From contig NZ_CP009241.1 in the NCBI RefSeq assembly GCF_000758525.1, positions 868,001 to 932,000 of the forward strand: a stretch of DNA of 64,000 bases. Reading direction: 5' to 3'. A program made the translations under genes and the position numbers. This stretch comes from Paenibacillus sp. FSL H7-0357. Its GTDB lineage: Bacteria; Bacillota; Bacilli; Paenibacillales; Paenibacillaceae. The notes under the pieces were generated by a model that was not told the DNA's origin, searched no databases, and saw only the letters and a list, made by a program, of their open reading frames with translations. Position 1 is the first letter of the stretch, and each line of letters opens with the position of its first letter. Of the stretch, positions 1 to 64,000 are shown in pieces.

Positions 1-66
1 TATCACAAGGTGATTTTAAAGCCGGAGCTAAAGGAAGGCGACTCGACTGCAGAATGCCTAGTTTAA
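1..66 (+). CDS. LacI-family transcriptional regulator, C-terminal end only
   Basis: Only the last 21 codons lie in the window; the reading frame is open from base 1 and ends at a TAA at 64-66. The peptide reads VILKPELKEGDSTAECLV, which fits the usual C-terminus of LacI/GalR regulators (strand, then P-x-L-x-x-R/G-x-S-T). A hairpin terminator follows, then a promoter with a palindrome in front of a sugar ABC operon. The inference is that this regulator controls the glycan-utilization genes downstream. The DNA-binding domain is not visible, so the family call rests on the tail motif and on context. Confidence 0.6.
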   Translation, partial: YHKVILKPELKEGDSTAECLV

Positions 67-86
67 TAAGAAGTATGTTTCAAGGA

Positions 87-126
87 AAAGTACTTACATG
101 AAGAAATTCAGTGAGTGCTTTTTTTA
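87..126 (+). terminator. Rho-independent terminator after the LacI-type gene
   Basis: Stem AGTACTTAC (89-97) pairs with GTGAGTGCT (111-119) through Watson-Crick and G-U pairs; flanking A and T runs extend it, and a run of seven T follows. It separates the regulator from the downstream ABC operon. Confidence 0.65.
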
Positions 127-153
127 TTGGAGATAAATGATATAGCAAATATC

Positions 154-182
154 TTGACATAATTGATATGTTATTATATATT
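154..182 (+). promoter_or_regulatory. Sigma-A type promoter of the glycan ABC operon
   Basis: TTGACA at 154-159 and TATATT at 177-182 are separated by 17 bases, a near-consensus housekeeping promoter. It sits about 85 bases before the first permease start and directly after the regulator's terminator. Confidence 0.7.
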
Positions 183-195
183 TGTTTTGCAAATA
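179..195. promoter_or_regulatory. Candidate operator overlapping the -10 box
   Basis: TATTTG (179-184) and CAAATA (190-195) form a 6-bp perfect inverted repeat with a 5-base spacer. It overlaps the -10 hexamer and the predicted start point, where a repressor would block transcription. The LacI-type gene just upstream is the obvious candidate regulator, although the half-sites lack the central CG of classical LacI/GalR operators. Confidence 0.4.
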
Positions 196-267
196 CATAG
201 ATGAGGAAGGTTGTGGTTAAGGGCAGGGGAAAATGAGGTTTTAACTATAGCAATGGGGGTACTGCAT

Positions 268-1224
268 ATGGATAAAACGGCCCAGATCCGCGGGCAATCT
301 TCTTTCAAACGGATGATGAGAAGGCATAGAGACGCTGTCATCGCTGCGGTCATCCTTACACCGATGTTGTTGTTTTGGTTGGTTCTTTCAGGGGCTCCAA
401 CGATTTTTGGTTTTTTTCTCGGTTTTTTTAATTGGGTGGGGTTAAATGATACACCGGACTTTATTTGGTTTGATAATTTTATTAGTTTCTTCAAGGACCC
501 GGTATATACCGGAGCACTATGGAGATCCATTTGGTTAGGCGGTTTAGTGACAGCGGTTACGTTAACGGCCGGCTTCGGAGCAGCTATTCTGATGAATATG
601 CCCTTAATGGGCAAGGGCATTTATCGGTCGCTGTGGTATATTCCGGCAGTTACTTCGACTGTGGCAACCACTCAGGTATTTAATATTTTGCTCGATACCA
701 ATAATGGGGTCATTAATAATTTTTTGAAGTCCATCGGCAAAGAACCGATTATTTGGCAGTATTCTGCCGGGTGGGGTATTTTCTGGATCGTAATCTACTC
801 GGCCTGGAAGGGGGTCGGGGCCGCAGCGCTTATCTGGCTGGCAGGATTGCAATCGGTAGATCAGACTTTATATGAAGCTGCGGACATCGATGGTGCGGGC
901 CGGTGGGCTAAATTGAAGTTTGTCACACTGCCTGGGCTGAAGCCAATTGCAACCTACATTGTTATTACGAGCTTGATTGGGGCGATTCAGATCTACGAGC
1001 AGGTATTGTTTATTACCAATGGCGGACCTTATGGACAGACAGAGGTGCTCGTATTCCGGATTTATCGTGACGGCTTCTGGGATTTCAACCTAGGCATGGC
1101 TGGAGCGTCGTCGCTGATCATGGCAGCAATCGTCATCGTGGCTACAGTATTTTACTATAACTGGTCTACGGCATCGGACAAACGAATGACTATTCCCAAT
1201 AAACCAATCAAAAGGGGGCAATAA
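268..1224 (+). CDS. Carbohydrate ABC transporter permease (MalF type)
   Basis: Inner-membrane subunit of a CUT1-type sugar importer. An alternative TTG at 211 has its purine box directly abutting it; the ATG at 268 has GGGGGT seven bases upstream and gives an MDKTAQIRG start, so 268 is preferred (318 aa). The N-terminal region carries a hydrophobic segment after a basic stretch, and about six membrane spans follow. The conserved EAA loop that contacts the ATPase is visible as EAADIDGAGRWAKLKFVTLP at about residues 206-225. It is followed four bases later by the second permease. No ATPase gene lies in this operon, so a shared MsmX-type ATPase encoded elsewhere probably drives it. Confidence 0.9.
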   Translation: MDKTAQIRGQSSFKRMMRRHRDAVIAAVILTPMLLFWLVLSGAPTIFGFFLGFFNWVGLNDTPDFIWFDNFISFFKDPVYTGALWRSIWLGGLVTAVTLTAGFGAAILMNMPLMGKGIYRSLWYIPAVTSTVATTQVFNILLDTNNGVINNFLKSIGKEPIIWQYSAGWGIFWIVIYSAWKGVGAAALIWLAGLQSVDQTLYEAADIDGAGRWAKLKFVTLPGLKPIATYIVITSLIGAIQIYEQVLFITNGGPYGQTEVLVFRIYRDGFWDFNLGMAGASSLIMAAIVIVATVFYYNWSTASDKRMTIPNKPIKRGQ

Positions 1225-1227
1225 GTC

Positions 1228-2151
1228 ATGTCCGAACAGTTGCGCATAAAAATTAAAAGCCAGTTCAGTCCGGTTCATCTATTCAGTCACATCGTCCTCC
1301 TTGGTGTTGGATTGGTGCTGCTCTATCCTCTCATCTTCATGGTAATGGCAGGTTTTTTTAATAAAACTGAATTTAGCGGAACGGTACTAGGGGTATTTCC
1401 GATTCCCAAATCGCCAACGCTGGCCAACTATAAAGCATTGATTATGGGGTCGATGGATGCGGCGGTGACGGTTTACTTCCGGAACTCCATCATTCGCACC
1501 GTTTACAATACGTTCTGGGCGCTGACTACTTCTTTTTTGGCCGGATACGTATTTGCCCGCTTAAAATTTAAAGGGAAAGAAACTTTATTCTTAATCATGC
1601 TCGCTACTCAAATGATTCCGACGACATTGGCCATTATCCCGACCTACCTGGAATTTGCCAGATTTCCCTTCTCGGGAGGCAATGATGTGTTTACCGGTGG
1701 AACAGGGATTTTAAACACATGGTGGATTTATTTAATCGGGGGGCCGTCCATTAATATCATGGGAACTTTTCTGGTCAAGCAATCGCTTGAGAAAGTTCCG
1801 ATCGAGCTGGATGAGGCCGCGAGGATGGATGGGGCTGGAACCATCCGATTAATATTTCAAATCCTATTCCCCTTGCAGCTCCCTATTATGGCTTTTATAG
1901 CCATAACAACAGCCTTGGGTACTTGGAATGACTTTATTACACCTTTCTTTTATACCTCAAGCGATAGTTTGCAAACGCTTCCGGCTGCAATAACAAAGCT
2001 GTCCTCTGTTGGGGCCAGTCCCGGTGCTGTAATTAACTATCCTTTGATTATCACCTTAAGTCTAGGCGTCACCCTGCCTGCCCTGTTGATCTTTTTCTTT
2101 TTTCAAAAGTATATCGTTCAAGGGTTAGCCAGTACGGGCATTAAAGGATGA
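1228..2151 (+). CDS. Carbohydrate ABC transporter permease (MalG type)
   Basis: Second transmembrane subunit of the CUT1 sugar importer, 307 aa. The start has AGGGGGC nine bases upstream and lies three bases after the first permease's stop, implying co-translation. Six hydrophobic spans are evident. The EAA motif (ELDEAARMDGAGTIRLIFQI, about residues 190-209) is well kept. It pairs with the MalF-type gene to form the membrane channel, with the binding protein encoded next. The substrate cannot be read from the permease, but the downstream alpha-mannosidase suggests a mannose-containing oligosaccharide. Confidence 0.92.
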   Translation: MSEQLRIKIKSQFSPVHLFSHIVLLGVGLVLLYPLIFMVMAGFFNKTEFSGTVLGVFPIPKSPTLANYKALIMGSMDAAVTVYFRNSIIRTVYNTFWALTTSFLAGYVFARLKFKGKETLFLIMLATQMIPTTLAIIPTYLEFARFPFSGGNDVFTGGTGILNTWWIYLIGGPSINIMGTFLVKQSLEKVPIELDEAARMDGAGTIRLIFQILFPLQLPIMAFIAITTALGTWNDFITPFFYTSSDSLQTLPAAITKLSSVGASPGAVINYPLIITLSLGVTLPALLIFFFFQKYIVQGLASTGIKG

Positions 2152-2160
2152 ATATATATG

Positions 2161-2185
2161 ACATATTTAATATAAATAAATATGT
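2161..2185 (+). other. Intercistronic hairpin between permease and binding-protein genes
   Basis: ACATATTTA (2161-2169) and TAAATATGT (2177-2185) form a perfect 9-bp stem with a 7-base loop. No T run follows. In sugar ABC operons such stems often stabilise the transcript or partly terminate, adjusting the amount of binding protein relative to permeases; that role is inferred here. Confidence 0.5.
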
Positions 2186-2252
2186 TAGATGTATTAATTG
2201 GTTGTGATATTGTCTATCTGCAAATCATTATTCATATTGGAGGGGTTAAAGG

Positions 2253-3710
2253 ATGCAAGCGAGAAAAATAACGAACGCTGCTCTAGTCATTATGATGTCA
2301 ATAGGATTGGCTGCCTGCTCTTCAGGAAATAACGGGGCTGCTGACACAAGTAATGAAACAGCGAAGGCAACTGAGAAGGCAGCGGCAACAGATGCTGCCA
2401 ATACGGGGAATGTTACGATTACGGTTTTAAATGAAGGAGCTGTCGGCGTGGGTGCCGGCATCGTGTCCGATTTGCTCGGAGTAAAGAAGAAAGCATTGAT
2501 TGCAGACGAAACTCTAAGTCCTCGTCCTGTAGAAGCTGACTTTACGTATACTCCAGGCGGTAAAGTGAATACGAACGTATTTGGCTACTTCTACCAGACC
2601 ATCATCAACGATAAGTTGAAGAGCAAGAATATTACATTGCAAACGGAAGACTGGGGCTGGGGTGACCCGCTGATTCAGAAGCAGACAGCAGGCTTCCTTG
2701 CGAAAAACATACCCGATATTATCGTTGGAGAAACCCAGATGCCTGGTTTCGCCCAGCAAGGACTGCTGGAGCCTTTCCCGGCGGATATGGATCAATATAT
2801 CCGCGAGAATATTGCACCGGCAGCCTGGAAGCCGATGGAGTATGACGGGAAAATTTACGGTTTCGCCTCCCAACCGGGTGTAAACAGCTTGTTCTGGAAC
2901 AAGAAGCTGGTGAAGGAAGCAGGCCTTGATCCCAATAAGGCTCCTGCCACGTGGGATGAGCTGGCTGCGAACCTGAAAAAGGTAACTGAAGCTGGTAAGG
3001 GTAAATTCTACGGGGGAGGCGTGTACGGTGGACCTAACGCCGGCGGATATTTACGGTATGGCACATTGCTGGTCATCAATGGCGGCGGCTTCGCAGATGC
3101 TCAAGGTAAACCAGCCTTCAACAGTGAAGCCAACCTGGAGACAATTGCCTTCATGAAAGAACTGAACAGCTATCATCCTGCTGGATTAATGATGAATACG
3201 AATGAAGGTACTTACTTCGATGCCTTTAAGAAAGGGCAAATTGCTTATCTGATCGACGGTCCATGGCGTGCAGTCGAGAGTTCAACGCTTGGCATCGAAT
3301 ATGGAATGGCGCCAATTCCACTGTCTTCCGATGGCAAAGCGGGCAATATTACAATAGGTGCGGCTTTCCACTCCGTGCCTAAGGAAGCCAAGAACAAAGA
3401 AGCGGCTTTTGAATATATTCGGGCTATGTACAGTGAGGAAGTGCAGACTCTTATCGCGGATACCGGTGTGAGATCTCCGGTTCTAAAAACGATTGCAGAG
3501 TCGGATGATTACAAAGCCAACCATCCGGAGATGTATCTGCATTACTTGGCAATGGCAGGAAACGTGCAAGGTTTGCCAACATTCACAAAAGAGAATTCCA
3601 AGGTTTGGCAACTATTCGGTGATGCTGTAACGAAATCGGTTATGACCAATGGGGATATTAAATCCATCATGGGCGATGCTCAGAAAAAGGCAGAAGCTAT
3701 AACGAACTAA
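2253..3710 (+). CDS. Extracellular sugar-binding lipoprotein of the ABC transporter
   Basis: 485-aa solute-binding protein (family 1 type) that would capture the oligosaccharide outside the cell and deliver it to the two permeases. The N-terminus is a lipoprotein signal: MQARK, a hydrophobic stretch, then the lipobox LAAC with Cys at residue 23, followed by a Ser/Thr/Ala-rich linker to about residue 50. The mature region has binding-protein hallmarks such as VNSLFWNKKLVKEAGLDP and PATWDELAANLKK. The start has a strong GGAGGGG box. The hairpin upstream and a weak terminator downstream suggest independent tuning of its level. Confidence 0.9.
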   Translation: MQARKITNAALVIMMSIGLAACSSGNNGAADTSNETAKATEKAAATDAANTGNVTITVLNEGAVGVGAGIVSDLLGVKKKALIADETLSPRPVEADFTYTPGGKVNTNVFGYFYQTIINDKLKSKNITLQTEDWGWGDPLIQKQTAGFLAKNIPDIIVGETQMPGFAQQGLLEPFPADMDQYIRENIAPAAWKPMEYDGKIYGFASQPGVNSLFWNKKLVKEAGLDPNKAPATWDELAANLKKVTEAGKGKFYGGGVYGGPNAGGYLRYGTLLVINGGGFADAQGKPAFNSEANLETIAFMKELNSYHPAGLMMNTNEGTYFDAFKKGQIAYLIDGPWRAVESSTLGIEYGMAPIPLSSDGKAGNITIGAAFHSVPKEAKNKEAAFEYIRAMYSEEVQTLIADTGVRSPVLKTIAESDDYKANHPEMYLHYLAMAGNVQGLPTFTKENSKVWQLFGDAVTKSVMTNGDIKSIMGDAQKKAEAITN

Positions 3711-3733
3711 AACGATTCTATGAGGTGGATGAG

Positions 3734-3760
3734 GAGGACTGCCTTTCGTCAGTCCTCTTT
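3734..3760 (+). terminator. Stem-loop after the binding-protein gene (partial terminator)
   Basis: GAGGACTG (3734-3741) pairs perfectly with CAGTCCTC (3750-3757) and is followed by only three T, then A and C. This looks like an attenuator rather than a full stop, because the enzyme genes follow on the same strand after 40 bases. Confidence 0.5.
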
Positions 3761-3800
3761 ACTTCATTATTAAACGCACGGTCAAAAGGAGAGATAGAGA

Positions 3801-6800
3801 ATGCCGTATGAAACCAATTCTATTTTTTTGAAAAAGGCGAAGGCTGCCATGTCGCAGTTGGAGCAATCTATTTATGAGCCAATATCCTTATTAGCTGTAA
3901 CGGCTTGGGTAACCCCCGAACCCGTCGTATATGCGGAGAGAACATCCGGACAACAAATCCATTTAGAGCCGGGGGATAAGTGGGGAGACTTGTGGGATTG
4001 TGCATGGTTTCACTTTGGAGGAATGGTGCCGGACTCACAGGCTGGCAGCAAAATTGTGCTATTGATCGACGTCAATGGAGAGCTCTGCCTGGTGGATCAT
4101 GAAGGTACACCTTGCCAGGGACTAACCAACATCAACTCGCAATTCGATTACAGCCTGGGACTTCCCGGAAAAAGAGTAGTGGACTTCAGTCCGGCTGCCA
4201 AAGGCGGGGAAGTTATTAACCTATGGGCGGATGGCGGCTGCAATGATCTGTTCGGTAATTATCGAAGCGGCAGGTTAAAGGAAGCTGTTATTGCCGTTTG
4301 TCATGAAGAAACCCGGAGGCTGTACTACGACTTTGAAGTGTTGATCGATTTGGCTGAGCAATTGCCGGAGACCAGTATCAGAAAAACCCGTATCTATCAA
4401 TGCTTATATGATGCAGCGAATCAATTGTCCGAGATTAATACTGATAACGTGCGCCGGGCAAGCGAACGGATTGCCGGGGAATTGAACAAACGCGGGGGAG
4501 ATCCTTCCTTGACGGTAAGTGCAATCGGGCATGCTCATATGGATCTTGCTTGGTTGTGGCCGATTCGGGAAACGGTTCGCAAGGGTGCGCGTACATTCTC
4601 GACGGCGCTGTACAATATGGAAAAGTATCCGGATTACATGTTTGGCGCCAGTCAACCACAGCTTTATCAATGGATGAAGGAGTACTATCCGAAGCTGTAC
4701 GACAAGGTAAAGGAGCGCATACAGGAAGGCCGTTGGGAGCCGCAGGGTGCAATGTGGGTTGAACCGGATACGAATATCTCTGGCGGCGAAGCGCTAGTGC
4801 GGCAAATTTTATATGGTAAACGCTTCTTTAAGCAAGAATTTGGTCAGGAAATGAAGGTGCTATGGCTGCCGGATGTTTTTGGATACACAGGAAGTCTTCC
4901 CCAGTTACTGAAAAAGTCGGGGGTTGATTATATGATGACCCAAAAGTTGTCATGGAGTGTATATAATACGCACCCGCATCACAGTTTTATCTGGGAGGGA
5001 ATTGACGGAACTCAGGTTTTGACACATCTTCCACCGGAGGATACCTACAACAGTCCTGCTGCGCCAAGGTCACTCGTCAAGATCGAGAACAGCTATTTAG
5101 ACCGGAATGTGTCTGAGAATGCACTCATGCTGTTTGGCATTGGCGATGGGGGAGGCGGACCAGGAGAAGAGCATCTGGAGCGACTGGCCCGGGAGAAGAA
5201 TCTGTTGGGTGTCCCACCGGTTATTCAAGAGCCGTCAATCAACTTTTTCCAACGGCTGGACAAGGAGGCCTCCCGCTTCCAAACGTTCAAAGGGGAGCTA
5301 TACCTGGAGAAGCATCAGGGGACGTTAACCACGCAGGGACGCAATAAACGGTATAACCGCAAGATGGAGAAAGCCTTGCGGGAGCTGGAGTTTGCAGCAT
5401 CGCTGTTATGGGCCGCCCATGGTGAAGCCTATCCGGCAGCAAGGCTAGAAGAGATCTGGAAGGAAGTCTTGCTGTACCAGTTCCATGATATTCTGCCCGG
5501 TTCCTCGATTGCGAGAGTCTATGATGAATCGCTTGAGCGTTATGCCCTACTGCTCGATGAGGTCCATACGATGACGAAAGATACTTATGAACGAATTGCC
5601 AGCATGGCCGGATGGTCCAACCAGCCCGTCTTGTTCAACTCGTTGCCATGGGATCGGCAGGAGTGGGTGGAATGGAACGGTAATTGGCATTTGCTCAGCG
5701 TACCTGCAATGGGATACAGAACCCTTGAGAAGGCTGAACATGAGGTGTCCGTTGTTGAAGGGTTGATGGCGGGCAGCCGCGAGCTTGAGAACGAAAAGCT
5801 TAAGGTCATGTTCGATGAGGATGGCAGTATCGTTTCTGTGTACGATAAGCTTTGCGGACGGGAGGCACTTCACTCTGGGACGAAAGCAAATGTCTTTATG
5901 ATTTACCATGATGACGGGGATGCCTGGGACTTTCCGCATGATTACCGCGAGACGGTTGCCGGAGCCATGACGCTGGTAAGAAGTACAGCCCATATAGAGG
6001 GGCCGCAAGCGGTTGTCCGGCAAGAATATCGCTATGGTGAATCAATACTCTTACAGAAGATTATATTGACCATGGGCGGTTCGATGGTGGAGTTTGAAAC
6101 CGAGGTGGACTGGCGCGAATCGGGCAAGATGCTGCGAGTGTCCTTCCCGACCAGTGTGTCCAGCGATCAAGTCAATTGTGAGATCCAATTTGGCTATTTA
6201 AAGCGGCCGACGACCCGCAATACCCTGATCGAATTTGCCAAGGATGAAATTTGCGCTCATCAGTACATCGACCTTTCTCAACCGGATTATGGCGTGGCGC
6301 TGCTGAATGACTGCAAATATGGATTTAGCGCTCTGCACAATGTTCTCGATTTGAATTTGCTCAGAAGTCCTGCTTATCCAGACCCAACTGCGGACCGGGC
6401 AGAGCACAAATTTACTTATGCTTTGTATCCGCATGTAGGAGATTTCATTCAAGCAAGTGTTTATCGAAAAGGTTATGAACTGAACACCCCTATGGTGGTG
6501 GTGGAGGCGATTCAGGCAGATACAGCACAGCATGCTCCTATTCAGTTGATCCAAGTCGACAATCCTTATGTAATGGTTGAAGCCGTGAAAAAGGCTGAAG
6601 ACAGCGATCATCTGATTGTTCGTTTGTACGAAACGGCGGGGACTGAGGCGCAAGGGATGATTTCCATCGGACTGGATTGCCTTTCAATTGAAGAGGCAGA
6701 TTTGATGGAAAACCCGATCCAAGTTCTGCAAAATAACGATTCACGGGCAGAGCTGCATTTTGCACCCTTTGAAATTAAGACCATTCGTGTTCAGCTTGCA

Positions 6801-6803
6801 TAA
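3801..6803 (+). CDS. Alpha-mannosidase, glycoside hydrolase family 38
   Basis: 1000-aa GH38 enzyme that hydrolyses terminal alpha-linked mannose with retention and a zinc ion. The N-terminal domain (to about 230) precedes the catalytic barrel, which opens with HAHMDLAWLWP; the H-x-H-x-D zinc ligands lie at about residues 244-248. The catalytic Asp is in WLPDVFGYTGSLPQ, about residue 358. A further zinc/active-site region is FHDILPGSSI, about residues 561-570. The C-terminal beta-sandwich region follows. There is no signal peptide, so it acts in the cytosol on imported glycan. RBS AAAGGAGAG precedes the ATG. It is 25 bases from the next gene and likely cotranscribed. Confidence 0.93.
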   Translation: MPYETNSIFLKKAKAAMSQLEQSIYEPISLLAVTAWVTPEPVVYAERTSGQQIHLEPGDKWGDLWDCAWFHFGGMVPDSQAGSKIVLLIDVNGELCLVDHEGTPCQGLTNINSQFDYSLGLPGKRVVDFSPAAKGGEVINLWADGGCNDLFGNYRSGRLKEAVIAVCHEETRRLYYDFEVLIDLAEQLPETSIRKTRIYQCLYDAANQLSEINTDNVRRASERIAGELNKRGGDPSLTVSAIGHAHMDLAWLWPIRETVRKGARTFSTALYNMEKYPDYMFGASQPQLYQWMKEYYPKLYDKVKERIQEGRWEPQGAMWVEPDTNISGGEALVRQILYGKRFFKQEFGQEMKVLWLPDVFGYTGSLPQLLKKSGVDYMMTQKLSWSVYNTHPHHSFIWEGIDGTQVLTHLPPEDTYNSPAAPRSLVKIENSYLDRNVSENALMLFGIGDGGGGPGEEHLERLAREKNLLGVPPVIQEPSINFFQRLDKEASRFQTFKGELYLEKHQGTLTTQGRNKRYNRKMEKALRELEFAASLLWAAHGEAYPAARLEEIWKEVLLYQFHDILPGSSIARVYDESLERYALLLDEVHTMTKDTYERIASMAGWSNQPVLFNSLPWDRQEWVEWNGNWHLLSVPAMGYRTLEKAEHEVSVVEGLMAGSRELENEKLKVMFDEDGSIVSVYDKLCGREALHSGTKANVFMIYHDDGDAWDFPHDYRETVAGAMTLVRSTAHIEGPQAVVRQEYRYGESILLQKIILTMGGSMVEFETEVDWRESGKMLRVSFPTSVSSDQVNCEIQFGYLKRPTTRNTLIEFAKDEICAHQYIDLSQPDYGVALLNDCKYGFSALHNVLDLNLLRSPAYPDPTADRAEHKFTYALYPHVGDFIQASVYRKGYELNTPMVVVEAIQADTAQHAPIQLIQVDNPYVMVEAVKKAEDSDHLIVRLYETAGTEAQGMISIGLDCLSIEEADLMENPIQVLQNNDSRAELHFAPFEIKTIRVQLA

Positions 6804-6827
6804 TCAGAGCACAAGGGAGATGAAGTA

Positions 6828-9011
6828 ATGAAGGAGAGAGGCCGCGAGGAAGAGCGTACCGGTTTTCAGGAGGGGGGTGCCTACGGAGAAGCTTACGATC
6901 TGCAGACGGATTTTGTGATGGTTTACGGAATTAATCCCTCAATGCCGTTACGGATTCAGCAATGGAAGGCGCAGGGATATCAGGTGCATTTGATGACAGG
7001 TGTATCCTGGGGAGGCTATCAGGATTACCTGAACGGTAATTTTGATGGTCGCACTCACTGGGACGAAGCGCAAAAATATAAGGATGGAGAGCGTATTATC
7101 CATGGAACATCGGTCGATATACCGTATATGGTACCGACAGTCGCTTACTCCGATTATCTGATTCAACAGATTCGTCCTGCTGTGGATGCGGGAGTTGATG
7201 CTATCCATCTGGAGGAGCCGGAATTCTGGGTGGAGGGCGGGTACTCTGAGGCATTTAAACGGGAATGGCGAAATTATTATAACGAGCCATGGATTCCACC
7301 TCATGAATCAGAGAATGCACAATATCACGCCTCCAAGCTGAAAGCCTATTTGTACACAAGGTGTTTGGATCGGCTTTGTTCAGCTCTCAAGGAATATTCG
7401 CTGGTTCGCTATGACCGGCCGCTGCGGTTTTTCGTACCGACACACAGTCTGATTAATTATACGCAGTGGCGGATTGTCAGTCCGGAATCAAGACTGCTTG
7501 ATCTGCCCTCCATCAATGGGTATATCGCCCAAGTATGGACAGGAACCTCACGCACAGCCAATGTTTACGAAGGCAACCGCGCGGAGAGAACATTTGAAAC
7601 AGCGTTTCTGGAATATGGAATTATGCAGGAGTTGGTACGCGGAACGGATCGCCGCGTGTGGTTCCTGCACGACCCCATAGAAGATGATCCCAAACGTACA
7701 TGGGAGGACTACAGGATAAATTATTTCAAGACGCTGACGGCATCCCTGCTGCATCCCGGGGTGTCCCATTATGAGGTTGCCCCATGGCCCAAGCGGATCT
7801 TCGAGGGGCAGTATCCCAGCGCGGACGGAACAGGCAAGGAAGGAATTCCTGCGGATTATGGGACCGTTTTGCTCACACTTATGCATGCCCTCGGCAACAT
7901 GGATCAACCGGATATTCGGGTCTTTGGAAACGATGTCAAGGTGGGGGTTTTGTTGGCTGATTCAGCCATGTACCAACGCATGCGCCCGGGTGTTGAAACT
8001 GCTGGCTTTATGATGAAGTATGACGGGACGAACGAAGTTGAACTGACGGACGAATATGCGCTCGAATTGCTGAACTTCTCTTCTTTTTACGGATTAACGC
8101 TTCCGCTTGTCAAGCATGGCCTGCCTGTAAGACCGGTTCAGCTCGATAATGCAAGACGATTTCCGGGTTATTTGGATGATTACCGGGTGTTGATCCTGAG
8201 CTATGAATTCATGAAGCCCGAGTACCCCGATCTTCACAGCACGTTGGCGCAATGGGTGAGAGACGGCGGAGCCTTGATCTATATCGGCGATGACAGTGAT
8301 CCATATCATCAGGTTAAGGAATGGTGGAACCAAGGCAAACGTCACTACCATTCCCCGCGCGAGCATCTTTTTGAAGGTCTGGGACTATCTCTTGATTCTT
8401 CAGAGAGAATGACGTCGATTGGCAAGGGGGTGCTGGTGTACTTGCCTGTTCGCCCCGAAAGCTTTGCAGAGAGTACGGCTGCGGGAAACAGGCTCCGTGA
8501 TGCGGTTCGGGAAGCGATGGCAGGCTTGAATGATCCTCAAATATGCTGGGAACCTGCAAATCACTTCATGCTTCAACGGGGCCCTTATGTTGTTGCCTCA
8601 GTGATGAGTGAGTCCGTCCATGAGCATCCGCTTGAATTAGCGGGCTGTTATGTGGATCTGTTTGATCCAGGGTTGCCTATTGTTAGACATGTTAAGGTAG
8701 AGCCGGGCCAACAGGCTCTCTTGTATGACCTCGAATATGACCATGCTGGCAACAGCGGGGTTATCGCAGCCTCTTCGAGAACGGAGTACTTCACGGAGGA
8801 TTCGAGTTCAATCGTTTTTTACGTCAAAGGGCCAAAAGCTGTACACGCAGCAGCGAGAATTCATTGTTCAGCTAAACCGGTGAGTGCAACGATCCATATC
8901 AACGAACAGGAAGCAGTGCTTCCTTTTGTGTGGGATGAGGAGACCCGAACGCTGCTCATTCGTTACGAGCATGATGCAGGGAGTGTTCGTATTCAGATTA
9001 ATAAACAATGA
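6828..9011 (+). CDS. Putative TIM-barrel glycosidase with GH42-like trimerization-type domain
   Basis: 727-aa protein of a family I cannot name. The first ~330 residues look like a (beta/alpha)8 barrel: repeated strands such as YQVHLMTGVSWGG and, near residue 125, DAIHLEEPEFW, where an acidic pair sits at a strand end as in retaining glycosidases. Residues about 360-560 resemble the glutamine-amidotransferase-like trimerization domain of GH42 beta-galactosidases (VLILSYEFMKPEYPDL, then ALIYIGDDSDPY). A beta-rich C-terminus follows. No signal peptide is seen. GGGAGA lies nine bases before the ATG. Its position among other cytosolic glycosidases supports a hydrolytic role on the same imported glycan; the sugar specificity is unknown. 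Confidence 0.6.
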   Translation: MKERGREEERTGFQEGGAYGEAYDLQTDFVMVYGINPSMPLRIQQWKAQGYQVHLMTGVSWGGYQDYLNGNFDGRTHWDEAQKYKDGERIIHGTSVDIPYMVPTVAYSDYLIQQIRPAVDAGVDAIHLEEPEFWVEGGYSEAFKREWRNYYNEPWIPPHESENAQYHASKLKAYLYTRCLDRLCSALKEYSLVRYDRPLRFFVPTHSLINYTQWRIVSPESRLLDLPSINGYIAQVWTGTSRTANVYEGNRAERTFETAFLEYGIMQELVRGTDRRVWFLHDPIEDDPKRTWEDYRINYFKTLTASLLHPGVSHYEVAPWPKRIFEGQYPSADGTGKEGIPADYGTVLLTLMHALGNMDQPDIRVFGNDVKVGVLLADSAMYQRMRPGVETAGFMMKYDGTNEVELTDEYALELLNFSSFYGLTLPLVKHGLPVRPVQLDNARRFPGYLDDYRVLILSYEFMKPEYPDLHSTLAQWVRDGGALIYIGDDSDPYHQVKEWWNQGKRHYHSPREHLFEGLGLSLDSSERMTSIGKGVLVYLPVRPESFAESTAAGNRLRDAVREAMAGLNDPQICWEPANHFMLQRGPYVVASVMSESVHEHPLELAGCYVDLFDPGLPIVRHVKVEPGQQALLYDLEYDHAGNSGVIAASSRTEYFTEDSSSIVFYVKGPKAVHAAARIHCSAKPVSATIHINEQEAVLPFVWDEETRTLLIRYEHDAGSVRIQINKQ

Positions 9012-9027
9012 TTGGAGATTGATTAGG

Positions 9028-11049
9028 ATGAAGACAAACATTCGCCCTCCAGCAATACCTTTGGTGACGGTTGATCCGTACTTTAGTGTATGGTCTATGG
9101 CTGACCGTTTGAGCGACGACTTTACAAGACATTGGACCGGCAAAAGAAATGCAATGACGGGATTAATTATTATTGACGGTACTCCATATCGATTTGCTGG
9201 CCGGGTCGAGCCGAATGCGGAAAACTATTATGCCGAACCGAAGGCGATGAAGCAACAGGAAGTTCAGCTAACACCTCTCTCCAGCACCTATTGTTATGAA
9301 GAATCGGGAGTCCGCTTACAGATGCGCTTTACCACACCGCTATTGATGGATAACCTGGAGCTCCTGTCACGACCGGCCTCTTATGTGCAGCTTTCCGTCT
9401 GCTCGGTGGATGATAAGCCCCATAACGTGCGCATCTACTTCGATGTCACTGCAGAATGGTGTGTCGACTCCAGTGATCAGCTGGTAGTATGGCAGCAGCA
9501 TGAGGAGGGCCAACTGGTTGTTCTTGAGATGAGTCATGAGGAACAAGCTTACTTAAACCGTTCCGGTGATGATTTGAGAATTGACTGGGGCCAGTTCTAT
9601 TTGGCAGTTGAAAAATCCCCTGAAATGCGGACCTATCTGGCTTCAGCTGAAATCAGAAAGCAATTTGTGCGCAAAGATGAGATTGTCCCAGGACTTAAGG
9701 GGGATATGCCGCAAGCTGTTCGTGATCACCAGCCTGTTATGGCCTGCACTTGGGATTGCGGGGAAGTAGGTGCTGCTGAAGTTTCAAATCTGTTCGTGCT
9801 GGCCTATGATGATGTTTATGCCATTGAATATTTCGGAGATAAGCTTCAGGCCTACTGGAAAAAGAGCGGAACAACGGCCCTTGGAATGATTGGGGATGCG
9901 TTCGCAGAGTATCCTGATCTCATCAAGAAGTGTACGGCATTCGACCAAAAGTTATGGGCGGACGGAGTACGTTCAGGAGGAGAGAAATACGCAGAGCTTC
10001 TGGTGCTGGCTTACCGGCAGGCGATCGCTGCGCACAAGCTGGTGACTGATTCTGATGGAAAGCTCTTATTTATGTCCAAGGAATGCTACAGCAATGGCTG
10101 TATTGCTACAGTGGATGTAAGTTACCCCTCCATTCCGTTGTTCTTGCTTTATAATCCGGAACTCGTTAAAGCGATGATGAGGCCGATTTTTAAATATGCA
10201 GCCAGCGATGCCTGGCCGTTCGAATTTGCTCCACATGACGTCGGACAATATCCAATTGCCAACGGGCAGGTTTATTCGGAGAATGCCTTAGAAGGTCAAA
10301 TGCCGGTTGAGGAATGCGGCAATATGCTGATTATGGCAGCCGCAGTTTGTCTGACGGATGGACACGCCGATTTCGCAACTGAGCAGGGGGAGCTTTTGTC
10401 CATTTGGGCCGATTATTTGCTTGAGTACGGGCTCGATCCTGAGAATCAGTTATGCACGGATGACTTTGCCGGCCATCTGGCACGAAACGCCAATTTATCG
10501 GTTAAGGCCATTATGGGCGTAGCGAGTTATTCCCTTCTTAAAGGTATGATGGGACATTCTGCTGAAGCTGAACGCTATAAGAAAGCGGCTGAAGAGATGG
10601 CGATTAAATGGGAGGAGCTGGCTAGAGATCAGGATCATTATAAGCTTGCTTTCGGCCAGGATGGAACGTGGAGCCTAAAGTATAACCTGATCTGGGATAT
10701 CCTCTTTGATACGCATATTTTTGATGAAGCCATTATTCAAAAAGAAGTCTCCTGGTACTTAAAGAAGCAGGATAAATACGGGATTCCGATGGATAGCAGA
10801 GCAGCCTATACCAAAGCTGATTGGCTTGTTTGGGCGGCCTCCCTGGCTTCCGGGCGGGAGGATTTTGTCAGCTTGATTGAACCCCTATGGGACGCTTTAA
10901 ATGAAACGCCAGATCGCGTTCCCTTTTCTGATTGGTATGACACGAATACCGCTAGGCAGATGAATTTTCAGCACCGAAGCGTTGTAGGCGGAATCTATAT
11001 CAAGCTCCTGAAGGATACGTGGGCGCTAGTTGGCAAAAAGGCTCTTTGA
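9028..11049 (+). CDS. DUF4964/DUF4965 glutaminase-A-like family protein
   Basis: 673 aa from the ATG at 9028, which has a GGAG box at 9014-9017 and a second purine run near 9025; the longer frame from 8884 overlaps the previous gene and is not favoured. The N-terminus IRPPAIPLVTVDPYFSVWSMAD is the signature of the DUF4964 domain of GtaA-type proteins, followed by DUF5127-like, DUF4965-like and DUF1793-like regions (the last a helical barrel region around DVGQYPIANGQ). Fungal relatives are called secreted glutaminases, yet bacterial members commonly sit in glycan loci. This one has no signal peptide and lies between glycosidase genes, so a glycoside-cleaving or glycan-handling role is at least as likely as glutamine hydrolysis. 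Confidence 0.7.
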   Translation: MKTNIRPPAIPLVTVDPYFSVWSMADRLSDDFTRHWTGKRNAMTGLIIIDGTPYRFAGRVEPNAENYYAEPKAMKQQEVQLTPLSSTYCYEESGVRLQMRFTTPLLMDNLELLSRPASYVQLSVCSVDDKPHNVRIYFDVTAEWCVDSSDQLVVWQQHEEGQLVVLEMSHEEQAYLNRSGDDLRIDWGQFYLAVEKSPEMRTYLASAEIRKQFVRKDEIVPGLKGDMPQAVRDHQPVMACTWDCGEVGAAEVSNLFVLAYDDVYAIEYFGDKLQAYWKKSGTTALGMIGDAFAEYPDLIKKCTAFDQKLWADGVRSGGEKYAELLVLAYRQAIAAHKLVTDSDGKLLFMSKECYSNGCIATVDVSYPSIPLFLLYNPELVKAMMRPIFKYAASDAWPFEFAPHDVGQYPIANGQVYSENALEGQMPVEECGNMLIMAAAVCLTDGHADFATEQGELLSIWADYLLEYGLDPENQLCTDDFAGHLARNANLSVKAIMGVASYSLLKGMMGHSAEAERYKKAAEEMAIKWEELARDQDHYKLAFGQDGTWSLKYNLIWDILFDTHIFDEAIIQKEVSWYLKKQDKYGIPMDSRAAYTKADWLVWAASLASGREDFVSLIEPLWDALNETPDRVPFSDWYDTNTARQMNFQHRSVVGGIYIKLLKDTWALVGKKAL

Positions 11050-11062
11050 GCGGAAGGAAAAC

Positions 11063-11095
11063 CGTTGACAAGAGAATGATAAATTAATTCAACGG
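11063..11095 (+). other. Inverted repeat between the DUF4965 and GH106-like genes
   Basis: CCGTTGA (11063-11069) pairs with TCAACGG (11089-11095) across a 19-base AT-rich loop. TTGACA (11065-11070) lies inside the left arm, but no good -10 sits at the right distance. It may be a weak intercistronic hairpin or operator; the function is uncertain. Confidence 0.3.
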
Positions 11096-11123
11096 GTTTC
11101 TGATCAAACCATGGAGGTACGAA

Positions 11124-14100
11124 ATGATAGATACACAGGAGCTGGGAAATCTATTTCAAAATCCGGGCATAACTTACAGACCGCAACCGTTCTGGTTTCT
11201 AAACCATGACTACAACCCGGAAATGCTGCGCTGGCAATTACAGGAAATGCATGAGAAAGGCATTGGCGGTGTTGTACTTCACTCGAGGCACGGCAAGACC
11301 GAAGAGTATTTCTCCGAGGCTTACTTTGATATGCTCGAAACTTGCATCGAGGAATGCAGCAGACTCGGTATGCAAACCTGGTTATATGATGAGGACAATT
11401 GGCCTAGCGGAACTTTCGGAGGCAAGTTGACCCAGCAATTCCCCGAGTACAGGATGCGTTATTTGCGGGTGGAAGAGAAGAGATATTCTCCAACGGATGG
11501 GCAGAGGGAATGCTTGATAGATTTTGCCTTAGAAGATCATCATTCATTGATTTCTATTCTGGCCTACCGCATAAAACAGAATGATGGGGAAAAGGTTGTT
11601 TTGCAGGATAAACCGTATGATTTGACCCATTTATACGGTCGATCCTGGCAACCGGAGGAAGACGGGGATTATGTAATCCTCGCGTTTTGGGAATGCGAGG
11701 TCGCTGAGAAGGTAACCTTTGCGCGAGGCTATTACTTGGATACGATGAATCCGGAAGCTGTGAATAAATTTATCGAACTGGGCTATGCACCATTCGATCG
11801 GTTGTCTGCACATTTTGGGACGAACATACAAGGAGTATTTACCGACGAGCCGGGGCTCATGATTCACGACGGATTTTCTGGAGTAGAAGCGATGAAAACA
11901 AGCGTGGATCATTTGGAGGAAAGCTTGCCGGGGGTGATTTTGGCATGGACGCGAAACCTTCCGGAGCGTTTCGAGCAGCACTGCGGATACTCGCTTCTCT
12001 CCCATCTCGGCTCCCTGCTTTTTCAGGTGGAAGATACAAGCCACAAAGTACGTGAAGATTATTATGCGGCTCTTACGCACTGGTATATCGATGCGTATCA
12101 CCGTGGATTAAGCTCATGGTGCGAAGCTCGCGGGCTGGCCTATATCGGTCATACGCTGGAAGAACCGATCTGGGGTCAGGCACGTTCGCAGGGGAATCAG
12201 ACGCAGGTGCTGCGGGAATTTGATTATCCCGGTGTCGATTATTTGCAAGCAGGTATCGGCACCAAAGAGAATCCCTATCGTATTCTGTCCGTCAAGTGCG
12301 CGTCGTCGGTGGCCCATATTGAAGGCAAAAATCGCGTCATTTGCGAGGCGTTTGGAGCCAGTGATCACGGGTATTCCATGCGTCAACGGAGACTTGATGC
12401 CAATTTTATGGCGTTTCTGGGCGTTAACTTGTTTATTCCCCATGCATTTTATTATTCATTCGAAGGGTACCGCAAGACGGATTTTCCGCAGACGGAATTT
12501 TATCATGCGCCCCACTGGGACCATTATAAAGCTTTTGCCGATTATATCGCCAGACTCAGCTTCATGGGGAGCATAGGTCATCATAATGCCCGTATTTTGC
12601 TGCTTAGCCCCGTGCATACGGTCTATCAGGAAATGTTCGACAATGGAAGGGCAGAGCTTAAGCCCGCTTCGGATGTGCTGCATGCTCTACTGTCCGATCG
12701 ATTAATTCGCAACCAGCTCGACTACGATTACGCCGACGACAGCCAAATCCAGAGTAGTTTTGCAGAACAGGGTCATTTAACGTTTACGAAGTCGCAGGAG
12801 AAGTATCGGGCTGTTATTTTGCCTCGTATGAAGGTTATGTCTGTCGCGTCGGCGGCCAAGCTGAACAAGTTCGTGGACCAAGGGGGGCTGCTGATCGCGA
12901 TCGGAGAAGTGCCATCGGATAGCTTTAACCAGACAGATGACCCGGAGCTGAATAAGTATTTGAACCCTCTTTTCCCGCAATCAGGGGAAGAAGAATGGCA
13001 TGTGTATGGACAAGGGAAAACGCTGCTGCTGTCCGAACCGAAGGTGACTGCCGATGATGCGCGATATTTGTGTGAACAGCTGCGGCAGTTTCCAGGAGTC
13101 GATCAAGTAACCGGACGCTGGTTCATACCGGAAACGGAGAAAGAACGGGTCATCGTGACTTGCCGGTGGGTAGAGGGCGAACAATACTTCTGGATGATGA
13201 ATTGGTCGGAGGAAACGGCGGAGATCCAATGCTTGACCCAACCAATGGAAAGGGTAGAGGAGTGGAAGCTGGAAAACGGCGAGCGAATTCTTCTTACACA
13301 AAGGGAGTCGAATGAATTCCGTCTAGTGCCTGGCGAACTGCGGATCGTTCGTATCGTCAATTCCGCTCCTGGGAAAATGCTGGAAGGGTTGTATTCCTTA
13401 GAGAAGAATATCCTGCTGCCCTCATCTTGGGATTTTAAGCTGGAAGATCCCAACGTGAAGGTTCTGGATCGTTGGGAAGTGACATTTAATGACCGCGAAT
13501 CACGGATGAATGCGGTGATGCCCGGCCAAACCAACACCTATCGAACCCGGCTCATGATTGATGCTTCGGCAATCGGCAAGGAGATACGACTGGTCACCGA
13601 TGATATTGATCAGTATGTGCCTTCACATATCGGTTTTTTATCCAGGCGCCGCAGTGTGGAGATTTATATCAACGGGCATAGACTGCCGGCGCTTGAGACT
13701 GCGGGCTGGCAGGATCCTTTTTTTAAAAGTGTGAATTTGACACCTTATGTGCATGCGGGTGAAAATTTGATCGAACTGCTAACCATCTCACTCCTGGAGC
13801 CTATGATTCGGGTAGCCTCCCCTTTATTTCTGATAGGAGATTTCGCACTAAATGAAGAAGGCGTATTAATTGCCAGTCCTCAGCCTATAACCGGATACTG
13901 GAGTGAACAGGGATATCCTCATTTATCGGGCAAGGCCGTTTATATGCAAAACTTTATGATGAGTGACATCAGGGTTGACGAAGCGCAGCAGCAAATCGAA
14001 CTGGAGCTTGAGGACGTAAGGGAATCGGCATCCGTGCTAATCAATGGACAATTCGTAGGAACATGTCTATGGCCGCCATATCGCTGGGACATCACAAAGG

Positions 14101-14249
14101 CCATGCGTCCGGGATTAAATGAAATCCGCATACAAGTTGCGAACACGCTTGCGAATTTATATGGGAAAGAAGTATTGCCGTCAGGATTATCAGGAGGAGG
14201 CTGGATAAACATTAAGACGTTGACTAATGGAGATTCCCGTGAGGAATAA
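11124..14249 (+). CDS. Putative glycoside hydrolase, GH106-like architecture
   Basis: 1041-aa cytoplasmic protein. The N-terminal barrel starts with RPQPFWFLNHDYNPEMLRWQ and GIGGVVLHSRHG, then WLYDEDNWPSG at about residues 87-97 and GVFTDEPGL near residue 240; the YDEDxWPSG and FTDEP motifs are those of GH106-type alpha-L-rhamnosidase relatives. A central Rossmann-like region (about 490-640) and two beta-sandwich, galactose-binding-like modules (about 750-1030) complete the chain, one ending in RPGLNEIRIQVANTL. A GGAGG box precedes the ATG. It is the last gene of the locus, closed by a strong terminator. Rhamnosidase activity is only a family-level guess. Confidence 0.65.
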   Translation: MIDTQELGNLFQNPGITYRPQPFWFLNHDYNPEMLRWQLQEMHEKGIGGVVLHSRHGKTEEYFSEAYFDMLETCIEECSRLGMQTWLYDEDNWPSGTFGGKLTQQFPEYRMRYLRVEEKRYSPTDGQRECLIDFALEDHHSLISILAYRIKQNDGEKVVLQDKPYDLTHLYGRSWQPEEDGDYVILAFWECEVAEKVTFARGYYLDTMNPEAVNKFIELGYAPFDRLSAHFGTNIQGVFTDEPGLMIHDGFSGVEAMKTSVDHLEESLPGVILAWTRNLPERFEQHCGYSLLSHLGSLLFQVEDTSHKVREDYYAALTHWYIDAYHRGLSSWCEARGLAYIGHTLEEPIWGQARSQGNQTQVLREFDYPGVDYLQAGIGTKENPYRILSVKCASSVAHIEGKNRVICEAFGASDHGYSMRQRRLDANFMAFLGVNLFIPHAFYYSFEGYRKTDFPQTEFYHAPHWDHYKAFADYIARLSFMGSIGHHNARILLLSPVHTVYQEMFDNGRAELKPASDVLHALLSDRLIRNQLDYDYADDSQIQSSFAEQGHLTFTKSQEKYRAVILPRMKVMSVASAAKLNKFVDQGGLLIAIGEVPSDSFNQTDDPELNKYLNPLFPQSGEEEWHVYGQGKTLLLSEPKVTADDARYLCEQLRQFPGVDQVTGRWFIPETEKERVIVTCRWVEGEQYFWMMNWSEETAEIQCLTQPMERVEEWKLENGERILLTQRESNEFRLVPGELRIVRIVNSAPGKMLEGLYSLEKNILLPSSWDFKLEDPNVKVLDRWEVTFNDRESRMNAVMPGQTNTYRTRLMIDASAIGKEIRLVTDDIDQYVPSHIGFLSRRRSVEIYINGHRLPALETAGWQDPFFKSVNLTPYVHAGENLIELLTISLLEPMIRVASPLFLIGDFALNEEGVLIASPQPITGYWSEQGYPHLSGKAVYMQNFMMSDIRVDEAQQQIELELEDVRESASVLINGQFVGTCLWPPYRWDITKAMRPGLNEIRIQVANTLANLYGKEVLPSGLSGGGWINIKTLTNGDSREE

Positions 14250-14320
14250 AATCCATTGGGAATACCGTTTTCCTCATTCAGCAGCTTCTCGTAGAAACCC
14301 AATCCAACCGGGAACAATAA

Positions 14321-14356
14321 ACAAGCAGGAGCCCCAGGCCTCCTGCTTGTTTTTAT
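14321..14356 (+). terminator. Rho-independent terminator closing the glycan locus
   Basis: ACAAGCAGGAG (14321-14331) and CTCCTGCTTGT (14340-14350) form a perfect 11-bp stem with an 8-base loop and a T5 run. Confidence 0.9.
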
Positions 14357-14411
14357 CTAAAGATAAGAATTTATATGTTTCACGCTATAAATTATCCTTC
14401 TATTTCTCGCT

Positions 14412-14451
14412 GAAACGGATACCGTCCTTTTGAGGACGGCGAAGCCGTTTC
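14412..14451. terminator. Bipartite hairpin downstream of the sstT relic
   Basis: Outer stem GAAACGG (14412-14418)/CCGTTTC (14445-14451) and inner stem CCGTCC (14422-14427)/GGACGG (14434-14439) are separated by a small internal loop. It lies 13 bases beyond the stop of the minus-strand sstT fragment and was probably its terminator. Confidence 0.5.
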
Positions 14452-14464
14452 CACTTGACACTAT

Positions 14465-14740
14465 TTATTGGGTATTAATCACAAATTCCACGCCTTCTTT
14501 GCGATTTTTTGCATATTCAGCGGTTGCTGTGAATAGTAAGTCGGAAGATGAGTTAAGCGCAGTCTCGAAAGAGTCCTGCAGAACACCGATAATGAAACCT
14601 ACACCAACGACTTGAATTGCAATATCATTCGGAATGCCGAAGACGCTGCATGCTAGAGGAATCAGTAAGAGCGATCCTCCGGCAACACCTGAGGCACCTG
14701 CAGCAAATATTCCAGCGGGTAGAGATCCTCTCTCGAAGTG
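14465..14740 (-). pseudogene. sstT: Serine/threonine:Na+ symporter SstT, C-terminal fragment
   Basis: On the minus strand the open frame ending at the TAA at 14465-14467 reads [20 protein letters not shown] and then [20 protein letters not shown]. These are the hallmark C-terminal motifs of the dicarboxylate/amino-acid:cation symporter SstT. Homology starts near 14740; the upstream sequence no longer matches and hits a stop, and the remaining ~300 residues of the symporter are absent. The fragment therefore marks a deletion or rearrangement at the edge of the glycan locus. Confidence 0.75.
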
Positions 14741-14812
14741 ATTAATGCTTTGAATGAGGCAATGGAGAATCCCGCAGCCTGATTCACAAGCTTAAGAATA
14801 ACAAAGGTATCT

Positions 14813-15349
14813 TTATACATTACCCGGGTTCCCCGCCGCACTGTATTTCTTCCACTTTCTGATTTTGGCGCGGAAGTTGGTGAACGGGGCGGCTGAATTG
14901 ATGTGAATCCAGCGGGCCATCGGCCAGTTGTCCTTGCTGCCAGTCCATTTGCGGGTGCCTTGGGTGAACAGCTCTTCTTCGGTTAAAGTACCGATCCATT
15001 CCAGCCACTCCTGCTCCCTCTGACGGAATAGGTCTCGCAGCTCGGCGAGGGATAATGCGGCATATTGCTCGTAGAAGGACTGGTAAAGTCCGCCAAGCTG
15101 GTTCCATTTATAGCCGGGTGACGGCATGTGGACCTCACGGCCTTCCCGTTCATCCTTGTCCCAGCCCATGATGAGAGGAAGCCAGCCAAGCTGGTAGGCG
15201 ATAATTTCGGCGGGTGTTTTATCCACCTCAGGTATTCTTGCATCCCTCCGGCTGTTGTCGATCCCGTCAAATTCTGCATCCAGCAGCACATACTTGGAGT
15301 GAATGGTCTCGATTAATTCTTCTTTGGACGAATATTCATAGCTTGCCAC
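14813..15349 (-). CDS. ClbS/DfsB family four-helix-bundle protein
   Basis: 178 aa from a GTG at 15349, chosen because GAGGTG lies six bases upstream and the family begins with this ASYEYSSKEEL segment; the longer frame adds an unconserved tail. Typical motifs are TPAEIIAYQLGWLPLIMGWDKDE, PGYKWNQLGGLYQSF and WPMARWIHINSAAPFTNFRAKIRKWKK. The family belongs to the DinB-like helical bundles; ClbS is a colibactin self-resistance hydrolase, while most members have no known function. It is a single gene with no operon partner. The function here is unassigned beyond the fold. Confidence 0.75.
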   Translation of the reverse strand: MASYEYSSKEELIETIHSKYVLLDAEFDGIDNSRRDARIPEVDKTPAEIIAYQLGWLPLIMGWDKDEREGREVHMPSPGYKWNQLGGLYQSFYEQYAALSLAELRDLFRQREQEWLEWIGTLTEEELFTQGTRKWTGSKDNWPMARWIHINSAAPFTNFRAKIRKWKKYSAAGNPGNV

Positions 15350-15482
15350 AGCAGCGCACCTCGTTTTTATTCTAGTTATACCATAGAGCAGTGACGGCAG
15401 TGTGTCATATTTAACCAAAACAGGATCATAGCAAAAATCTATAATCGTATATAATGATATTCATATGGAAGGAAGTGACACC

Positions 15483-16433
15483 ATGATTATTGTCCTGGTT
15501 ATAGCTATTATTTTGTTAATGGCCCAAACTATTTACCTGCTGTATTATAAAAGCCAGATTAGGGATATCGGGAATCAGCTGTCTTTTATTATGGAACATA
15601 ATTCTTTTAAGTTTATAGGAACACAATTAAAGCCTAAGGAAATCGATAGCTTAATCCACCGCTGCAATGCTTTGTTAAGCCGTCAAAGAGCCCTGGATCA
15701 GCAATTCAGCCGGAAAAATGAAGAGATGAATTCTACGATCATCAGCCTGTCGCATGATATCAGAACCCCGCTTACTTCATTAGATGGTTATCTCCAATTA
15801 GCTCTGCGCTCAGAACAACTTCAAGACAAGACACAATATGTAACACTAGCCCAATCCAGAATTCAGCAGATCATCAAGTTGGTTGACGAGTTGTTTTTAT
15901 ACACCAAGCTGCAGAATCCGGAATATAGCTTTGAACTTGAATCCGTTGACGTTATGGATGTGCTGAAGCGGAACTTATTTCATTTCATTGATGATTTTTC
16001 CCGGGCCGGTGATGAACCCATGCTTAATCTTCCGGAGTTGCCCGTTTCTATCGTGGGGAATGTGAATGCCGTGGAGCGGGTATTTGCGAATATCGTCGGC
16101 AACTATTTTATACATGGGGAAGGTTCGTTATCTATTGGTTATGAGGATAAGCAGGATACCGTGTGTATCCATTTCACCAATCTGCTGAAGGCAGGGACCC
16201 AGGTCAATATGGAGCGGATTTTCACCCGTTTCTATAAAGAAGATCCTTCACGTACCGTTCATTCCTCCGGTTTGGGTCTATCAATTGTGAAATCACTTAT
16301 GGAAAAGATGAACGGAGATACGGAGGCCGAATGTATCGGCGATACCTTTTGCCTAAAAACAGAATTTATGAAAACAGCGAAGGAGAATGCAGATGTGCGG
16401 GAACGGGAACAATCAGCGGGTCCTGATTATTGA
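15483..16433 (+). CDS. Sensor histidine kinase with a single N-terminal membrane span
   Basis: 316 aa from the ATG at 15483 (GGAAGGAAG seven bases upstream; the in-frame ATG at 15465 lacks a box). One membrane span (residues 1-20) is followed directly by a short linker and the HisKA phosphoacceptor helix with LSHDIRTPLTSLDGYLQL, then the ATPase domain with a VFANIVGNYFIHG N-box and SSGLGLSIVKSLMEKM G-box. With no extracellular sensor domain it probably senses through the membrane or through the partner ABC transporter. It overlaps the response regulator gene and precedes an ABC transporter, the usual layout for antimicrobial-peptide detoxification modules. Confidence 0.9.
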   Translation: MIIVLVIAIILLMAQTIYLLYYKSQIRDIGNQLSFIMEHNSFKFIGTQLKPKEIDSLIHRCNALLSRQRALDQQFSRKNEEMNSTIISLSHDIRTPLTSLDGYLQLALRSEQLQDKTQYVTLAQSRIQQIIKLVDELFLYTKLQNPEYSFELESVDVMDVLKRNLFHFIDDFSRAGDEPMLNLPELPVSIVGNVNAVERVFANIVGNYFIHGEGSLSIGYEDKQDTVCIHFTNLLKAGTQVNMERIFTRFYKEDPSRTVHSSGLGLSIVKSLMEKMNGDTEAECIGDTFCLKTEFMKTAKENADVREREQSAGPDY

Positions 16434-17088
16434 GGATGATGAACATATTAACGGAATTATTTATGACGGTCTTACAGCAGACAAGTTTCTTTGCACACAA
16501 GCATATTCCGGCAGTGAAGGGAAGATGAATCTGGCTCACCGCGAGTACCAACTCATTGTGCTGGATCTGATGCTGCCCGGTTTATCGGGGGAAGAATTCA
16601 TGCATTATTTACGGAAGGATTTAAAGTCTGGGGTCCCGGTGATCATCCTGTCGGCTAAAGACCAGTTGGATCATAAGTTGAACCTGTTCGCTTTGGGAGC
16701 AGACGATTATGTCACCAAGCCTTTTGAAATAGAAGAGCTGATTGCCCGCATCCATGTCCATATCAAAAGAAACGCGGCAGATGAATCCTCCAAGGAGTAC
16801 AAGCATAAAAACCTGCTGCTGGACAGCACGGCATACAGTGTCAAAGTAAAGGATAAGACACTTAGTCTGACGAGACAGGAGTATAAAATTGTTGAACTGC
16901 TGGTGAGGAACCCAACGCGGGTATTCACGAAGCAGGATTTGTACGAGCTGGCATGGGATGAAATCTATATGGGAGAAGACAAAACGATAACGGTGCATAT
17001 CAGCAATATCCGCAATAAAATTAAGCGCTATGATAGTGAACCTTATATTGATACGATCTGGGGAATCGGCTTCAGGCTGAGTAAGTGA
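16393..17088 (+). CDS. OmpR-family response regulator
   Basis: About 231 aa. The start at 16393 has AAGGAG seven bases upstream; the ATG at 16387 lies one base from that box. The receiver domain shows IIEDDEHI (acidic pocket), VLDLMLPGLSGEE (phospho-Asp) and the conserved Lys of YVTKPFE. The C-terminal winged helix includes LTRQEYKIVELLVRNPTRVFTKQDLYE and the TVHISNIRNKIK recognition region. The gene overlaps the kinase gene by 41 bases. Two direct repeats between it and the ABC gene are plausible targets. Confidence 0.95.
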   Translation: MCGNGNNQRVLIIEDDEHINGIIYDGLTADKFLCTQAYSGSEGKMNLAHREYQLIVLDLMLPGLSGEEFMHYLRKDLKSGVPVIILSAKDQLDHKLNLFALGADDYVTKPFEIEELIARIHVHIKRNAADESSKEYKHKNLLLDSTAYSVKVKDKTLSLTRQEYKIVELLVRNPTRVFTKQDLYELAWDEIYMGEDKTITVHISNIRNKIKRYDSEPYIDTIWGIGFRLSK

Positions 17089-17099
17089 AACGCTTTGAC

Positions 17100-17134
17100 A
17101 TTTCTTAACCTTTTATTGGCGATGTCTTAGCCTT
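17100..17134 (+). promoter_or_regulatory. Direct repeat upstream of the ABC transporter, candidate response-regulator site
   Basis: ATTTCTTAACCTT (17100-17112) and ATGTCTTAGCCTT (17122-17134) match at 11 of 13 positions with a 22-bp period, two helical turns. OmpR-family regulators bind direct repeats on one DNA face. A TTGACA (17095-17100) abuts the first copy without a good -10 at the normal distance, as is common at activated promoters. Confidence 0.45.
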
Positions 17135-17169
17135 CATCCTGTTAACTTATGGTGAAGGAGGGTGCTACC

Positions 17170-18096
17170 ATGTCAGATTGTATTATTGAAATGAGTGGAC
17201 TTACGAAAAGGTACAAATCAAAAACCGCTGTGCTGAATGCCGATCTCAAAATATTCAAAGGTGAGATTGTAGGATTAATCGGGAAAAACGGGGCGGGGAA
17301 ATCGACGCTGCTGAAAATGATCGGCGGATTAATTTATCCGACGTCGGGAGAACTTCATTTTTTTAACCGGTCTTCGGGTGAGAATCAGTCTTTCTTCGAG
17401 CGGATGGGCGTGCTGATTGAAAATGCCGGACTCTATCCCCATTATTCGGCCTATGAGAACTTGAATCTATTGGCCATGGCTTATGGCCTCAAGGATAGGA
17501 ACAAGCAGATAGAGAAATTGCTGCAGCTGGTTGGACTAGATCATAAGAATACAGCTAAAGTCAAAAGCTATTCCATGGGGATGAAACAACGGCTCGGCAT
17601 AGCGATTGCTTTACTCGGAAGTCCGGATGTCCTGATACTCGATGAGCCGATCAACGGGCTTGACCCGGAAGGTATTGTTGAGATTAGACAGTTGATCCTG
17701 GAGCTGAACAAAGACGGCTTAACCATTATCATTTCGAGTCATTTTCTTGAGGAGTTATCCAAAATCGCGACTAAGTATGCAATTATTCATCAGGGTGAGA
17801 TTGTTGAGGTGATCTCCAGAGAAGAACTGCTGCAGAAATGTGAGGAACGGATTGAGATCGGGGTGGATGAAGCCAAAACGGCCATTCCGGTTTTGGAGCG
17901 GGAACTGCAAATCTCAAAGTACAAGGTTGCCTACGGTCAAACGCTGTATGTCTATGACCGGAACATTGAAATCCGGCAAATTACGAAGGTGCTGGTGGAT
18001 CATGGGGTATCGGTAGATTCAATTTATAAGCATAAGCAGAGCCTGGAGCAATACTTCCTGGAACGGACGGAAAGTGCGGGTGATCACTATGATTAA
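17170..18096 (+). CDS. ABC transporter ATP-binding protein, bacitracin/lantibiotic-resistance type
   Basis: 308-aa ATPase of the BcrA/LanF type. The ATG at 17170 follows GAAGGAGGG; the frame start at 17149 overlaps that box. Walker A is GKNGAGKST, the signature is SYSMGMKQRLGIAIALLG, Walker B is VLILDEPINGLDPEG, and the H-loop is SSHFLEEL. A C-terminal extension of ~90 residues after the ATPase core is typical for this family. It overlaps the permease gene by eight bases and follows a two-component system, so it likely exports or detoxifies a membrane-active compound on induction. Confidence 0.9.
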   Translation: MSDCIIEMSGLTKRYKSKTAVLNADLKIFKGEIVGLIGKNGAGKSTLLKMIGGLIYPTSGELHFFNRSSGENQSFFERMGVLIENAGLYPHYSAYENLNLLAMAYGLKDRNKQIEKLLQLVGLDHKNTAKVKSYSMGMKQRLGIAIALLGSPDVLILDEPINGLDPEGIVEIRQLILELNKDGLTIIISSHFLEELSKIATKYAIIHQGEIVEVISREELLQKCEERIEIGVDEAKTAIPVLERELQISKYKVAYGQTLYVYDRNIEIRQITKVLVDHGVSVDSIYKHKQSLEQYFLERTESAGDHYD

Positions 18097-18856
18097 TATC
18101 CTTAAGATGGATTTTCACCGCTTCAGAAATAATAAAATCATGTATTTGCTGCTGCTGCTGTTCTGTGCTTTTCAAATCTTCGGCATCTTTATGATGCAGC
18201 AATACTCACAGTCGATTGAAGAGGGAGGCGTTGTGGTCAGCAGCATGAATGAGAGCGAGTTTATCCAATATAATATTTCACAGCCCTCCTCCTGGATGCT
18301 GATTTACATTGCGGTCTTCAGTATTTATTTCTATATGAGTGAATATAACTCCGGATTCCACAAAAATTATATCTCGATGAGAAAAGCAAGAATCTATTCC
18401 GTCTTGTCGAAAATGTTGATCCTGGCCGTGTTTATAATCCTTCTGTTCATCACACTGCTGATGTCTGACTGGATTGGAAGAAGCCTATTCTTTGGTAATG
18501 CCAGCCTTGGTGATCTTGGTTTTTTCGTTAAACTGCTGGTCGGCCAGTTTTTGCTGCATTGGGCATTTTCGATCCTGATTCTCTGTATTGCAATGATCGC
18601 CAAAAACCTGCTGGTAAGTTTGACCGCTGGATTTATCCTGGCCCTAAATGTTGTGGGAATGTCGCTGGCTGCTCTGGAATCGCTTGTTGAGGGAATTCAC
18701 CTGTCGAAATACCTGCTCATCAATACGCTGGTCCGCATAAAGGACTTCAATAATACCGGCGAAGTTATGCATACGACTTTTGTTGCGGTTGCAGCTATTG
18801 CAGTATTCACGTTCATTGCAGTCCGTTATAAAATTAAGGAAGACCTGAATGTATGA
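18089..18856 (+). CDS. ABC transporter permease, bacitracin-resistance type
   Basis: 255 aa with about six membrane spans (examples: IMYLLLLLFCAFQIFGIFM, MLILAVFIILLFITLLM, TTFVAVAAIAVFTFIAV) and no enzymatic motif. The ATG at 18089 overlaps the ATPase stop, implying translational coupling; the GTG at 18074 is an alternative start. It forms the membrane part of the transporter encoded with the preceding ATPase and is presumably controlled by the adjacent two-component system. Confidence 0.85.
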   Translation: MINILKMDFHRFRNNKIMYLLLLLFCAFQIFGIFMMQQYSQSIEEGGVVVSSMNESEFIQYNISQPSSWMLIYIAVFSIYFYMSEYNSGFHKNYISMRKARIYSVLSKMLILAVFIILLFITLLMSDWIGRSLFFGNASLGDLGFFVKLLVGQFLLHWAFSILILCIAMIAKNLLVSLTAGFILALNVVGMSLAALESLVEGIHLSKYLLINTLVRIKDFNNTGEVMHTTFVAVAAIAVFTFIAVRYKIKEDLNV

Positions 18857-19043
18857 GCAGGCTGAATCGAGTCCATTTAAATGCTGAAAGATCCCGATCC
18901 GCTCAAAGCGCAGAGAGTTACAGAGGCGACACTTCCAGACTAAATAAGGTAAAATAAAACTGGGTGCAAGCGCGTTTGCGTCTTCAACATAAATAGAGTG
19001 CAGCCCGTTTGGGGATTGCACGACACAAAGGTGAAGAGTAACG

Positions 19044-19886
19044 ATGACTGAAAGAATCCCGGAAATTGAATTGAACGATGGACTAAAGGTGCCTGCGATT
19101 GGATTTGGGACTTACCGCTTGAAGGGTGAGGCTGGTGTAAAAAGTCTTACAACAGCGATTGATGCCGGCTATCGCTTGCTGGATAGCGCCTTTAATTATG
19201 AGAATGAAGGAACGATTGGCGAAGCGGTTCGCCAAAGCTCTGTGCCGAGGGATCAGCTGTTCATTACGTCCAAGCTGCCGGGGCGCCATCACGCTTATGA
19301 CAAAGCGGTGGAAACGATCCAGGAATCCTTATATCGGGCCGGATTGGACTATTATGATTTCTATCTCATCCATTGGCCGAACCCCAATGTGAATTTATAC
19401 GTTGAGGCCTGGCAGGCGATGATCGAGGCCAAGAAGCAAGGGCTGATCCGCTCCATAGGGGTCTGCAACTTTTTGCCCGAGCATATAGAGCGTTTGATCA
19501 AGGAAACCGGAGTAGCGCCAAGCATGAACCAAATCGAGCTGCATCCCCTGTTTAACCAGGAAGAGCAGCGCCGATGGCATAAAGAGCACGGAATCGTGAC
19601 CGAATCCTGGAGTCCGCTCGGACGCGGCAGCAGTATTCTGGAGAATGACAAGCTTGCTGAAATTGCCGGAAGATATAACAAGTCAATCTCCCAGGTCATC
19701 CTGCGCTGGCATGTCCAGCTTGGAGCGGTTCCGATTCCCAAAGCAGGATCTGTAGAGCATCAGCGGGATAACCTGAACGTGTTTGATTTCGCTCTGACTG
19801 AAGCGGAAATGGAGATAATTTCGGGACTAACCTCAGCATCCGGGCGTATCGCGGATCAAGATCCGGCGACCTATGAGGAATTCTAA
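19044..19886 (+). CDS. Aldo/keto reductase
   Basis: 280-aa NAD(P)H-dependent oxidoreductase. The catalytic tetrad of the family is visible: Asp and Tyr in DAGYRLLDSAFNYENE, Lys in LFITSKLPG, His in YLIHWPNPN. Family signatures GVCNFLPEHIERL and the C-terminal IPKAGSVEHQRDN (cofactor 2'-phosphate contact region) are present. AAAGGTGAAGAG precedes the start. It appears monocistronic and ends at a strong terminator. Physiological substrates of this broad family (small aldehydes, keto acids) cannot be read from sequence. Confidence 0.92.
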   Translation: MTERIPEIELNDGLKVPAIGFGTYRLKGEAGVKSLTTAIDAGYRLLDSAFNYENEGTIGEAVRQSSVPRDQLFITSKLPGRHHAYDKAVETIQESLYRAGLDYYDFYLIHWPNPNVNLYVEAWQAMIEAKKQGLIRSIGVCNFLPEHIERLIKETGVAPSMNQIELHPLFNQEEQRRWHKEHGIVTESWSPLGRGSSILENDKLAEIAGRYNKSISQVILRWHVQLGAVPIPKAGSVEHQRDNLNVFDFALTEAEMEIISGLTSASGRIADQDPATYEEF

Positions 19887-19930
19887 ACGTACTTAACGCA
19901 TGTGCATTCACAAATGCTATAGATCGGACA

Positions 19931-19961
19931 AACCTATCCGCGGTAATGGATAGGTTTTTTT
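19931..19961 (+). terminator. Rho-independent terminator after the aldo/keto reductase
   Basis: AACCTATCC (19931-19939) pairs with GGATAGGTT (19948-19956) across an 8-base loop, followed by a T run. Confidence 0.85.
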
Positions 19962-20062
19962 ATGTGCAGGCGGGTAAAAAGGTGCGATTCATAATTAAGC
20001 GGGCGCGGGCATGTAACCGATAAATAAGTATAGTTGAATGGACACGGAGGATTTATTGAACG

Positions 20063-21298
20063 TTGAAAAATATACTCAAAGTCGCATCCACGATCATACT
20101 GCCGTTTGCTCTGCTTGTGCTGGCGTACTTCTTTGCCAATAACACACATACCTTTTCCCAGCCGCAGCTGGAGCTTGTGAGGCTTGCCCCCTACCCCATC
20201 TTTCTGATCGGAGGCGTCCTCTCCTGGAAATTCAACCGCAGCCGGGAGTTTTTTCTGCTCCTTATTTTTACGCTCAGTCTGGCCTCACTGCAATATTTGC
20301 GGGAGCTGCCCGGCGCGGGTGGCGAGGTGCCGGTGTCCGATCTTCACTCCATTCTTTGCCTGGTGATTCCGGTTAATGTCCTGATCTTCTCTTTCTTTAA
20401 GGAGCGCGGGATATTCAGTCTATGGGGACTTCTCCGCATTGCATTTATATTGGCTCAGGCAGCAGCAGCCGTATGGTTGTTGAACCCGGACCAAAGCGCC
20501 ATTCTGCACCGGATCGGCAAGGATCTGCTGCCTGTAACGCTGCGTGATCTCACCCCATTGTCGCAAGCCTCGCTGATTGCTTTTGTGCTGGCGGGGATAA
20601 GACTTATTATCAGGCAAGTTTCCCAGAAGTCATCGCAGGATATTTCTTTCATTGCGGTGCTGGCGGGAATGTTATATGTGCTGCATAGCGAGTATGATCC
20701 TATCCGGTATGCCATATTATGGGCCGTGTCGGGGATCATTCTGATTACCTCGATCATTCAGGATTCGTATTCGATGGCGTTCTCCGATGAGCTGACCGGA
20801 CTTCCTTCCAGGCGGGCCTTGAAGCAGGATATGATGAAGCTGGGGATGAATTATGCGATTGCCATGCTGGACATCGATCACTTTAAGAAATTCAATGATA
20901 CTTATGGCCATGATACGGGGGATGAAGTGCTAAGGCTGGTGGCTTCTACTTTAAGAGAGGTTGCCGGAGGCGGAAGGCCCTTCCGTTATGGCGGTGAGGA
21001 ATTTACGATCCTGTTCCCGGGTAAAAGCATTCAGGATGCTTTGCCGCATCTGGAAGAGCTGCGCGAGAAAGTGGCTAAGCGTGCTTTTACACTGCGGGGG
21101 AAGAGCAGAGGAAAAGGCAAAGCAAAGCGCAAATCGAAATCTGCAAGCACGAGATCAGCCAGGCCCATATACATAACGATAAGCATCGGCGTTGCCCAAA
21201 AAAATGAAAAAAACAAAACGCCGGATACGGTCATGAAGTCTGCGGACACCGCCTTATACCGGGCCAAGAAAAAAGGGAGAAACTGCGTAAGTAAGTAA
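20063..21298 (+). CDS. Membrane-bound diguanylate cyclase with a basic insertion
   Basis: 411 aa starting at a TTG; the preceding in-frame codon but one is a stop and GGAGG lies 12 bases upstream, so no other start is available. About seven membrane spans fill residues 1-235. The GGDEF domain follows (DELTGLPSRRALKQDM, DIDHFKKFNDTYGHD), with the active-site loop as GGEEF in FRYGGEEFTILFPG, so c-di-GMP synthesis is expected. No RxxD inhibitory site is seen. Unusually, residues ~347-370 insert a Lys/Arg-rich stretch (11 of 24 residues basic) before the last core strand ITISIGVA. Confidence 0.9.
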   Translation: MKNILKVASTIILPFALLVLAYFFANNTHTFSQPQLELVRLAPYPIFLIGGVLSWKFNRSREFFLLLIFTLSLASLQYLRELPGAGGEVPVSDLHSILCLVIPVNVLIFSFFKERGIFSLWGLLRIAFILAQAAAAVWLLNPDQSAILHRIGKDLLPVTLRDLTPLSQASLIAFVLAGIRLIIRQVSQKSSQDISFIAVLAGMLYVLHSEYDPIRYAILWAVSGIILITSIIQDSYSMAFSDELTGLPSRRALKQDMMKLGMNYAIAMLDIDHFKKFNDTYGHDTGDEVLRLVASTLREVAGGGRPFRYGGEEFTILFPGKSIQDALPHLEELREKVAKRAFTLRGKSRGKGKAKRKSKSASTRSARPIYITISIGVAQKNEKNKTPDTVMKSADTALYRAKKKGRNCVSK

Positions 21299-21449
21299 AT
21301 ATTCTATTTCATAAGGCACCAAAGCAACAAAAACATACATAGTATAGCGGTTCTTAGACCAAGCGGAAACGGGGGCATTCGGTAAGGTTCAATGTTGGAG
21401 CAGGCAGGAGTATTCTTAGCAAAATTATAGTCGATGGAGGAAACAACGA

Positions 21450-23147
21450 ATGAAAAAGCTATTTAGTCTGCTGCTTATATTGTTAATGGTTACACCAGCC
21501 TTTGGCAGCACAACCTTTGCGGACAATGCGGTGAAGGCTAAGGTGGCAGAGAGCAGCACATTTTTTAATGGAGAAGAGAAGCAGTCTAACGGATTCGCAA
21601 TACTCGGCAATAATTATTACAGCTTGCGTGATATCGCCGAACATTTCTCGGGAACCTCCAGCCAGTTCGATATTACCTGGAATAAGAAAAACAATGCGAT
21701 TGAGATCATAACCGGACAAGCTTATACGCCTGAGGAGAGCGGAGGCAGCAAATATTACAGCCAGAGCAGCAGCTATAGCGCTACACTGTCTAATTCCAAG
21801 GTGGTGCTTGACGGGCAGTTGCAGTCTATTAAGGCCTACACGATTGACGGCAGAAATTATTTTCAGTTGAGAGATTTGGCCGCCAAGATCCCCTTTGAGC
21901 TCGAATACGACAATAAGCTGAACCAGCTGGCGATGTTCTCTAAGGTTCCGGACCATGCGTACCGCGTGAAGGCGGGGGCTCCGGTGGAGAGCAATGCCGA
22001 ATCGTCTAATTTCCCCAGATGGAAAAGTACAGTAGAGTCCTACCTTGTCAACAATAGCGACGGGACTGTAAGCGTCATTGAGGCGGGCAAGGAGGTTGCG
22101 ATTGAAACGTACAATGCCAAATATGAATTGACAGCAACTCAAAAAGTAGCATATGAGCTTCCGCTGTTCGGCGGCTTCTACAGTGGTGTGAAGTACAACT
22201 ATATTGCGTTTGGACAAGAGAACCGTGAAGAGGATAACAGCAAAGAGGTCATTCGCATCGTCCGTTATGATAAAAGCTTCAACCGTATCGACAGTGTGTC
22301 CGTTAAAGGCGGGGAGAGCTACACGGTAGTACCTTTTGATGCAGCCTCCGGAAGGATGGCCGAGCAGGGAGATACGCTTGTCTTCCACACCAGCCGTGAA
22401 AGATACACGACAGAAGACGGATTAAACCATCAGTCGCAGCTCACAATTATCGTGAACACCGGCACTATGACCGTGACCAATGATATGGGAAGATTTCAGA
22501 AAAATCATGTCAGCCACTCCTTCGATCAATATGTGCTGTTCGATGGAAGCAGCCATGTGCTTGTGGATCATGGTGATGCCTATCCCCGTTCAATTGTCCT
22601 GAATAAAGGGGACGGCAAGAGTTACAGCGAGGTGGACCTGTTCCAGATTCCGGGGAGAACCGGGGCGAATGCCACCGGGGTTTCGGTTGGCGGATTCGAA
22701 ATGTCCGCAGGCAATTATATTGTTGCTATGAACAGCATCGACCATTCCTTGGTTAAAGACTACACCTCTTATGAGATGGTTGGGCTGGAGAAGGATCAGC
22801 GGGATGTTATGCTGAATGTATTGCCCAAGAACAGCCTTGCCAGCGCTTCCGTTAACCATATCACCCTGGCTAAGTATGTAGGCACCGATCGTATTGCCTC
22901 CATACCGAAACTGGTGAAGATAACGGATGACAAATTTATGGTGCTGTGGCAGGAATTTGATAAGGACAATCATCCGGGTGATTTGAAATATGTATTCATC
23001 GATGGTTCGGGGCAAGCTGCAGGTGCGATCCAGACGATTAAGCATTTTGTATTATCCGAATGCAATCCGGTCGTCAGCGGGGGCAACATTGTCTGGTACA
23101 CCAATAGCAATGGTTCGCGGCTGTTCTATACGATTCCGGTGAACTAG
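21450..23147 (+). CDS. Secreted stalk-domain (copper amine oxidase N-terminal-like) protein
   Basis: 565 aa with a Sec signal peptide (MKKLFSLLLILLMVTPAFG, cleavage near residue 24). Residues about 35-175 contain two stalk-type repeats (GNNYYSLRDIAEHFS and GRNYFQLRDLAAKIP), the domain common in Paenibacillus surface proteins. The remaining ~380 residues are beta-rich, reading like a propeller or sandwich fold (VSVIEAGKEVAIETYNAKYE, TLVFHTSRERY), with no catalytic motif that I recognise. It is a single gene with its own RBS and terminator; a cell-envelope role is inferred. Confidence 0.8.
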   Translation: MKKLFSLLLILLMVTPAFGSTTFADNAVKAKVAESSTFFNGEEKQSNGFAILGNNYYSLRDIAEHFSGTSSQFDITWNKKNNAIEIITGQAYTPEESGGSKYYSQSSSYSATLSNSKVVLDGQLQSIKAYTIDGRNYFQLRDLAAKIPFELEYDNKLNQLAMFSKVPDHAYRVKAGAPVESNAESSNFPRWKSTVESYLVNNSDGTVSVIEAGKEVAIETYNAKYELTATQKVAYELPLFGGFYSGVKYNYIAFGQENREEDNSKEVIRIVRYDKSFNRIDSVSVKGGESYTVVPFDAASGRMAEQGDTLVFHTSRERYTTEDGLNHQSQLTIIVNTGTMTVTNDMGRFQKNHVSHSFDQYVLFDGSSHVLVDHGDAYPRSIVLNKGDGKSYSEVDLFQIPGRTGANATGVSVGGFEMSAGNYIVAMNSIDHSLVKDYTSYEMVGLEKDQRDVMLNVLPKNSLASASVNHITLAKYVGTDRIASIPKLVKITDDKFMVLWQEFDKDNHPGDLKYVFIDGSGQAAGAIQTIKHFVLSECNPVVSGGNIVWYTNSNGSRLFYTIPVN

Positions 23148-23190
23148 GCAGCAAATTATAGCGGCACTCTCTCCCGACCCTAACAGCATC

Positions 23191-23225
23191 AGGCCGCATC
23201 CTTATTCGTAAGGGCGGCCTTTTTG
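23191..23225 (+). terminator. Rho-independent terminator after the stalk-domain gene
   Basis: AGGCCGC (23191-23197) pairs with GCGGCCT (23214-23220), with an inner stem CCTTA/TAAGG around a TTCG tetraloop, and T5 follows. Confidence 0.85.
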
Positions 23226-23260
23226 CTGTGCCTTTTGCATTGGAAAGGAAATAATCTTCC

Positions 23261-23285
23261 GTTTAGAGAGCCCAGTTCTGGTTAC
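23261..23285 (+). promoter_or_regulatory. Candidate sigma-B-like promoter
   Basis: GTTTAG (23261-23266), 13 bases, then GGTTAC (23280-23285) resembles the general-stress consensus GTTTAA-N12-15-GGGTAT, with 5/6 and 4/6 matches. The downstream gene belongs to a family controlled by sigma-B in Bacillus subtilis. Whether this genome has sigma-B is not visible. Confidence 0.35.
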
Positions 23286-23331
23286 ATAAAGAGATAAGAG
23301 TTGAATCATTTTGGACTGAGGAGGATTTACG

Positions 23332-24228
23332 ATGAGTGATCAATATACGATTCAGGACCCTGTGAAACAATATCAGAAAGCCACGGCGGAGTTCCAGCAG
23401 CAGCAGCCCGCTCCGGGACTGGAGAAGGCGATGCATCCGAAGCCGGATGACGGTGCGGAAACCTACCGCGGCAGCGGACGGCTTACCGGACGCAAAGCGA
23501 TTGTTACCGGAGCAGACAGCGGGATTGGCCGCGCGGTGGCGATTGCTTTTGCCCGCGAAGGTGCTGATATAGTCCTGTCCTACATGCCGGAGGAAGAGGC
23601 TGACGCGAAGGAAGTGGTCAAGCTTGTAGAGGAAGCGGGCCGCAAGGCCGTCGCCCTGCCGGGCGATCTCAAGGATGAGGGCTACTGCGAGCAGGTAATT
23701 GCCGCAGCGGTCGAACAACTGGGCGGAGTCGATATCCTGGCCAATATTGCGGGCAAGCAGCAATTCGTCCCGGATATCGCCGATCTCACCACGGAGCAGT
23801 TCGACGCCACCTTCAAGACGAATGTGTACTCGCTGTTCTGGCTCTGCAAGGCGGCGATCAAGCACATGAAGCCGGGCAGCACGATCATCAATACTTCTTC
23901 GATTCAGGCGTATCAGCCTGCACCGATTTTGCTGGACTACGCAACCACCAAGGCTGCGATTAATACGTTCAGCAAATCACTTGCCCAGCAGGTGGCGGGC
24001 AAGGGAATCCGGGTGAACGTTGTGGCTCCCGGCCCGGTGTGGACCCCGCTTCAGGTCAGCGGCGGCCAGCCGGAAGAGGTGCTGAAGGACTTCGGGGCGA
24101 AGACGCCGCTGAACCGTCCGGGCCAGCCCGCCGAGATGGCTCCGGCCTATGTATTCCTGGCCAGCCAGGAATCCAGCTACATCAGTGGTGAAACGCTGAA
24201 TGCCAATGGCGGGATGCCGACGCCGTAA
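23332..24228 (+). CDS. SDR-family oxidoreductase, general stress protein 39-like
   Basis: 298 aa. After a ~45-residue N-terminal extension ([20 protein letters not shown]) characteristic of the YdaD/YhxD/YhdF group, the Rossmann fold begins with [23 protein letters not shown] (TGxxxGIG cofactor loop). [12 protein letters not shown] (NAG-type motif), the Ser of [11 protein letters not shown], and the catalytic Tyr/Lys pair YATTKAAI complete the classical SDR active site. APGPVWTP is the usual PG motif. A GAGGAGG-type box precedes the ATG. It is monocistronic and closed by a strong terminator; a stress-related role is inferred from the subgroup. Confidence 0.92.
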
Positions 24229-24240
24229 TCAGGATAGTCC

Positions 24241-24280
24241 AAAAAGCAGACGCCGTTATGCAAACGGCGTCTGCTTTTTT
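24241..24280. terminator. Strong terminator between convergent SDR and GNAT genes
   Basis: AAAGCAGACGCCGTT (24243-24257) pairs with a near-perfect AACGGCGTCTGCTTT complement ending at 24277, with a 5-base loop and T6. Flanking A and T runs let it work for both strands. Confidence 0.92.
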
Positions 24281-24310
24281 CGTTATTATAGCTAGGAACA
24301 ATGGGGGGAT

Positions 24311-24904
24311 TCACTCCCGTCCGTACTCTACACCCCGAACCTTGGCAAATATCATAGTATGTCTTAAAGTACCCGTTACATCACATTTGTCGTTGCGCAG
24401 CGTCCCTTCCAAGGTAAAGCCTGAACGCTCAGCAATTCTTGCACTCTGCACATTGCGGGAATCACAGCGGATTTCAATCCGGTTCGCCTGCAGCTCCTGA
24501 ATAGCGTATTTCGTAATGGCATCTACGGCTTCTGTGATGTACCCCTGCCTGGCGAAAGAGGAATGAACCCAATATCCGATCTCGAACTTGCGTGATTGCC
24601 AATCGATCCGGTGCAGGCCGCTGCTGCCGATCAATTCCCCCGTTTCCTTCCGGAATAAGAGCAGCCTCAGATCTGTACGCTCCAGGAATTCCAGCCGCGA
24701 GCGGCGGATGCTTGCTTCGGATTCCTCAACCGTAGGCACTTTGTTTGCCCAAGGCATCCACGGACGCAATTCCTCAATGCTTTCTTTGACGGCCTCGTTT
24801 ACAGCAAGACCATCTCCCCAATGTGGGGCGCGGATCAGCAGCCGTTCACTTTCAAAGCTTTCAGGTATGGATAACATAATAAGGCTGCTATCTGCGGTGC
24901 CCAT
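24311..24904 (-). CDS. GNAT acetyltransferase, RimJ/RimL type
   Basis: 197 aa from the ATG at 24904, which has AAGGAG eight bases upstream; a longer frame start at 24931 is unlikely. Motifs of ribosomal-protein Ser/Ala N-acetyltransferases: SERLLIRAPHWGDG at the start, EIGYWVHSSFARQGYITEAVDAI (the acetyl-CoA pyrophosphate loop, here RQGYIT), and NRIEIRCDSRNVQSARIAERSGFTLEG (family C-terminal signature). The true substrate could be a ribosomal protein, another protein or a small amine. Confidence 0.88.
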   Translation of the reverse strand: MGTADSSLIMLSIPESFESERLLIRAPHWGDGLAVNEAVKESIEELRPWMPWANKVPTVEESEASIRRSRLEFLERTDLRLLLFRKETGELIGSSGLHRIDWQSRKFEIGYWVHSSFARQGYITEAVDAITKYAIQELQANRIEIRCDSRNVQSARIAERSGFTLEGTLRNDKCDVTGTLRHTMIFAKVRGVEYGRE

Positions 24905-25006
24905 AGGTCCAACTCCTTGATTAGATTTCACTAGACTATATTCTATCGTAATTGTTCTATACTATGAATTAATGCACTCAGAAAACAAATAGTAACGATA
25001 AAATAA

Positions 25007-25226
25007 CTATATAGATTGAACTTAAGGTTTTAGAGTACAGGATCAGTCGCAACTACGGAGAATATTTGGACTTCCGGCCGCTGTTGTCGTAAGAATTTCT
25101 TGATTTTAACCGCTCTTAGCGGTAGAAATCCGAAGACAAAGGCGGACACTACCGCTCCTCCAGTTCCAAAATCCCCCTCCGTTGCTCCTTTTCCTTATCT
25201 CAAGTTTTTAAGTTCATTCTATATAA
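25007..25226 (-). repeat. MITE-like repeat, copy A (long form)
   Basis: About 220 bp bounded by CTATATAGATTGAACTT (25007-25023) and its imperfect complement AAGTTCATTCTATATA (25210-25225). Read on the minus strand its interior matches copies B (35378-35528) and C (62166-62315), including GGAAGTCCAAATATTC and a shared right-end segment GACTGATCCTGTACTCTA. It carries about 65 extra internal bases, including an inverted repeat ACCGCT/AGCGGT, that the other copies lack. No coding capacity. It fills most of the gap between the GNAT and beta-lactamase-fold genes. Confidence 0.8.
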
Positions 25227-25251
25227 AATTTTAGATTAGGAGGTATAAACC

Positions 25252-26709
25252 ATGAAGTTATCCAGAGGTATCCCCGATCATCACGGGATATCTTCCAGAG
25301 ACCTCTTAGATTTCTTCACTGCGATCGAACAACGGAAGCTTGAGGTGAACCAGTTTATGCTGCTGCAGAACGGTGTGGTAACGGCTGAGTTCTCGCGGAC
25401 ACCATATCGTCCGGATTGCCCGCAATTGCTGTATTCGCTGAGCAAAAGCGTCACCTCCATAGCTGTAGGCATCGCCTGTGACGAGGGACTCATGGAACTG
25501 GAGGACCCGGTGATCTCCTTCTTTCCGGACAAGCTGCCACAGCGGATCTCTGCCAACTTGGTGAAAATGACGGTGCACCATCTTTTATCCATGAACGCAG
25601 GCCACCATGATAATATCTATGCTGCTGTGGCTAGAGAGCAGGACTTTGTGCGGGCATTTCTGGCACAGGACGTTCCGCATGAGCCGGGAAGTTATTATGT
25701 GTACAGCACGCATTCTACCTATATGCTGTCTGCCATTATGGAGCAGGTTGCGGGACAGGGTCTGGTCGATTATTTGATGCCAAGATTGTTTGAGCCTTTG
25801 GGCATACCCCGCCCATCATGGGAAACTTGTCCGCTGGGCACTACAGCAGGCGGGATGGGATTAAGCTTATCGATTGAAAGTATCGCGAAATTTGGCCAGT
25901 TGCTGCTGAATAAAGGACTTTATGCGGGAAAAAGAATTGTGTCTGAGCAGTATATCGAATTAGCTACTACGGAACAAAGTGACAACCGCCGCCTCCCCAG
26001 AGCAGACCGGGTCGACTCGGCACAAGGCTACGGGTACCAATTTCATCTGTGCCGGCGTGGGGCGTATCGGGGGGACGGCTCGTTTGGCCAGCTCTGTTTT
26101 GTGGCTCCTGAACAGCAAATAGTCATTGCCGCCACCTCGGCCTTTGAGAATATGACGAAGCTGCAGCATCTTTTAGACTTGATTTATAAGTTCATTATCG
26201 ATCGATTAGACCAAGGTGGGGTCAAACGGATTTCCAGTCACTCTGAGGATATGCTCAAGCTCCAGCACCGGTTGGGGGCTATGGCTTATCCTGTTCCTGC
26301 CTTCAAGCCTATACCGGAAAATATACCGAATCTGGTCAACAGAGGTTATTTAATCAATGAAAATCCCCACGGTCTCCAAAAAATCATTTTCGAGTGGAAA
26401 GACGAACAACTTGAGCTTCATATGTTCTATGGGGATGAGCGGGATAACGTCATTCTGTTTCATTTTTCCAAGCCGCTTCATGGGGTAGATGTATTCCCTA
26501 AAGACTTATCCCAAGAGCAGCAGGAGGTGGTCACGTATGCGCTCTGGGAAAATGCCAGCAAGCTTCAACTCATCCTGTTCTACATCGAAACGCCATATGT
26601 GGTCACCTATACAATAGCCTTCCATGACAACAAAATCGACTTTGCGTTCAACATTAATGTATCGCTTGATATACCGAACTATAGGGTTACGGGACGATTC
26701 CAGCAATAA
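25252..26709 (+). CDS. Serine hydrolase, beta-lactamase class C fold
   Basis: 485 aa. The N-terminal ~320 residues are a penicillin-binding-protein-like/class C fold: nucleophile SxxK as SLSK in LLYSLSKSVTSIAVGIA, the Tyr-x-Ser/Asn motif as YVYSTHSTYML, and a GDGSFGQ-like stretch in place of the KTG triad. TAGGAGG box precedes the ATG. No signal peptide, so a cytosolic esterase/peptidase role is more likely than beta-lactam hydrolysis. The ~150-residue C-terminal beta-rich part is as in other YbbE/EstB-like hydrolases. Confidence 0.88.
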   Translation: MKLSRGIPDHHGISSRDLLDFFTAIEQRKLEVNQFMLLQNGVVTAEFSRTPYRPDCPQLLYSLSKSVTSIAVGIACDEGLMELEDPVISFFPDKLPQRISANLVKMTVHHLLSMNAGHHDNIYAAVAREQDFVRAFLAQDVPHEPGSYYVYSTHSTYMLSAIMEQVAGQGLVDYLMPRLFEPLGIPRPSWETCPLGTTAGGMGLSLSIESIAKFGQLLLNKGLYAGKRIVSEQYIELATTEQSDNRRLPRADRVDSAQGYGYQFHLCRRGAYRGDGSFGQLCFVAPEQQIVIAATSAFENMTKLQHLLDLIYKFIIDRLDQGGVKRISSHSEDMLKLQHRLGAMAYPVPAFKPIPENIPNLVNRGYLINENPHGLQKIIFEWKDEQLELHMFYGDERDNVILFHFSKPLHGVDVFPKDLSQEQQEVVTYALWENASKLQLILFYIETPYVVTYTIAFHDNKIDFAFNINVSLDIPNYRVTGRFQQ

Positions 26710-26719
26710 TACAGCGGAT

Positions 26720-27115
26720 TTATAGCTTAATGTGCTTGTGAAGCTTGCTGTTGTCCCGTAACACAAGCAGTTTATCCTGATACGGCTTCAAGGTTGTAAA
26801 AATTTCAGGCCGCTCTTTCCGTTGATGTCCGTAATTCCATATGTACATTTTTTTCAGCATTTCGAAGGATTGCATTACCCATTTATGATGCACGCCTTCA
26901 ATGATCCACTTGTCAGAGGCAAGGATATTATTCAGTATCTGGTCTCTGTCTTCCACGCTGTTCCTGACATCACCGCCTTCTGTCCGCCTCCATACGATGT
27001 TGTCGAGCTCGTAATAAGGGATATCTAATGAGGAGGACAGATTTCTTGCTAAGGTGGATTTGCCGCTGCCGACGGGACCAATGATATGAATCCTGTGTGG
27101 TTTTACTCGGTCCAT
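26720..27115 (-). CDS. FlaR/DNA-topology-modulation-like P-loop kinase, internally shortened
   Basis: 131 aa. P-loop GPVGSGKSTLA at residues 13-23, then IPYYELDNIVWRR and WIIEGVHHKWVMQSFE are typical of the adenylate-kinase-like 'topology modulation protein' family. Members usually have ~170 residues, with a segment between SFE and the KxMxxWN motif; here SFE runs directly into MLKKMYIWNYGHQRKERPE, so ~40 residues containing the lid and an Arg finger appear deleted in frame. The gene overlaps the Nudix gene stop by 13 bases, implying coupling. Activity is doubtful given the missing lid. Confidence 0.75.
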   Translation of the reverse strand: MDRVKPHRIHIIGPVGSGKSTLARNLSSSLDIPYYELDNIVWRRTEGGDVRNSVEDRDQILNNILASDKWIIEGVHHKWVMQSFEMLKKMYIWNYGHQRKERPEIFTTLKPYQDKLLVLRDNSKLHKHIKL

Positions 27116-27534
27116 TGTCTGGGTCCGATAACATGGAAAAGTTGCTGGCTGGCGGGATTCAGCGCGTGCAGGATTCTTTGCACTGTGAAATCGCTAATGG
27201 GCCGGGGCAGATCGTCTACAGCACAATATTTGCACTCCACAATCTCCGGCGAGCAGGGCTTAGGTGCTTGATATGAGTCTTCTTTACAAGTGAAAACAAA
27301 ATGGTGCATGTCATTACCCGGGTCATAGTAGACCCCGGTTAAAGACTCTGGAGTGACCTTAAGACCTGTTTCCTCCAGCACTTCGCGCCGCGCGCTTTCC
27401 TCTGCCGACTCTTGTGCCTCGGATAACCCTCCGGGCAGTTCCCAATTGTATTTCCCGTAGCTGTGTTTAACCAGAAGGACATGCCCTTCCAGATTCAGGA
27501 TGACTGCTGCCGCGCCGATCAGTTTATTTGACAC
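27103..27534 (-). CDS. Nudix hydrolase
   Basis: 143 aa starting at a GTG (27534) with AAGGAG eight bases upstream; the earlier GTG at 27543 lies inside that box. The Nudix box is complete: G-x5-E-x7-REVLEETGL inside GGLSEAQESAEESARREVLEETGLKV (residues ~37-62). The fold cleaves nucleoside diphosphates linked to another moiety, with Mg2+ bound by the REVLEE glutamates. The substrate is unknown. It is the first gene of a two-gene minus-strand operon with the FlaR-like kinase. Confidence 0.9.
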   Translation of the reverse strand: MSNKLIGAAAVILNLEGHVLLVKHSYGKYNWELPGGLSEAQESAEESARREVLEETGLKVTPESLTGVYYDPGNDMHHFVFTCKEDSYQAPKPCSPEIVECKYCAVDDLPRPISDFTVQRILHALNPASQQLFHVIGPRQWTE

Positions 27535-28021
27535 AATAGACACTCCTTAATCGTTATATTTAGGATGATTGCTTGTCTGTGGCTGACTGATCAGGTTGCC
27601 GATACTATTAATTATAGTAAGCAATGGCCGAACAACAATCAACCGACGGCACTAACTATTCCCGGAAGCAGTAATATCGAACTGACTACCGATAGAGACA
27701 TTTACTCTCACCGTCCCTGGCTCTCTCCTTGACGGTTTTTTTCTGTGTGAAAATAATATCCTGTCTTCCCTCTGACAAGCAATCGAGAACCCGTTACGGT
27801 CAAAAGTGTTATTTTGTCCTACCACAAAAGTCTACTGAGGTCAATACGCTAAAGGATACCTAAAAGTAGTCTTAGGTGCTATTCACAATGAATGGCAATA
27901 CCGTTATCTTATATATTAAGAAGTGTTCTTTATTAAGAACTATTAAAATATAAACGCTGGAAAACTCCTGCCGGGTTTTAAGAGCCGAGTGGAGATTTTT
28001 TATACAGGTGGAGGCCACAAA
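27535..28021 (+). promoter_or_regulatory. Upstream region of the lasso cluster with a hairpin/T-run element
   Basis: No gene is seen in these ~490 bases. ACCGTC (27710-27715) pairs with GACGGT (27731-27736) and is followed by a T7 run, a terminator on the plus strand although no plus-strand gene precedes it; it could be an attenuator in a long leader or stop antisense transcription of the Nudix operon. GTTCTT (27925-27930)/AAGAAC (27935-27940) is a second small palindrome, about 80 bases before the cyclase start, which might be an operator. No clear -35/-10 pair could be fixed. Confidence 0.4.
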
Positions 28022-29950
28022 ATGAGCGCAATCGCCGGTATCTGCCAATTGCAGCACCATAATCTGAATCCTGATCAGGGACCGAGTCTTATGCAGCAGC
28101 TGAGCCGTTATCCTGCGGATGATGCCAGGGGCTGGCAGGGTCAGGGGATTTTCCTTGGTTGCCGTGCGCAGTGGATTACTCCACAATCCTTGAACGAAAA
28201 GCTGCCGTTTTATGATCCCGAGCGGAGGCTGGCAATTACAGCGGATGCCATTATCGACAACCGCAGCGAGCTGTTTGGGCAGCTTCAGGTGCCCTATGAA
28301 GACCGGGACACCATACCCGACAGCTTGCTCATCCTGCTCGCCTACGAGAAGTGGGGAGATCAGACACCCGTTCATCTGGTAGGAGACTTTGCCTTCATGA
28401 TCTGGGACGAGCGCAAGCGATCTCTTTTCGGAGCCAGAGACTTCTCCGGCAACCGGACGCTCTATTTTCATAGATCCACTGAAAGTTTCGCTTTTTGCAC
28501 AGTTATTCATCCGCTGCTTTCTATGCCGGGTGTAAGCCATAAGCTGAATGAAGAATGGGTCTCAGAGTTTCTGGCTATTCAGAATAGAGTCGATGCCACG
28601 GACTGCTTTTCAACGGTTTATCAAGCTATTGAACAGCTGCCTCCTTCACATTCCATGACCATCACCGGGGAGAAAATTACATTCTCCCGTTACTTTATAT
28701 TGCAGGCACCGCCTAAACTGCGTCTTGGCTCCAACGGGGAATACGAGGAAGCCTTCCGCGAAGTATTCGGACAGGCGGTCAAAGACAGGCTTCGGACCCA
28801 TCTTGCCGCCGGTGCCAACCTGAGCGGGGGACTTGACTCCGGCTCGGTAGTCAGCTTCGCTGCTGAAGAACTCCGTCGCCGCGGGAAACCATTGCATACC
28901 TTCAGTTATTATCCTGTAGACAGCTTTACCGGTTTTAATCTGGGCAAAAGGGTAGCAGATGAGCGTCCCTTTATTCAGGAGACGATTGATCATGTAGGGA
29001 ATATTGAGCCGAGCTTTCTGAACTTTCCCGAGCAGAGTCCTTATACCGAGATTGACGAATGGCTGGATATTCTGGAGATGCCCTACAAGTTCATTGAAAA
29101 TTCTTACTGGCTTAAAGGCATATTTGAACAGGCACAACAGCAGGGACTTGGTGTTCTGCTGAGTGGACAAAGAGGCAATTGGAGTGTTTCCTGGGGACCT
29201 GCGCTGGATTATCAGGCCAAGCTGATTCGTGAATTCCGGTGGCTCTCTTTCTACCGTGAGAATAAGCAATACAATCAGTCGATGGCAGCGAACCGCAGAA
29301 AGGTGCTGCAGATCGTCAGCAAAAAGGCCTTTCCGTCGCTTGAACGGCTGCTGCCCCGCAAACGGGAGATGCAGCTTGAGCTGATCCATCCCGATTTTGC
29401 CAAACGAACGGAGGTCCATGAACGTCTTCGGGAATTCAATATGGACCGTAGGCCCTCCTCGCAGACGGTTTATGATATCCGCCAGAAGCATTTTGAGCAG
29501 CCGCATATCTGGAATGTCAACGGAACAGTGGCTACCAAGATGTCGCTGAAGTACCGGGTATGGGACCGCGATCCCACGAATGATCTGCGCGTGATCCGCT
29601 TCTGCCTGTCCGTGCCGGAGGGACAGTTTGTCCAGAATGGTGTGGACCGTTCCCTGATTCGCAGAGCCATGGAGGGACGTCTGCCGGATGAGGTCAGAAT
29701 GAACCGGAAGCAGCGCGGGGTGCAGGGAGCAGACGGGATTCTCCGGATGCTGCCGCAGTGGGACAGCTTCCTCGGAGAGCTTCGGGAAATGATTAAGGAC
29801 CCCCGGACTTCAGCCTACTTGAACAACAATGTGCTTGCGGGATGTTTGGACCGGATTAGTGAGCCTAAACCGGAGATGATTTACAATTCGGAGTTCCGCC
29901 TCCTTACACGGGGACTTGTATTTTACCGCTTTCTGAAATCATTATCCTGA
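28022..29950 (+). CDS. Lasso peptide cyclase (asparagine synthetase-like, C protein)
   Basis: 642 aa. The ATG at 28022 has GGTGGAGG nine bases upstream; the frame start at 27989 has no box. The N-terminal glutaminase-like half starts MSAIAGIC, so the catalytic Cys2 of true asparagine synthetases is Ser here and glutamine hydrolysis is unlikely. The C-terminal ATP-pyrophosphatase half has the AMP-forming PP-loop SGGLDSGSVVSF (about residue 275). Lasso cyclases adenylate the ring Asp/Glu side chain and form the macrolactam with the core N-terminus. It is the first gene of the cluster, 31 bases before the precursor gene. Confidence 0.93.
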   Translation: MSAIAGICQLQHHNLNPDQGPSLMQQLSRYPADDARGWQGQGIFLGCRAQWITPQSLNEKLPFYDPERRLAITADAIIDNRSELFGQLQVPYEDRDTIPDSLLILLAYEKWGDQTPVHLVGDFAFMIWDERKRSLFGARDFSGNRTLYFHRSTESFAFCTVIHPLLSMPGVSHKLNEEWVSEFLAIQNRVDATDCFSTVYQAIEQLPPSHSMTITGEKITFSRYFILQAPPKLRLGSNGEYEEAFREVFGQAVKDRLRTHLAAGANLSGGLDSGSVVSFAAEELRRRGKPLHTFSYYPVDSFTGFNLGKRVADERPFIQETIDHVGNIEPSFLNFPEQSPYTEIDEWLDILEMPYKFIENSYWLKGIFEQAQQQGLGVLLSGQRGNWSVSWGPALDYQAKLIREFRWLSFYRENKQYNQSMAANRRKVLQIVSKKAFPSLERLLPRKREMQLELIHPDFAKRTEVHERLREFNMDRRPSSQTVYDIRQKHFEQPHIWNVNGTVATKMSLKYRVWDRDPTNDLRVIRFCLSVPEGQFVQNGVDRSLIRRAMEGRLPDEVRMNRKQRGVQGADGILRMLPQWDSFLGELREMIKDPRTSAYLNNNVLAGCLDRISEPKPEMIYNSEFRLLTRGLVFYRFLKSLS

Positions 29951-29981
29951 TAGCAAGACGCCTGAAAGGGGGTGAAAGAAT

Positions 29982-30107
29982 ATGAAAAAGGAATACAGCA
30001 AGCCTGCTTTGGAAGTGCTCGACGTTAAAATGACTATGGCTGGACCAGGATTTAAACTCGCCGACTCCTTCCAAGATGATCCGGATGAGATCGTGCACTA
30101 CTCCTAA
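29982..30107 (+). CDS. Lasso peptide precursor (paeninodin-like)
   Basis: 41-aa peptide, too short for most gene finders. Leader of 19 residues: MKKEYSKPALEVLDVKMTM, with the YxxPxL recognition element (Y5, P8, L10) and the near-invariant Thr at position -2 of the cleavage site. The core begins AGPGFKLAD, giving an Ala1-to-Asp9 ring, followed by the 13-residue tail SFQDDPDEIVHYS. Paeninodin has the same AGPG start, a 9-residue ring, an FQ-DPDE tail and a C-terminal Ser that is phosphorylated; the ring residues 5-8 (FKLA) and parts of the tail differ. RBS AAAGGGGGTGA is the strongest in the cluster. A hairpin follows immediately. Confidence 0.93.
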   Translation: MKKEYSKPALEVLDVKMTMAGPGFKLADSFQDDPDEIVHYS

Positions 30108-30126
30108 GACTGCTTTTAGTCGTGCG

Positions 30127-30172
30127 GCCCTCATCCCCCTATGCTTGCTGAAGGGGGGGAAGGGCTATCTTT
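30127..30172 (+). terminator. Strong hairpin between precursor and kinase genes
   Basis: Bases 30127-30140 (GCCCTCATCCCCCT) pair with 30152-30165 (AGGGGGGGAAGGGC), with two central mismatches and an 11-base loop, followed by TATCTTTTC. In RiPP clusters such a partial terminator after the precursor keeps precursor mRNA above that of the enzymes. Confidence 0.75.
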
Positions 30173-30221
30173 TCATCATCACCTTTTAGAACATGTGAAT
30201 TTACAGGATGGAGTGAATCGT

Positions 30222-31154
30222 ATGGCGAGTATCGTTCAAGGCTTGGCTTATAAAGCATTTGGTCTGCAAATTCATAGTGAATTTCCCTTGCCGGAGCTTC
30301 CTCTTACTGACCAGCCGGGGTTGATCGGCAGTGTGTCGGTCATTCAAGAAGACTTGTCGGAGCGTTGGCAGGCCATTCCGAAGATCACACCCAGCCTGGG
30401 TGTATCAGGGAACGAAGTTATGTTTGAAGCCAAGGACACCGCTATTTTCTCCATTCGGGACGGCAGTACGATTACAGTGTCACCTGCACCAGGTGCGGAC
30501 GGCGACTGTGTACGGCTCTTTATTCTGGGAAGCTGCATGGGCGTTCTGCTGATGCAAAAAAAAATTCTCCCTCTTCACGGCAGTGCGCTTGTACTGGACA
30601 ACAAGGCTTACGCGCTGGTTGGGCGTTCAGGGGCAGGTAAATCGACACTCGCCTCCTATTTGATGGATCAGGGCCACCTGCTGATCAGCGACGACGTTAT
30701 TCCCGTTATGGTGCAAAATGGACATCCATTAGCAGTTCCAGGCTATCCGCAGCAAAAGTTGTGGCAGCAGAGCTTGGACTATTTGGGAATGAATTCGTCC
30801 TCTTACCGCCCGTTATTCGAACGTGAAACTAAATTTGCCGTTCCCGTGCATGACCGCTTCCAGGCTGAACCGCTGCCGCTCGCAGGTGTGTTTGAACTGT
30901 CGGCGGCCGGAGAAAGCCCGGTAACCCTGCACGCCATCAGCGGCCTGGAACGGTTCCATACTTTATTTAATCACACTTATCAAAAGGCAATGATTGACCG
31001 GATTGGGATCCGAGAATGGCATTTTGGCATGTTGGCCTCTTTCGTTAACCGGCTGCCGATGTACCGGCTTACCCGTCCTGAAGCAGGCTTCAGTGCCCCG
31101 GCACAAGCTTCGCTTATATATGAAACGATCCAACGTCAAGTGGAGGAGAGATGA
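30222..31154 (+). CDS. HPr-kinase-like lasso peptide kinase (PadeK type)
   Basis: 310 aa from the ATG at 30222 (GGATGGAG box); the longer frame from 30141 runs into the hairpin and is rejected. The C-terminal half is an HPr kinase/phosphorylase-like domain: PLHGSALVLDNKAYALVGRSGAGKST (P-loop) and the acidic LLISDDVIPV motif (Walker B-like). The first ~110 residues are specific to the PadeK/ThcoK group. By homology it would phosphorylate the hydroxyl of the C-terminal Ser of the precursor, which is present here. It is 67 bases before the RRE gene's ATG on the operon's downstream arm, separated by four bases from it after its own stop. Confidence 0.9.
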   Translation: MASIVQGLAYKAFGLQIHSEFPLPELPLTDQPGLIGSVSVIQEDLSERWQAIPKITPSLGVSGNEVMFEAKDTAIFSIRDGSTITVSPAPGADGDCVRLFILGSCMGVLLMQKKILPLHGSALVLDNKAYALVGRSGAGKSTLASYLMDQGHLLISDDVIPVMVQNGHPLAVPGYPQQKLWQQSLDYLGMNSSSYRPLFERETKFAVPVHDRFQAEPLPLAGVFELSAAGESPVTLHAISGLERFHTLFNHTYQKAMIDRIGIREWHFGMLASFVNRLPMYRLTRPEAGFSAPAQASLIYETIQRQVEER

Positions 31155-31158
31155 ACCT

Positions 31159-31458
31159 ATGAATACTACAAATATTTTGTCCCTCGAAACGGTCCTTGTG
31201 CAGCGTGAGGGCAATATCGCCAGCGACATGGACGGCGAGAAAGTCATGCTGAATGTGAAGAATGGAAAGTACTACAATCTGGGTGAGGTTGGCGGAGAGA
31301 TTTGGTCGGCGCTGGCATCACCGGTTACCGTAAGACGGATTGTGGAGACCATCCAGGAGATTTTTGAAGTTTCGGCGGAGCTTGCCGAGCAGGATGTGGT
31401 TGCTTTTGTGCAAAGTCTGCTGGATGAGGATCTCGTCGTAAATGTTAGCGGATCATGA
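31159..31458 (+). CDS. PqqD-like RiPP recognition element (lasso B1 protein)
   Basis: 99 aa from the ATG at 31159, four bases after the kinase stop, with GGAGGAGAG upstream. The sequence fits the winged-helix RRE fold: DMDGEKVMLNVKNGKYYNLG (beta hairpin), EVGGEIWSALASPVTVRRIV and a C-terminal helix ending FVQSLLDEDLVV. B1 proteins bind the YxxPxL part of the leader and hand the precursor to the B2 protease. It shares an ATGA stop/start overlap with B2, so both are made in equal amounts. Confidence 0.93.
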   Translation: MNTTNILSLETVLVQREGNIASDMDGEKVMLNVKNGKYYNLGEVGGEIWSALASPVTVRRIVETIQEIFEVSAELAEQDVVAFVQSLLDEDLVVNVSGS

Positions 31459-31913
31459 CAACCCTCCGTCGCATCCGCCTGTTGCTGACCGTTGACAAGG
31501 CTGCTGTGGCGCTGATTCCAGAGGCATTATGGAGGCTTTTTCTGGTGCGAATCCAGCTGCTTTTTCCGTTTGCAAGAACGGCTCCACGGCTGGGGATACA
31601 GTCTCAGGAGACTTCCGAGGTGTCCAATGCGGCCGATATTCCCCGGATTAAGCATATTACGAAAGCGATTCGTGTCATCAGCCGTTATACACCCTGGAAA
31701 AGCACCTGTATGGTCCGTGCAGTGGCTGGACTACAGATGTTAGAGAGACGCGGGATTGAAAGCACACTCTATATGGGGGTTGCCAGAGATAAGCAAGGTC
31801 AAATGATCGCCCATGCCTGGCTGCGCAGCGGAGCTTATTATGTATCCGGCGATGATGCCATGCAGGGTTTTGTAGTTGTGGAGAAGTTTGCCAAAGTGTT
31901 ACAAGCCGAGTAA
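31455..31913 (+). CDS. Transglutaminase-like leader protease (lasso B2 protein)
   Basis: 152 aa. The catalytic triad of lasso B2 proteases is visible: Cys in WKSTCMVRAVAG (about residue 86), His in MIAHAWLRSG (about 119), Asp in VSGDDAM (about 131). It removes the leader after the conserved Thr-x site so that the cyclase can use the new N-terminal Ala. The N-terminal ~40 residues form a helical extension. The start ATG overlaps the B1 stop (ATGA) and the exporter gene follows 13 bases after the stop. Confidence 0.93.
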   Translation: MTTLRRIRLLLTVDKAAVALIPEALWRLFLVRIQLLFPFARTAPRLGIQSQETSEVSNAADIPRIKHITKAIRVISRYTPWKSTCMVRAVAGLQMLERRGIESTLYMGVARDKQGQMIAHAWLRSGAYYVSGDDAMQGFVVVEKFAKVLQAE

Positions 31914-31926
31914 TCGAGGTGGGACC

Positions 31927-33726
31927 ATGCAAGCCATAATCTATTACATCCGGCAGCTTCAGCGCTTGTCCGGAGTCAAACTGTACCTTAACCTCCTTGG
32001 CATGGTCATCAGCGGACTGCTGGAGAGCTCAGCCATTCTGCTGCTTGTACCGATGCTGGGAATGGCCGGGATTCAGCTAGGCGGAACAGGAGCGGGGTAC
32101 AGTATACCTATGCTCGGTTTCCTGTCAGAGCTGCCGCAGACGACGGCGCTTGGGATTGTGCTCGGCGGGTATGTCTTTATCGTACTCTGTCAAAATTTGA
32201 TTTCGCGTTTCGTCGCGGTCCGTAATGTGGAGATTCAGCAGAGCTACAGCCGGCAGCTGCGGTATGATGTTTACAGCGCACTTTTGCGGTCAGAGTGGGC
32301 CTTTTTCCTCAAAAAGCGCACCTCGGACCTTATCAACGTAATGACCACGGAAATGGCGAGGGTGCTCGCTGGAATCAGCTGTTTTCTGCAGTTTCTCACT
32401 TCGCTCCTGTTCACACTGGTGCAGATCGGCTTCGCCTTCTGGCTGTCCCCTAAGATGACTCTCTCTGTACTGGTATGTGCGGTCCTGCTGTCCTTGTTCT
32501 CCCGCAGATTCATCCGCAAAGCCAAGAGGCTGGGCAGTCGCAGCTCCCAGCTCGGCCAGATGTATCTAGCCGGAATCACGGACCAACTGAACGGAATCAA
32601 GGATATCAAAAGCAATAATCTGGAGCATTCCCGGTTGGACTGGCTTCATGGGTTTACCGCTGAGGTCAAAAAAGAGCAGCTGGACTATACAAGACTGCGC
32701 TCGAATTCCCAGCTGCTGTACAAAATGTCGTCGACGCTCCTGATCGCTGCGTTTATCTTCGTGTCTTTCCGGTTTCTGCACGCGGAGGGCCCATCTTTCC
32801 TGCTGGTTATCCTCGTGTTTGCCCGGCTGTGGCCGACTTTTGCTGCCCTTCAGTCGCTGATGGAGCAGCTCGCCTCTGTCCTGCCTTCCTTCAAGCAGCT
32901 TCAGGCGCTGCAGGAAGAATGCCGGCAGGCTGCTGAACACGGTGCGGAAGGGGAAATTGCGAAGCAAGTTACACCTATGGCTTTGAAGCAAAGCCTGGAA
33001 GCCCGGAACGTGAACTTCCGTTATGATCAGCAGGAGCCGCAATATTCGCTCCAGGGGGTAAATGTGGTGATTCCGGCTAATAAGATGACGGCGATTGTCG
33101 GACGTTCGGGCGCAGGAAAAAGCACGCTAGTCGATCTGCTCATGGGCCTGATGCAGCCGGAATCGGGCGAGATCTGGGCCGACGGTCAGTCCATTTCAGG
33201 AGACAACCTCCTGTCTTACCGGCGCTCCATCGGTTATGTAGCGCAGGATCCTTTTCTGTACAACGCGACGATCCGCGATAATCTGACGATGATCAAACCG
33301 GATGCCAGCGAGGAAGAACTGTGGGAAGCGCTGGAGTTTGCTTCTTCGGCCGATTTTGTCCGCAAGCTGCCGGAAGGACTGGATACGCTGATCGGTGACC
33401 GGGGCATCCGCCTGTCCGGCGGCGAACGGCAGCGTCTGGTGCTGGCACGCGCGATTATCCGCAAGCCTTCCATCCTGGTCCTGGATGAGGCAACAAGCGC
33501 GCTCGATACCGAAAACGAGAAGCGGATTCAGGAAGCGCTCGAGCGGCTAAAGCATTCCGTGACGGTAATCGTGATCGCCCACCGGTTGTCCACCATCCGG
33601 GGAGCCGATCAGATTCTGGTCATCGACCAGGGGCGGGTCATCCAGCAGGGCGTGTTCGGCGGGCTGGCCTCAGAAAAAGGGGGCATGTTCAGCCGGTTGC
33701 TCAGCAGTCAGGAAGAGGCGATGTAG
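31927..33726 (+). CDS. Lasso peptide ABC exporter (D protein), fused membrane and ATPase domains
   Basis: 599 aa from the ATG at 31927 (GAGGTGGG box); an earlier in-frame start at 31876 lies inside B2. The exporter-type membrane domain with six spans covers about residues 15-310, and the ATPase domain residues 355-590: Walker A GRSGAGKST, Q-loop GYVAQDPFLYN, signature LSGGERQRLVLARAI, Walker B ILVLDEATSALD, H-loop IAHRLSTI. No peptidase C39 domain, in keeping with the separate B2 protease. It exports the mature lasso peptide and gives self-protection in related systems. Last gene of the operon. Confidence 0.94.
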   Translation: MQAIIYYIRQLQRLSGVKLYLNLLGMVISGLLESSAILLLVPMLGMAGIQLGGTGAGYSIPMLGFLSELPQTTALGIVLGGYVFIVLCQNLISRFVAVRNVEIQQSYSRQLRYDVYSALLRSEWAFFLKKRTSDLINVMTTEMARVLAGISCFLQFLTSLLFTLVQIGFAFWLSPKMTLSVLVCAVLLSLFSRRFIRKAKRLGSRSSQLGQMYLAGITDQLNGIKDIKSNNLEHSRLDWLHGFTAEVKKEQLDYTRLRSNSQLLYKMSSTLLIAAFIFVSFRFLHAEGPSFLLVILVFARLWPTFAALQSLMEQLASVLPSFKQLQALQEECRQAAEHGAEGEIAKQVTPMALKQSLEARNVNFRYDQQEPQYSLQGVNVVIPANKMTAIVGRSGAGKSTLVDLLMGLMQPESGEIWADGQSISGDNLLSYRRSIGYVAQDPFLYNATIRDNLTMIKPDASEEELWEALEFASSADFVRKLPEGLDTLIGDRGIRLSGGERQRLVLARAIIRKPSILVLDEATSALDTENEKRIQEALERLKHSVTVIVIAHRLSTIRGADQILVIDQGRVIQQGVFGGLASEKGGMFSRLLSSQEEAM

Positions 33727-33802
33727 GCGACGCACAGTTTCGGGTTGAAGCTGGCGAGGCCTGTTGACGACTGGGATATCTTAGAGGGATAAATAGATGA
33801 CA

Positions 33803-33907
33803 GGGCGAATGGACGAATAGATGAGTAGACGAATGGACGAATGAACGAATGGATGAAAGAACGAATTGGACGAATGAACGAATGAACGAATAGACAAATA
33901 GACAAAT
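33803..33907 (+). repeat. Tandem 8-bp repeat array, 13 units
   Basis: Thirteen 8-base units of consensus GRACGAAT run from 33803 to 33907 with one extra T at 33867; examples are GGACGAAT (33811, 33835, 33868), GAACGAAT (33843, 33859, 33876, 33884) and AGACAAAT (33892, 33900). The array lies in the 3' untranslated region of the lasso exporter gene, just ahead of its terminator. The unit is not a multiple of three, and reading frames across it are not coding. Confidence 0.85.
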
Positions 33908-33913
33908 AGCATG

Positions 33914-33949
33914 GCCCCTCTCTACCGAAATCGGCAGGGAGGGGCTTTT
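33914..33949 (+). terminator. Terminator of the lasso peptide operon
   Basis: GCCCCTC (33914-33920) and GAGGGGC (33939-33945) form a stem extended by CCGA/TCGG inside the loop; T4 follows. It comes directly after the 8-bp repeat array. Confidence 0.75.
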
Positions 33950-33994
33950 GGTGTCACATTTATCAGCCAATTTGGCATGAAGCTTGAAAATGAT

Positions 33995-34059
33995 TGCACT
34001 TTGTGCAGCAGAATTCCACCGAAAGCAGGTATATTTCGGTTCTACTGCACTTTGTGCAG
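33995..34059. repeat. Pair of palindromic TGCACTTTGTGCAG elements
   Basis: TGCACTTTGTGCAG occurs at 33995-34008 and again at 34046-34059, a 51-bp period; each is a palindrome (TGCAC-TTT-GTGCA). Related degenerate GTGCAA and CTAGTGTAYGAARTACA pieces recur near 35550 and 36000-36110. This looks like a short intergenic repeat family. No gene is seen between the lasso terminator and 34128. Confidence 0.6.
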
Positions 34060-34128
34060 TCAAATTTCGAAGAACCGCCGATATGCAGCTATATTTGAGA
34101 AATCTAGTGTACGAAATACAACAGAATG

Positions 34129-34272
34129 CTAGTTGAGCTCCAAAAGAAAGGAATCTAGTTGAACGCCATCATCTTCCCAAAAACATATTTCGCAAATATC
34201 ATAAGTTCCTGGTGGTTTAAGTTCTAAAGTTTTATATCCACAGCATGGACAAGCTCCTTGAATTACGATCAT
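34129..34272 (-). CDS. Short CPCC-family cysteine-rich protein
   Basis: 47 aa. MIVIQGACPCCGYKTL, then PPGTYDICEICFWEDDGVQ: the two CxxC-type pairs (CPCC and CEIC) and the FWEDD motif identify the Cys-rich CPCC family, a small zinc-ribbon-like domain of unknown function. Family members usually run past the WEDD motif for another 30-60 residues, while this one ends after LDSFLLELN, so it is either a short form or truncated at the repeat-rich junction near 34130. It starts 28 bases after the Nif3-like gene's stop and is AT-rich like it. No strong RBS is seen. Confidence 0.65.
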   Translation of the reverse strand: MIVIQGACPCCGYKTLELKPPGTYDICEICFWEDDGVQLDSFLLELN

Positions 34273-34299
34273 GTTTTCTTTAACTTGCACTTCTATTTA

Positions 34300-35064
34300 T
34301 TATCCCGTCACTTCGAAATGTTCTTCATGTAGTTGTAATATTTCTATATCCTTAAATTTCTCTTGAAGTTTTTGAGCAAAAGACTTTACTCCGAATATCT
34401 CAGTAAAGGTATGGCTTCCAACAATAATATTCATATCTATGAACTTAGCATATTGAATTGTGTAGAGTGTCTTTTCACCAGTTATGTAAACATCACAATT
34501 ACTATTCATAGCATCTCTCAACTGATTTGTTCCATTACCTGCACCTGTGACCATACCTATTCTCTTAATTTCTTTGTTATTATTCTTTTGAAAATATATT
34601 TTTTCACCCAATAAACAAGTCATTTTTTCTACCAATTTCTCTAATGGTATTGGAGAGTCAAACTCCCCAATACCTATTGCACTATGACCTTCGAAATGAC
34701 GAGATTGTTGGACGACTTTACTGACTCCTAGCAGTTTAAGTAATGAATTGCATGTTCCAAAATCAATATAATCCAATGGCAAATGAATATAGAAGTGTGC
34801 AATATTATGTTCTTTTAATAACTCTATGCACTGCTCCTTCATCCCATAAACAAAATCCCATGCATCATGATGGGTAACTATTAAATGGACATTCTTCTCA
34901 GCAGCCTGCAAGACTATCTCAGGAGTAATATTTGTTGCATAACCAATTCTTTCATAATTATTCAATGAAAAATTACAAAAACCATACTCTTCATCTTCTT
35001 TAAAGTCTATAAGCAATTGACCAAATAATTCATATATATGTGATCTGAATTGTTGAACAATCAT
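34300..35064 (-). CDS. Nif3-like dinuclear metal center protein
   Basis: 254 aa, GGAGGG eight bases before the ATG. NIF3/YqfO (DUF34) features: GYATNITPEIVLQAAEKNVHLIVTHHDAWDF, whose His pair is part of the dinuclear metal site; IYIHLPLDY-like strand FYIHLPLDYIDFG; VVQQSRHFEGHSAIGIGEF; and the C-terminal VGSHTFTEIFGVKSFAQKL with further metal ligands. The family is often annotated as GTP cyclohydrolase I type 2 homolog, but its role is unsettled. Base composition is markedly more AT-rich than the flanking genes, suggesting horizontal acquisition with the CPCC gene. Confidence 0.85.
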   Translation of the reverse strand: MIVQQFRSHIYELFGQLLIDFKEDEEYGFCNFSLNNYERIGYATNITPEIVLQAAEKNVHLIVTHHDAWDFVYGMKEQCIELLKEHNIAHFYIHLPLDYIDFGTCNSLLKLLGVSKVVQQSRHFEGHSAIGIGEFDSPIPLEKLVEKMTCLLGEKIYFQKNNNKEIKRIGMVTGAGNGTNQLRDAMNSNCDVYITGEKTLYTIQYAKFIDMNIIVGSHTFTEIFGVKSFAQKLQEKFKDIEILQLHEEHFEVTG

Positions 35065-35377
35065 CAGTGTGTCCCTCCATGATTATTTATTATTTCAAGC
35101 GGTTTCGCCTAACTCCTAATCCACGCACTCGCATATCCCTCTCATAAAGCTTGATAAGCGAGTTTGCTTAATACCCCTCCGTAGAGTGATAGACGAAGCT
35201 ATTCATCATCTTCGACTTCCGTTGTCATCAGATCTGTGGACTTTAGATGCAAAGGATATTTTCGATGCTGCCAAGAGGGATGTATCTGAAATACTTATCA
35301 TTGTGTTCGCCTCTTGTTACTTCAAACTGCCGGTTAGCTTAATGAAGCATCGTCAGTCCAATACTTTATTTTTCAGT

Positions 35378-35528
35378 CTATATAGATTGAACTTGAGAAT
35401 ATACATTTAGGGAAAAGCGGCGGAGGGGAAGTATGGAATTGGAGGAGTGACAGCGGCCGGAAGTCCAAACATTCTCTATAGTCACGGCCAATCCCAAAAT
35501 AGAAGAATTATAAGTTCAATCTATATAG
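35378..35528 (+). repeat. MITE-like repeat, copy B
   Basis: 151 bp bounded by CTATATAGATTGAACTT (from 35378) and AAGTTCAATCTATATAG (ending 35528), a perfect terminal inverted repeat. The interior (GGCGGAGGGGAAGTATGG, GGAGGAGTGACAGCGGCC, GGAAGTCCAAACATTC) aligns with copy C and with the reverse of copy A, but is the most diverged of the three. No transposase is encoded. Confidence 0.82.
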
Positions 35529-35694
35529 AACTTTATTTTCTCCTGACATCTAGTGTATGAAGTACACCAGATTCCTTGATAGTTCTTACTATAAATAGTG
35601 AAAATGCTCTCTAAGCCCATCGACGCTATAACAGAGCTCAGCTTCCGCATATGGGCACTGGGTGTTCGACACACACAATTTGGGGCACGCGCAA

Positions 35695-35835
35695 TGCTTA
35701 CTCACCCAATGCTCGGCACTTATGTATCGGTTTACCCAACGCCCCGCACACGCGGTACTCCGCTCACTCAAAACTCAGTTCACCCAACGCCTCACACACG
35801 CGATACCCTGCTCACCCATCGCCACACACATACTT
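35695..35835 (+). repeat. Degenerate 32-bp direct repeats
   Basis: Two 32-base units at 35730-35761 and 35778-35809 share GTTYACCCAACGCC, CACACGCG and TAC blocks; partial units flank them at about 35695-35729, 35762-35777 and 35810-35835. The spacing (48 bases between full units, with a 16-base half unit in between) and the drift between copies are not those of a CRISPR. The rest of 35065-36301 holds no gene that I can support. Confidence 0.55.
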
Positions 35836-36162
35836 CTCTTGTGCCGTCCTCCGATTAAGCACGCGAAATCATCACTCCGCCGCAATCCCAAGGTTAGCTT
35901 ATATAGATGAAGGTTTGATTTGGACAGCAGCCGAGTTAGATGTAGTTACTGCAGCTATTTGGTGCCGCGGCGGCCGTTTTTAGGAGTTAGATGTAGTCTG
36001 TGCAACTAAAAACAGGAATTTGCTCACTTTTAGCTGAATTCCTCAAAATAGATGTAAGGAGTGCAATTATATCCATATCGAACACGAAAAGCTGTATTAT
36101 AACTGCACGAAATACAACTAACCAAACAAAGGGTGGAACCCGAACTCCCACCTGTACTCGCA

Positions 36163-36198
36163 CTCGAACCGCACTATGAACTCGAACCGCACTATGAA
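36163..36198 (+). repeat. 18-bp perfect tandem duplication
   Basis: CTCGAACCGCACTATGAA occurs twice head to tail (36163-36180 and 36181-36198) in non-coding sequence downstream of the nucleotidyltransferase gene. It is preceded by a related CTCGCA/CTCGAA run. Confidence 0.85.
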
Positions 36199-36301
36199 CC
36201 CAAAGCCAAACCCAAGCCACAGGCGTGTATCTCCGTCCACGTTGTACAATTGTATTTGGCCCGCCCTGTAGCAGCTGCCTTATCACACTTATGTAAATAT
36301 G

Positions 36302-37486
36302 TTAATTCTCTTTGCCGGTTAGTTTCCGCCAAGTCCATAAGAAGGGGCGTAGGGGGAAATAAAGAAAATGCAGTGGCTTCGGCAGGGGCAGCGTTTTCTC
36401 ATCCACCGCGTAAGGATAAAGGAAGCCCGCTGCATACAGGAACTGATGCCACGGCGTAAGAATCGCCGGCTGATAGTATTTGTAATGCCGCTCCACCTCG
36501 GGCTCCAGGGGCGGATTGTGCAGATTAACCATACGTGCCACATAAAAGAGTGCAAGCTGTGCCAACCGGTGAGCCTTCGGCTTGTCCGTCAACCCGGACA
36601 GACCGGGAGCAATCGGCGCCTCCAGCAAATCCGCCGCGAGGATCAAGGCTTGCCCACCAACGCTGTCGTAATTATAACGCCGGAGCAGCCCGGTCAACAC
36701 GCCGGCGTCGGGCTCTTGCAGAAGCAGCTGTTTGATATCCAACAGCCATCTCAGCCTCGACCAGCCATGCCTTGCCCCATGCGCAGCCAGAAACAGGAAC
36801 AAATCCTCCCTGCCCAAGTAATGGACGTTTTGTCCGAGCTGGCTGCTTGTCCGTGCATGTTTCCAAAGCTCATCAAAATCCGGCTCCTTAGAAGGCCCGG
36901 GACTTAATCGCCAATGAACCTCAACCTTGATGTTTTTGGCGGGGTGATTGAAGGTGTTGTGATGTTCGCGCCACTTCCAGTCTCCCAATATGCTCTCGAA
37001 TTCCTCTTCTTTCACGTAACCGAGAGAGACCAGCAATGCTTCCGTCTCGGTCAGCTGTTCCATCGGCACAATAAAATCGAGGTCACGCGAGGTGCGCAGC
37101 GAGATATCACCGTATAAATCCTGTGCAAGCACCGGACCCTTCAGAAACAGAGAACGGATATTCAGCCGGGCAAGCGATTCGCCGATATTCCCCATTTCAC
37201 CGCTGAGCTGAAGCATTTGGACGGTATTTCTGCGGTACTCCCATTTCAAACGCTGGGTAACCAACGACGGTACAGATTCACCTTGCATGCGGCTAAGCTT
37301 GGGATATAAAAAAGGATAAACGCGGTGATGCAGCGATAGCCGGATCATCAGCTCCCAGTCGATATCCGCGAACCGCTCCGGATTCCGCTCCGCCATATCA
37401 TCGATGCTGTCAGCTTTAAGAAGTGCAAGAAGAAGTAATACTTCCTTAGATAAGCTCCTTTTATCAAGGGTATACCGGTCAGTCAT
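36302..37486 (-). CDS. Nucleotidyltransferase family protein (PF14907 type)
   Basis: 394 aa; AAGGAGAG precedes the ATG. The pol-beta-like catalytic motif is visible as LFLKGPVLAQDLYGDISLRTSRDLDFIVP (G-p-v-l, then DLDFIV with the two metal-binding Asp, residues ~115-145). Later VEVHWRLSP (third acidic position) and FLAAHGARHGWSRLRWLLDIKQLL are typical of this family. Such 'NTP_transf_5' proteins are often encoded in lasso peptide and other RiPP clusters of Firmicutes, where they may add a nucleotide or other group, though their chemistry is largely unproven. This gene lies 2.5 kb downstream of the lasso exporter on the opposite strand. Confidence 0.85.
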   Translation of the reverse strand: MTDRYTLDKRSLSKEVLLLLALLKADSIDDMAERNPERFADIDWELMIRLSLHHRVYPFLYPKLSRMQGESVPSLVTQRLKWEYRRNTVQMLQLSGEMGNIGESLARLNIRSLFLKGPVLAQDLYGDISLRTSRDLDFIVPMEQLTETEALLVSLGYVKEEEFESILGDWKWREHHNTFNHPAKNIKVEVHWRLSPGPSKEPDFDELWKHARTSSQLGQNVHYLGREDLFLFLAAHGARHGWSRLRWLLDIKQLLLQEPDAGVLTGLLRRYNYDSVGGQALILAADLLEAPIAPGLSGLTDKPKAHRLAQLALFYVARMVNLHNPPLEPEVERHYKYYQPAILTPWHQFLYAAGFLYPYAVDEKTLPLPKPLHFLYFPLRPFLWTWRKLTGKEN

Positions 37487-37772
37487 AGAGACTCTCCTTA
37501 GTGGAATGTGAACAGATCCGTTGGCGGATTTGTTCTATTTAAAGAACGCATTGTGAGCGTAACACCGTCATCCGAAATTTGTCAATTTTTAAGTTGGAGA
37601 TGCGCATTGCACTTACATTGGGCATGTCTTTAATTAAACATACAATGTGCAATAGAAGCATATAAGAAACTCTATGATTGCCCAAATCCACAATGAAAAT
37701 TCAAACCCTGGAAGCAGTCTGTCGGACGTGTTTACCATTCTCCATCTCGTTGTAGAGCACCCGGATGCCTCT
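37487..37772. other. Intergenic region with inverted repeats
   Basis: No gene found. ATTGCAC (near 37605) and GTGCAAT (near 37648) are complementary and flank CATTG/CAATG, giving an AT-rich cruciform-like stretch that resembles the TGCAC repeat near 34.0 kb. It must also carry the promoter of the nucleotidyltransferase gene. Confidence 0.35.
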
Positions 37773-38234
37773 TTATGGATGCCGATTTCCTTCCCGGGAA
37801 AAGAGGCCTGTTCTACCGTTTGCCCTAATCCCTTCGATCCATTGTGCGGTATGGTCCACGTTCCAGGCGGCAGCTTCTTCGTGCTCTCCAGAGAGATAGC
37901 TGATACGGAGCAGGGAGGAACCCGCTTTTCCGGTTTTGCCCAGATGGGTACGTACGGCCTCCACCCTGTTTATCGTTTCGAGAGGAATGGTTAAGCTTTT
38001 GACTGGAAAATACATCTTGAACATCAGGGAATCTTTGGTCAAGGCCAGCCAGCCGTTTCCGCGGAATTGACCTGGGCCTAGGGAAGAAAGACCATAGAAG
38101 TTAGCCAAACGCTCAGAAAATATGATCTCACAGGCGCTCATCTGCTTCCGTACCTGTAGGAATCTCAAGACTAGTCCAACCAATGCAAGGACCGCAATGC
38201 AGCCTGCTGCAATAACTGCCGGAATGATTACCAC
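37773..38234 (-). CDS. Membrane-anchored protein with PH/GRAM-like domain, unknown function
   Basis: 153 aa if the GTG at 38234 is used (GGAGAAGGAGG upstream); a 179-aa form from an ATG at 38312 lacks a good RBS. One N-terminal membrane span (VVIIPAVIAAGCIAVLALVG), then a soluble ~115-residue domain with GRAM/PH-like strands: ACEIIFSERLANFYGL, RGNGWLALTKDSLMFKMYF, KSLTIPLETINRVE. This pattern, a small beta barrel following one span, is seen in many uncharacterised Bacillales proteins. It lies upstream of the nucleotidyltransferase gene on the same strand with a 286-base gap. No function assigned. Confidence 0.6.
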   Translation of the reverse strand: MVIIPAVIAAGCIAVLALVGLVLRFLQVRKQMSACEIIFSERLANFYGLSSLGPGQFRGNGWLALTKDSLMFKMYFPVKSLTIPLETINRVEAVRTHLGKTGKAGSSLLRISYLSGEHEEAAAWNVDHTAQWIEGIRANGRTGLFSREGNRHP

Positions 38235-38447
38235 CCTCCTTCTCCTGTTTCTTATTTCGAAAAGATTAGGACTGCAGTGAATCCGTCTGCGCAAATATTT
38301 TACCACTTTCATCCATTACAGGGAAATGAGATCCCCCACTTTTCGAGTAGATAATTCTGATTTTGGCCAGTTAATACTGCATTTCCAGTAGCGTCCATTT
38401 ATGTTAAGATATTTATCCGATGCCACAAGAAGAGGAGAGCGACACTG

Positions 38448-38534
38448 ATGTTGCCTGAACTGGCGAAAAAAATAGTTATAAGTAGAAGCTTGTTTGGGGA
38501 ATCTCTGTCTTCTAGATTTATCTTATTATCTTAG
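38448..38534 (+). CDS. Possible 28-residue small ORF
   Basis: ATG at 38448 with AAGAGGAGAG nine bases upstream opens a 28-codon frame (MLPELAKKIVISRSL...) ending at 38534. It is basic and partly hydrophobic. It could be a leader peptide, a remnant of a longer gene or chance; I recognise no family. The APH-like gene starts 67 bases later. The rest of 38235-38601 shows nothing else. Confidence 0.25.
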   Translation: MLPELAKKIVISRSLFGESLSSRFILLS

Positions 38535-38601
38535 CGGTTAAAAAAGGTTGAGCCGGATTAGGCTGCTTATGTGTAAACTGGGTTCTTGGAGAGGAACATT
38601 A

Positions 38602-39528
38602 ATGCTTAAGGGGGAGAGGGAATTGCATGAGGAACTAAGCGGAATTCACGGGGCGGAATCGTGGACAATCGTTGAACCAGTACTTAAGGGCTGGTCGAAG
38701 GATAAAAAGTATTATGTCGAGGATGAGGCCGGGCGCAAGCTGCTGCTGAGGATCTCAGACATTGAAGCCTTCCAGCGGAAGCAGGCAGAGCATCAGCTTG
38801 TGAAGCTGTTTAATGAGCTTGATTTTCCGATGTCGCGGGTGATTGATTTCGGAACATGCGGCCAAGGCAGGTATACCTATATGCTGCTGACGTGGGTAGA
38901 GGGTCGTCCGCTGGAGGACTGTCTGCTTACGCTAACGGCTAAGGAACAGTATGAGCTTGGCGTGGAGGCGGGAAAGATATTGAAGCTGATGCACTCCATC
39001 CCGAATAGCAATGACCTTCCTCAATGGGAAGTACAGATGCAGGCGAAGATTCTGGCCCGGATCAAAGAATACGAAGACTGCCCGTATCATTTGGAGGGCG
39101 ATGAGCAAGCTATTGCTTATGTAAAAGAAAATATCGGGCTTATCCATAATGTGAAAAAGGTCTACCAGCACGGGGACTTTCACATGGGCAATCTCATCTA
39201 CACTCCTGAAGGCGGGATTGGAGTAATTGACTTTAACCGCTGGGATAACGGAGATTATGTTGAAGAGTTCTATAAGCTGCAGTTTTTTGACAGAGACCGG
39301 AGCGTTCCGTTTGCCGTAGGCAAGCTTGAAGGATATTTCGAAGGGACGCCTCCAGAGGAATTTTGGAACAGGCAGGCGCTGTACGTGGCCTACAGCTCGC
39401 TTTTTTCGATTAAGTGGTCGATCCCCTTTGGGGCAGCCGACATTGAATGCATGATGACCCGCGGCAGGATGGCGCTGGAGGATTATGATTATTTCAGTAG
39501 AGTCATTCCGCGCTGGTATCAGGCGTAA
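38602..39528 (+). CDS. Aminoglycoside phosphotransferase (APH)/choline-kinase-like protein
   Basis: 308 aa from the ATG at 38602 (AGAGGAA box); a frame start at 38548 lacks one. Kinase-like fold signatures: KKYYVEDEAGRKLLLRIS (ATP-lysine strand region), the catalytic loop VYQHGDFHMGNLIY (HGDxHxxN), and the metal-binding GVIDFNRWDNGDYVEEFYKL. The family phosphorylates small hydroxylated compounds; many Bacillales members have no role in drug resistance. It is followed by a possible T8 terminator near 39580. Substrate unknown. Confidence 0.88.
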   Translation: MLKGERELHEELSGIHGAESWTIVEPVLKGWSKDKKYYVEDEAGRKLLLRISDIEAFQRKQAEHQLVKLFNELDFPMSRVIDFGTCGQGRYTYMLLTWVEGRPLEDCLLTLTAKEQYELGVEAGKILKLMHSIPNSNDLPQWEVQMQAKILARIKEYEDCPYHLEGDEQAIAYVKENIGLIHNVKKVYQHGDFHMGNLIYTPEGGIGVIDFNRWDNGDYVEEFYKLQFFDRDRSVPFAVGKLEGYFEGTPPEEFWNRQALYVAYSSLFSIKWSIPFGAADIECMMTRGRMALEDYDYFSRVIPRWYQA

Positions 39529-39686
39529 GGCACATCGAAGATGTCTGCAATCTATAGAAGACGAAGGCGATTCTGCAGGATTTTTTTTACGGCGTATTAA
39601 TGTTTGGCCAAAAGATTGAAATCAAGGAGTGCAGTACGGTAGAATTGCACTATCAGCAGATTTAACCAAGAAGGGGATTGTATCGT

Positions 39687-40127
39687 TTGAATAATGAAGA
39701 AGTGAACCAAGAGCTGCCCGAGAATTACGAGGAGCTGAAGAAAGCCGCCGGCCGTTCGGCGGATTGGAGAGCGCGTCTTGCTGCAGTGGAAGAGCTGGGA
39801 CAGACGAAGCACAAACAAATTATCGATATTCTGAATCGCCTGATGATTAGCGATCCTGTATATACCGTTCAAGAAGCTGCGTATGAGAAGCTGAAAGCCT
39901 TCGGCGAAGATGTGAAGGTGCCGTCGAAGAATAAGGCAGAGCTGTTCAGAGGCGTATCCAAGATTGCGCTGCGCATCAAGAAGAGTCTCCCTAAAGACCA
40001 TTCGTATGAAGAGTTCAAGGAAAAGCTGAAGAAGATGAGAATCGACGTCTACGATGCTTACGAAGGTGAGAAGGGCGAGGATTTCGATCAATGGCTGGAG
40101 AAGTTGTGGATTTCAGCGACGAAATAG
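39687..40127 (+). CDS. HEAT-repeat-like small cytosolic protein
   Basis: 146 aa from a TTG at 39687 with AAGGGG nine bases upstream; the TTG at 39678 nearly touches the box. Residues ~20-70 form HEAT-type helix pairs (DWRARLAAVEELGQTKHKQIIDILNRL and DPVYTVQEAAYEKLKAFG). The rest is a charged helical tail (KKSLPKDHSYEEFKEKLKKMRIDVYDAYEG). Such proteins mediate binding; no enzyme motif is present. Single gene closed by a strong terminator. Confidence 0.75.
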   Translation: MNNEEVNQELPENYEELKKAAGRSADWRARLAAVEELGQTKHKQIIDILNRLMISDPVYTVQEAAYEKLKAFGEDVKVPSKNKAELFRGVSKIALRIKKSLPKDHSYEEFKEKLKKMRIDVYDAYEGEKGEDFDQWLEKLWISATK

Positions 40128-40146
40128 TTAGCAGTAATATAGCGGG

Positions 40147-40185
40147 GAGCCAAGGACTGGACAAGTCCTTGGCTCTTTCGTTTTT
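40147..40185 (+). terminator. Rho-independent terminator
   Basis: GAGCCAAGGACT (40147-40158) pairs perfectly with AGTCCTTGGCTC (40164-40175), loop GGACA, followed by TTTCGTTTTT. Confidence 0.92.
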
Positions 40186-40304
40186 AGTTCCAGCCGCCAC
40201 TCCATTGCTAAGCCCGGCGGATATATAGTAAGGTGGCAAGAGGAAGAGAACGGAACATTGCAGCAGCAATCTTTTCCTATATCAATTACACAAAGGATGA
40301 CAAC

Positions 40305-40901
40305 ATGAACACTAACCCATCAACCGAACCGCTCTTTGAGCAATTTCAGGAATTTCTTAAGCTCTCCGGGGAATTGCGCCCCAATTATATTGCCAGCCTG
40401 GGAAGCCGTCCGGAAGACGGTAACTCTTCAATCAGCAGTATCGTACCCGAAGTGCCGGAGCTTCTAGAAGTAATCTACAGCGCGGTTTCCGGTACCGGCA
40501 GCGATGAGGAAGAACCGAGCCTGGTTGAGTTCATACCGGGATACAGGCTGATTCATATCAAGGAATATAAGCAGGAAATGCAGGTGCTGGCAGGCATTCT
40601 GGAGGAGAAGGGCCACCGGACAGACGGAGTGATTCTTCCGATCTTGACCAATTACGGCAGCGACTTTATTTGCTACTACCGGTCCACTGACGGAACGGAG
40701 CGGATTTGCGACCTGCTGCATGACTACGGCGACCTGGTTGTGATGTATGATTCACCGCAGAAATTTCTGGAGACGTTATGCGAATTCTATAAGCAGGAAG
40801 TTTATTTTTTAGATGAGGAAGGTTATCTCGACTGCGATTTGGTTAAAGAAGGCGAGGTAGGTGCAGTCCTCAATCCGGCTGCGGAATATTGGGCGGAATA
40901 A
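40305..40901 (+). CDS. SMI1/KNR4 (SUKH)-like family protein
   Basis: 198 aa from the ATG at 40305 (AAAGGATG box). The stretch ELLEVIYSAVSGTGSDEEEPSLVEFIPGYRLIHIKEYKQEM and the later GVILPILTNYGSDFICYYRSTDGTERICDLL match the SUKH/SMI1-KNR4 layout: start helix, then IPGYRLIHIKE and a strand with LPI-NYGSDFICY. SUKH proteins are often immunity proteins for polymorphic toxins, but no toxin gene lies beside this one and other members are housekeeping proteins. Confidence 0.8.
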   Translation: MNTNPSTEPLFEQFQEFLKLSGELRPNYIASLGSRPEDGNSSISSIVPEVPELLEVIYSAVSGTGSDEEEPSLVEFIPGYRLIHIKEYKQEMQVLAGILEEKGHRTDGVILPILTNYGSDFICYYRSTDGTERICDLLHDYGDLVVMYDSPQKFLETLCEFYKQEVYFLDEEGYLDCDLVKEGEVGAVLNPAAEYWAE

Positions 40902-40975
40902 TCCAAATCTGTTGCAGGTTTTCTTCCTTTTTTACCGTCTAATGGACAGACTGGTAAAGGGAAGGTGCAGGTTAA

Positions 40976-41869
40976 ATGCATAATCTATTTAGAAATAAAA
41001 ACCGCCAAATCAGAGCAGGATGGGAGATACTGCTGCTGACAGCGGCAATATTTGCTATTACAATGATTGTCTCATTTGGGGTCTCGCTGCGGGTGGATTC
41101 CCGGCAATGGTTCGACCAGGACGGCTGGGTGCGGATATTCAAATCAAATGGTCTTTATATGTTGATCACCGTATGGTTTACGGTACGTGTCCTGCATAAA
41201 CTTCCCTTAATCTCTATTGGACTCCCGCGGCCTGACGGAGCCAGATTCATTCAAGGATTCATTAGCGGAATGCTACTCTTGACATGTATTTCTCTGCTGC
41301 TGTGGGGGTTCGGCTCAGCAACCTTTCAGGGGGAGTGGGCCAACCCTCAATTTATGCGGCTAGATATGGTTGATCTGGTCATCACCGCAGTCATAGCTGG
41401 AATCTGCGAAGAAATTCTGTTCAGAGGATTTATTCAGCATCTGCTGGCTAGTCGCGTGGGCCTTTATTGGGCCGTAGCCATCACCTCAGTACTGTTCTCA
41501 CTGGCGCATATGGCCAATCCGGGCTACAACGGGATATGCTTTCTTAATATTGTGTTGATAGCCCTTATCTTCTCAACGATGGTCATCCGGACAGGAAACT
41601 TATATTTTGCGATAGCCCTGCACATCTCGTGGAATCTGTTTCAAGGGTATGTACTGGGCATCGCAGTCAGCGGAAATACACCACATGGGTTGTATTCGCT
41701 GAAATTAACGGGTGCCGATTGGATGACTGGAGGAGATTTTGGAGTAGAGGGAAGTCTTGTAACAACGCTTGTGCTTGGGTTGGTTTTTGTTTTTATGCTA
41801 TTGGCTGTCAAACGCGGAGCGGGGATGAGGAATACGATGGGCAAGGGCTTCGGTTCAGTTAATCGTTGA
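40976..41869 (+). CDS. CPBP-family intramembrane metalloprotease
   Basis: 297 aa with about eight membrane spans. The family's three motifs are visible: GICEEILFRGFIQ (EExxxR, motif 1), FSLAHMANPG (FxxxH, motif 2) and ALHISWNLFQGY (HxxxN, motif 3), the presumed metal ligands and catalytic residues of CAAX-protease/Abi proteins. Relatives act in prenyl-protein processing in eukaryotes and in bacteriocin self-immunity or signalling in bacteria; the target here is unknown. Monocistronic, ending at a bidirectional terminator. Confidence 0.9.
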   Translation: MHNLFRNKNRQIRAGWEILLLTAAIFAITMIVSFGVSLRVDSRQWFDQDGWVRIFKSNGLYMLITVWFTVRVLHKLPLISIGLPRPDGARFIQGFISGMLLLTCISLLLWGFGSATFQGEWANPQFMRLDMVDLVITAVIAGICEEILFRGFIQHLLASRVGLYWAVAITSVLFSLAHMANPGYNGICFLNIVLIALIFSTMVIRTGNLYFAIALHISWNLFQGYVLGIAVSGNTPHGLYSLKLTGADWMTGGDFGVEGSLVTTLVLGLVFVFMLLAVKRGAGMRNTMGKGFGSVNR

Positions 41870-41920
41870 TGTCGCTGCTGCGTTAAGCAGTCCGAATGAT
41901 AAAATAGATACTATACCTGC

Positions 41921-41956
41921 AACAAAGAGCAGCCCGGTTCCGGGCTGCTCTTTGTT
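41921..41956. terminator. Bidirectional terminator between CPBP and acyl-CoA synthetase genes
   Basis: AACAAAGAGCAGCCCGG (41921-41937) and its exact complement CCGGGCTGCTCTTTGTT (41940-41956) form a 17-bp perfect inverted repeat. With convergent genes on both sides it can serve each strand. Confidence 0.85.
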
Positions 41957-41988
41957 AGGTTTACACACTGATACGATACTTAAATCCA

Positions 41989-43581
41989 TTACCCCTGCAC
42001 AGACCGCTTCTCCTGCTCCCGCAGCTCAATTCTCCGTATTTTGCCGGAAGTAGTCTTCGGAAGATCTGTGATGAACTCAATTTTGCGCGGATATTTATAA
42101 GGGGCTGTCATTTCCTTGACATGACTCTGCAATTCCTTAATCAGCTCCGGTGTGCCTGCGCTATTGTCCTTCAGTACGACAAAGGCTTTTACGATCGAGC
42201 CGCGGATCTCATCAGGGCTGGCCACAACTGCGCATTCTTTAACCATGGCATGCTTCATCAGGGCCTCTTCCACTTCAAAAGGACCGATGGTGTAGCCTGA
42301 GCTGATGATGATATCGTCTCCCCGGCCTTCAAACCAGAAATAGCCATCCTCATCTTTGCGTGCCCGGTCTCCGGTGACAAAATACTCCCCGTGGGAGCAA
42401 TTCGCCTTGCGTTCAGGGTCTTTGTAATAGTTCTGGAACAGGGCAGGCATGCTCAAATGCACGGCGATATCGCCGACAACACCCGCAGGAACCGGCTGCC
42501 CTTCCTCGTTAATCACCTCGACAATGCCCGGCGCGATGGATTGGCCCATGGACCCTACACGGATAGGCTGATCCTTCAACGCAGCGATGATCAGCGTGCT
42601 TTCCGTCTGGCCATAGCCGTCGCGGATGGTAATGTCGAAATGCTGTTGGAAGGTGCGGATGACCTCCTCGTTCAGAGGTTCGCCGGCGGATACGGCACAG
42701 CGCAGTTTGGACAGGTCATATTGCGGCAGCCCTTCCGTTTTGGCCATTAAACGGTATTCCGTCGGAGTGCAGCATAATACCTGAATGGCTTGATCCTGAA
42801 GCAGCTGCAGATACCGGTCCGGATGGAATGGACCATTGTAGACAAAACCGGTGGCTCCATTGCCAAGTACACTTAAAAACGGACTCCAGATCCATTTTTG
42901 CCAGCCCGGTGCTGCAGTTGCCCAGACGGTATCTGATTCGCGGATGTCCAGCCATAGGGACGAGGTGATCCGCAGATGTGCATATCCCCAGCCATGTGTA
43001 TGAACTACGGCTTTAGGGTTGCCGGTAGTGCCGGAGGTATAAGCAAGGATGGCAATATCGTCGCGGCGGCTGGCTACGGCCGGGAAAGTATCCGGCTTGT
43101 CCGCCATAAGGCTCTCCAAACTGATCCAGCCTTCAGCAAGGTCATCTTCATTTCCGGATACGGAGAGACGGTAATCCAAGGCCGGCAGATCTTCGGCGAT
43201 TTTGTTAACTTCTGCGGTAACTTCAGACCAGACGATTACAGCTCTCGCTTCCGAATGGCGCAGGCGGTAGGATAAATCCTTCGCCCGGAGCATCTCGGAG
43301 GAAGGGATAACGGCGAGCCCGAGCTTCAGGCAGGCGAGATAGATTGCGTAGGCAATAATGCGGCGCGGAACCATGACCAGCACGCGGTCACCTTGTTGAA
43401 GTCCGAGTTCTTTAAGGCCGCCGGCAAGCCGGTTAGCTTGTCCTAGCAGCTCCCCGTAGGTAATTTCCTCGTACCCGCCATCCTCATGCAACCATTTAAG
43501 CGCAATCTTATCGGAAGGATGCTGTTCCATTTCCGAAGTCAGATTGTAGAATTCCGGTGCGATCCAATGCTGATTGTCCAA
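41989..43581 (-). CDS. Medium-chain acyl-CoA synthetase / acetyl-CoA synthetase-like AMP-binding enzyme
   Basis: 530 aa from a TTG at 43581 (AGGAG eight bases upstream; peptide MDNQHWIAPEF); the longer frame to 43635 has no RBS. AMP-forming ligase of the ANL superfamily: P-loop ILAYTSGTTGNPKAVVHTHGW, A5 motif GYGQTESTLI, A7/A8 region YFWFEGRGDDIIISSGYTIGPFEVE, and the catalytic Lys of KTTSGKIRR (A10). It activates a carboxylic acid to acyl-AMP and then the CoA ester; substrate preference (acetate or medium-chain acids) is not evident. Single minus-strand gene. Confidence 0.93.
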   Translation of the reverse strand: MDNQHWIAPEFYNLTSEMEQHPSDKIALKWLHEDGGYEEITYGELLGQANRLAGGLKELGLQQGDRVLVMVPRRIIAYAIYLACLKLGLAVIPSSEMLRAKDLSYRLRHSEARAVIVWSEVTAEVNKIAEDLPALDYRLSVSGNEDDLAEGWISLESLMADKPDTFPAVASRRDDIAILAYTSGTTGNPKAVVHTHGWGYAHLRITSSLWLDIRESDTVWATAAPGWQKWIWSPFLSVLGNGATGFVYNGPFHPDRYLQLLQDQAIQVLCCTPTEYRLMAKTEGLPQYDLSKLRCAVSAGEPLNEEVIRTFQQHFDITIRDGYGQTESTLIIAALKDQPIRVGSMGQSIAPGIVEVINEEGQPVPAGVVGDIAVHLSMPALFQNYYKDPERKANCSHGEYFVTGDRARKDEDGYFWFEGRGDDIIISSGYTIGPFEVEEALMKHAMVKECAVVASPDEIRGSIVKAFVVLKDNSAGTPELIKELQSHVKEMTAPYKYPRKIEFITDLPKTTSGKIRRIELREQEKRSVQG

Positions 43582-44073
43582 ATGAACCTCTCCTATATAA
43601 ACGTAATGGTATATCCATACTCTATAGTATAGCACTTTACTTAGTACCAGATGCTAATTAGAGGTAATGAGAAGGTGGGTAAGAGAAGGTTCTGTGACTA
43701 TTTTGTTATAATGCCTATAAAAAGGATGACGGCCTGAGAGAAACGATCATAGAATTAATGTTTGTGTATAGTACCTTGGCGCAGGGTGAGCAGGATTATG
43801 ATTCGCTTGGGGCCAGCAGAATATGCTCGGCATTTGCGCAGGCTTGAGAGTTTTTCGCAGATCCGTGCTTTGGTTATCCCCTCCTGAGCGAAGCGGAAGC
43901 CTGGATTTAGGTGTATCGCCATCTGCAGTTGCATTACAAAGATATCTGAGAGGAGAAAAATGTAATTTATAGTCATAATTTGAGGAAAATTATCAAAATT
44001 GAGACTATTCAAGCTTTGTAAGACTTATAATATATAGATTAAAGAACTTCACGAAAGATAAGGAGACTCCAGC
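43582..44073. other. Intergenic region with degenerate coding remnants
   Basis: No intact gene. A plus-strand frame at 43798-43887 reads MIRLGPAEYARHLRRLESFS and stops soon after, reminiscent of a GNAT N-terminus; a second stretch to ~43965 (GSLDLGVSPSAVALQRYLRG) may be further debris. The minus-strand frame 43755-44012 has no RBS and is not believed. Confidence 0.3.
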
Positions 44074-44729
44074 ATGCTTTTTAAACCGATCCCTCTTATA
44101 ACGGGATTCTTAACAATGTCCTGCTTATTGTCAGCCTGCAGTAGCCAGCCAGCGGCTGCCGGTAATCTTTCAGCTGATTCTTCGTCCATTTCGTCACCTT
44201 TCGTTTCACGGTGGCCCAAGCTAATCCTGGCGCTTCCGTCATACCGGCTGTTCCCGGACCGTCTAACTCAGCGGCGGAATCAAATGCACTTTCTATTCAA
44301 TTAAAAGGAACGACTTATTTCTTCCCAGGCCACAATGTTGCGACGAAGCGTTGTAATTTTGCGGCGGCAACCTCAACCGGGATCGTCTGGTCACCTGCTC
44401 CCCCAATGGAGGGGGAAGGTACTGATCCGGCTGGTATTCCGCTGGAGCCTTTCACCATTTATCTTAGCGATCCGGCGGATAATATTGAGATTCTCTCCTT
44501 TCGTGCCGCAGGCGGTTACTTCTATAGTTGGGGAATCGAGGAACAGGACAAGCTATATGTATCGGTGAGCCAGCGTCCTGACGGCGATGGCAGCTATGAA
44601 TATGAGGTATATGTATATTCCTTTAAACAGGAACAGAAGACGCAAATGAAACAGTTTATGTTAGATAACGGTATGATTAAGTTTCAATATAATGGCAGGT
44701 CATATTCCGTCAAGCTGCAGCAGGGCTAG
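44074..44729 (+). pseudogene. Lipoprotein gene split by a frameshift
   Basis: The frame from ATG 44074 encodes a lipoprotein signal (MLFKPIPLITGFLTMSCLLSAC, lipobox LSAC) and a Ser/Ala-rich linker, then drifts into nonsense after about 44200 and stops at 44304. A second frame, open from before 44211 (TVAQANPGASVIPAVPGPSN) to 44729, carries the mature domain: LSIQLKGTTYFFPGHNV, ILSFRAAGGYFYSW, KLYVSVSQRPDGDG. Joining them around 44190-44210 gives a ~217-aa lipoprotein. The break is either a real frameshift mutation or a one- or two-base sequencing error. Function unknown. Confidence 0.7.
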
Positions 44730-44786
44730 ACCTTTTGAACAGCAGTCCAAACGATACACACTTTATTAGAAAGCAGGCAGTTGATT

Positions 44787-45314
44787 ATGGGCCCTACAAC
44801 CTTTGATGAGATATTTGGTATTATGAAATCTTCTTTTCCAGTGAATGAAATCAGAACCTACAGCGGGCAGCGATCTTTGCTGCATAACCCTAACTACCGC
44901 CTGTTCACTGAGCAGGATGCCAAGGGGAGGACGCTCGCCTTTTTGGCGGCGTGGGAGTTTCCGGCTCTGCGTTTTGTCGAGCATATAGCAGTAGATCCCG
45001 GCATCAGGGGAGGAGGACTCGGCAAAAAGCTGATGCTCAATTATATCGGCCGTTCGGACATTCCTATTCTGCTGGAGGTAGAGCCGCCAAGCGGGGAACT
45101 GGAGCAGCGGAGAATCGGGTTTTATGAGCGGCTTGGCTTTCACCTCAATGCCTATGAGTATAACCAGCCGCCGCTCCGTACAGGACAGGCTGATCTGCCG
45201 CTGCGCATTATGACGTATCCCCGCCCGATAAACCGGGAGGAATTCCATCAGTACAGGGAAATCCTGTACACAGAGGTGTATAAAGTTACAACACCAGACA
45301 GCCGTCCATACTGA
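44787..45314 (+). CDS. GNAT N-acetyltransferase
   Basis: 175 aa from the ATG at 44787; the TTG at 44781 is an alternative. The acetyl-CoA-binding segment is RFVEHIAVDPGIRGGGLGKKLMLNYI (R/Q-x-x-G-x-G/A as RGGGLG). FYERLGFHLNAYEY is the family's C-terminal motif. The Asp-rich PILLEVEPPSGELEQRR strand lies between. Substrate unknown. It is flanked by the broken lipoprotein gene and a terminator. Confidence 0.88.
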   Translation: MGPTTFDEIFGIMKSSFPVNEIRTYSGQRSLLHNPNYRLFTEQDAKGRTLAFLAAWEFPALRFVEHIAVDPGIRGGGLGKKLMLNYIGRSDIPILLEVEPPSGELEQRRIGFYERLGFHLNAYEYNQPPLRTGQADLPLRIMTYPRPINREEFHQYREILYTEVYKVTTPDSRPY

Positions 45315-45325
45315 TTCTACCCATA

Positions 45326-45361
45326 AACAGCCCGCGCTATCGCTAAGATAGGCGGGCTGTT
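45326..45361 (+). terminator. Terminator-like hairpin after the GNAT gene
   Basis: AACAGCCCGC (45326-45335) pairs with GCGGGCTGTT (45352-45361), with inner CTATC/GATAG. The following sequence is poor in T, so termination may be moderate. Confidence 0.65.
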
Positions 45362-45473
45362 CTGCTTGGAAATCCTTCTTTACAATCCGGATACAAGTTA
45401 GAAACAAGTTCATGATTAAATTGAACTATAGCAAAGGACATAACAAACCAACTCGCAAGGGAGACGATATTCA

Positions 45474-46169
45474 ATGAAAAGCAAAAAAATGATCATAGCA
45501 ACGATGGTATTCGGTATGGCGGTTACGGGCTCGGCAGGTGTGTACGCAGGAACAAATCTGCAAAAGATTAGTGCCTATCTGAACCACAGCATTGGCTTCC
45601 AGGTAAACGGAGCGGCTTATACGCCGGTAGACGGCAATGGCAAAACACTGGCTCCTATTACTTATAATAATACGACTTACTTGCCTGTACGTGCGATGGC
45701 GGATGTGCTGAAGGTGCCGGTGGCCTTCGACGCCTCATCCAACCAGGTGATCCTGGGTACCAATAACAGCTCAGCTGTTACGTTGGCCGCCGTTCCATAC
45801 AGTGCTGCGCAAAAACAGGAGATCACCAAGGCATTCGCAAACTTTCAGGGTTTTGAGACTGCTTATGCTCCACTCAAAATGACCAGCGGAGATACTTTCC
45901 AGAAAGTTGACGGCAGCGGGGATGGGGTAAGCTTCCTGTTCAAACATATGAGAGTGGTTATTTCTCCCCGCGATTACTCTGATTCGTATGATGGAACTAC
46001 AGTGAAGCTGTCGAACGGAGCGGAAGGCAAATGGTACACACCTAGTGATCTTGCGATGATGACCTTCAAAGTAGCTGACCGCTATGTCACCATCAGCTCC
46101 CCGGATAAATCGTTGAGTAAAGCACAGTTGGAGAATGTAGCCGTAAGCGTGGCGAAACTGAGCAAGTAA
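45474..46169 (+). CDS. Secreted stalk-domain (copper amine oxidase N-terminal-like) protein
   Basis: 231 aa with a Sec signal peptide (MKSKKMIIATMVFGMAVTGSAGVYA). Residues ~30-100 form one stalk domain: IGFQVNGAAYTPVDGNGKTL, PITYNNTTYLPVRAMADVLKVPV and a VILGT end. The C-terminal ~120 residues (LKMTSGDTFQKVDGSGDG, WYTPSDLAMMTFKVADRYVTI) are beta-rich and not assigned. GGGAGACG precedes the ATG. Probably a cell-surface protein. Confidence 0.85.
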   Translation: MKSKKMIIATMVFGMAVTGSAGVYAGTNLQKISAYLNHSIGFQVNGAAYTPVDGNGKTLAPITYNNTTYLPVRAMADVLKVPVAFDASSNQVILGTNNSSAVTLAAVPYSAAQKQEITKAFANFQGFETAYAPLKMTSGDTFQKVDGSGDGVSFLFKHMRVVISPRDYSDSYDGTTVKLSNGAEGKWYTPSDLAMMTFKVADRYVTISSPDKSLSKAQLENVAVSVAKLSK

Positions 46170-46215
46170 ACACCAGTCCTTCGGATCTAAGGTCAATAAA
46201 GGTCTTCGGCAAAAA

Positions 46216-46262
46216 AAGAGGATGTCTGTCAAAGCCACTCGCTTTGCAGACATCCTCTTGTC
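46216..46262. terminator. Bidirectional terminator between stalk-domain and DUF4023 genes
   Basis: AAGAGGATGTCTG (46216-46228) and CAGACATCCTCTT (46247-46259) form a perfect 13-bp stem, with an inner CAAAG/CTTTG pair; an A run on the left makes it usable on the minus strand for the DUF4023 gene too. Confidence 0.88.
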
Positions 46263-46387
46263 TATTTATTCGTACTATGTTGTATATTGGGCAGCTTCGA
46301 TTCGGGTGACCCTTTCCCCCGGCGTTTGTTCTTCTCCGCCTTCCGCTGATTCTCCTGAAACTTCTCCACAAATTCGTGAGTATTCAT
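46262..46387 (-). CDS. DUF4023 family small protein
   Basis: 41 aa, missed by length cut-offs. MNTHEFVEKFQENQRKAEKN followed by KRRGKGSPESKLPNIQHSTNK has the conserved N-terminal MNTHEFVEKFxENQ and the KLPNxQHSTNK ending that I associate with DUF4023, a small Bacillales protein of unknown role. AGGAGG lies six bases before the ATG, a near-perfect RBS. Highly charged; no membrane segment. Monocistronic. Confidence 0.82.
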   Translation of the reverse strand: MNTHEFVEKFQENQRKAEKNKRRGKGSPESKLPNIQHSTNK

Positions 46388-46600
46388 GCTGAACCTCCTA
46401 AAAGTATTGTGAGCATCCGCTTCTCGGGTCCACTTCGTACATAACTTGCTTCGGAAGCATAGGCCTTAACCAACCTGCTGTTTGTTACTGTAACCATATA
46501 GGCGTCAAATCATTCACGTTGAGCGATAAGTGACTGTTCAACATGCAGTTGGTCTTTTCTGTAGCAATCCAATGGTTGACAAAACATTTAAAAGGGAGCA

Positions 46601-46621
46601 AAGTAAACTAATAGTTTACTT
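46601..46621. promoter_or_regulatory. Perfect palindrome, likely TetR-family operator
   Basis: Arms AAGTAAACT and AGTTTACTT flank a central AAT, a 21-bp perfect palindrome. It lies 20 bases before the TetR-type gene's ATG and downstream of a TTGACA (46576-46581), where bound repressor would block transcription. Autoregulation of the TetR/nitroreductase pair is the simplest reading. Confidence 0.65.
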
Positions 46622-46640
46622 AACAACACTGCAGTGTAAT

Positions 46641-47312
46641 ATGGGGGCGGAAAAACCATTGGGAATCGATCAACGCAGGGAGAAGGAAAAACAGATCCGC
46701 CGAAATGACATCCTGGAAGCGGCGGAGCATGTCTTTTTTGCCAAAGGATACAATCAGGCGACCATGGACGATGTGGCTAAAGCGGCTGAGTTCAGCAAAA
46801 GAACCGTATACGTGTATTTCAACAGCAAGGAGCAAATCTATTTTGAAATTATGATTCGGGGCTATAGGCTGATGATCGGTTTGCTGAAGCAGAAGATCCA
46901 GAATGCAGGCGCAGTTACAGTTACAGCTATAGAGAGTCTGAGGCAAATGGGAGATGTTTTTTACAGCTTCAGCAGGCAGCATCCGGAATACTTCAAGGCC
47001 ATTATTGAATATGAGACCGCAGAGATCGATTTTGAGAGTGGGGTGACGGACGAGGCGAGGAATGAATGTTATGCTCTGGGTGAAGAAATGACGGAATATT
47101 TGGTTGGACTTTTGCGTCAGGGAATGGATGAGGGGGAGATCCGCAAGGACCTGGATGTGGTAAAAACAGCGCTCGTACTTTGGTCTTGTGTAATTGGTGT
47201 GCTGAATACTGCACATAAGAAGGAAAAATACATCCGCCACATGCATTCTACAACACCGGATGAGCTGGTTTCGGCAGCATTTGCTCTCATGCTTGAGTCT
47301 ATCCGTAACTAA
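46641..47312 (+). CDS. TetR/AcrR-family transcriptional regulator
   Basis: 223 aa from the ATG at 46641; upstream in-frame codons overlap the operator palindrome. The N-terminal helix-turn-helix is canonical: NDILEAAEHVFFAKGYNQATMDDVAKAAEFSKRTVYVYFNSKEQIYFEIM. The C-terminal ligand domain (residues ~75-220) is helical with no further motif. Fourteen bases separate it from the nitroreductase-like gene, so both form one operon under the palindrome. RBS is weak, in keeping with low repressor levels. Confidence 0.92.
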   Translation: MGAEKPLGIDQRREKEKQIRRNDILEAAEHVFFAKGYNQATMDDVAKAAEFSKRTVYVYFNSKEQIYFEIMIRGYRLMIGLLKQKIQNAGAVTVTAIESLRQMGDVFYSFSRQHPEYFKAIIEYETAEIDFESGVTDEARNECYALGEEMTEYLVGLLRQGMDEGEIRKDLDVVKTALVLWSCVIGVLNTAHKKEKYIRHMHSTTPDELVSAAFALMLESIRN

Positions 47313-47325
47313 AGGGGGAGAGAAC

Positions 47326-48534
47326 GTGAAAGGGATAAGGTGGAGAAGAGGGGTGATTCTCATTCTTTCAGCGATTGGCGTTTTGCTTGTCATAACTTTT
47401 GCTTCATTAATGTTCATTAGCGGATTCTTCCGGGAGCAGAAGTATCTGCAGCCTTGGAAGCCAAGCTACTCTGCTGCAATCACGGACCCGAGGGTGCAAT
47501 TGGCGGCGCATGGGCTTTTGGCTGCCAGCAGCCACAACATGCAGCCTTGGAAGATCAAATTGGACAGCAGCAATCCGCTGAAGTTTGCTCTGTATGCGGA
47601 TAGTGAACGTTTATCGCCTGCAGTTGATCCATATGCGCGGCAGTTCATGGTTTCGCAGGGGACTTTTTTAGAATATGTCAGGGTTGCTGGAGAAGAACTG
47701 GGTTATAAGACAGCGATTGAGCTGTTTCCGGAAGGTGACTATGATGAGAAGAGACTTGTGCAGAGTATGCGTACCAAACCTGTAGCGGTCATCACTCTCA
47801 CCAGAATGAACTCCGTGAGCCATCCGCTCTACCCGTATTTATTCCTTTCGGACACTAACAGAGGGGCTTGCCGATCGGATGCACTGCGTGCTGAGCAGGT
47901 GGATGAGCTGCAGGGTCTTCAAGAGAATAAGGATATTTCCATAAAAATTGTTCAAGATCCGGATAATAAGAAGCGGCTCGCAAAATACATAACAGAAGCA
48001 TCTATTGTTGAGGCGGGCGTCGAGCCTGTCATGGAAGAGTCTGCAAGGATATTCAGATCTAATGAAAAAGAGAAGAATAAATATCGTTATGGCTTCTCCG
48101 TAGAGGGGCAGGGAACGGATGGAATTATGCGTCATATGCTGCAAGGTTTGGTTACACTGTTTCCTTCGCTGAACAAGGGAGAGGCTGCTTCCAAGCAATT
48201 CATCACATCGACTGAAACTTCCGTAAACAATACGCCTGCCTTTGCCATGATTCGTTCTGCCGACAACAGCCGTTTGAGCCAGGTCCGCAGCGGAATGTTA
48301 TACAGCAGGCTGGTTCTGTCCGCTCACCGTTTGGGCCTTGCCATACAGCCCTTAAGCCAGGCGTTGGAGGAATATCCCGAAATGAGCCGGCTATACAGCG
48401 ATATTCACCGCAGTTATGCAGCGGATGGAGAGACCATTCAAATGCTCGTACGTATCGGTATTCCAGTAAAGGGAGCGCCTTTAAGCTTGAGAAGAGATGT
48501 GCACGAACTGCTAATCAGCGAATCTTCAGAATAA
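47326..48534 (+). CDS. Membrane-anchored Acg-like nitroreductase-family protein
   Basis: 402 aa from a GTG with GGGGGAG six bases upstream; the frame start at 47260 lies inside the regulator. One membrane span (ILILSAIGVLLVITFASLMFI) is followed by an Acg/nitroreductase-like domain: VQLAAHGLLAASSHNMQPWKIKLD (FMN-contacting SxHNxQPW motif), LYADSERLSPAVDPYARQ, and a second half with TPAFAMIRSADNS and SRLVLSAHRLGLAIQPLSQALE. The tandem half-site layout is that of Acg-type proteins that may sequester FMN rather than reduce. It is cotranscribed with the TetR gene. Confidence 0.82.
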   Translation: MKGIRWRRGVILILSAIGVLLVITFASLMFISGFFREQKYLQPWKPSYSAAITDPRVQLAAHGLLAASSHNMQPWKIKLDSSNPLKFALYADSERLSPAVDPYARQFMVSQGTFLEYVRVAGEELGYKTAIELFPEGDYDEKRLVQSMRTKPVAVITLTRMNSVSHPLYPYLFLSDTNRGACRSDALRAEQVDELQGLQENKDISIKIVQDPDNKKRLAKYITEASIVEAGVEPVMEESARIFRSNEKEKNKYRYGFSVEGQGTDGIMRHMLQGLVTLFPSLNKGEAASKQFITSTETSVNNTPAFAMIRSADNSRLSQVRSGMLYSRLVLSAHRLGLAIQPLSQALEEYPEMSRLYSDIHRSYAADGETIQMLVRIGIPVKGAPLSLRRDVHELLISESSE

Positions 48535-48653
48535 TAAAGCTGAAAAGGGGGAATATAAATAAAGTGTTGCATTGTTCTGAAATACATGATATATTCTATT
48601 TCTGGCCGCGAAACATCAACGCCGGGCTCGAAAAAGAAGTTGAAAAAAAGAGC

Positions 48654-48682
48654 TTGCATTGATCGGCTGGATGTGATATATT
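48654..48682 (+). promoter_or_regulatory. rRNA operon promoter
   Basis: TTGCAT (48654-48659), 17 bases, TATATT (48677-48682), about 160 bases before 16S. The leader then has a box-A-like TTGATCTTTGAAAACTGAAC (48726-48745), repeated as TTGATCCTTGAAAACTGG in the 16S-23S spacer near 50524; these support antitermination and processing. Confidence 0.75.
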
Positions 48683-48844
48683 ATAAGAGTTGCTGGTGAC
48701 GAGATAAACGACACTGACAACGAGCTTGATCTTTGAAAACTGAACAACGAGTGAGTATGGAAATCACGCAAGTGAGATCCAAAATTAGAGAATGTAAATT
48801 CTCGTCAGATGTTTCAAATTGAGCAATCGCTCTTTCTAAATACC

Positions 48845-53572
<4,728 letters not shown>

Positions 53573-53649
53573 TAGTAAAGACGCAGATTCGTTTCGGATT
53601 CAGTTTTCAGGAATTAAGGTTCCTGAAGCATTTACGCTGTAAATGCCCG

Positions 53650-53766
53650 TTTGGTGGCGATAGCGGAGGGGTTCCACGCGTACCCATCCCGAACACGACC
53701 GTTAAGCCCTCCAGCGCCGATGGTACTTGGACCGAAGGGTCCTGGGAGAGTAGGACGCCGCCAAGC
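53650..53766 (+). rRNA. rrf: 5S ribosomal RNA
   Basis: About 117 bases: TTTGGTGGCGATAGCGGAGG at the 5' end, CCCATCCCGAACACGACCGT in the middle and GAGAGTAGGACGCCGCCAAG at the 3' end. It follows 23S by 77 bases. Confidence 0.96.
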
Positions 53767-53771
53767 GGACA

Positions 53772-53797
53772 ACCACACACACTGTGGTATTTTTTTT
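53772..53797 (+). terminator. Hairpin and T8 run between 5S rRNA and tRNA array
   Basis: ACCACA (53772-53777) pairs with TGTGGT (53783-53788), then A and T8. A terminator here would separate rRNA from the tRNAs or only partly attenuate, since the tRNA genes follow after 26 bases. Confidence 0.65.
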
Positions 53798-53823
53798 GCC
53801 CTTAATATTTGTATACGGTAGAA

Positions 53824-53900
<77 letters not shown>

Positions 53901-53903
53901 TTT

Positions 53904-53979
53904 TCCCTGATAGCTCAGTTGGTAGAGCACTCGACTGTTAATCGAGTTGTCACAGGTTCGAGTCCTGTTCGGGGAGCCA
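53904..53979 (+). tRNA. tRNA-Asn (GTT)
   Basis: Acceptor TCCCTGA/TCGGGGA, anticodon GTT in CGACTGTTAATCG, CCA encoded. Confidence 0.97.
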
Positions 53980-53983
53980 TTAT

Positions 53984-54076
53984 GGAGAGGTGTCCGAGTT
54001 TGGCCGAAGGAGCACGATTGGAAATCGTGTAGGCGCCACAAGCGTCTCGAGGGTTCGAATCCCTCTCTCTCCGCCA
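53984..54076 (+). tRNA. tRNA-Ser (GGA)
   Basis: 93 bases with a long variable arm (GTAGGCGCCACAAGCGTCTC), anticodon GGA in GATTGGAAATC, CCA encoded. Confidence 0.97.
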
Positions 54077-54094
54077 CAAATTTTCAACAAGCAT

Positions 54095-54166
54095 GGCCCG
54101 TTGGTCAAGGGGTTAAGACACCTCCCTTTCACGGAGGTAACATGGGTTCGAATCCCATACGGGTCA
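54095..54166 (+). tRNA. tRNA-Glu (TTC), CCA not encoded
   Basis: Acceptor GGCCCGT/ACGGGTC, anticodon TTC in TCCCTTTCACGGA. The gene ends at the discriminator A; TATC follows, so CCA is added by the CCA enzyme. Confidence 0.96.
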
Positions 54167-54172
54167 TATCAT

Positions 54173-54248
54173 GGAGGCTTAGCTCAGCTGGGAGAGCATC
54201 TGCCTTACAAGCAGAGGGTCGGGGGTTCGATCCCCTCAGCCTCCACCA
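54173..54248 (+). tRNA. tRNA-Val (TAC)
   Basis: Acceptor GGAGGCT/AGCCTCC, anticodon TAC in TGCCTTACAAGCA, CCA encoded. Confidence 0.97.
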
Positions 54249-54331
54249 TAACATTTCCCTAAGAAGCTGAAGCTTCGCAATGGATTCCAGGTGTTTTTCT
54301 GGGACCGAAAGGGAACAATAACTTTTACTGA

Positions 54332-54412
<81 letters not shown>

Positions 54413-54490
54413 GGAACCGTGGTGTAGTTGGCCTAACATGCCTGCCTGTCACGCAGGAGATCGCGGGTTCGAATCCCGTCGGTTCCGCCA
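54413..54490 (+). tRNA. tRNA-Asp (GTC)
   Basis: Acceptor GGAACCG/CGGTTCC, anticodon GTC in TGCCTGTCACGCA, CCA encoded. Confidence 0.97.
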
Positions 54491-54602
54491 TTAGTATGGC
54501 ATCAGGGATCAGAAGTATAAGCTTCGCAAGAATTACTTTGCAATCTCGCAACGAAGTGCAGAGTATCCGCCCTGTTCCGTGTTTTTAGCTAATTATAAAT
54601 AT

Positions 54603-54677
54603 TGGGGATTAGCCAAGCGGTAAGGCAACGGACTTTGACTCCGTCATGCATAGGTTCAAATCCTATATCCCCAGCCA
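54603..54677 (+). tRNA. tRNA-Gln (TTG)
   Basis: Acceptor TGGGGAT/ATCCCCA, anticodon TTG in GGACTTTGACTCC, CCA encoded. A 112-base gap precedes it with an AAGCTTCGCAA element also seen before tRNA-fMet. Confidence 0.97.
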
Positions 54678-54686
54678 TTTTCATGA

Positions 54687-54762
54687 GAGCCATTAGCTCA
54701 GTTGGTAGAGCACCTGACTTTTAATCAGGGTGTCGAAGGTTCGAGTCCTTCATGGCTCACCA
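54687..54762 (+). tRNA. tRNA-Lys (TTT)
   Basis: Acceptor GAGCCAT/ATGGCTC, anticodon TTT in TGACTTTTAATCA, CCA encoded. Confidence 0.97.
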
Positions 54763-54776
54763 TTTCTTTAAAGTGT

Positions 54777-54860
54777 GCGCGTGTGGCGGAATGGCAGACG
54801 CACCAGACTTAGGATCTGGCGTTTTACGACGTGGGGGTTCAAGTCCCTTCACGCGCACCA
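54777..54860 (+). tRNA. tRNA-Leu (TAG)
   Basis: 84 bases with a long variable arm, acceptor GCGCGTG/CACGCGC, anticodon TAG in AGACTTAGGATCT, CCA encoded. Confidence 0.97.
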
Positions 54861-54867
54861 TGTTTTT

Positions 54868-54942
54868 GCGGACGTGGCTCAGCGGTAGAGCATCGCCTTG
54901 CCAAGGCGAGGGTCGCGGGTTCGATTCCCGTCGTCCGCTCCA
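54868..54942 (+). tRNA. tRNA-Gly (GCC)
   Basis: Acceptor GCGGACG/CGTCCGC, anticodon GCC in GCCTTGCCAAGGC, CCA encoded. Confidence 0.97.
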
Positions 54943-54952
54943 TATAGATTTT

Positions 54953-55029
54953 GCGCCCTTAGCTCAGCTGGATAGAGCGTTTGACTACGAATCAAAAGGC
55001 CGGGAGTTCGAATCTCTCAGGGCGCGCCA
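54953..55029 (+). tRNA. tRNA-Arg (ACG)
   Basis: Acceptor GCGCCCT/AGGGCGC, anticodon ACG in TGACTACGAATCA (A34 is expected to be edited to inosine), CCA encoded. Confidence 0.97.
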
Positions 55030-55042
55030 TTTTTAATATTAA

Positions 55043-55116
55043 CGGGATGTAGCTCAGCTTGGTAGAGCACCTGGTTTGGGACCAGGGGGTCGCATGTTCA
55101 AATCGTGTCATCCCGA
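55043..55116 (+). tRNA. tRNA-Pro (TGG), CCA not encoded
   Basis: Acceptor CGGGATG/CATCCCG, anticodon TGG in GGTTTGGGACC; ends at discriminator A followed by TTGT. Confidence 0.96.
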
Positions 55117-55128
55117 TTGTACACCTAT

Positions 55129-55199
55129 GCGGGTGTAGTTCAATGGTAGAACTTCAGCCTTCCAAGCTGATAGCGTGGGTTCGATTCCCATCACCCGCT
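55129..55199 (+). tRNA. tRNA-Gly (TCC), CCA not encoded
   Basis: Acceptor GCGGGTG/CACCCGC, anticodon TCC in GCCTTCCAAGC; ends at discriminator T followed by TAAC. It is the last tRNA before the split terminator. Confidence 0.96.
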
Positions 55200-55269
55200 T
55201 AACAGAATAAACCACAAAAAAAGCCTGCGATATGGTCATACCCCTGTCAAGAAGACAGATGAAAAAAAG

Positions 55270-56163
55270 CTAAGCAGCCAGCGCGTGCCGATACTCGATC
55301 GGCGCGCGCTGTTTGAGTTTCGCCTGGAAACGTTGGTAATTATAAAAGTAGATATACTCCTCGACGGCTTGATGAATCTCTGCTTCTGACTTAAACTGGT
55401 GAAGGTACAACTTTTCTGTCTTCAGATGCGAAAAGAAGGATTCGATGCAGGCGTTATCTAGGCAGGTTGCTTTGCGAGAGTGGCTGCCCTTGACGCTGAA
55501 TGCCTCTAATCGTGTGTTGTACGCCTGAGACGTGTATTGGAAGCCTTGGTCCGAATGGAGTACGGCTTCAGACACGTCTCTTTTTCGTGTCCACTGTTCA
55601 ACTGTATCCAGGACGAGTTTTACGTCGTTTCGCTCTGAGATCTGCCAGGCCACAATTTCATTGTTAAACAGGTCCTGAATGGCGGACAGATAATAAAAGC
55701 GCGTGCCGTCTGAGATATACGTAATGTCGGTTACCAGCTTCTGTTGAGGAGCTGTCGCATGAAACTGGCGCTTTAATCGGTTAGGATAGACCACGGAAGG
55801 AGCATAGCTCGAGCGATTCCTTTTCTTTCGAATGACCGACTGGATCGACAGTTCTTTCATGAGCCGCCACACCTTCTTGTGGTTGACGAGGTAGCCGGCC
55901 TCCCACAGGGCTGTTCGCATTCGAGGATATCCAAAATAGGGATGGGCTAAGTGAACGGCCACCATATGCTCTTTAATTGCGTGCTCCTGCGCATGGGCTT
56001 CAATCCGCTGAGCCTGTGTACCTCGCCACTTGTAGTAGTTTGCTCGAGATACACCTGCAATAGCTAATAGGCGGGTAACGCCATGCTGGTCACGTAGCTC
56101 TTCGATTACGGCGTATTTGTCTTGTAGCCCGAACTTCGCTCCGTTAACAGATTTGGATACCGC
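55270..56163 (-). CDS. IS3-family transposase OrfB (made by -1 frameshift)
   Basis: About 298 codons of the -1 frame, entered from orfA at the slippery run near 56163-56169. The first part holds the HTH_21-like ELRDQHGVTRLLAIAGVSRAN and HPYFGYPRMRTALWEAGYLVN; an internal ATG at 55965 is too late to give a full enzyme. The DDE catalytic triad of the rve domain is complete: D in LVTDITYISDGTRFYYL, D in VLHSDQGFQYTS, E in CLDNACIESFFSHLKTE. The OrfAB fusion is the transposase. Confidence 0.9.
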   Translation of the reverse strand, partial: AVSKSVNGAKFGLQDKYAVIEELRDQHGVTRLLAIAGVSRANYYKWRGTQAQRIEAHAQEHAIKEHMVAVHLAHPYFGYPRMRTALWEAGYLVNHKKVWRLMKELSIQSVIRKKRNRSSYAPSVVYPNRLKRQFHATAPQQKLVTDITYISDGTRFYYLSAIQDLFNNEIVAWQISERNDVKLVLDTVEQWTRKRDVSEAVLHSDQGFQYTSQAYNTRLEAFSVKGSHSRKATCLDNACIESFFSHLKTEKLYLHQFKSEAEIHQAVEEYIYFYNYQRFQAKLKQRAPIEYRHALAA

Positions 56164-56447
56164 TTTTTTAAGTAATCCACCTGTGCCTTCAAGTAATCTC
56201 GTTCTTCTTCGATACTGGCAAATGTAGTACGAGGACGTCCTTTCAAAGGGTTTGTTGTACCCTTACGTGTATCAAATGGCTCTCCAATCCGATATTTCTT
56301 TACCCATACTTTAAGCTGGGTACAACTCGCAATCCCCAACCTTTCTGCGACTACCTTGTAGCTCTCTACTCCTTTAAGATAGGTTTGAATAGCCTCTACC
56401 TTGAATTCCTCTGAGTACGATTGAAATACTTGTCCCTTTTTCGCCAT
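56106..56447 (-). CDS. IS3-family transposase OrfA
   Basis: 113 aa from the ATG at 56447, with GGAGGGGG nine bases upstream. Helix-turn-helix of the family: SEEFKVEAIQTYLKGVESYKVVAERLGIASCTQLKVWVKKY, then a leucine-zipper-like YLKAQVDYLKKRYPNLL. The run AAAAAAG at 56163-56169 (minus strand) near its end is the -1 slippage signal that leads into OrfB. Alone, OrfA binds the ends and regulates transposition. Confidence 0.9.
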   Translation of the reverse strand: MAKKGQVFQSYSEEFKVEAIQTYLKGVESYKVVAERLGIASCTQLKVWVKKYRIGEPFDTRKGTTNPLKGRPRTTFASIEEERDYLKAQVDYLKKRYPNLLTERSSGYKTNTP

Positions 56448-56647
56448 ACAAAAACCCCCTCCAAGTTCACTCATTTCCTCATGTTAACACAGGAGGTTTT
56501 TTACGAGTGTCTACTTGAAGGGGATAATACCAATATGCAAGGCTTTTTTTGTGCTGTGTGCTCAAGAGTCATGCAGCAGCTACAGTCTAGTGAAATTAGG
56601 AAAGTTAGAGTGGGACAATACTATACATAATAAGTTCCAATAAACCG

Positions 56648-56662
56648 ATTATAAGTTATAAT
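56648..56662. promoter_or_regulatory. 7-1-7 palindrome over a -10-like box
   Basis: ATTATAA (56648-56654), G, TTATAAT (56656-56662) is a perfect 7-1-7 inverted repeat, the geometry of Fur-family boxes although in the opposite arm order from the PerR consensus. TATAAT inside it may be the -10 of the DUF2569 gene 47 bases downstream. Confidence 0.35.
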
Positions 56663-56708
56663 TGCCCATTTTTTCATGGGATAGTAATAAAGTTGAAGGG
56701 ACGTAGTA

Positions 56709-57236
56709 ATGGTGGATTCGAAATTCAATTTAGATGCATTATCGGGCAGTTCTATTTCAAACGATACAGAGATACATAAAGCGTATGGGCATCAAGGTTT
56801 TGGGGGCTGGCTCATTTTTTTTCAAATCAGCATTTGGCTGGGATTCATACTAGTGATATTTAAATTTTCAAAGGATTTAGTTTTGGATGAATTTTCATCA
56901 ATAATGAAAGTAACAGAGAAAAGCTGGGAGTTATCGCCAGAATATGTTTTTTCTCATTGGCTTGCATATTTGCAAAATCCTTTTTTCATTGTGCTGCTGC
57001 TCGTCATAATATTTTTGTTTTATTTTAAGAAGAAACAGACCATTCATTGGGTTAGAGGATACCTGATCGTAATATCACTGATTTCGATTGCAAATTGTTG
57101 GTTAAGTTATTATTCGGGCAATTATTATATAGGTGAGCCTTTAATTATGGTGACGATCGTTTCTGTAATAAAAAATCTAATCTGGACTGCTTACTTTACT
57201 TTATCTGAAAGAGTTGAGAATACATTTGATCAATAG
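56709..57236 (+). CDS. DUF2569-like membrane protein
   Basis: 175 aa, AAGGGACG upstream. Four membrane spans: GWLIFFQISIWLGFILVI, NPFFIVLLLVIIFLFYF, VRGYLIVISLISIANCWL and LIMVTIVSVIKNLIWTAYF. The GxGGWLI start of the first span and the NLIWTxYFxxSxRV end are typical of DUF2569 proteins, whose function is unknown. Base composition is AT-rich compared with neighbours, so it may have been acquired. Confidence 0.75.
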   Translation: MVDSKFNLDALSGSSISNDTEIHKAYGHQGFGGWLIFFQISIWLGFILVIFKFSKDLVLDEFSSIMKVTEKSWELSPEYVFSHWLAYLQNPFFIVLLLVIIFLFYFKKKQTIHWVRGYLIVISLISIANCWLSYYSGNYYIGEPLIMVTIVSVIKNLIWTAYFTLSERVENTFDQ

Positions 57237-57279
57237 CTAATCGCAAAGGGAAAGCAAACTAATTAATAGTAGCTTGACG

Positions 57280-57314
57280 AACACGTTGGGAGATAGTTCC
57301 TTCGTGTTTTTTTG
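57280..57314 (+). terminator. Terminator after the DUF2569 gene
   Basis: AACACG (57280-57285) pairs with CGTGTT (57303-57308) and T7 follows; the 17-base loop has a small inner GGA/TCC pair. Confidence 0.65.
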
Positions 57315-57420
57315 TCTGCCGGAAAGTGTGTTTCGTGACAGCCAGCGGGTCTGTGAAGCTGGTATATTAGATTTACGATATCGGGCTTCAATGATCAGGA
57401 AGTATTAAGGAGCAACTCAA

Positions 57421-58374
57421 ATGAAAGATAAAGTAATTCGAATCTTCAGAATTATTAATGCGATTCAATCTAATCCTGGTATTACGGCGACAGATTTGGC
57501 TTTCAGATGTGATGTGAACGTTAGAACGATCTACAGGGATCTTGAGATCATCAGCCATTTTGCGCCCGTTACGAATGAGGGTAGAGGCACTGGCTATAAG
57601 TTTCTTGGTAAGTTCTTTCTCTATCCGCTTGATTTTTCCGAGCAGGAAGCGTTGGCATTCTCTCTTTTACCTTCTGTACTCAATGAGGACAAAATCCCTC
57701 CGGGTTTCCATACAGCTTATGACAAAGTAATGGGTACACATATGAAGGAGAAATCCAGGCAGAATGGGATTCTGGAGAACATTGCCGACATCATTCAGAT
57801 GGGCACACCCGCCTATCGTAAAGAAAGCCGGAATTTTCTCCAGCCGATTATAGGGGCGATTGTGGAGCAGCGGCGGATCCGAGCTGTATATCACTCGCAG
57901 TCGCGCGATGCGACAACGGAACGTGAGATCGATCCCTATTATTTGATTCCGCGTGATCAGCGCTTTTACCTCATTGGGTATTGCCACCTTAAAAAGGCCA
58001 TCCGAACCTTCAGAATCAGCCGTTTTCTGGACGTGGAGGTAATGGAGGCGAGCTTCGACAAGGGGAACTTCAATATTAAGAAATATTTGAAAAATACATG
58101 GTCCATTGACCGCGGCAATAAAAACATAAAGTTCAAGGTGCGGTTCCAGCCGGAGATTGCCCGCTATATTAAGGAAGAGGAACTGTTTGTTCATCCGCGG
58201 ATGAGCGATGAGCCGGATGGCAGTCTGCTGTTCGAAGTGACTGTGAACAATGAAAAAGAATTCATGAAATGGATATTGCAATACGGGCCAAATGCCGAAA
58301 TCCTGGAGCCGACATCGGCCAGAGTGGAGCTAAAGCACCGGCTGGAGCATTGGATGAGTATTTATAAGGAATAG
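57421..58374 (+). CDS. YafY/WYL-domain transcriptional regulator
   Basis: 317 aa. N-terminal HTH_11: IFRIINAIQSNPGITATDLAFRCDVNVRTIYRDLEIIS. The WYL domain (residues ~145-235) begins RIRAVYHSQSRDATTEREIDPYYLIPRDQRFYLIGYCHLKKAIRTFRISRF, and a WCX-like C-terminus (FKVRFQPEIARYI, FMKWILQYGPNAEIL) follows. WYL proteins sense ligands such as nucleotides or single-stranded DNA; many activate or repress neighbouring genes. The target is unclear here because the neighbours face away. Confidence 0.9.
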   Translation: MKDKVIRIFRIINAIQSNPGITATDLAFRCDVNVRTIYRDLEIISHFAPVTNEGRGTGYKFLGKFFLYPLDFSEQEALAFSLLPSVLNEDKIPPGFHTAYDKVMGTHMKEKSRQNGILENIADIIQMGTPAYRKESRNFLQPIIGAIVEQRRIRAVYHSQSRDATTEREIDPYYLIPRDQRFYLIGYCHLKKAIRTFRISRFLDVEVMEASFDKGNFNIKKYLKNTWSIDRGNKNIKFKVRFQPEIARYIKEEELFVHPRMSDEPDGSLLFEVTVNNEKEFMKWILQYGPNAEILEPTSARVELKHRLEHWMSIYKE

Positions 58375-58429
58375 GAGTAAAGTATCCTCTTGATCCTGAT
58401 CTAAACACCGTCATTTTTAGGGCAACAAG

Positions 58430-58458
58430 AAACCCCGAATCCTCAAGGTCCGGGGTTT
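58430..58458. terminator. Bidirectional terminator between WYL regulator and catalase genes
   Basis: AAACCCCG (58430-58437) pairs with CGGGGTTT (58451-58458) with a 13-base loop, followed by T on the plus strand and preceded by A on the left, as needed for both convergent genes. Confidence 0.75.
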
Positions 58459-58468
58459 TGCATATGAT

Positions 58469-59926
58469 TTATTCAGCTAGAGGTACAGGCAATCCCAGAC
58501 CTTCGGCGATGCGCTGACCGAATTCAGGATCGGCTTTGTAAAAGTGGCCGATCTGGCGGATTTTGATCTCATCAAACTCGACAGGAGTCATGGCACCGAC
58601 AATATTGCGGACAAGACGCGCACTTTCCTCTTCGCTCAGCAGCCGGTAGAGGTCGCCTGCTTGTGTATAATGATCATCGTGATCATAAGGGACACTGTCT
58701 GCCTGACCGGAAACGTTGTATGGAGCTGGTTTATGCTGCGGAGATTCCGTTGCTCCGCCGAAGCTGTTAGGTTCATAATAGACAGAGCTGCCGCCGTTGC
58801 TGCCAGAGTTCATTGCACCGTCACGCTGATTGTTGTTGACCTCGGCAATAGGCCGGTTGATCGGCAATTGGTTATGATTCGCACCTACCCGGTAGCGGTG
58901 GGCATCGGCATAGGCGAATAGGCGGCCTTGCAGCATTTTGTCGGGGGATGCTTCAATGCCCGGAACAAAAGAACCAGGAGAGAAGGTAGCCTGCTCTACT
59001 TCTGCGAAATAATTTTCCGGATTGCGGTCCAGGACCATACGGCCAACCTCAATTAATGGATATTCCTTCTGCGACCATACCTTGGTCACATCGAATGGGT
59101 CGAAACGGTACGTGTCGGCATCCTCTACAGGCATAATCTGCACATGCAGTCTCCATGCCGGGAAATCTCCTTTATCAATTGCGTTGAACAAATCCTCTGT
59201 ATGATAATCCGGGTTCTCCCCGGCAATTTGTGCCGCCAGATTTACATCAAGATTTCTTACGCCCTGTTCAGTTTTGAAATGGTATTTCACCCAGACAGCC
59301 TTGCCTTCGGCATTCACCCATTTGAAGGTGTGGCTGCCGAACCCGTGCATATGACGGAGTGTAGCCGGGATGCCGCGGTCGGACATAAGAATGGTTACCT
59401 GATGCAGGGATTCAGGAGATAGAGACCAGAAATCCCAAACAGCATTCGGATTCTTCAAATGAGTCTGCGGGTGACGTTTCTGGGTATGGATGAAATCCGG
59501 GAATTTGATCGCATCGCGAATGAAGAAGACCGGTGTATTGTTGCCGACGAGATCATAATTTCCTTCTTCCGTGTAGAACTTTACTGCAAACCCGCGTGGA
59601 TCGCGGACCGTGTCGGAAGAGCCCAGCTCTCCGGCAACGGTGGAAAAACGAATGAACATTGGCGTGCGTTTGCCGACTTCGGACAGGAATGCTGCCTTGG
59701 TATATTGTGACAAATCCTGAGTGACTTCAAAATATCCATGAGCACCGGCTCCTTTAGCGTGGACAACACGTTCAGGAACACGCTCCCTGTTAAAGTGGGC
59801 CAATTTCTCCAGCAGATGAACATCCTGCAGCAAGGTAGGTCCACGGGAGCCTGCGGTCATTGAGTTCTGGTTGTCTCCGACAGGAGCACCCCAGCTTGTT
59901 GTAAGTTTGTTATTGCTCTGACTCAT
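58469..59926 (-). CDS. katA: Heme catalase, clade 3 type
   Basis: 485 aa from the ATG at 59926 (GAGGTGATT upstream; the longer frame is an AT-rich artefact). Splits hydrogen peroxide to water and oxygen. The distal His/Asn region is [15 protein letters not shown] and [20 protein letters not shown]; the family signature [30 protein letters not shown] is intact; the proximal heme Tyr lies in [25 protein letters not shown]. Length suits small-subunit monofunctional catalases. The region upstream is AT-rich with a TATACT -10-like box on the minus strand; PerR control is common for such genes but no convincing Per box was found. Confidence 0.96.
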
Positions 59927-60360
59927 GAATACAATCACCTCGTAATAAGATTTGATTTTAGATTTAGTATAAGTTCTATAATAACAAATAAAACGGGAAA
60001 AGCAATTCTTTTTTATAATGATTTTAATTAACAATATGCGGAAATGGGTTGAATCATGATAATGGGAAAAGAGGCACGTCCGATGAGGGAAGCTCGAGTT
60101 GTAATCACCTAAGTTAATAAGGATGTGGTAAAGGATATTCATGAATGTTGTTGAAAGTAAGGGGAATTCATTGCAGGAATGGGGAGGAAGCGAGATTGGA
60201 GAAGCGCAGTATCATACGCTTCATTAATGCAATCATCTTAAAGAAGACCGCATACAAATAACTCCCATCCGCAGCAGCGGACGGGAGCAGGGTAAAAGCA
60301 GGATAGGCTAAGGCGTCAGAGAAGCAATATACTAAAGATTGACGCTGAAAAATACGCTGC
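59927..60360. other. Catalase upstream region and phosphorylase terminator
   Basis: No gene. On the minus strand CTCCCGTCCGC (60287-60277) pairs with GCGGATGGGAG (60272-60262), one G-U pair, loop TGCT, followed by TTATTTGT: a probable terminator for the phosphorylase gene. The rest holds the catalase promoter region. Confidence 0.6.
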
Positions 60361-61977
60361 TTAGCCTTTGATATACATTCTGCTGTAATATTCATCCAGC
60401 ATACGTTTGCTCGCGAATTCAACACGAGTGGTCTCGATACTCTTGCGCATCATTTGTACCCATTTCTCCCGGTTGTCATAGAAGGTAGGGAGCACGCGGT
60501 TCAAGAGGGTGTCGTAAAGCGCGTCGCTGTCATGCTTGTCGAGCACTTCGAAATCGGTGGTCTCGAAGCCGTCGCCAATCTGCCAGCCATTCTCGCCGTC
60601 AATGCAGGCTTCCGGCCACCAGCCATCCAGAATCGAGCAGTTGAGGACGCCGTTCATAGCCGCTTTCATTCCGGAGGTGCCGCTGGCTTCCAGCGGTCTG
60701 CGCGGATTGTTGAGCCAGATGTCGGAGCCGCGGGTCAGCTGTGCCCCAATGGTCATATCGTAGTTTTCCAGGAAAACGACACTTTTCGGATATTTTTTCA
60801 TCATCGCCACGAGATTGCTGACGATTTTTTTGCCGTTGTCATCCAACGGATGGGCTTTGCCGGAGAAGACGATTTGGATTTTTCCGTCCCTCAGGTAAGG
60901 CTCAATGACTTCCGGCTGGGAGAAAATCAGGTCGCTGCGTTTGTAAGGAGCGGCGCGGCGGGAGAAGCCGATAAGCAGATTGTCCGCATTCAGGGCGATG
61001 CCGGAGCGTTCCTCGATGAACCCGACCAGCTCATTTTTAATTTCTTTATGCGTGGCCCAAAGATCCCCGTTCTCCTCAAAGGTGCGGGTAATCCGTTCGT
61101 CCACCCAGGTAGGGGTATGAATGGCATTAGTAATGCCGATGATCTCCGATCTGCCGGCAACTTCCTTCCACATTTTGTTCGCAGTATCAGCGTGAAGCTG
61201 GGCCACTGCATTGGAAATGCGCGACAACCGCAGACCGGCTACGGTCATATTGAAAGGATCTCCACCGATACGTTCCATTTGATCGCGGGTTAAGCCATTG
61301 AATGCGCCCATATACTCGAGGCGGTCGAGCGGATGCGTTTCATTGCCTTCCTTGATGGGTGTATGGGTAGTGAATACAACTTCTTCCCGGGTAGCTTTCC
61401 AGGCTTCCTCAAAGGTACTGCCGCCGGACATTTTTTCACGGATCAGCTCGATGGCGGCCAGTGCCGCATGTCCTTCATTGAAGTGATAGACATCAATCGG
61501 AATTTGCAGTGCACGCATTGCTTTAACGCCGCCAATCCCAAGAACGATTTCCTGAGCGATCCGTTCTTCGCCGAACCAGCCGTACAGTTGGCCTGTAATC
61601 CAGGCATCGCTGTTCTCGGGAATATCCGTGTCCAGCAGGTACAGCGGGTTGTTGCCAAACTGCTCAGTCTTCCACACTTTACAGACAACATCGATTTTTC
61701 TAACTTTAACCGTTACTTTAACCCCTGTATCTTCAAGGAAATCATAAACATAGTTGTGATAGGAGTCATACGGATTGCCGTGGGCATCAATCTTTTGATC
61801 CGTGTACCCTTGCTTCCACTTCAGCCCGATTGGAATGATAGGAGCGTTGATATCCTTCGCGCCCTTGATGTAATCTCCGGCCAGGATGCCCAGGCCTCCG
61901 GCGTACATTTTGAAATCGGAATGCAGGCCATACTCCATGCTGAAATAAGCAACTGACGGTAATTGGTTCTCGTTCAC
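60361..61977 (-). CDS. glgP: Alpha-glucan (glycogen/maltodextrin) phosphorylase, GT35 short form
   Basis: 538 aa from a GTG with AGGAGG nine bases upstream. Releases glucose-1-phosphate from alpha-1,4-glucans using pyridoxal phosphate. Landmarks: VAYFSMEYGLHSDFKMYAGGLGILAGDY, HFNEGHAALAAIELIR, FSRRAAPYKRSDLI, and the PLP-lysine region LEASGTSGMKAAMNGVLNCSILDGWW. It lacks the N-terminal domain of glycogen phosphorylase, like the shorter phosphorylases of thermophiles and many Firmicutes. Two cre sites upstream suggest catabolite repression. It stands alone, outside a glg cluster. Confidence 0.92.
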   Translation of the reverse strand: MNENQLPSVAYFSMEYGLHSDFKMYAGGLGILAGDYIKGAKDINAPIIPIGLKWKQGYTDQKIDAHGNPYDSYHNYVYDFLEDTGVKVTVKVRKIDVVCKVWKTEQFGNNPLYLLDTDIPENSDAWITGQLYGWFGEERIAQEIVLGIGGVKAMRALQIPIDVYHFNEGHAALAAIELIREKMSGGSTFEEAWKATREEVVFTTHTPIKEGNETHPLDRLEYMGAFNGLTRDQMERIGGDPFNMTVAGLRLSRISNAVAQLHADTANKMWKEVAGRSEIIGITNAIHTPTWVDERITRTFEENGDLWATHKEIKNELVGFIEERSGIALNADNLLIGFSRRAAPYKRSDLIFSQPEVIEPYLRDGKIQIVFSGKAHPLDDNGKKIVSNLVAMMKKYPKSVVFLENYDMTIGAQLTRGSDIWLNNPRRPLEASGTSGMKAAMNGVLNCSILDGWWPEACIDGENGWQIGDGFETTDFEVLDKHDSDALYDTLLNRVLPTFYDNREKWVQMMRKSIETTRVEFASKRMLDEYYSRMYIKG

Positions 61978-62039
61978 TTGATAAGCCTCCTAATACGAAT
62001 TAGATTATAATCTGGTATTGCTGTAGGCTCAATCTAAGG

Positions 62040-62053
62040 TGCAAACGTTTGCT
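62040..62053 (-). promoter_or_regulatory. cre-like CcpA site 1
   Basis: TGCAAACGTTTGCT contains the perfect palindrome GCAAACGTTTGC and fits the cre consensus TGNAANCGNWNNCW. It lies 63 bases upstream of the phosphorylase start. Confidence 0.7.
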
Positions 62054-62073
62054 CAAAATGATGTAGTCTTCCC

Positions 62074-62087
62074 TGGAAGCGATTGCA
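62074..62087 (-). promoter_or_regulatory. cre-like CcpA site 2
   Basis: TGGAAGCGATTGCA matches the classical cre consensus TGNAANCGNTNNCA at every fixed position. It is 34 bp from site 1. A possible extended -10 (TGCTAGAAT on the minus strand, 62093-62098) lies just upstream, so bound CcpA would act as a roadblock. Confidence 0.75.
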
Positions 62088-62165
62088 CACCTATTCTAGC
62101 ACACTTGCAGTCAAAAAGCATAACGAAGTTTTTGTGAAGAACAAACATAAGGATTCAAGAAAAAA

Positions 62166-62315
62166 CTATATAGATTGAACTTGAGAATTTGAGATAAAGG
62201 AAAGGAGCAACGAAGGGGGATTTGGGAACTGTAGGAGCGACAGCAACCGGAAGTCTAAATATTCACCGTAGTTGCGACTGATCCTGTACTCTAACCACAA
62301 GTTCAATCTATATAA
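62166..62315 (+). repeat. MITE-like repeat, copy C
   Basis: 150 bp with terminal inverted repeats CTATATAGATTGAACTT (from 62166) and AAGTTCAATCTATATA (ending ~62314). Interior blocks AGGAAAGGAGCAACGA, GGGGGATTT, AACTG-AGGAGCGACAGC and GTTGCGACTGATCCTGTACT match copy A (reverse) almost exactly. No coding capacity. Confidence 0.82.
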
Positions 62316-62350
62316 ACAGAAAAGTTTGATAAAGATGGCTTCAGGCCATA

Positions 62351-62504
62351 AGATAAGGAAGGGACAATATCACCCTTTGAAGTGATTGCTGCTGCTGAAG
62401 CGGGCTATATGGATGTGAGAGTGACAGTTCAGCATGGTTCCGGCCGGAAGGATATTCAGGTTCTATACCGAAAGCGGACAAATTATGGCCGCAGCGGCTT
62501 AAGA
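62351..62504 (+). pseudogene. Possible C-terminal gene fragment next to MITE copy C
   Basis: A frame without a convincing start reads DKEGTISPFEVIAAAEAGYM then DVRVTVQHGSGRKDIQVLYR and stops at 62504. It looks protein-like, but I do not recognise it. It begins 36 bases beyond the repeat, as if an older gene lost its 5' part there. Confidence 0.3.
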
Positions 62505-62558
62505 TAAGTATAGGTTGTAAACCCCGATTGTTCAAAATAACTAATGGTGGTGTAAAGC

Positions 62559-63485
62559 TTGAGTATAGTGGTGATCGGAAGTTTGAATATGGATATGGTG
62601 GTACGCACCTGCCGGGCCCCTGAAGCCGGGGAGACTTTGTTTGGACAAGGCTTCGCCTTGTCACCGGGAGGAAAAGGCGCCAATCAGGCAGTAGCCGCAG
62701 CGCGTCTTGGTGCCGAGGTAGCCATGATCGGAAGTGTCGGCCGGGATGCTTTTGGCAGTGAGCTGCTGGAGATTATGCGGCAGGAGCATATTGATGTCCG
62801 GCATATTGCCCAGAGTAACTCGCAGGCTACCGGCGTCGCGTCAATTGTGGTCGATGGAGAAGGGGAGAACCGGATTATTGTTGTGCCGGGAGCGAATATT
62901 GAACTTGGTCCAGCGGATATTGAGGCGCTTGAGCACGTAATCAGCGGAGCTGAAATGATCGTGATGCAGCTGGAGACGGATCTTCCGATGTGTGAACAGG
63001 CGGCTTCCATTGCGCAGCGCCACGGCATTCCGGTCATTCTGAATCCGGCTCCGGCCAGAGAGCTTAGCCAGGAAATGTTGAGAAATGTGACATATCTGAC
63101 CCCGAACGAAACCGAAGCGGGAATCCTGTCCGGCATTGAAGTAAACAATACGGAGACGGCTGAGCAGGCGGCGCTTATTTTGCTGGGGAAAGGGGTACGG
63201 AACGTCATTGTCACTCTGGGTTCCAAGGGGGCGCTGATCGTGACTGAATCCGGCAACGCGCAGCATATTGCCGGATTCCCGGTACAGGCGGTCGATACGG
63301 TTGCGGCAGGCGATTCCTTTAACGGGGCGCTGGCTTACCAACTGACCCGCGGTGTGGCCTTGGAAGAAGCGGTGAGGTTCGCCAATGCAGTTGGTGCGCT
63401 GGCTGTAGGCAAAGAAGGGGCAATTCCGTCGCTGCCGAAGCTGCCGGAGGTCGAGCAGTTCCTGAAAGAAACAGCTGAACGGTAA
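62559..63485 (+). CDS. rbsK: Ribokinase (PfkB family)
   Basis: 308 aa from a TTG with GGTGGT eight bases upstream. Phosphorylates ribose to ribose-5-phosphate. PfkB signatures: MSIVVIGSLNMDMVVRTCRAPEAGET, first motif GGKGANQAVAAARLGA, NPAPARELSQEMLRNVTYLTPNETEA, and the second motif DTVAAGDSFNGALAYQLTRG with the catalytic Asp and anion hole. The monovalent-ion region FANAVGALAVGKEGAIPSLP fits ribokinase proper. No other rbs genes are in the window; aroD follows 43 bases later, so this is an isolated kinase gene. Confidence 0.94.
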   Translation: MSIVVIGSLNMDMVVRTCRAPEAGETLFGQGFALSPGGKGANQAVAAARLGAEVAMIGSVGRDAFGSELLEIMRQEHIDVRHIAQSNSQATGVASIVVDGEGENRIIVVPGANIELGPADIEALEHVISGAEMIVMQLETDLPMCEQAASIAQRHGIPVILNPAPARELSQEMLRNVTYLTPNETEAGILSGIEVNNTETAEQAALILLGKGVRNVIVTLGSKGALIVTESGNAQHIAGFPVQAVDTVAAGDSFNGALAYQLTRGVALEEAVRFANAVGALAVGKEGAIPSLPKLPEVEQFLKETAER

Positions 63486-63528
63486 GCCGGGGATAGATAT
63501 AGATCGGATAGATGAGGAGCTGAAGTAA

Positions 63529-64000
63529 ATGAGTGGCACTGTAACGGTTAAGAATGTGACTCTGGGCGAGGGAATGCCCAAGATTTGCGTATCGCTGATC
63601 GGAGCAACATTGACCGAACTGAAGGAAGAAGCGGAGGCACTGAAAGCTCTGGCACCGGATGTGCTGGAGTGGCGGAGCGATTTTTTTGCCGGAGTGGACA
63701 ATATTGAGGCAGTTACGGAAGTACTGGAAATGATCCAGGCTATTCTTCCGGACCTTCCGCTGATCTTCACGTTCCGCAGCGCCAGAGAAGGCGGGGAGCG
63801 GCAGATTGCCACGGAGGATTATATCCGGCTGAATAAGGCTGCAGCCGCGAGTGGACTCGTCGATATCATTGATGTGGAGCTGTTCAATGAGGAAGCTGAT
63901 GTACAGGCGCTTATCGCTGCCGCGCATAACTGCGGGGTGTTTGTGATTGTGTCGAACCATGATTTCCAGGGAACACCTTCTGAGGAGGAGATTGTGTCCC
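63529..64000 (+). CDS. aroD: 3-dehydroquinate dehydratase type I, 5' part
   Basis: Starts at ATG 63529 (GAGGAG box) and runs off the window end after 157 codons. Type I enzyme of the shikimate pathway, Schiff-base mechanism. Visible motifs: KICVSLIGATLTELKEEAE, VLEWRSDFF (substrate-binding Glu/Arg), LIFTFRSAREGGE, DIIDVELFNEE and VIVSNHDFQGTPSEEE, where His of NHDF is catalytic. The Schiff-base Lys lies further on and is not in view. Confidence 0.93.
   Translation, partial: MSGTVTVKNVTLGEGMPKICVSLIGATLTELKEEAEALKALAPDVLEWRSDFFAGVDNIEAVTEVLEMIQAILPDLPLIFTFRSAREGGERQIATEDYIRLNKAAAASGLVDIIDVELFNEEADVQALIAAAHNCGVFVIVSNHDFQGTPSEEEIVS

Follow-up and report, generated by a model that had tools for sequence, protein, structure and literature searches.

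Organization of the locus

The window analysed is a stretch of 64,000 nucleotides from the genome of Paenibacillus sp. FSL H7-0357 (NZ_CP009241.1, positions 868,001 to 932,000). Six adjacent plus-strand genes in the order C-A-K-B1-B2-D, all of them open with intact motifs, occupy positions 28022-33726, as the initial annotation had read them. The features are as follows, in window coordinates.

28022..29950, plus strand: C, lasso macrolactam cyclase of the asparagine-synthase type with PP-loop SGGLDS (PF00733, E = 6e-29)
29982..30107, plus strand: A, precursor of 41 aa, leader 1-19, core 20-41 (NF033524, 58.5 bits, cut-off 27)
29994..29996, plus strand: codon for Tyr(-15) of the leader, with which the putative RRE-binding YxxP motif starts (placed by analogy)
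30039..30104, plus strand: core AGPGFKLADSFQDDPDEIVHYS, 22 residues by translation, with the C-terminal Ser as predicted phosphorylation site
30222..31154, plus strand: K, HPr-kinase-like precursor kinase with His119, Lys140, Asp157 and Asp158 (Hpr_kinase_C)
31159..31458, plus strand: B1, RiPP recognition element (RRE) with Gly42 and Asp79 (NF033536, 120 bits, cut-off 80)
31393..31395, plus strand: GAT codon of B1 Asp79, predicted contact of the leader Tyr
31455..31913, plus strand: B2, leader peptidase with Cys85, His120 and Asp133 (NF033537, 98.5 bits, cut-off 33)
31927..33726, plus strand: D, ABC exporter (PF00664, PF00005)
36302..37486, minus strand: N, PF14907 nucleotidyltransferase, convergent with the cluster (E = 2e-58)

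Family calls for A, B1 and B2 were made on passing the NCBI family cut-offs. C matched the lasso cyclase model NF033535 with E = 1.5e-116 and 390.5 bits, below the cut-off of 525, and K matched Hpr_kinase_C with E = 1.4e-6 and 28.4 bits, below the Pfam cut-off of 33.3. The catalytic motifs that had been called intact were found again: SGGLDS in C; GRSGAGKST, H119, K140, D157 and D158 in K; Cys, His and Asp in B2; and GRSGAGKST, LSGGERQR and LDEATS in D. The His-Lys-Asp-Asp motif of K is named in the available text of PMC9266682. The start of B2 overlaps the stop codon of B1.

The same six-gene order was matched at all 19 related named Paenibacillus loci, which argues against a chance arrangement; at one of these (L016), K and D are only partly covered by their best matches. 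The order also agrees with the lasso order C-A-K-B1-B2-D given in the accessible part of PMC5067487. With A, B1 and B2 over their cut-offs, this gene order, and a His-Lys-Asp-Asp kinase beside a precursor ending in Ser, the locus is, judged by sequence, a paeninodin-family lasso peptide cluster. It had been assigned to a small class on account of the kinase; paeninodin-type RREs are common, however: of 394 genomes from the host's family, 248 have one above the cut-off. It had also been described as complete. The six intact genes bear this out, but the convergent N had been missed. The YxxP leader and Asp79 of B1 had been missed as well.

Sampling of leader and B1 pairs

The sample of RRE loci was non-random and comprised all own-genus matches, minus two weak ones (G241, G193), together with 60 loci from other genera, taken from the highest-scoring places in the list. 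Ten of 144 RRE rows scoring under 100 bits were removed (the seven of L161-L167 and second matches in L178, L182 and L202), leaving 134. Fifteen rows with Trp plus other letters in the motif scan, three of them Trp plus Tyr, were counted as Trp, since the other strings appeared by eye to be chance ORFs. For trans rows (43 of 134), the leader was taken from elsewhere in the same genome. L136 was entered by hand as Trp for the tree ahead of any look at its precursor, which afterwards proved to have the Trp leader MTKKAWQKP.

Leader Tyr and B1 Asp79

Translation of A places YSKPAL and Thr(-2) in the leader and Ser at the end of the core. Residues W-15, P-12 and L-10 of the PbaA leader served as a model for the position of the motif. 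In 2026, WxxP was described as nearly invariant in paeninodin-family leaders (PMC13381572). The leader of A reads YSKP (YxxP), so WxxP is absent from the window precursor; it does not define the family, since paeninodin itself bears YSKP.

Alignment of B1 with the PbaB1 structure 9x90 (E = 5.6e-26) was gap-free over residues 5-93. In LppB, the residue matching Asp79 binds Tyr. According to Table 1 of PMC5067487, D79A in PadeB1 weakens binding of the leader. Among the 134 rows, Asp79 was present in all 44 Tyr-leader loci. The 87 Trp rows carried Gln (62), His (12) or Asp (13) at this position, so Asp79 is not exclusive to Tyr leaders; three rows were unlabelled. Two leader changes suffice on the tree. 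Correlated evolution of leader and residue 79 was dropped as a claim because an independent-pairs test with one or two pairs cannot become significant, and a single Tyr clade was not rejected by the AU test (p = 0.16, 58 rows). The link between Tyr and Asp79 therefore rests on published binding data and not on statistics. In two own-genus genomes, a lasso cluster of the Tyr/Asp79 kind coexists with one of the Trp/Gln79 kind.

Core peptide and predicted masses

By analogy with paeninodin, the ring is predicted to join Ala1 and Asp9. The 44 Tyr-leader cores have Ala/Asp (42) or Leu/Asp (2) as first residue and residue 9, and all end in Ser. Leader, Asp9 and terminal Ser are kept at all 44 loci beside variable core positions 5-8, a pattern expected under selection. 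The product had been proposed as a new peptide. A string search covering 5.39 million papers retrieved paeninodin's strings and did not find the core, but 18 contigs in the protein database carry a precursor identical to A. Near relatives of A are already titled paeninodin family lasso peptide in that database.

Computed monoisotopic masses are 2389.086 for the lasso, 2469.053 with phosphate and 2631.105 with phosphate and hexose. With N included in the system, the mass to be sought extends beyond core minus water plus 80 Da to the form that also carries hexose.

The nucleotidyltransferase N

N was counted as present at E <= 1e-20 to the window N. On this basis all 72 own-genus genomes that have a paeninodin-type B1 also have N, and the 28 that have no such B1 all lack it; three of the latter (G180, G189, G198) hold an LPP-type locus (linear polyphosphorylated peptides) with a more distant N, and another (G220) has a different RRE next to a cyclase-like ORF but no N. 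Lys116-Gly117, Arg131, Asp135 and Asp137 were invariant in 38 sequences. The predicted structure of N had a pLDDT of 91.5; a Foldseek search with it gave a best match of E = 1.5e-3 and none at or below 1e-3. In pseudomycoidin, an enzyme of this kind attaches hexoses to phosphorylated Ser and, by analogy, N would likely put a sugar on the phosphorylated Ser.

Proposed pathway and alternatives

The six genes and N would probably make a 22-residue lasso with its last Ser phosphorylated and a sugar on the phosphate. By homology, Tyr(-15), Pro(-12) and Leu(-10) would be the leader residues that B1 binds, its Asp79 holding the Tyr hydroxyl, and K would phosphorylate the Ser at the C terminus of the precursor. 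B1 would then hand the leader to B2 for cleavage after Met(-1), C would join Ala1 to Asp9 round the tail, N would put a hexose or hexose phosphate on the phosphorylated Ser, and D would export the product.

An unlikely but serious alternative is that only a (poly)phosphorylated lasso peptide is made, as described for paeninodin, and that N is a neighbour belonging to another pathway. According to a review, the cluster from which E. coli made paeninodin had no N, and deleting LppN, the homologue of N in the LPP pathway, was without effect in B. subtilis (PMC13381572). In the window, N lies 2.6 kb from D on the opposite strand, transcribed towards it, with two unrelated ORFs between; at the paeninodin locus used for comparison (L223, genome G262), the gap is 7.0 kb and contains polysaccharide genes, so that N could have its role there instead. 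Against this stands the perfect own-genus co-occurrence, which persists although N is variously on the same strand upstream or downstream of B1, on the opposite strand upstream, or convergent. In other lasso clusters, moreover, N lies between B2 and D and is in several cases fused to B2, according to the accessible part of PMC8498205.

A silent or decaying cluster that yields no product is improbable. Promoter-like sites (10 against 12.1 expected) and terminator-like sites (10 against 10.5 expected) are not in excess, neither a pba nor an lpp product was detected in native P. alginolyticus (PMC13381572), and decay does happen in relatives, as shown by K and D in pieces at L016/L118 and N in pieces at L010/L116. 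All seven window genes are nevertheless open with intact motifs, and the constancy of leader, Asp9 and terminal Ser beside variable core positions likewise speaks against it.

An LPP cluster would share the Tyr (YxxP) leader, an RRE in which Asp occupies the Tyr-binding position, the HprK-like kinase, the NTP transferase N and the exporter with the window, but the presence of C and B2 refutes this reading, whose probability is negligible: LPP clusters are without cyclase and have a SpI peptidase and Asn at the Gly42 place, whereas the window RRE has Gly42, no SpI peptidase was found near it (matches in the same genome are at least 258 kb away) and A belongs to the paeninodin family.

Returning to the phosphosugar lasso, a wider generalization is tentatively offered, at somewhat less than an even chance. 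N may regularly accompany the entire Tyr-leader branch, the type locus among them, native paeninodin and its kin would carry a phosphosugar, and the molecule obtained in E. coli would be an intermediate. N, with a polymerase-beta fold, would transfer a phosphosugar or glycosyl group to the Ser-phosphate, and Tyr(-15)/Asp79 would form a second leader channel beside Trp/Gln, both in one cell. N, a nucleotidyltransferase-fold enzyme, corrects the inventory of components for the best-studied family of phosphorylated lasso peptides. As N accompanies every surveyed own-genus paeninodin-type cluster and lies near the paeninodin locus, native searches for core plus phosphate may have missed the mass.

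Comparison with known systems

Mutual exclusion of Tyr-leader lasso and LPP clusters was rejected because G231, G253 and G254, of the same genus, carry both; there, a SpI gene lies beside a second RRE and precursors contain YIAPAVLEQQEIVFET. A 2026 proposal holds that the difference between Trp and Tyr leaders separates the lasso and LPP pathways, and Tyr/Asp79 loci offer a natural test of it. PbaB1 of pba (Paenibacillus alginolyticus) is, like the window B1, an RRE with Gly42, but pba has a WxxP leader and Gln79 where the window has YxxP and Asp79.

Pseudomycoidin (psm, Bacillus pseudomycoides), known here by description, resembles the window in combining a kinase with a nucleotidyltransferase; in the window, the N that goes with the cluster is of PF14907 type. 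Its core, AGPGKRLVDQVFEDEDEQGALHHS, as given in the available part of PMC12427821, differs from that of the window; an AGPG start and a Ser end are common to both. N of Firmicute clusters lies between B2 and D as far as described, whereas that of the window is convergent.

The likeness to paeninodin (pade, Paenibacillus dendritiformis) that had been noted initially was confirmed by protein comparison with L223, whose precursor equals the paeninodin precursor of PMC11594732 letter for letter: identities were 57% (C), 48% (K), 50% (B1), 50% (B2) and 62% (D). Both systems share the order C-A-K-B1-B2-D, the YSKP leader, B1 Asp79 and cores of 22-23 residues with an AGPG start, Asp9 and a terminal Ser. 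The cores themselves differ, as had been noted; the two precursors agree at 29 of their first 40 residues.

Six-gene lasso cluster

The initial annotation had placed a six-gene lasso peptide cluster at 28022-33726 of the window. The genes were indeed found there, closely spaced in the order C-A-K-B1-B2-D and all on the + strand, and the catalytic motifs listed for them were located in the sequence.

Genes of the lasso cluster (28022-33726) and gene N
C, + strand, lasso cyclase; NCBI lasso model matched, under cut-off
A, + strand, precursor of 41 residues; over the cut-off of the NCBI lasso model
K, + strand, HPr-kinase-like kinase; model matched, under cut-off
B1, + strand, discrete RiPP recognition element (RRE); over the cut-off of the NCBI lasso model
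B2, + strand, leader peptidase; over the cut-off of the NCBI lasso model
D, + strand, ABC exporter
N, 36302-37486, - strand, PF14907 nucleotidyltransferase, converging on D

The six genes were matched, with their order kept, in 19/19 related named Paenibacillus loci, K and D just partially at L016. These loci are mostly from the same species as those of the genus survey below, and the two sets are not independent.

Co-occurrence of gene N

N occupied the equivalent convergent position at all 19 related loci, at L010 as just a fragment. Presence of B1 and of N (counted at E <= 1e-20) was compared across 100 genomes of the strain's own genus. N was present in 72/72 genomes with a paeninodin-type B1 and in 0/28 of the others (Fisher p 2e-25, not corrected for shared descent). 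Three of these 28 carried loci of the linear polyphosphorylated peptide (LPP) type together with a more distant N, and one of the 28 (G220) had a different RRE, adjoining a cyclase-like ORF.

At loci with a Tyr leader (motif YxxP), N was convergent and 91-2582 bases from D in 40 of 44; in the remaining four it was convergent too, at 10.1, 10.6, 10.1 and 7.0 kb. The D-N gap was smaller than that of the window in the other 39 Tyr loci having N in reach. Repeat-rich DNA makes up part of the window's gap (33726-36302), which also holds a CPCC-type ORF and a NIF3-like gene on the - strand. Gene N was seen in two pieces at G264:C2:400720-402979 and at L116, around 12007-12500, the latter being one of the 40 loci with N near D.

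At the paeninodin locus (L223), N was likewise convergent, 7.0 kb from D. Within the genus of that locus, PF14907 was found at an equal distance from B1 (9.6 kb) in three further genomes with a strong B1, one of them G264 with its divided N; none was found in the three tested genomes having only weak RRE matches. The D-N interval of the paeninodin locus encodes a group 1 glycosyltransferase, a polysaccharide pyruvyl transferase and an NAD-dependent epimerase, in agreement with the remark in the discussion of PMC13381572 that paeninodin-like clusters frequently adjoin capsular polysaccharide loci.

Leader residue and B1 residue 79

In PMC13381572, the leader motif of paeninodin-like precursors is described as beginning with Trp almost without exception, and selectivity is ascribed to Gly42 and Gln79 of PbaB1 (P. 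alginolyticus lasso cluster) versus Asn33 and Asp70 of LppB, the LPP RRE. The motif positions of the window leader coincide with those of PbaA, Tyr(-15) standing where PbaA has Trp, with Pro(-12) and Leu(-10) as in PbaA, and the window B1, aligned gap-free to PbaB1 (9x90), carries Gly42 and Asp79.

From 144 RRE rows (140 loci plus the window), 134 were retained at >= 100 bits. Gly42 was present in 134/134 and Asp79 in all 44 Tyr-leader rows; Trp-leader rows had Gln (62), His (12) or Asp (13) at residue 79, and three rows were unlabelled. Paeninodin is Tyr/Asp79, like the window, as are L292-L294, relatives not among the 134 rows. Because Trp occurs with Asp79, and Tyr with Gln or His at this residue was found in none of the 134 rows, Asp79 looks permissive and Gln79 or His79 restrictive for the leader residue. 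This reading lacks statistical support, since the leader changed just about twice on the trees (AU test p 0.16). The importance of Asp79 was shown by measurement in 2016, PadeB1 D79A binding its leader at 150 nM vs 5.3 nM (PMC5067487, Table 1), and PbaB1 (Gln79) bound the Tyr version of its own leader at about 40 uM (PMC13381572).

Ten loci (L127-L134, L138, L139) have B1-B2 with Asp79, Trp leaders of a different type (KVWEKPEVKELKV...YSFS) and A separate from B1; they are nested inside the Asp79 group of the tree.

Coexisting systems and other features

No LPP locus was found in the strain's own genome, the SpI-like genes of which come no closer than 258 kb to the window RRE. The genome's second PqqD-like gene adjoins a radical SAM protein in its second RiPP-like locus, L056 (7530000-7546000); on the - strand, local 4998-9063 encodes a radical SAM/SPASM protein, a PqqD-like RRE and an M16-type peptidase. 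Genomes G231, G253 and G254 combine a Tyr/Asp79 lasso cluster with an LPP-type cluster (SpI adjoining the RRE), and G185 and G245 each have one Tyr/Asp79 and one Trp/Gln79 lasso cluster. Split systems of the order N-B1-B2-D were seen in own-genus genomes (L141-L158), with C and K absent within 9 kb and the precursor elsewhere, about 8-22 kb off in several genomes; at L141, adjoining ORFs resemble polysaccharide genes. At L225 (G390), a tandem of four near-identical precursors precedes one kinase-RRE-peptidase set.

Further features of the window
48845-53766, + strand, complete rRNA operon (16S, 23S, 5S)
53824-55199, + strand, 14 tRNA genes after the rRNA operon
55270-56474, - strand, insertion sequence directly after the tRNA cluster; transposase helix-turn-helix ORF and rve integrase-core ORF

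Long minus-strand ORFs over the first two intervals were rejected as genes.

Relation to paeninodin

Both the initial observation and its reading as a paeninodin-type cluster were upheld. Two additions are open to test: N as a constant partner, at the paeninodin locus as well, and leader recognition by the Tyr/Asp79 pair. Neither was found reported in the literature searched, a set lacking the founding paeninodin and pseudomycoidin papers. A protein database search with A gave 18 matches, 17 with a Tyr leader and one (P0018) with Trp. The precursor of L223 (genome G262, same family as the window strain), MKKQYSKPSLEVLDVHQTMAGPGTSTPDAFQPDPDEDVHYDS, is identical throughout to the P. dendritiformis P1CEA1 paeninodin precursor printed in PMC11594732; the core also appears in PMC12427821. 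The proposed closeness to paeninodin was borne out by protein comparison with L223, identities being 48-62% (C 57%, K 48%, B1 50%, B2 50%, D 62%). The window cluster is a further member of an already known family.
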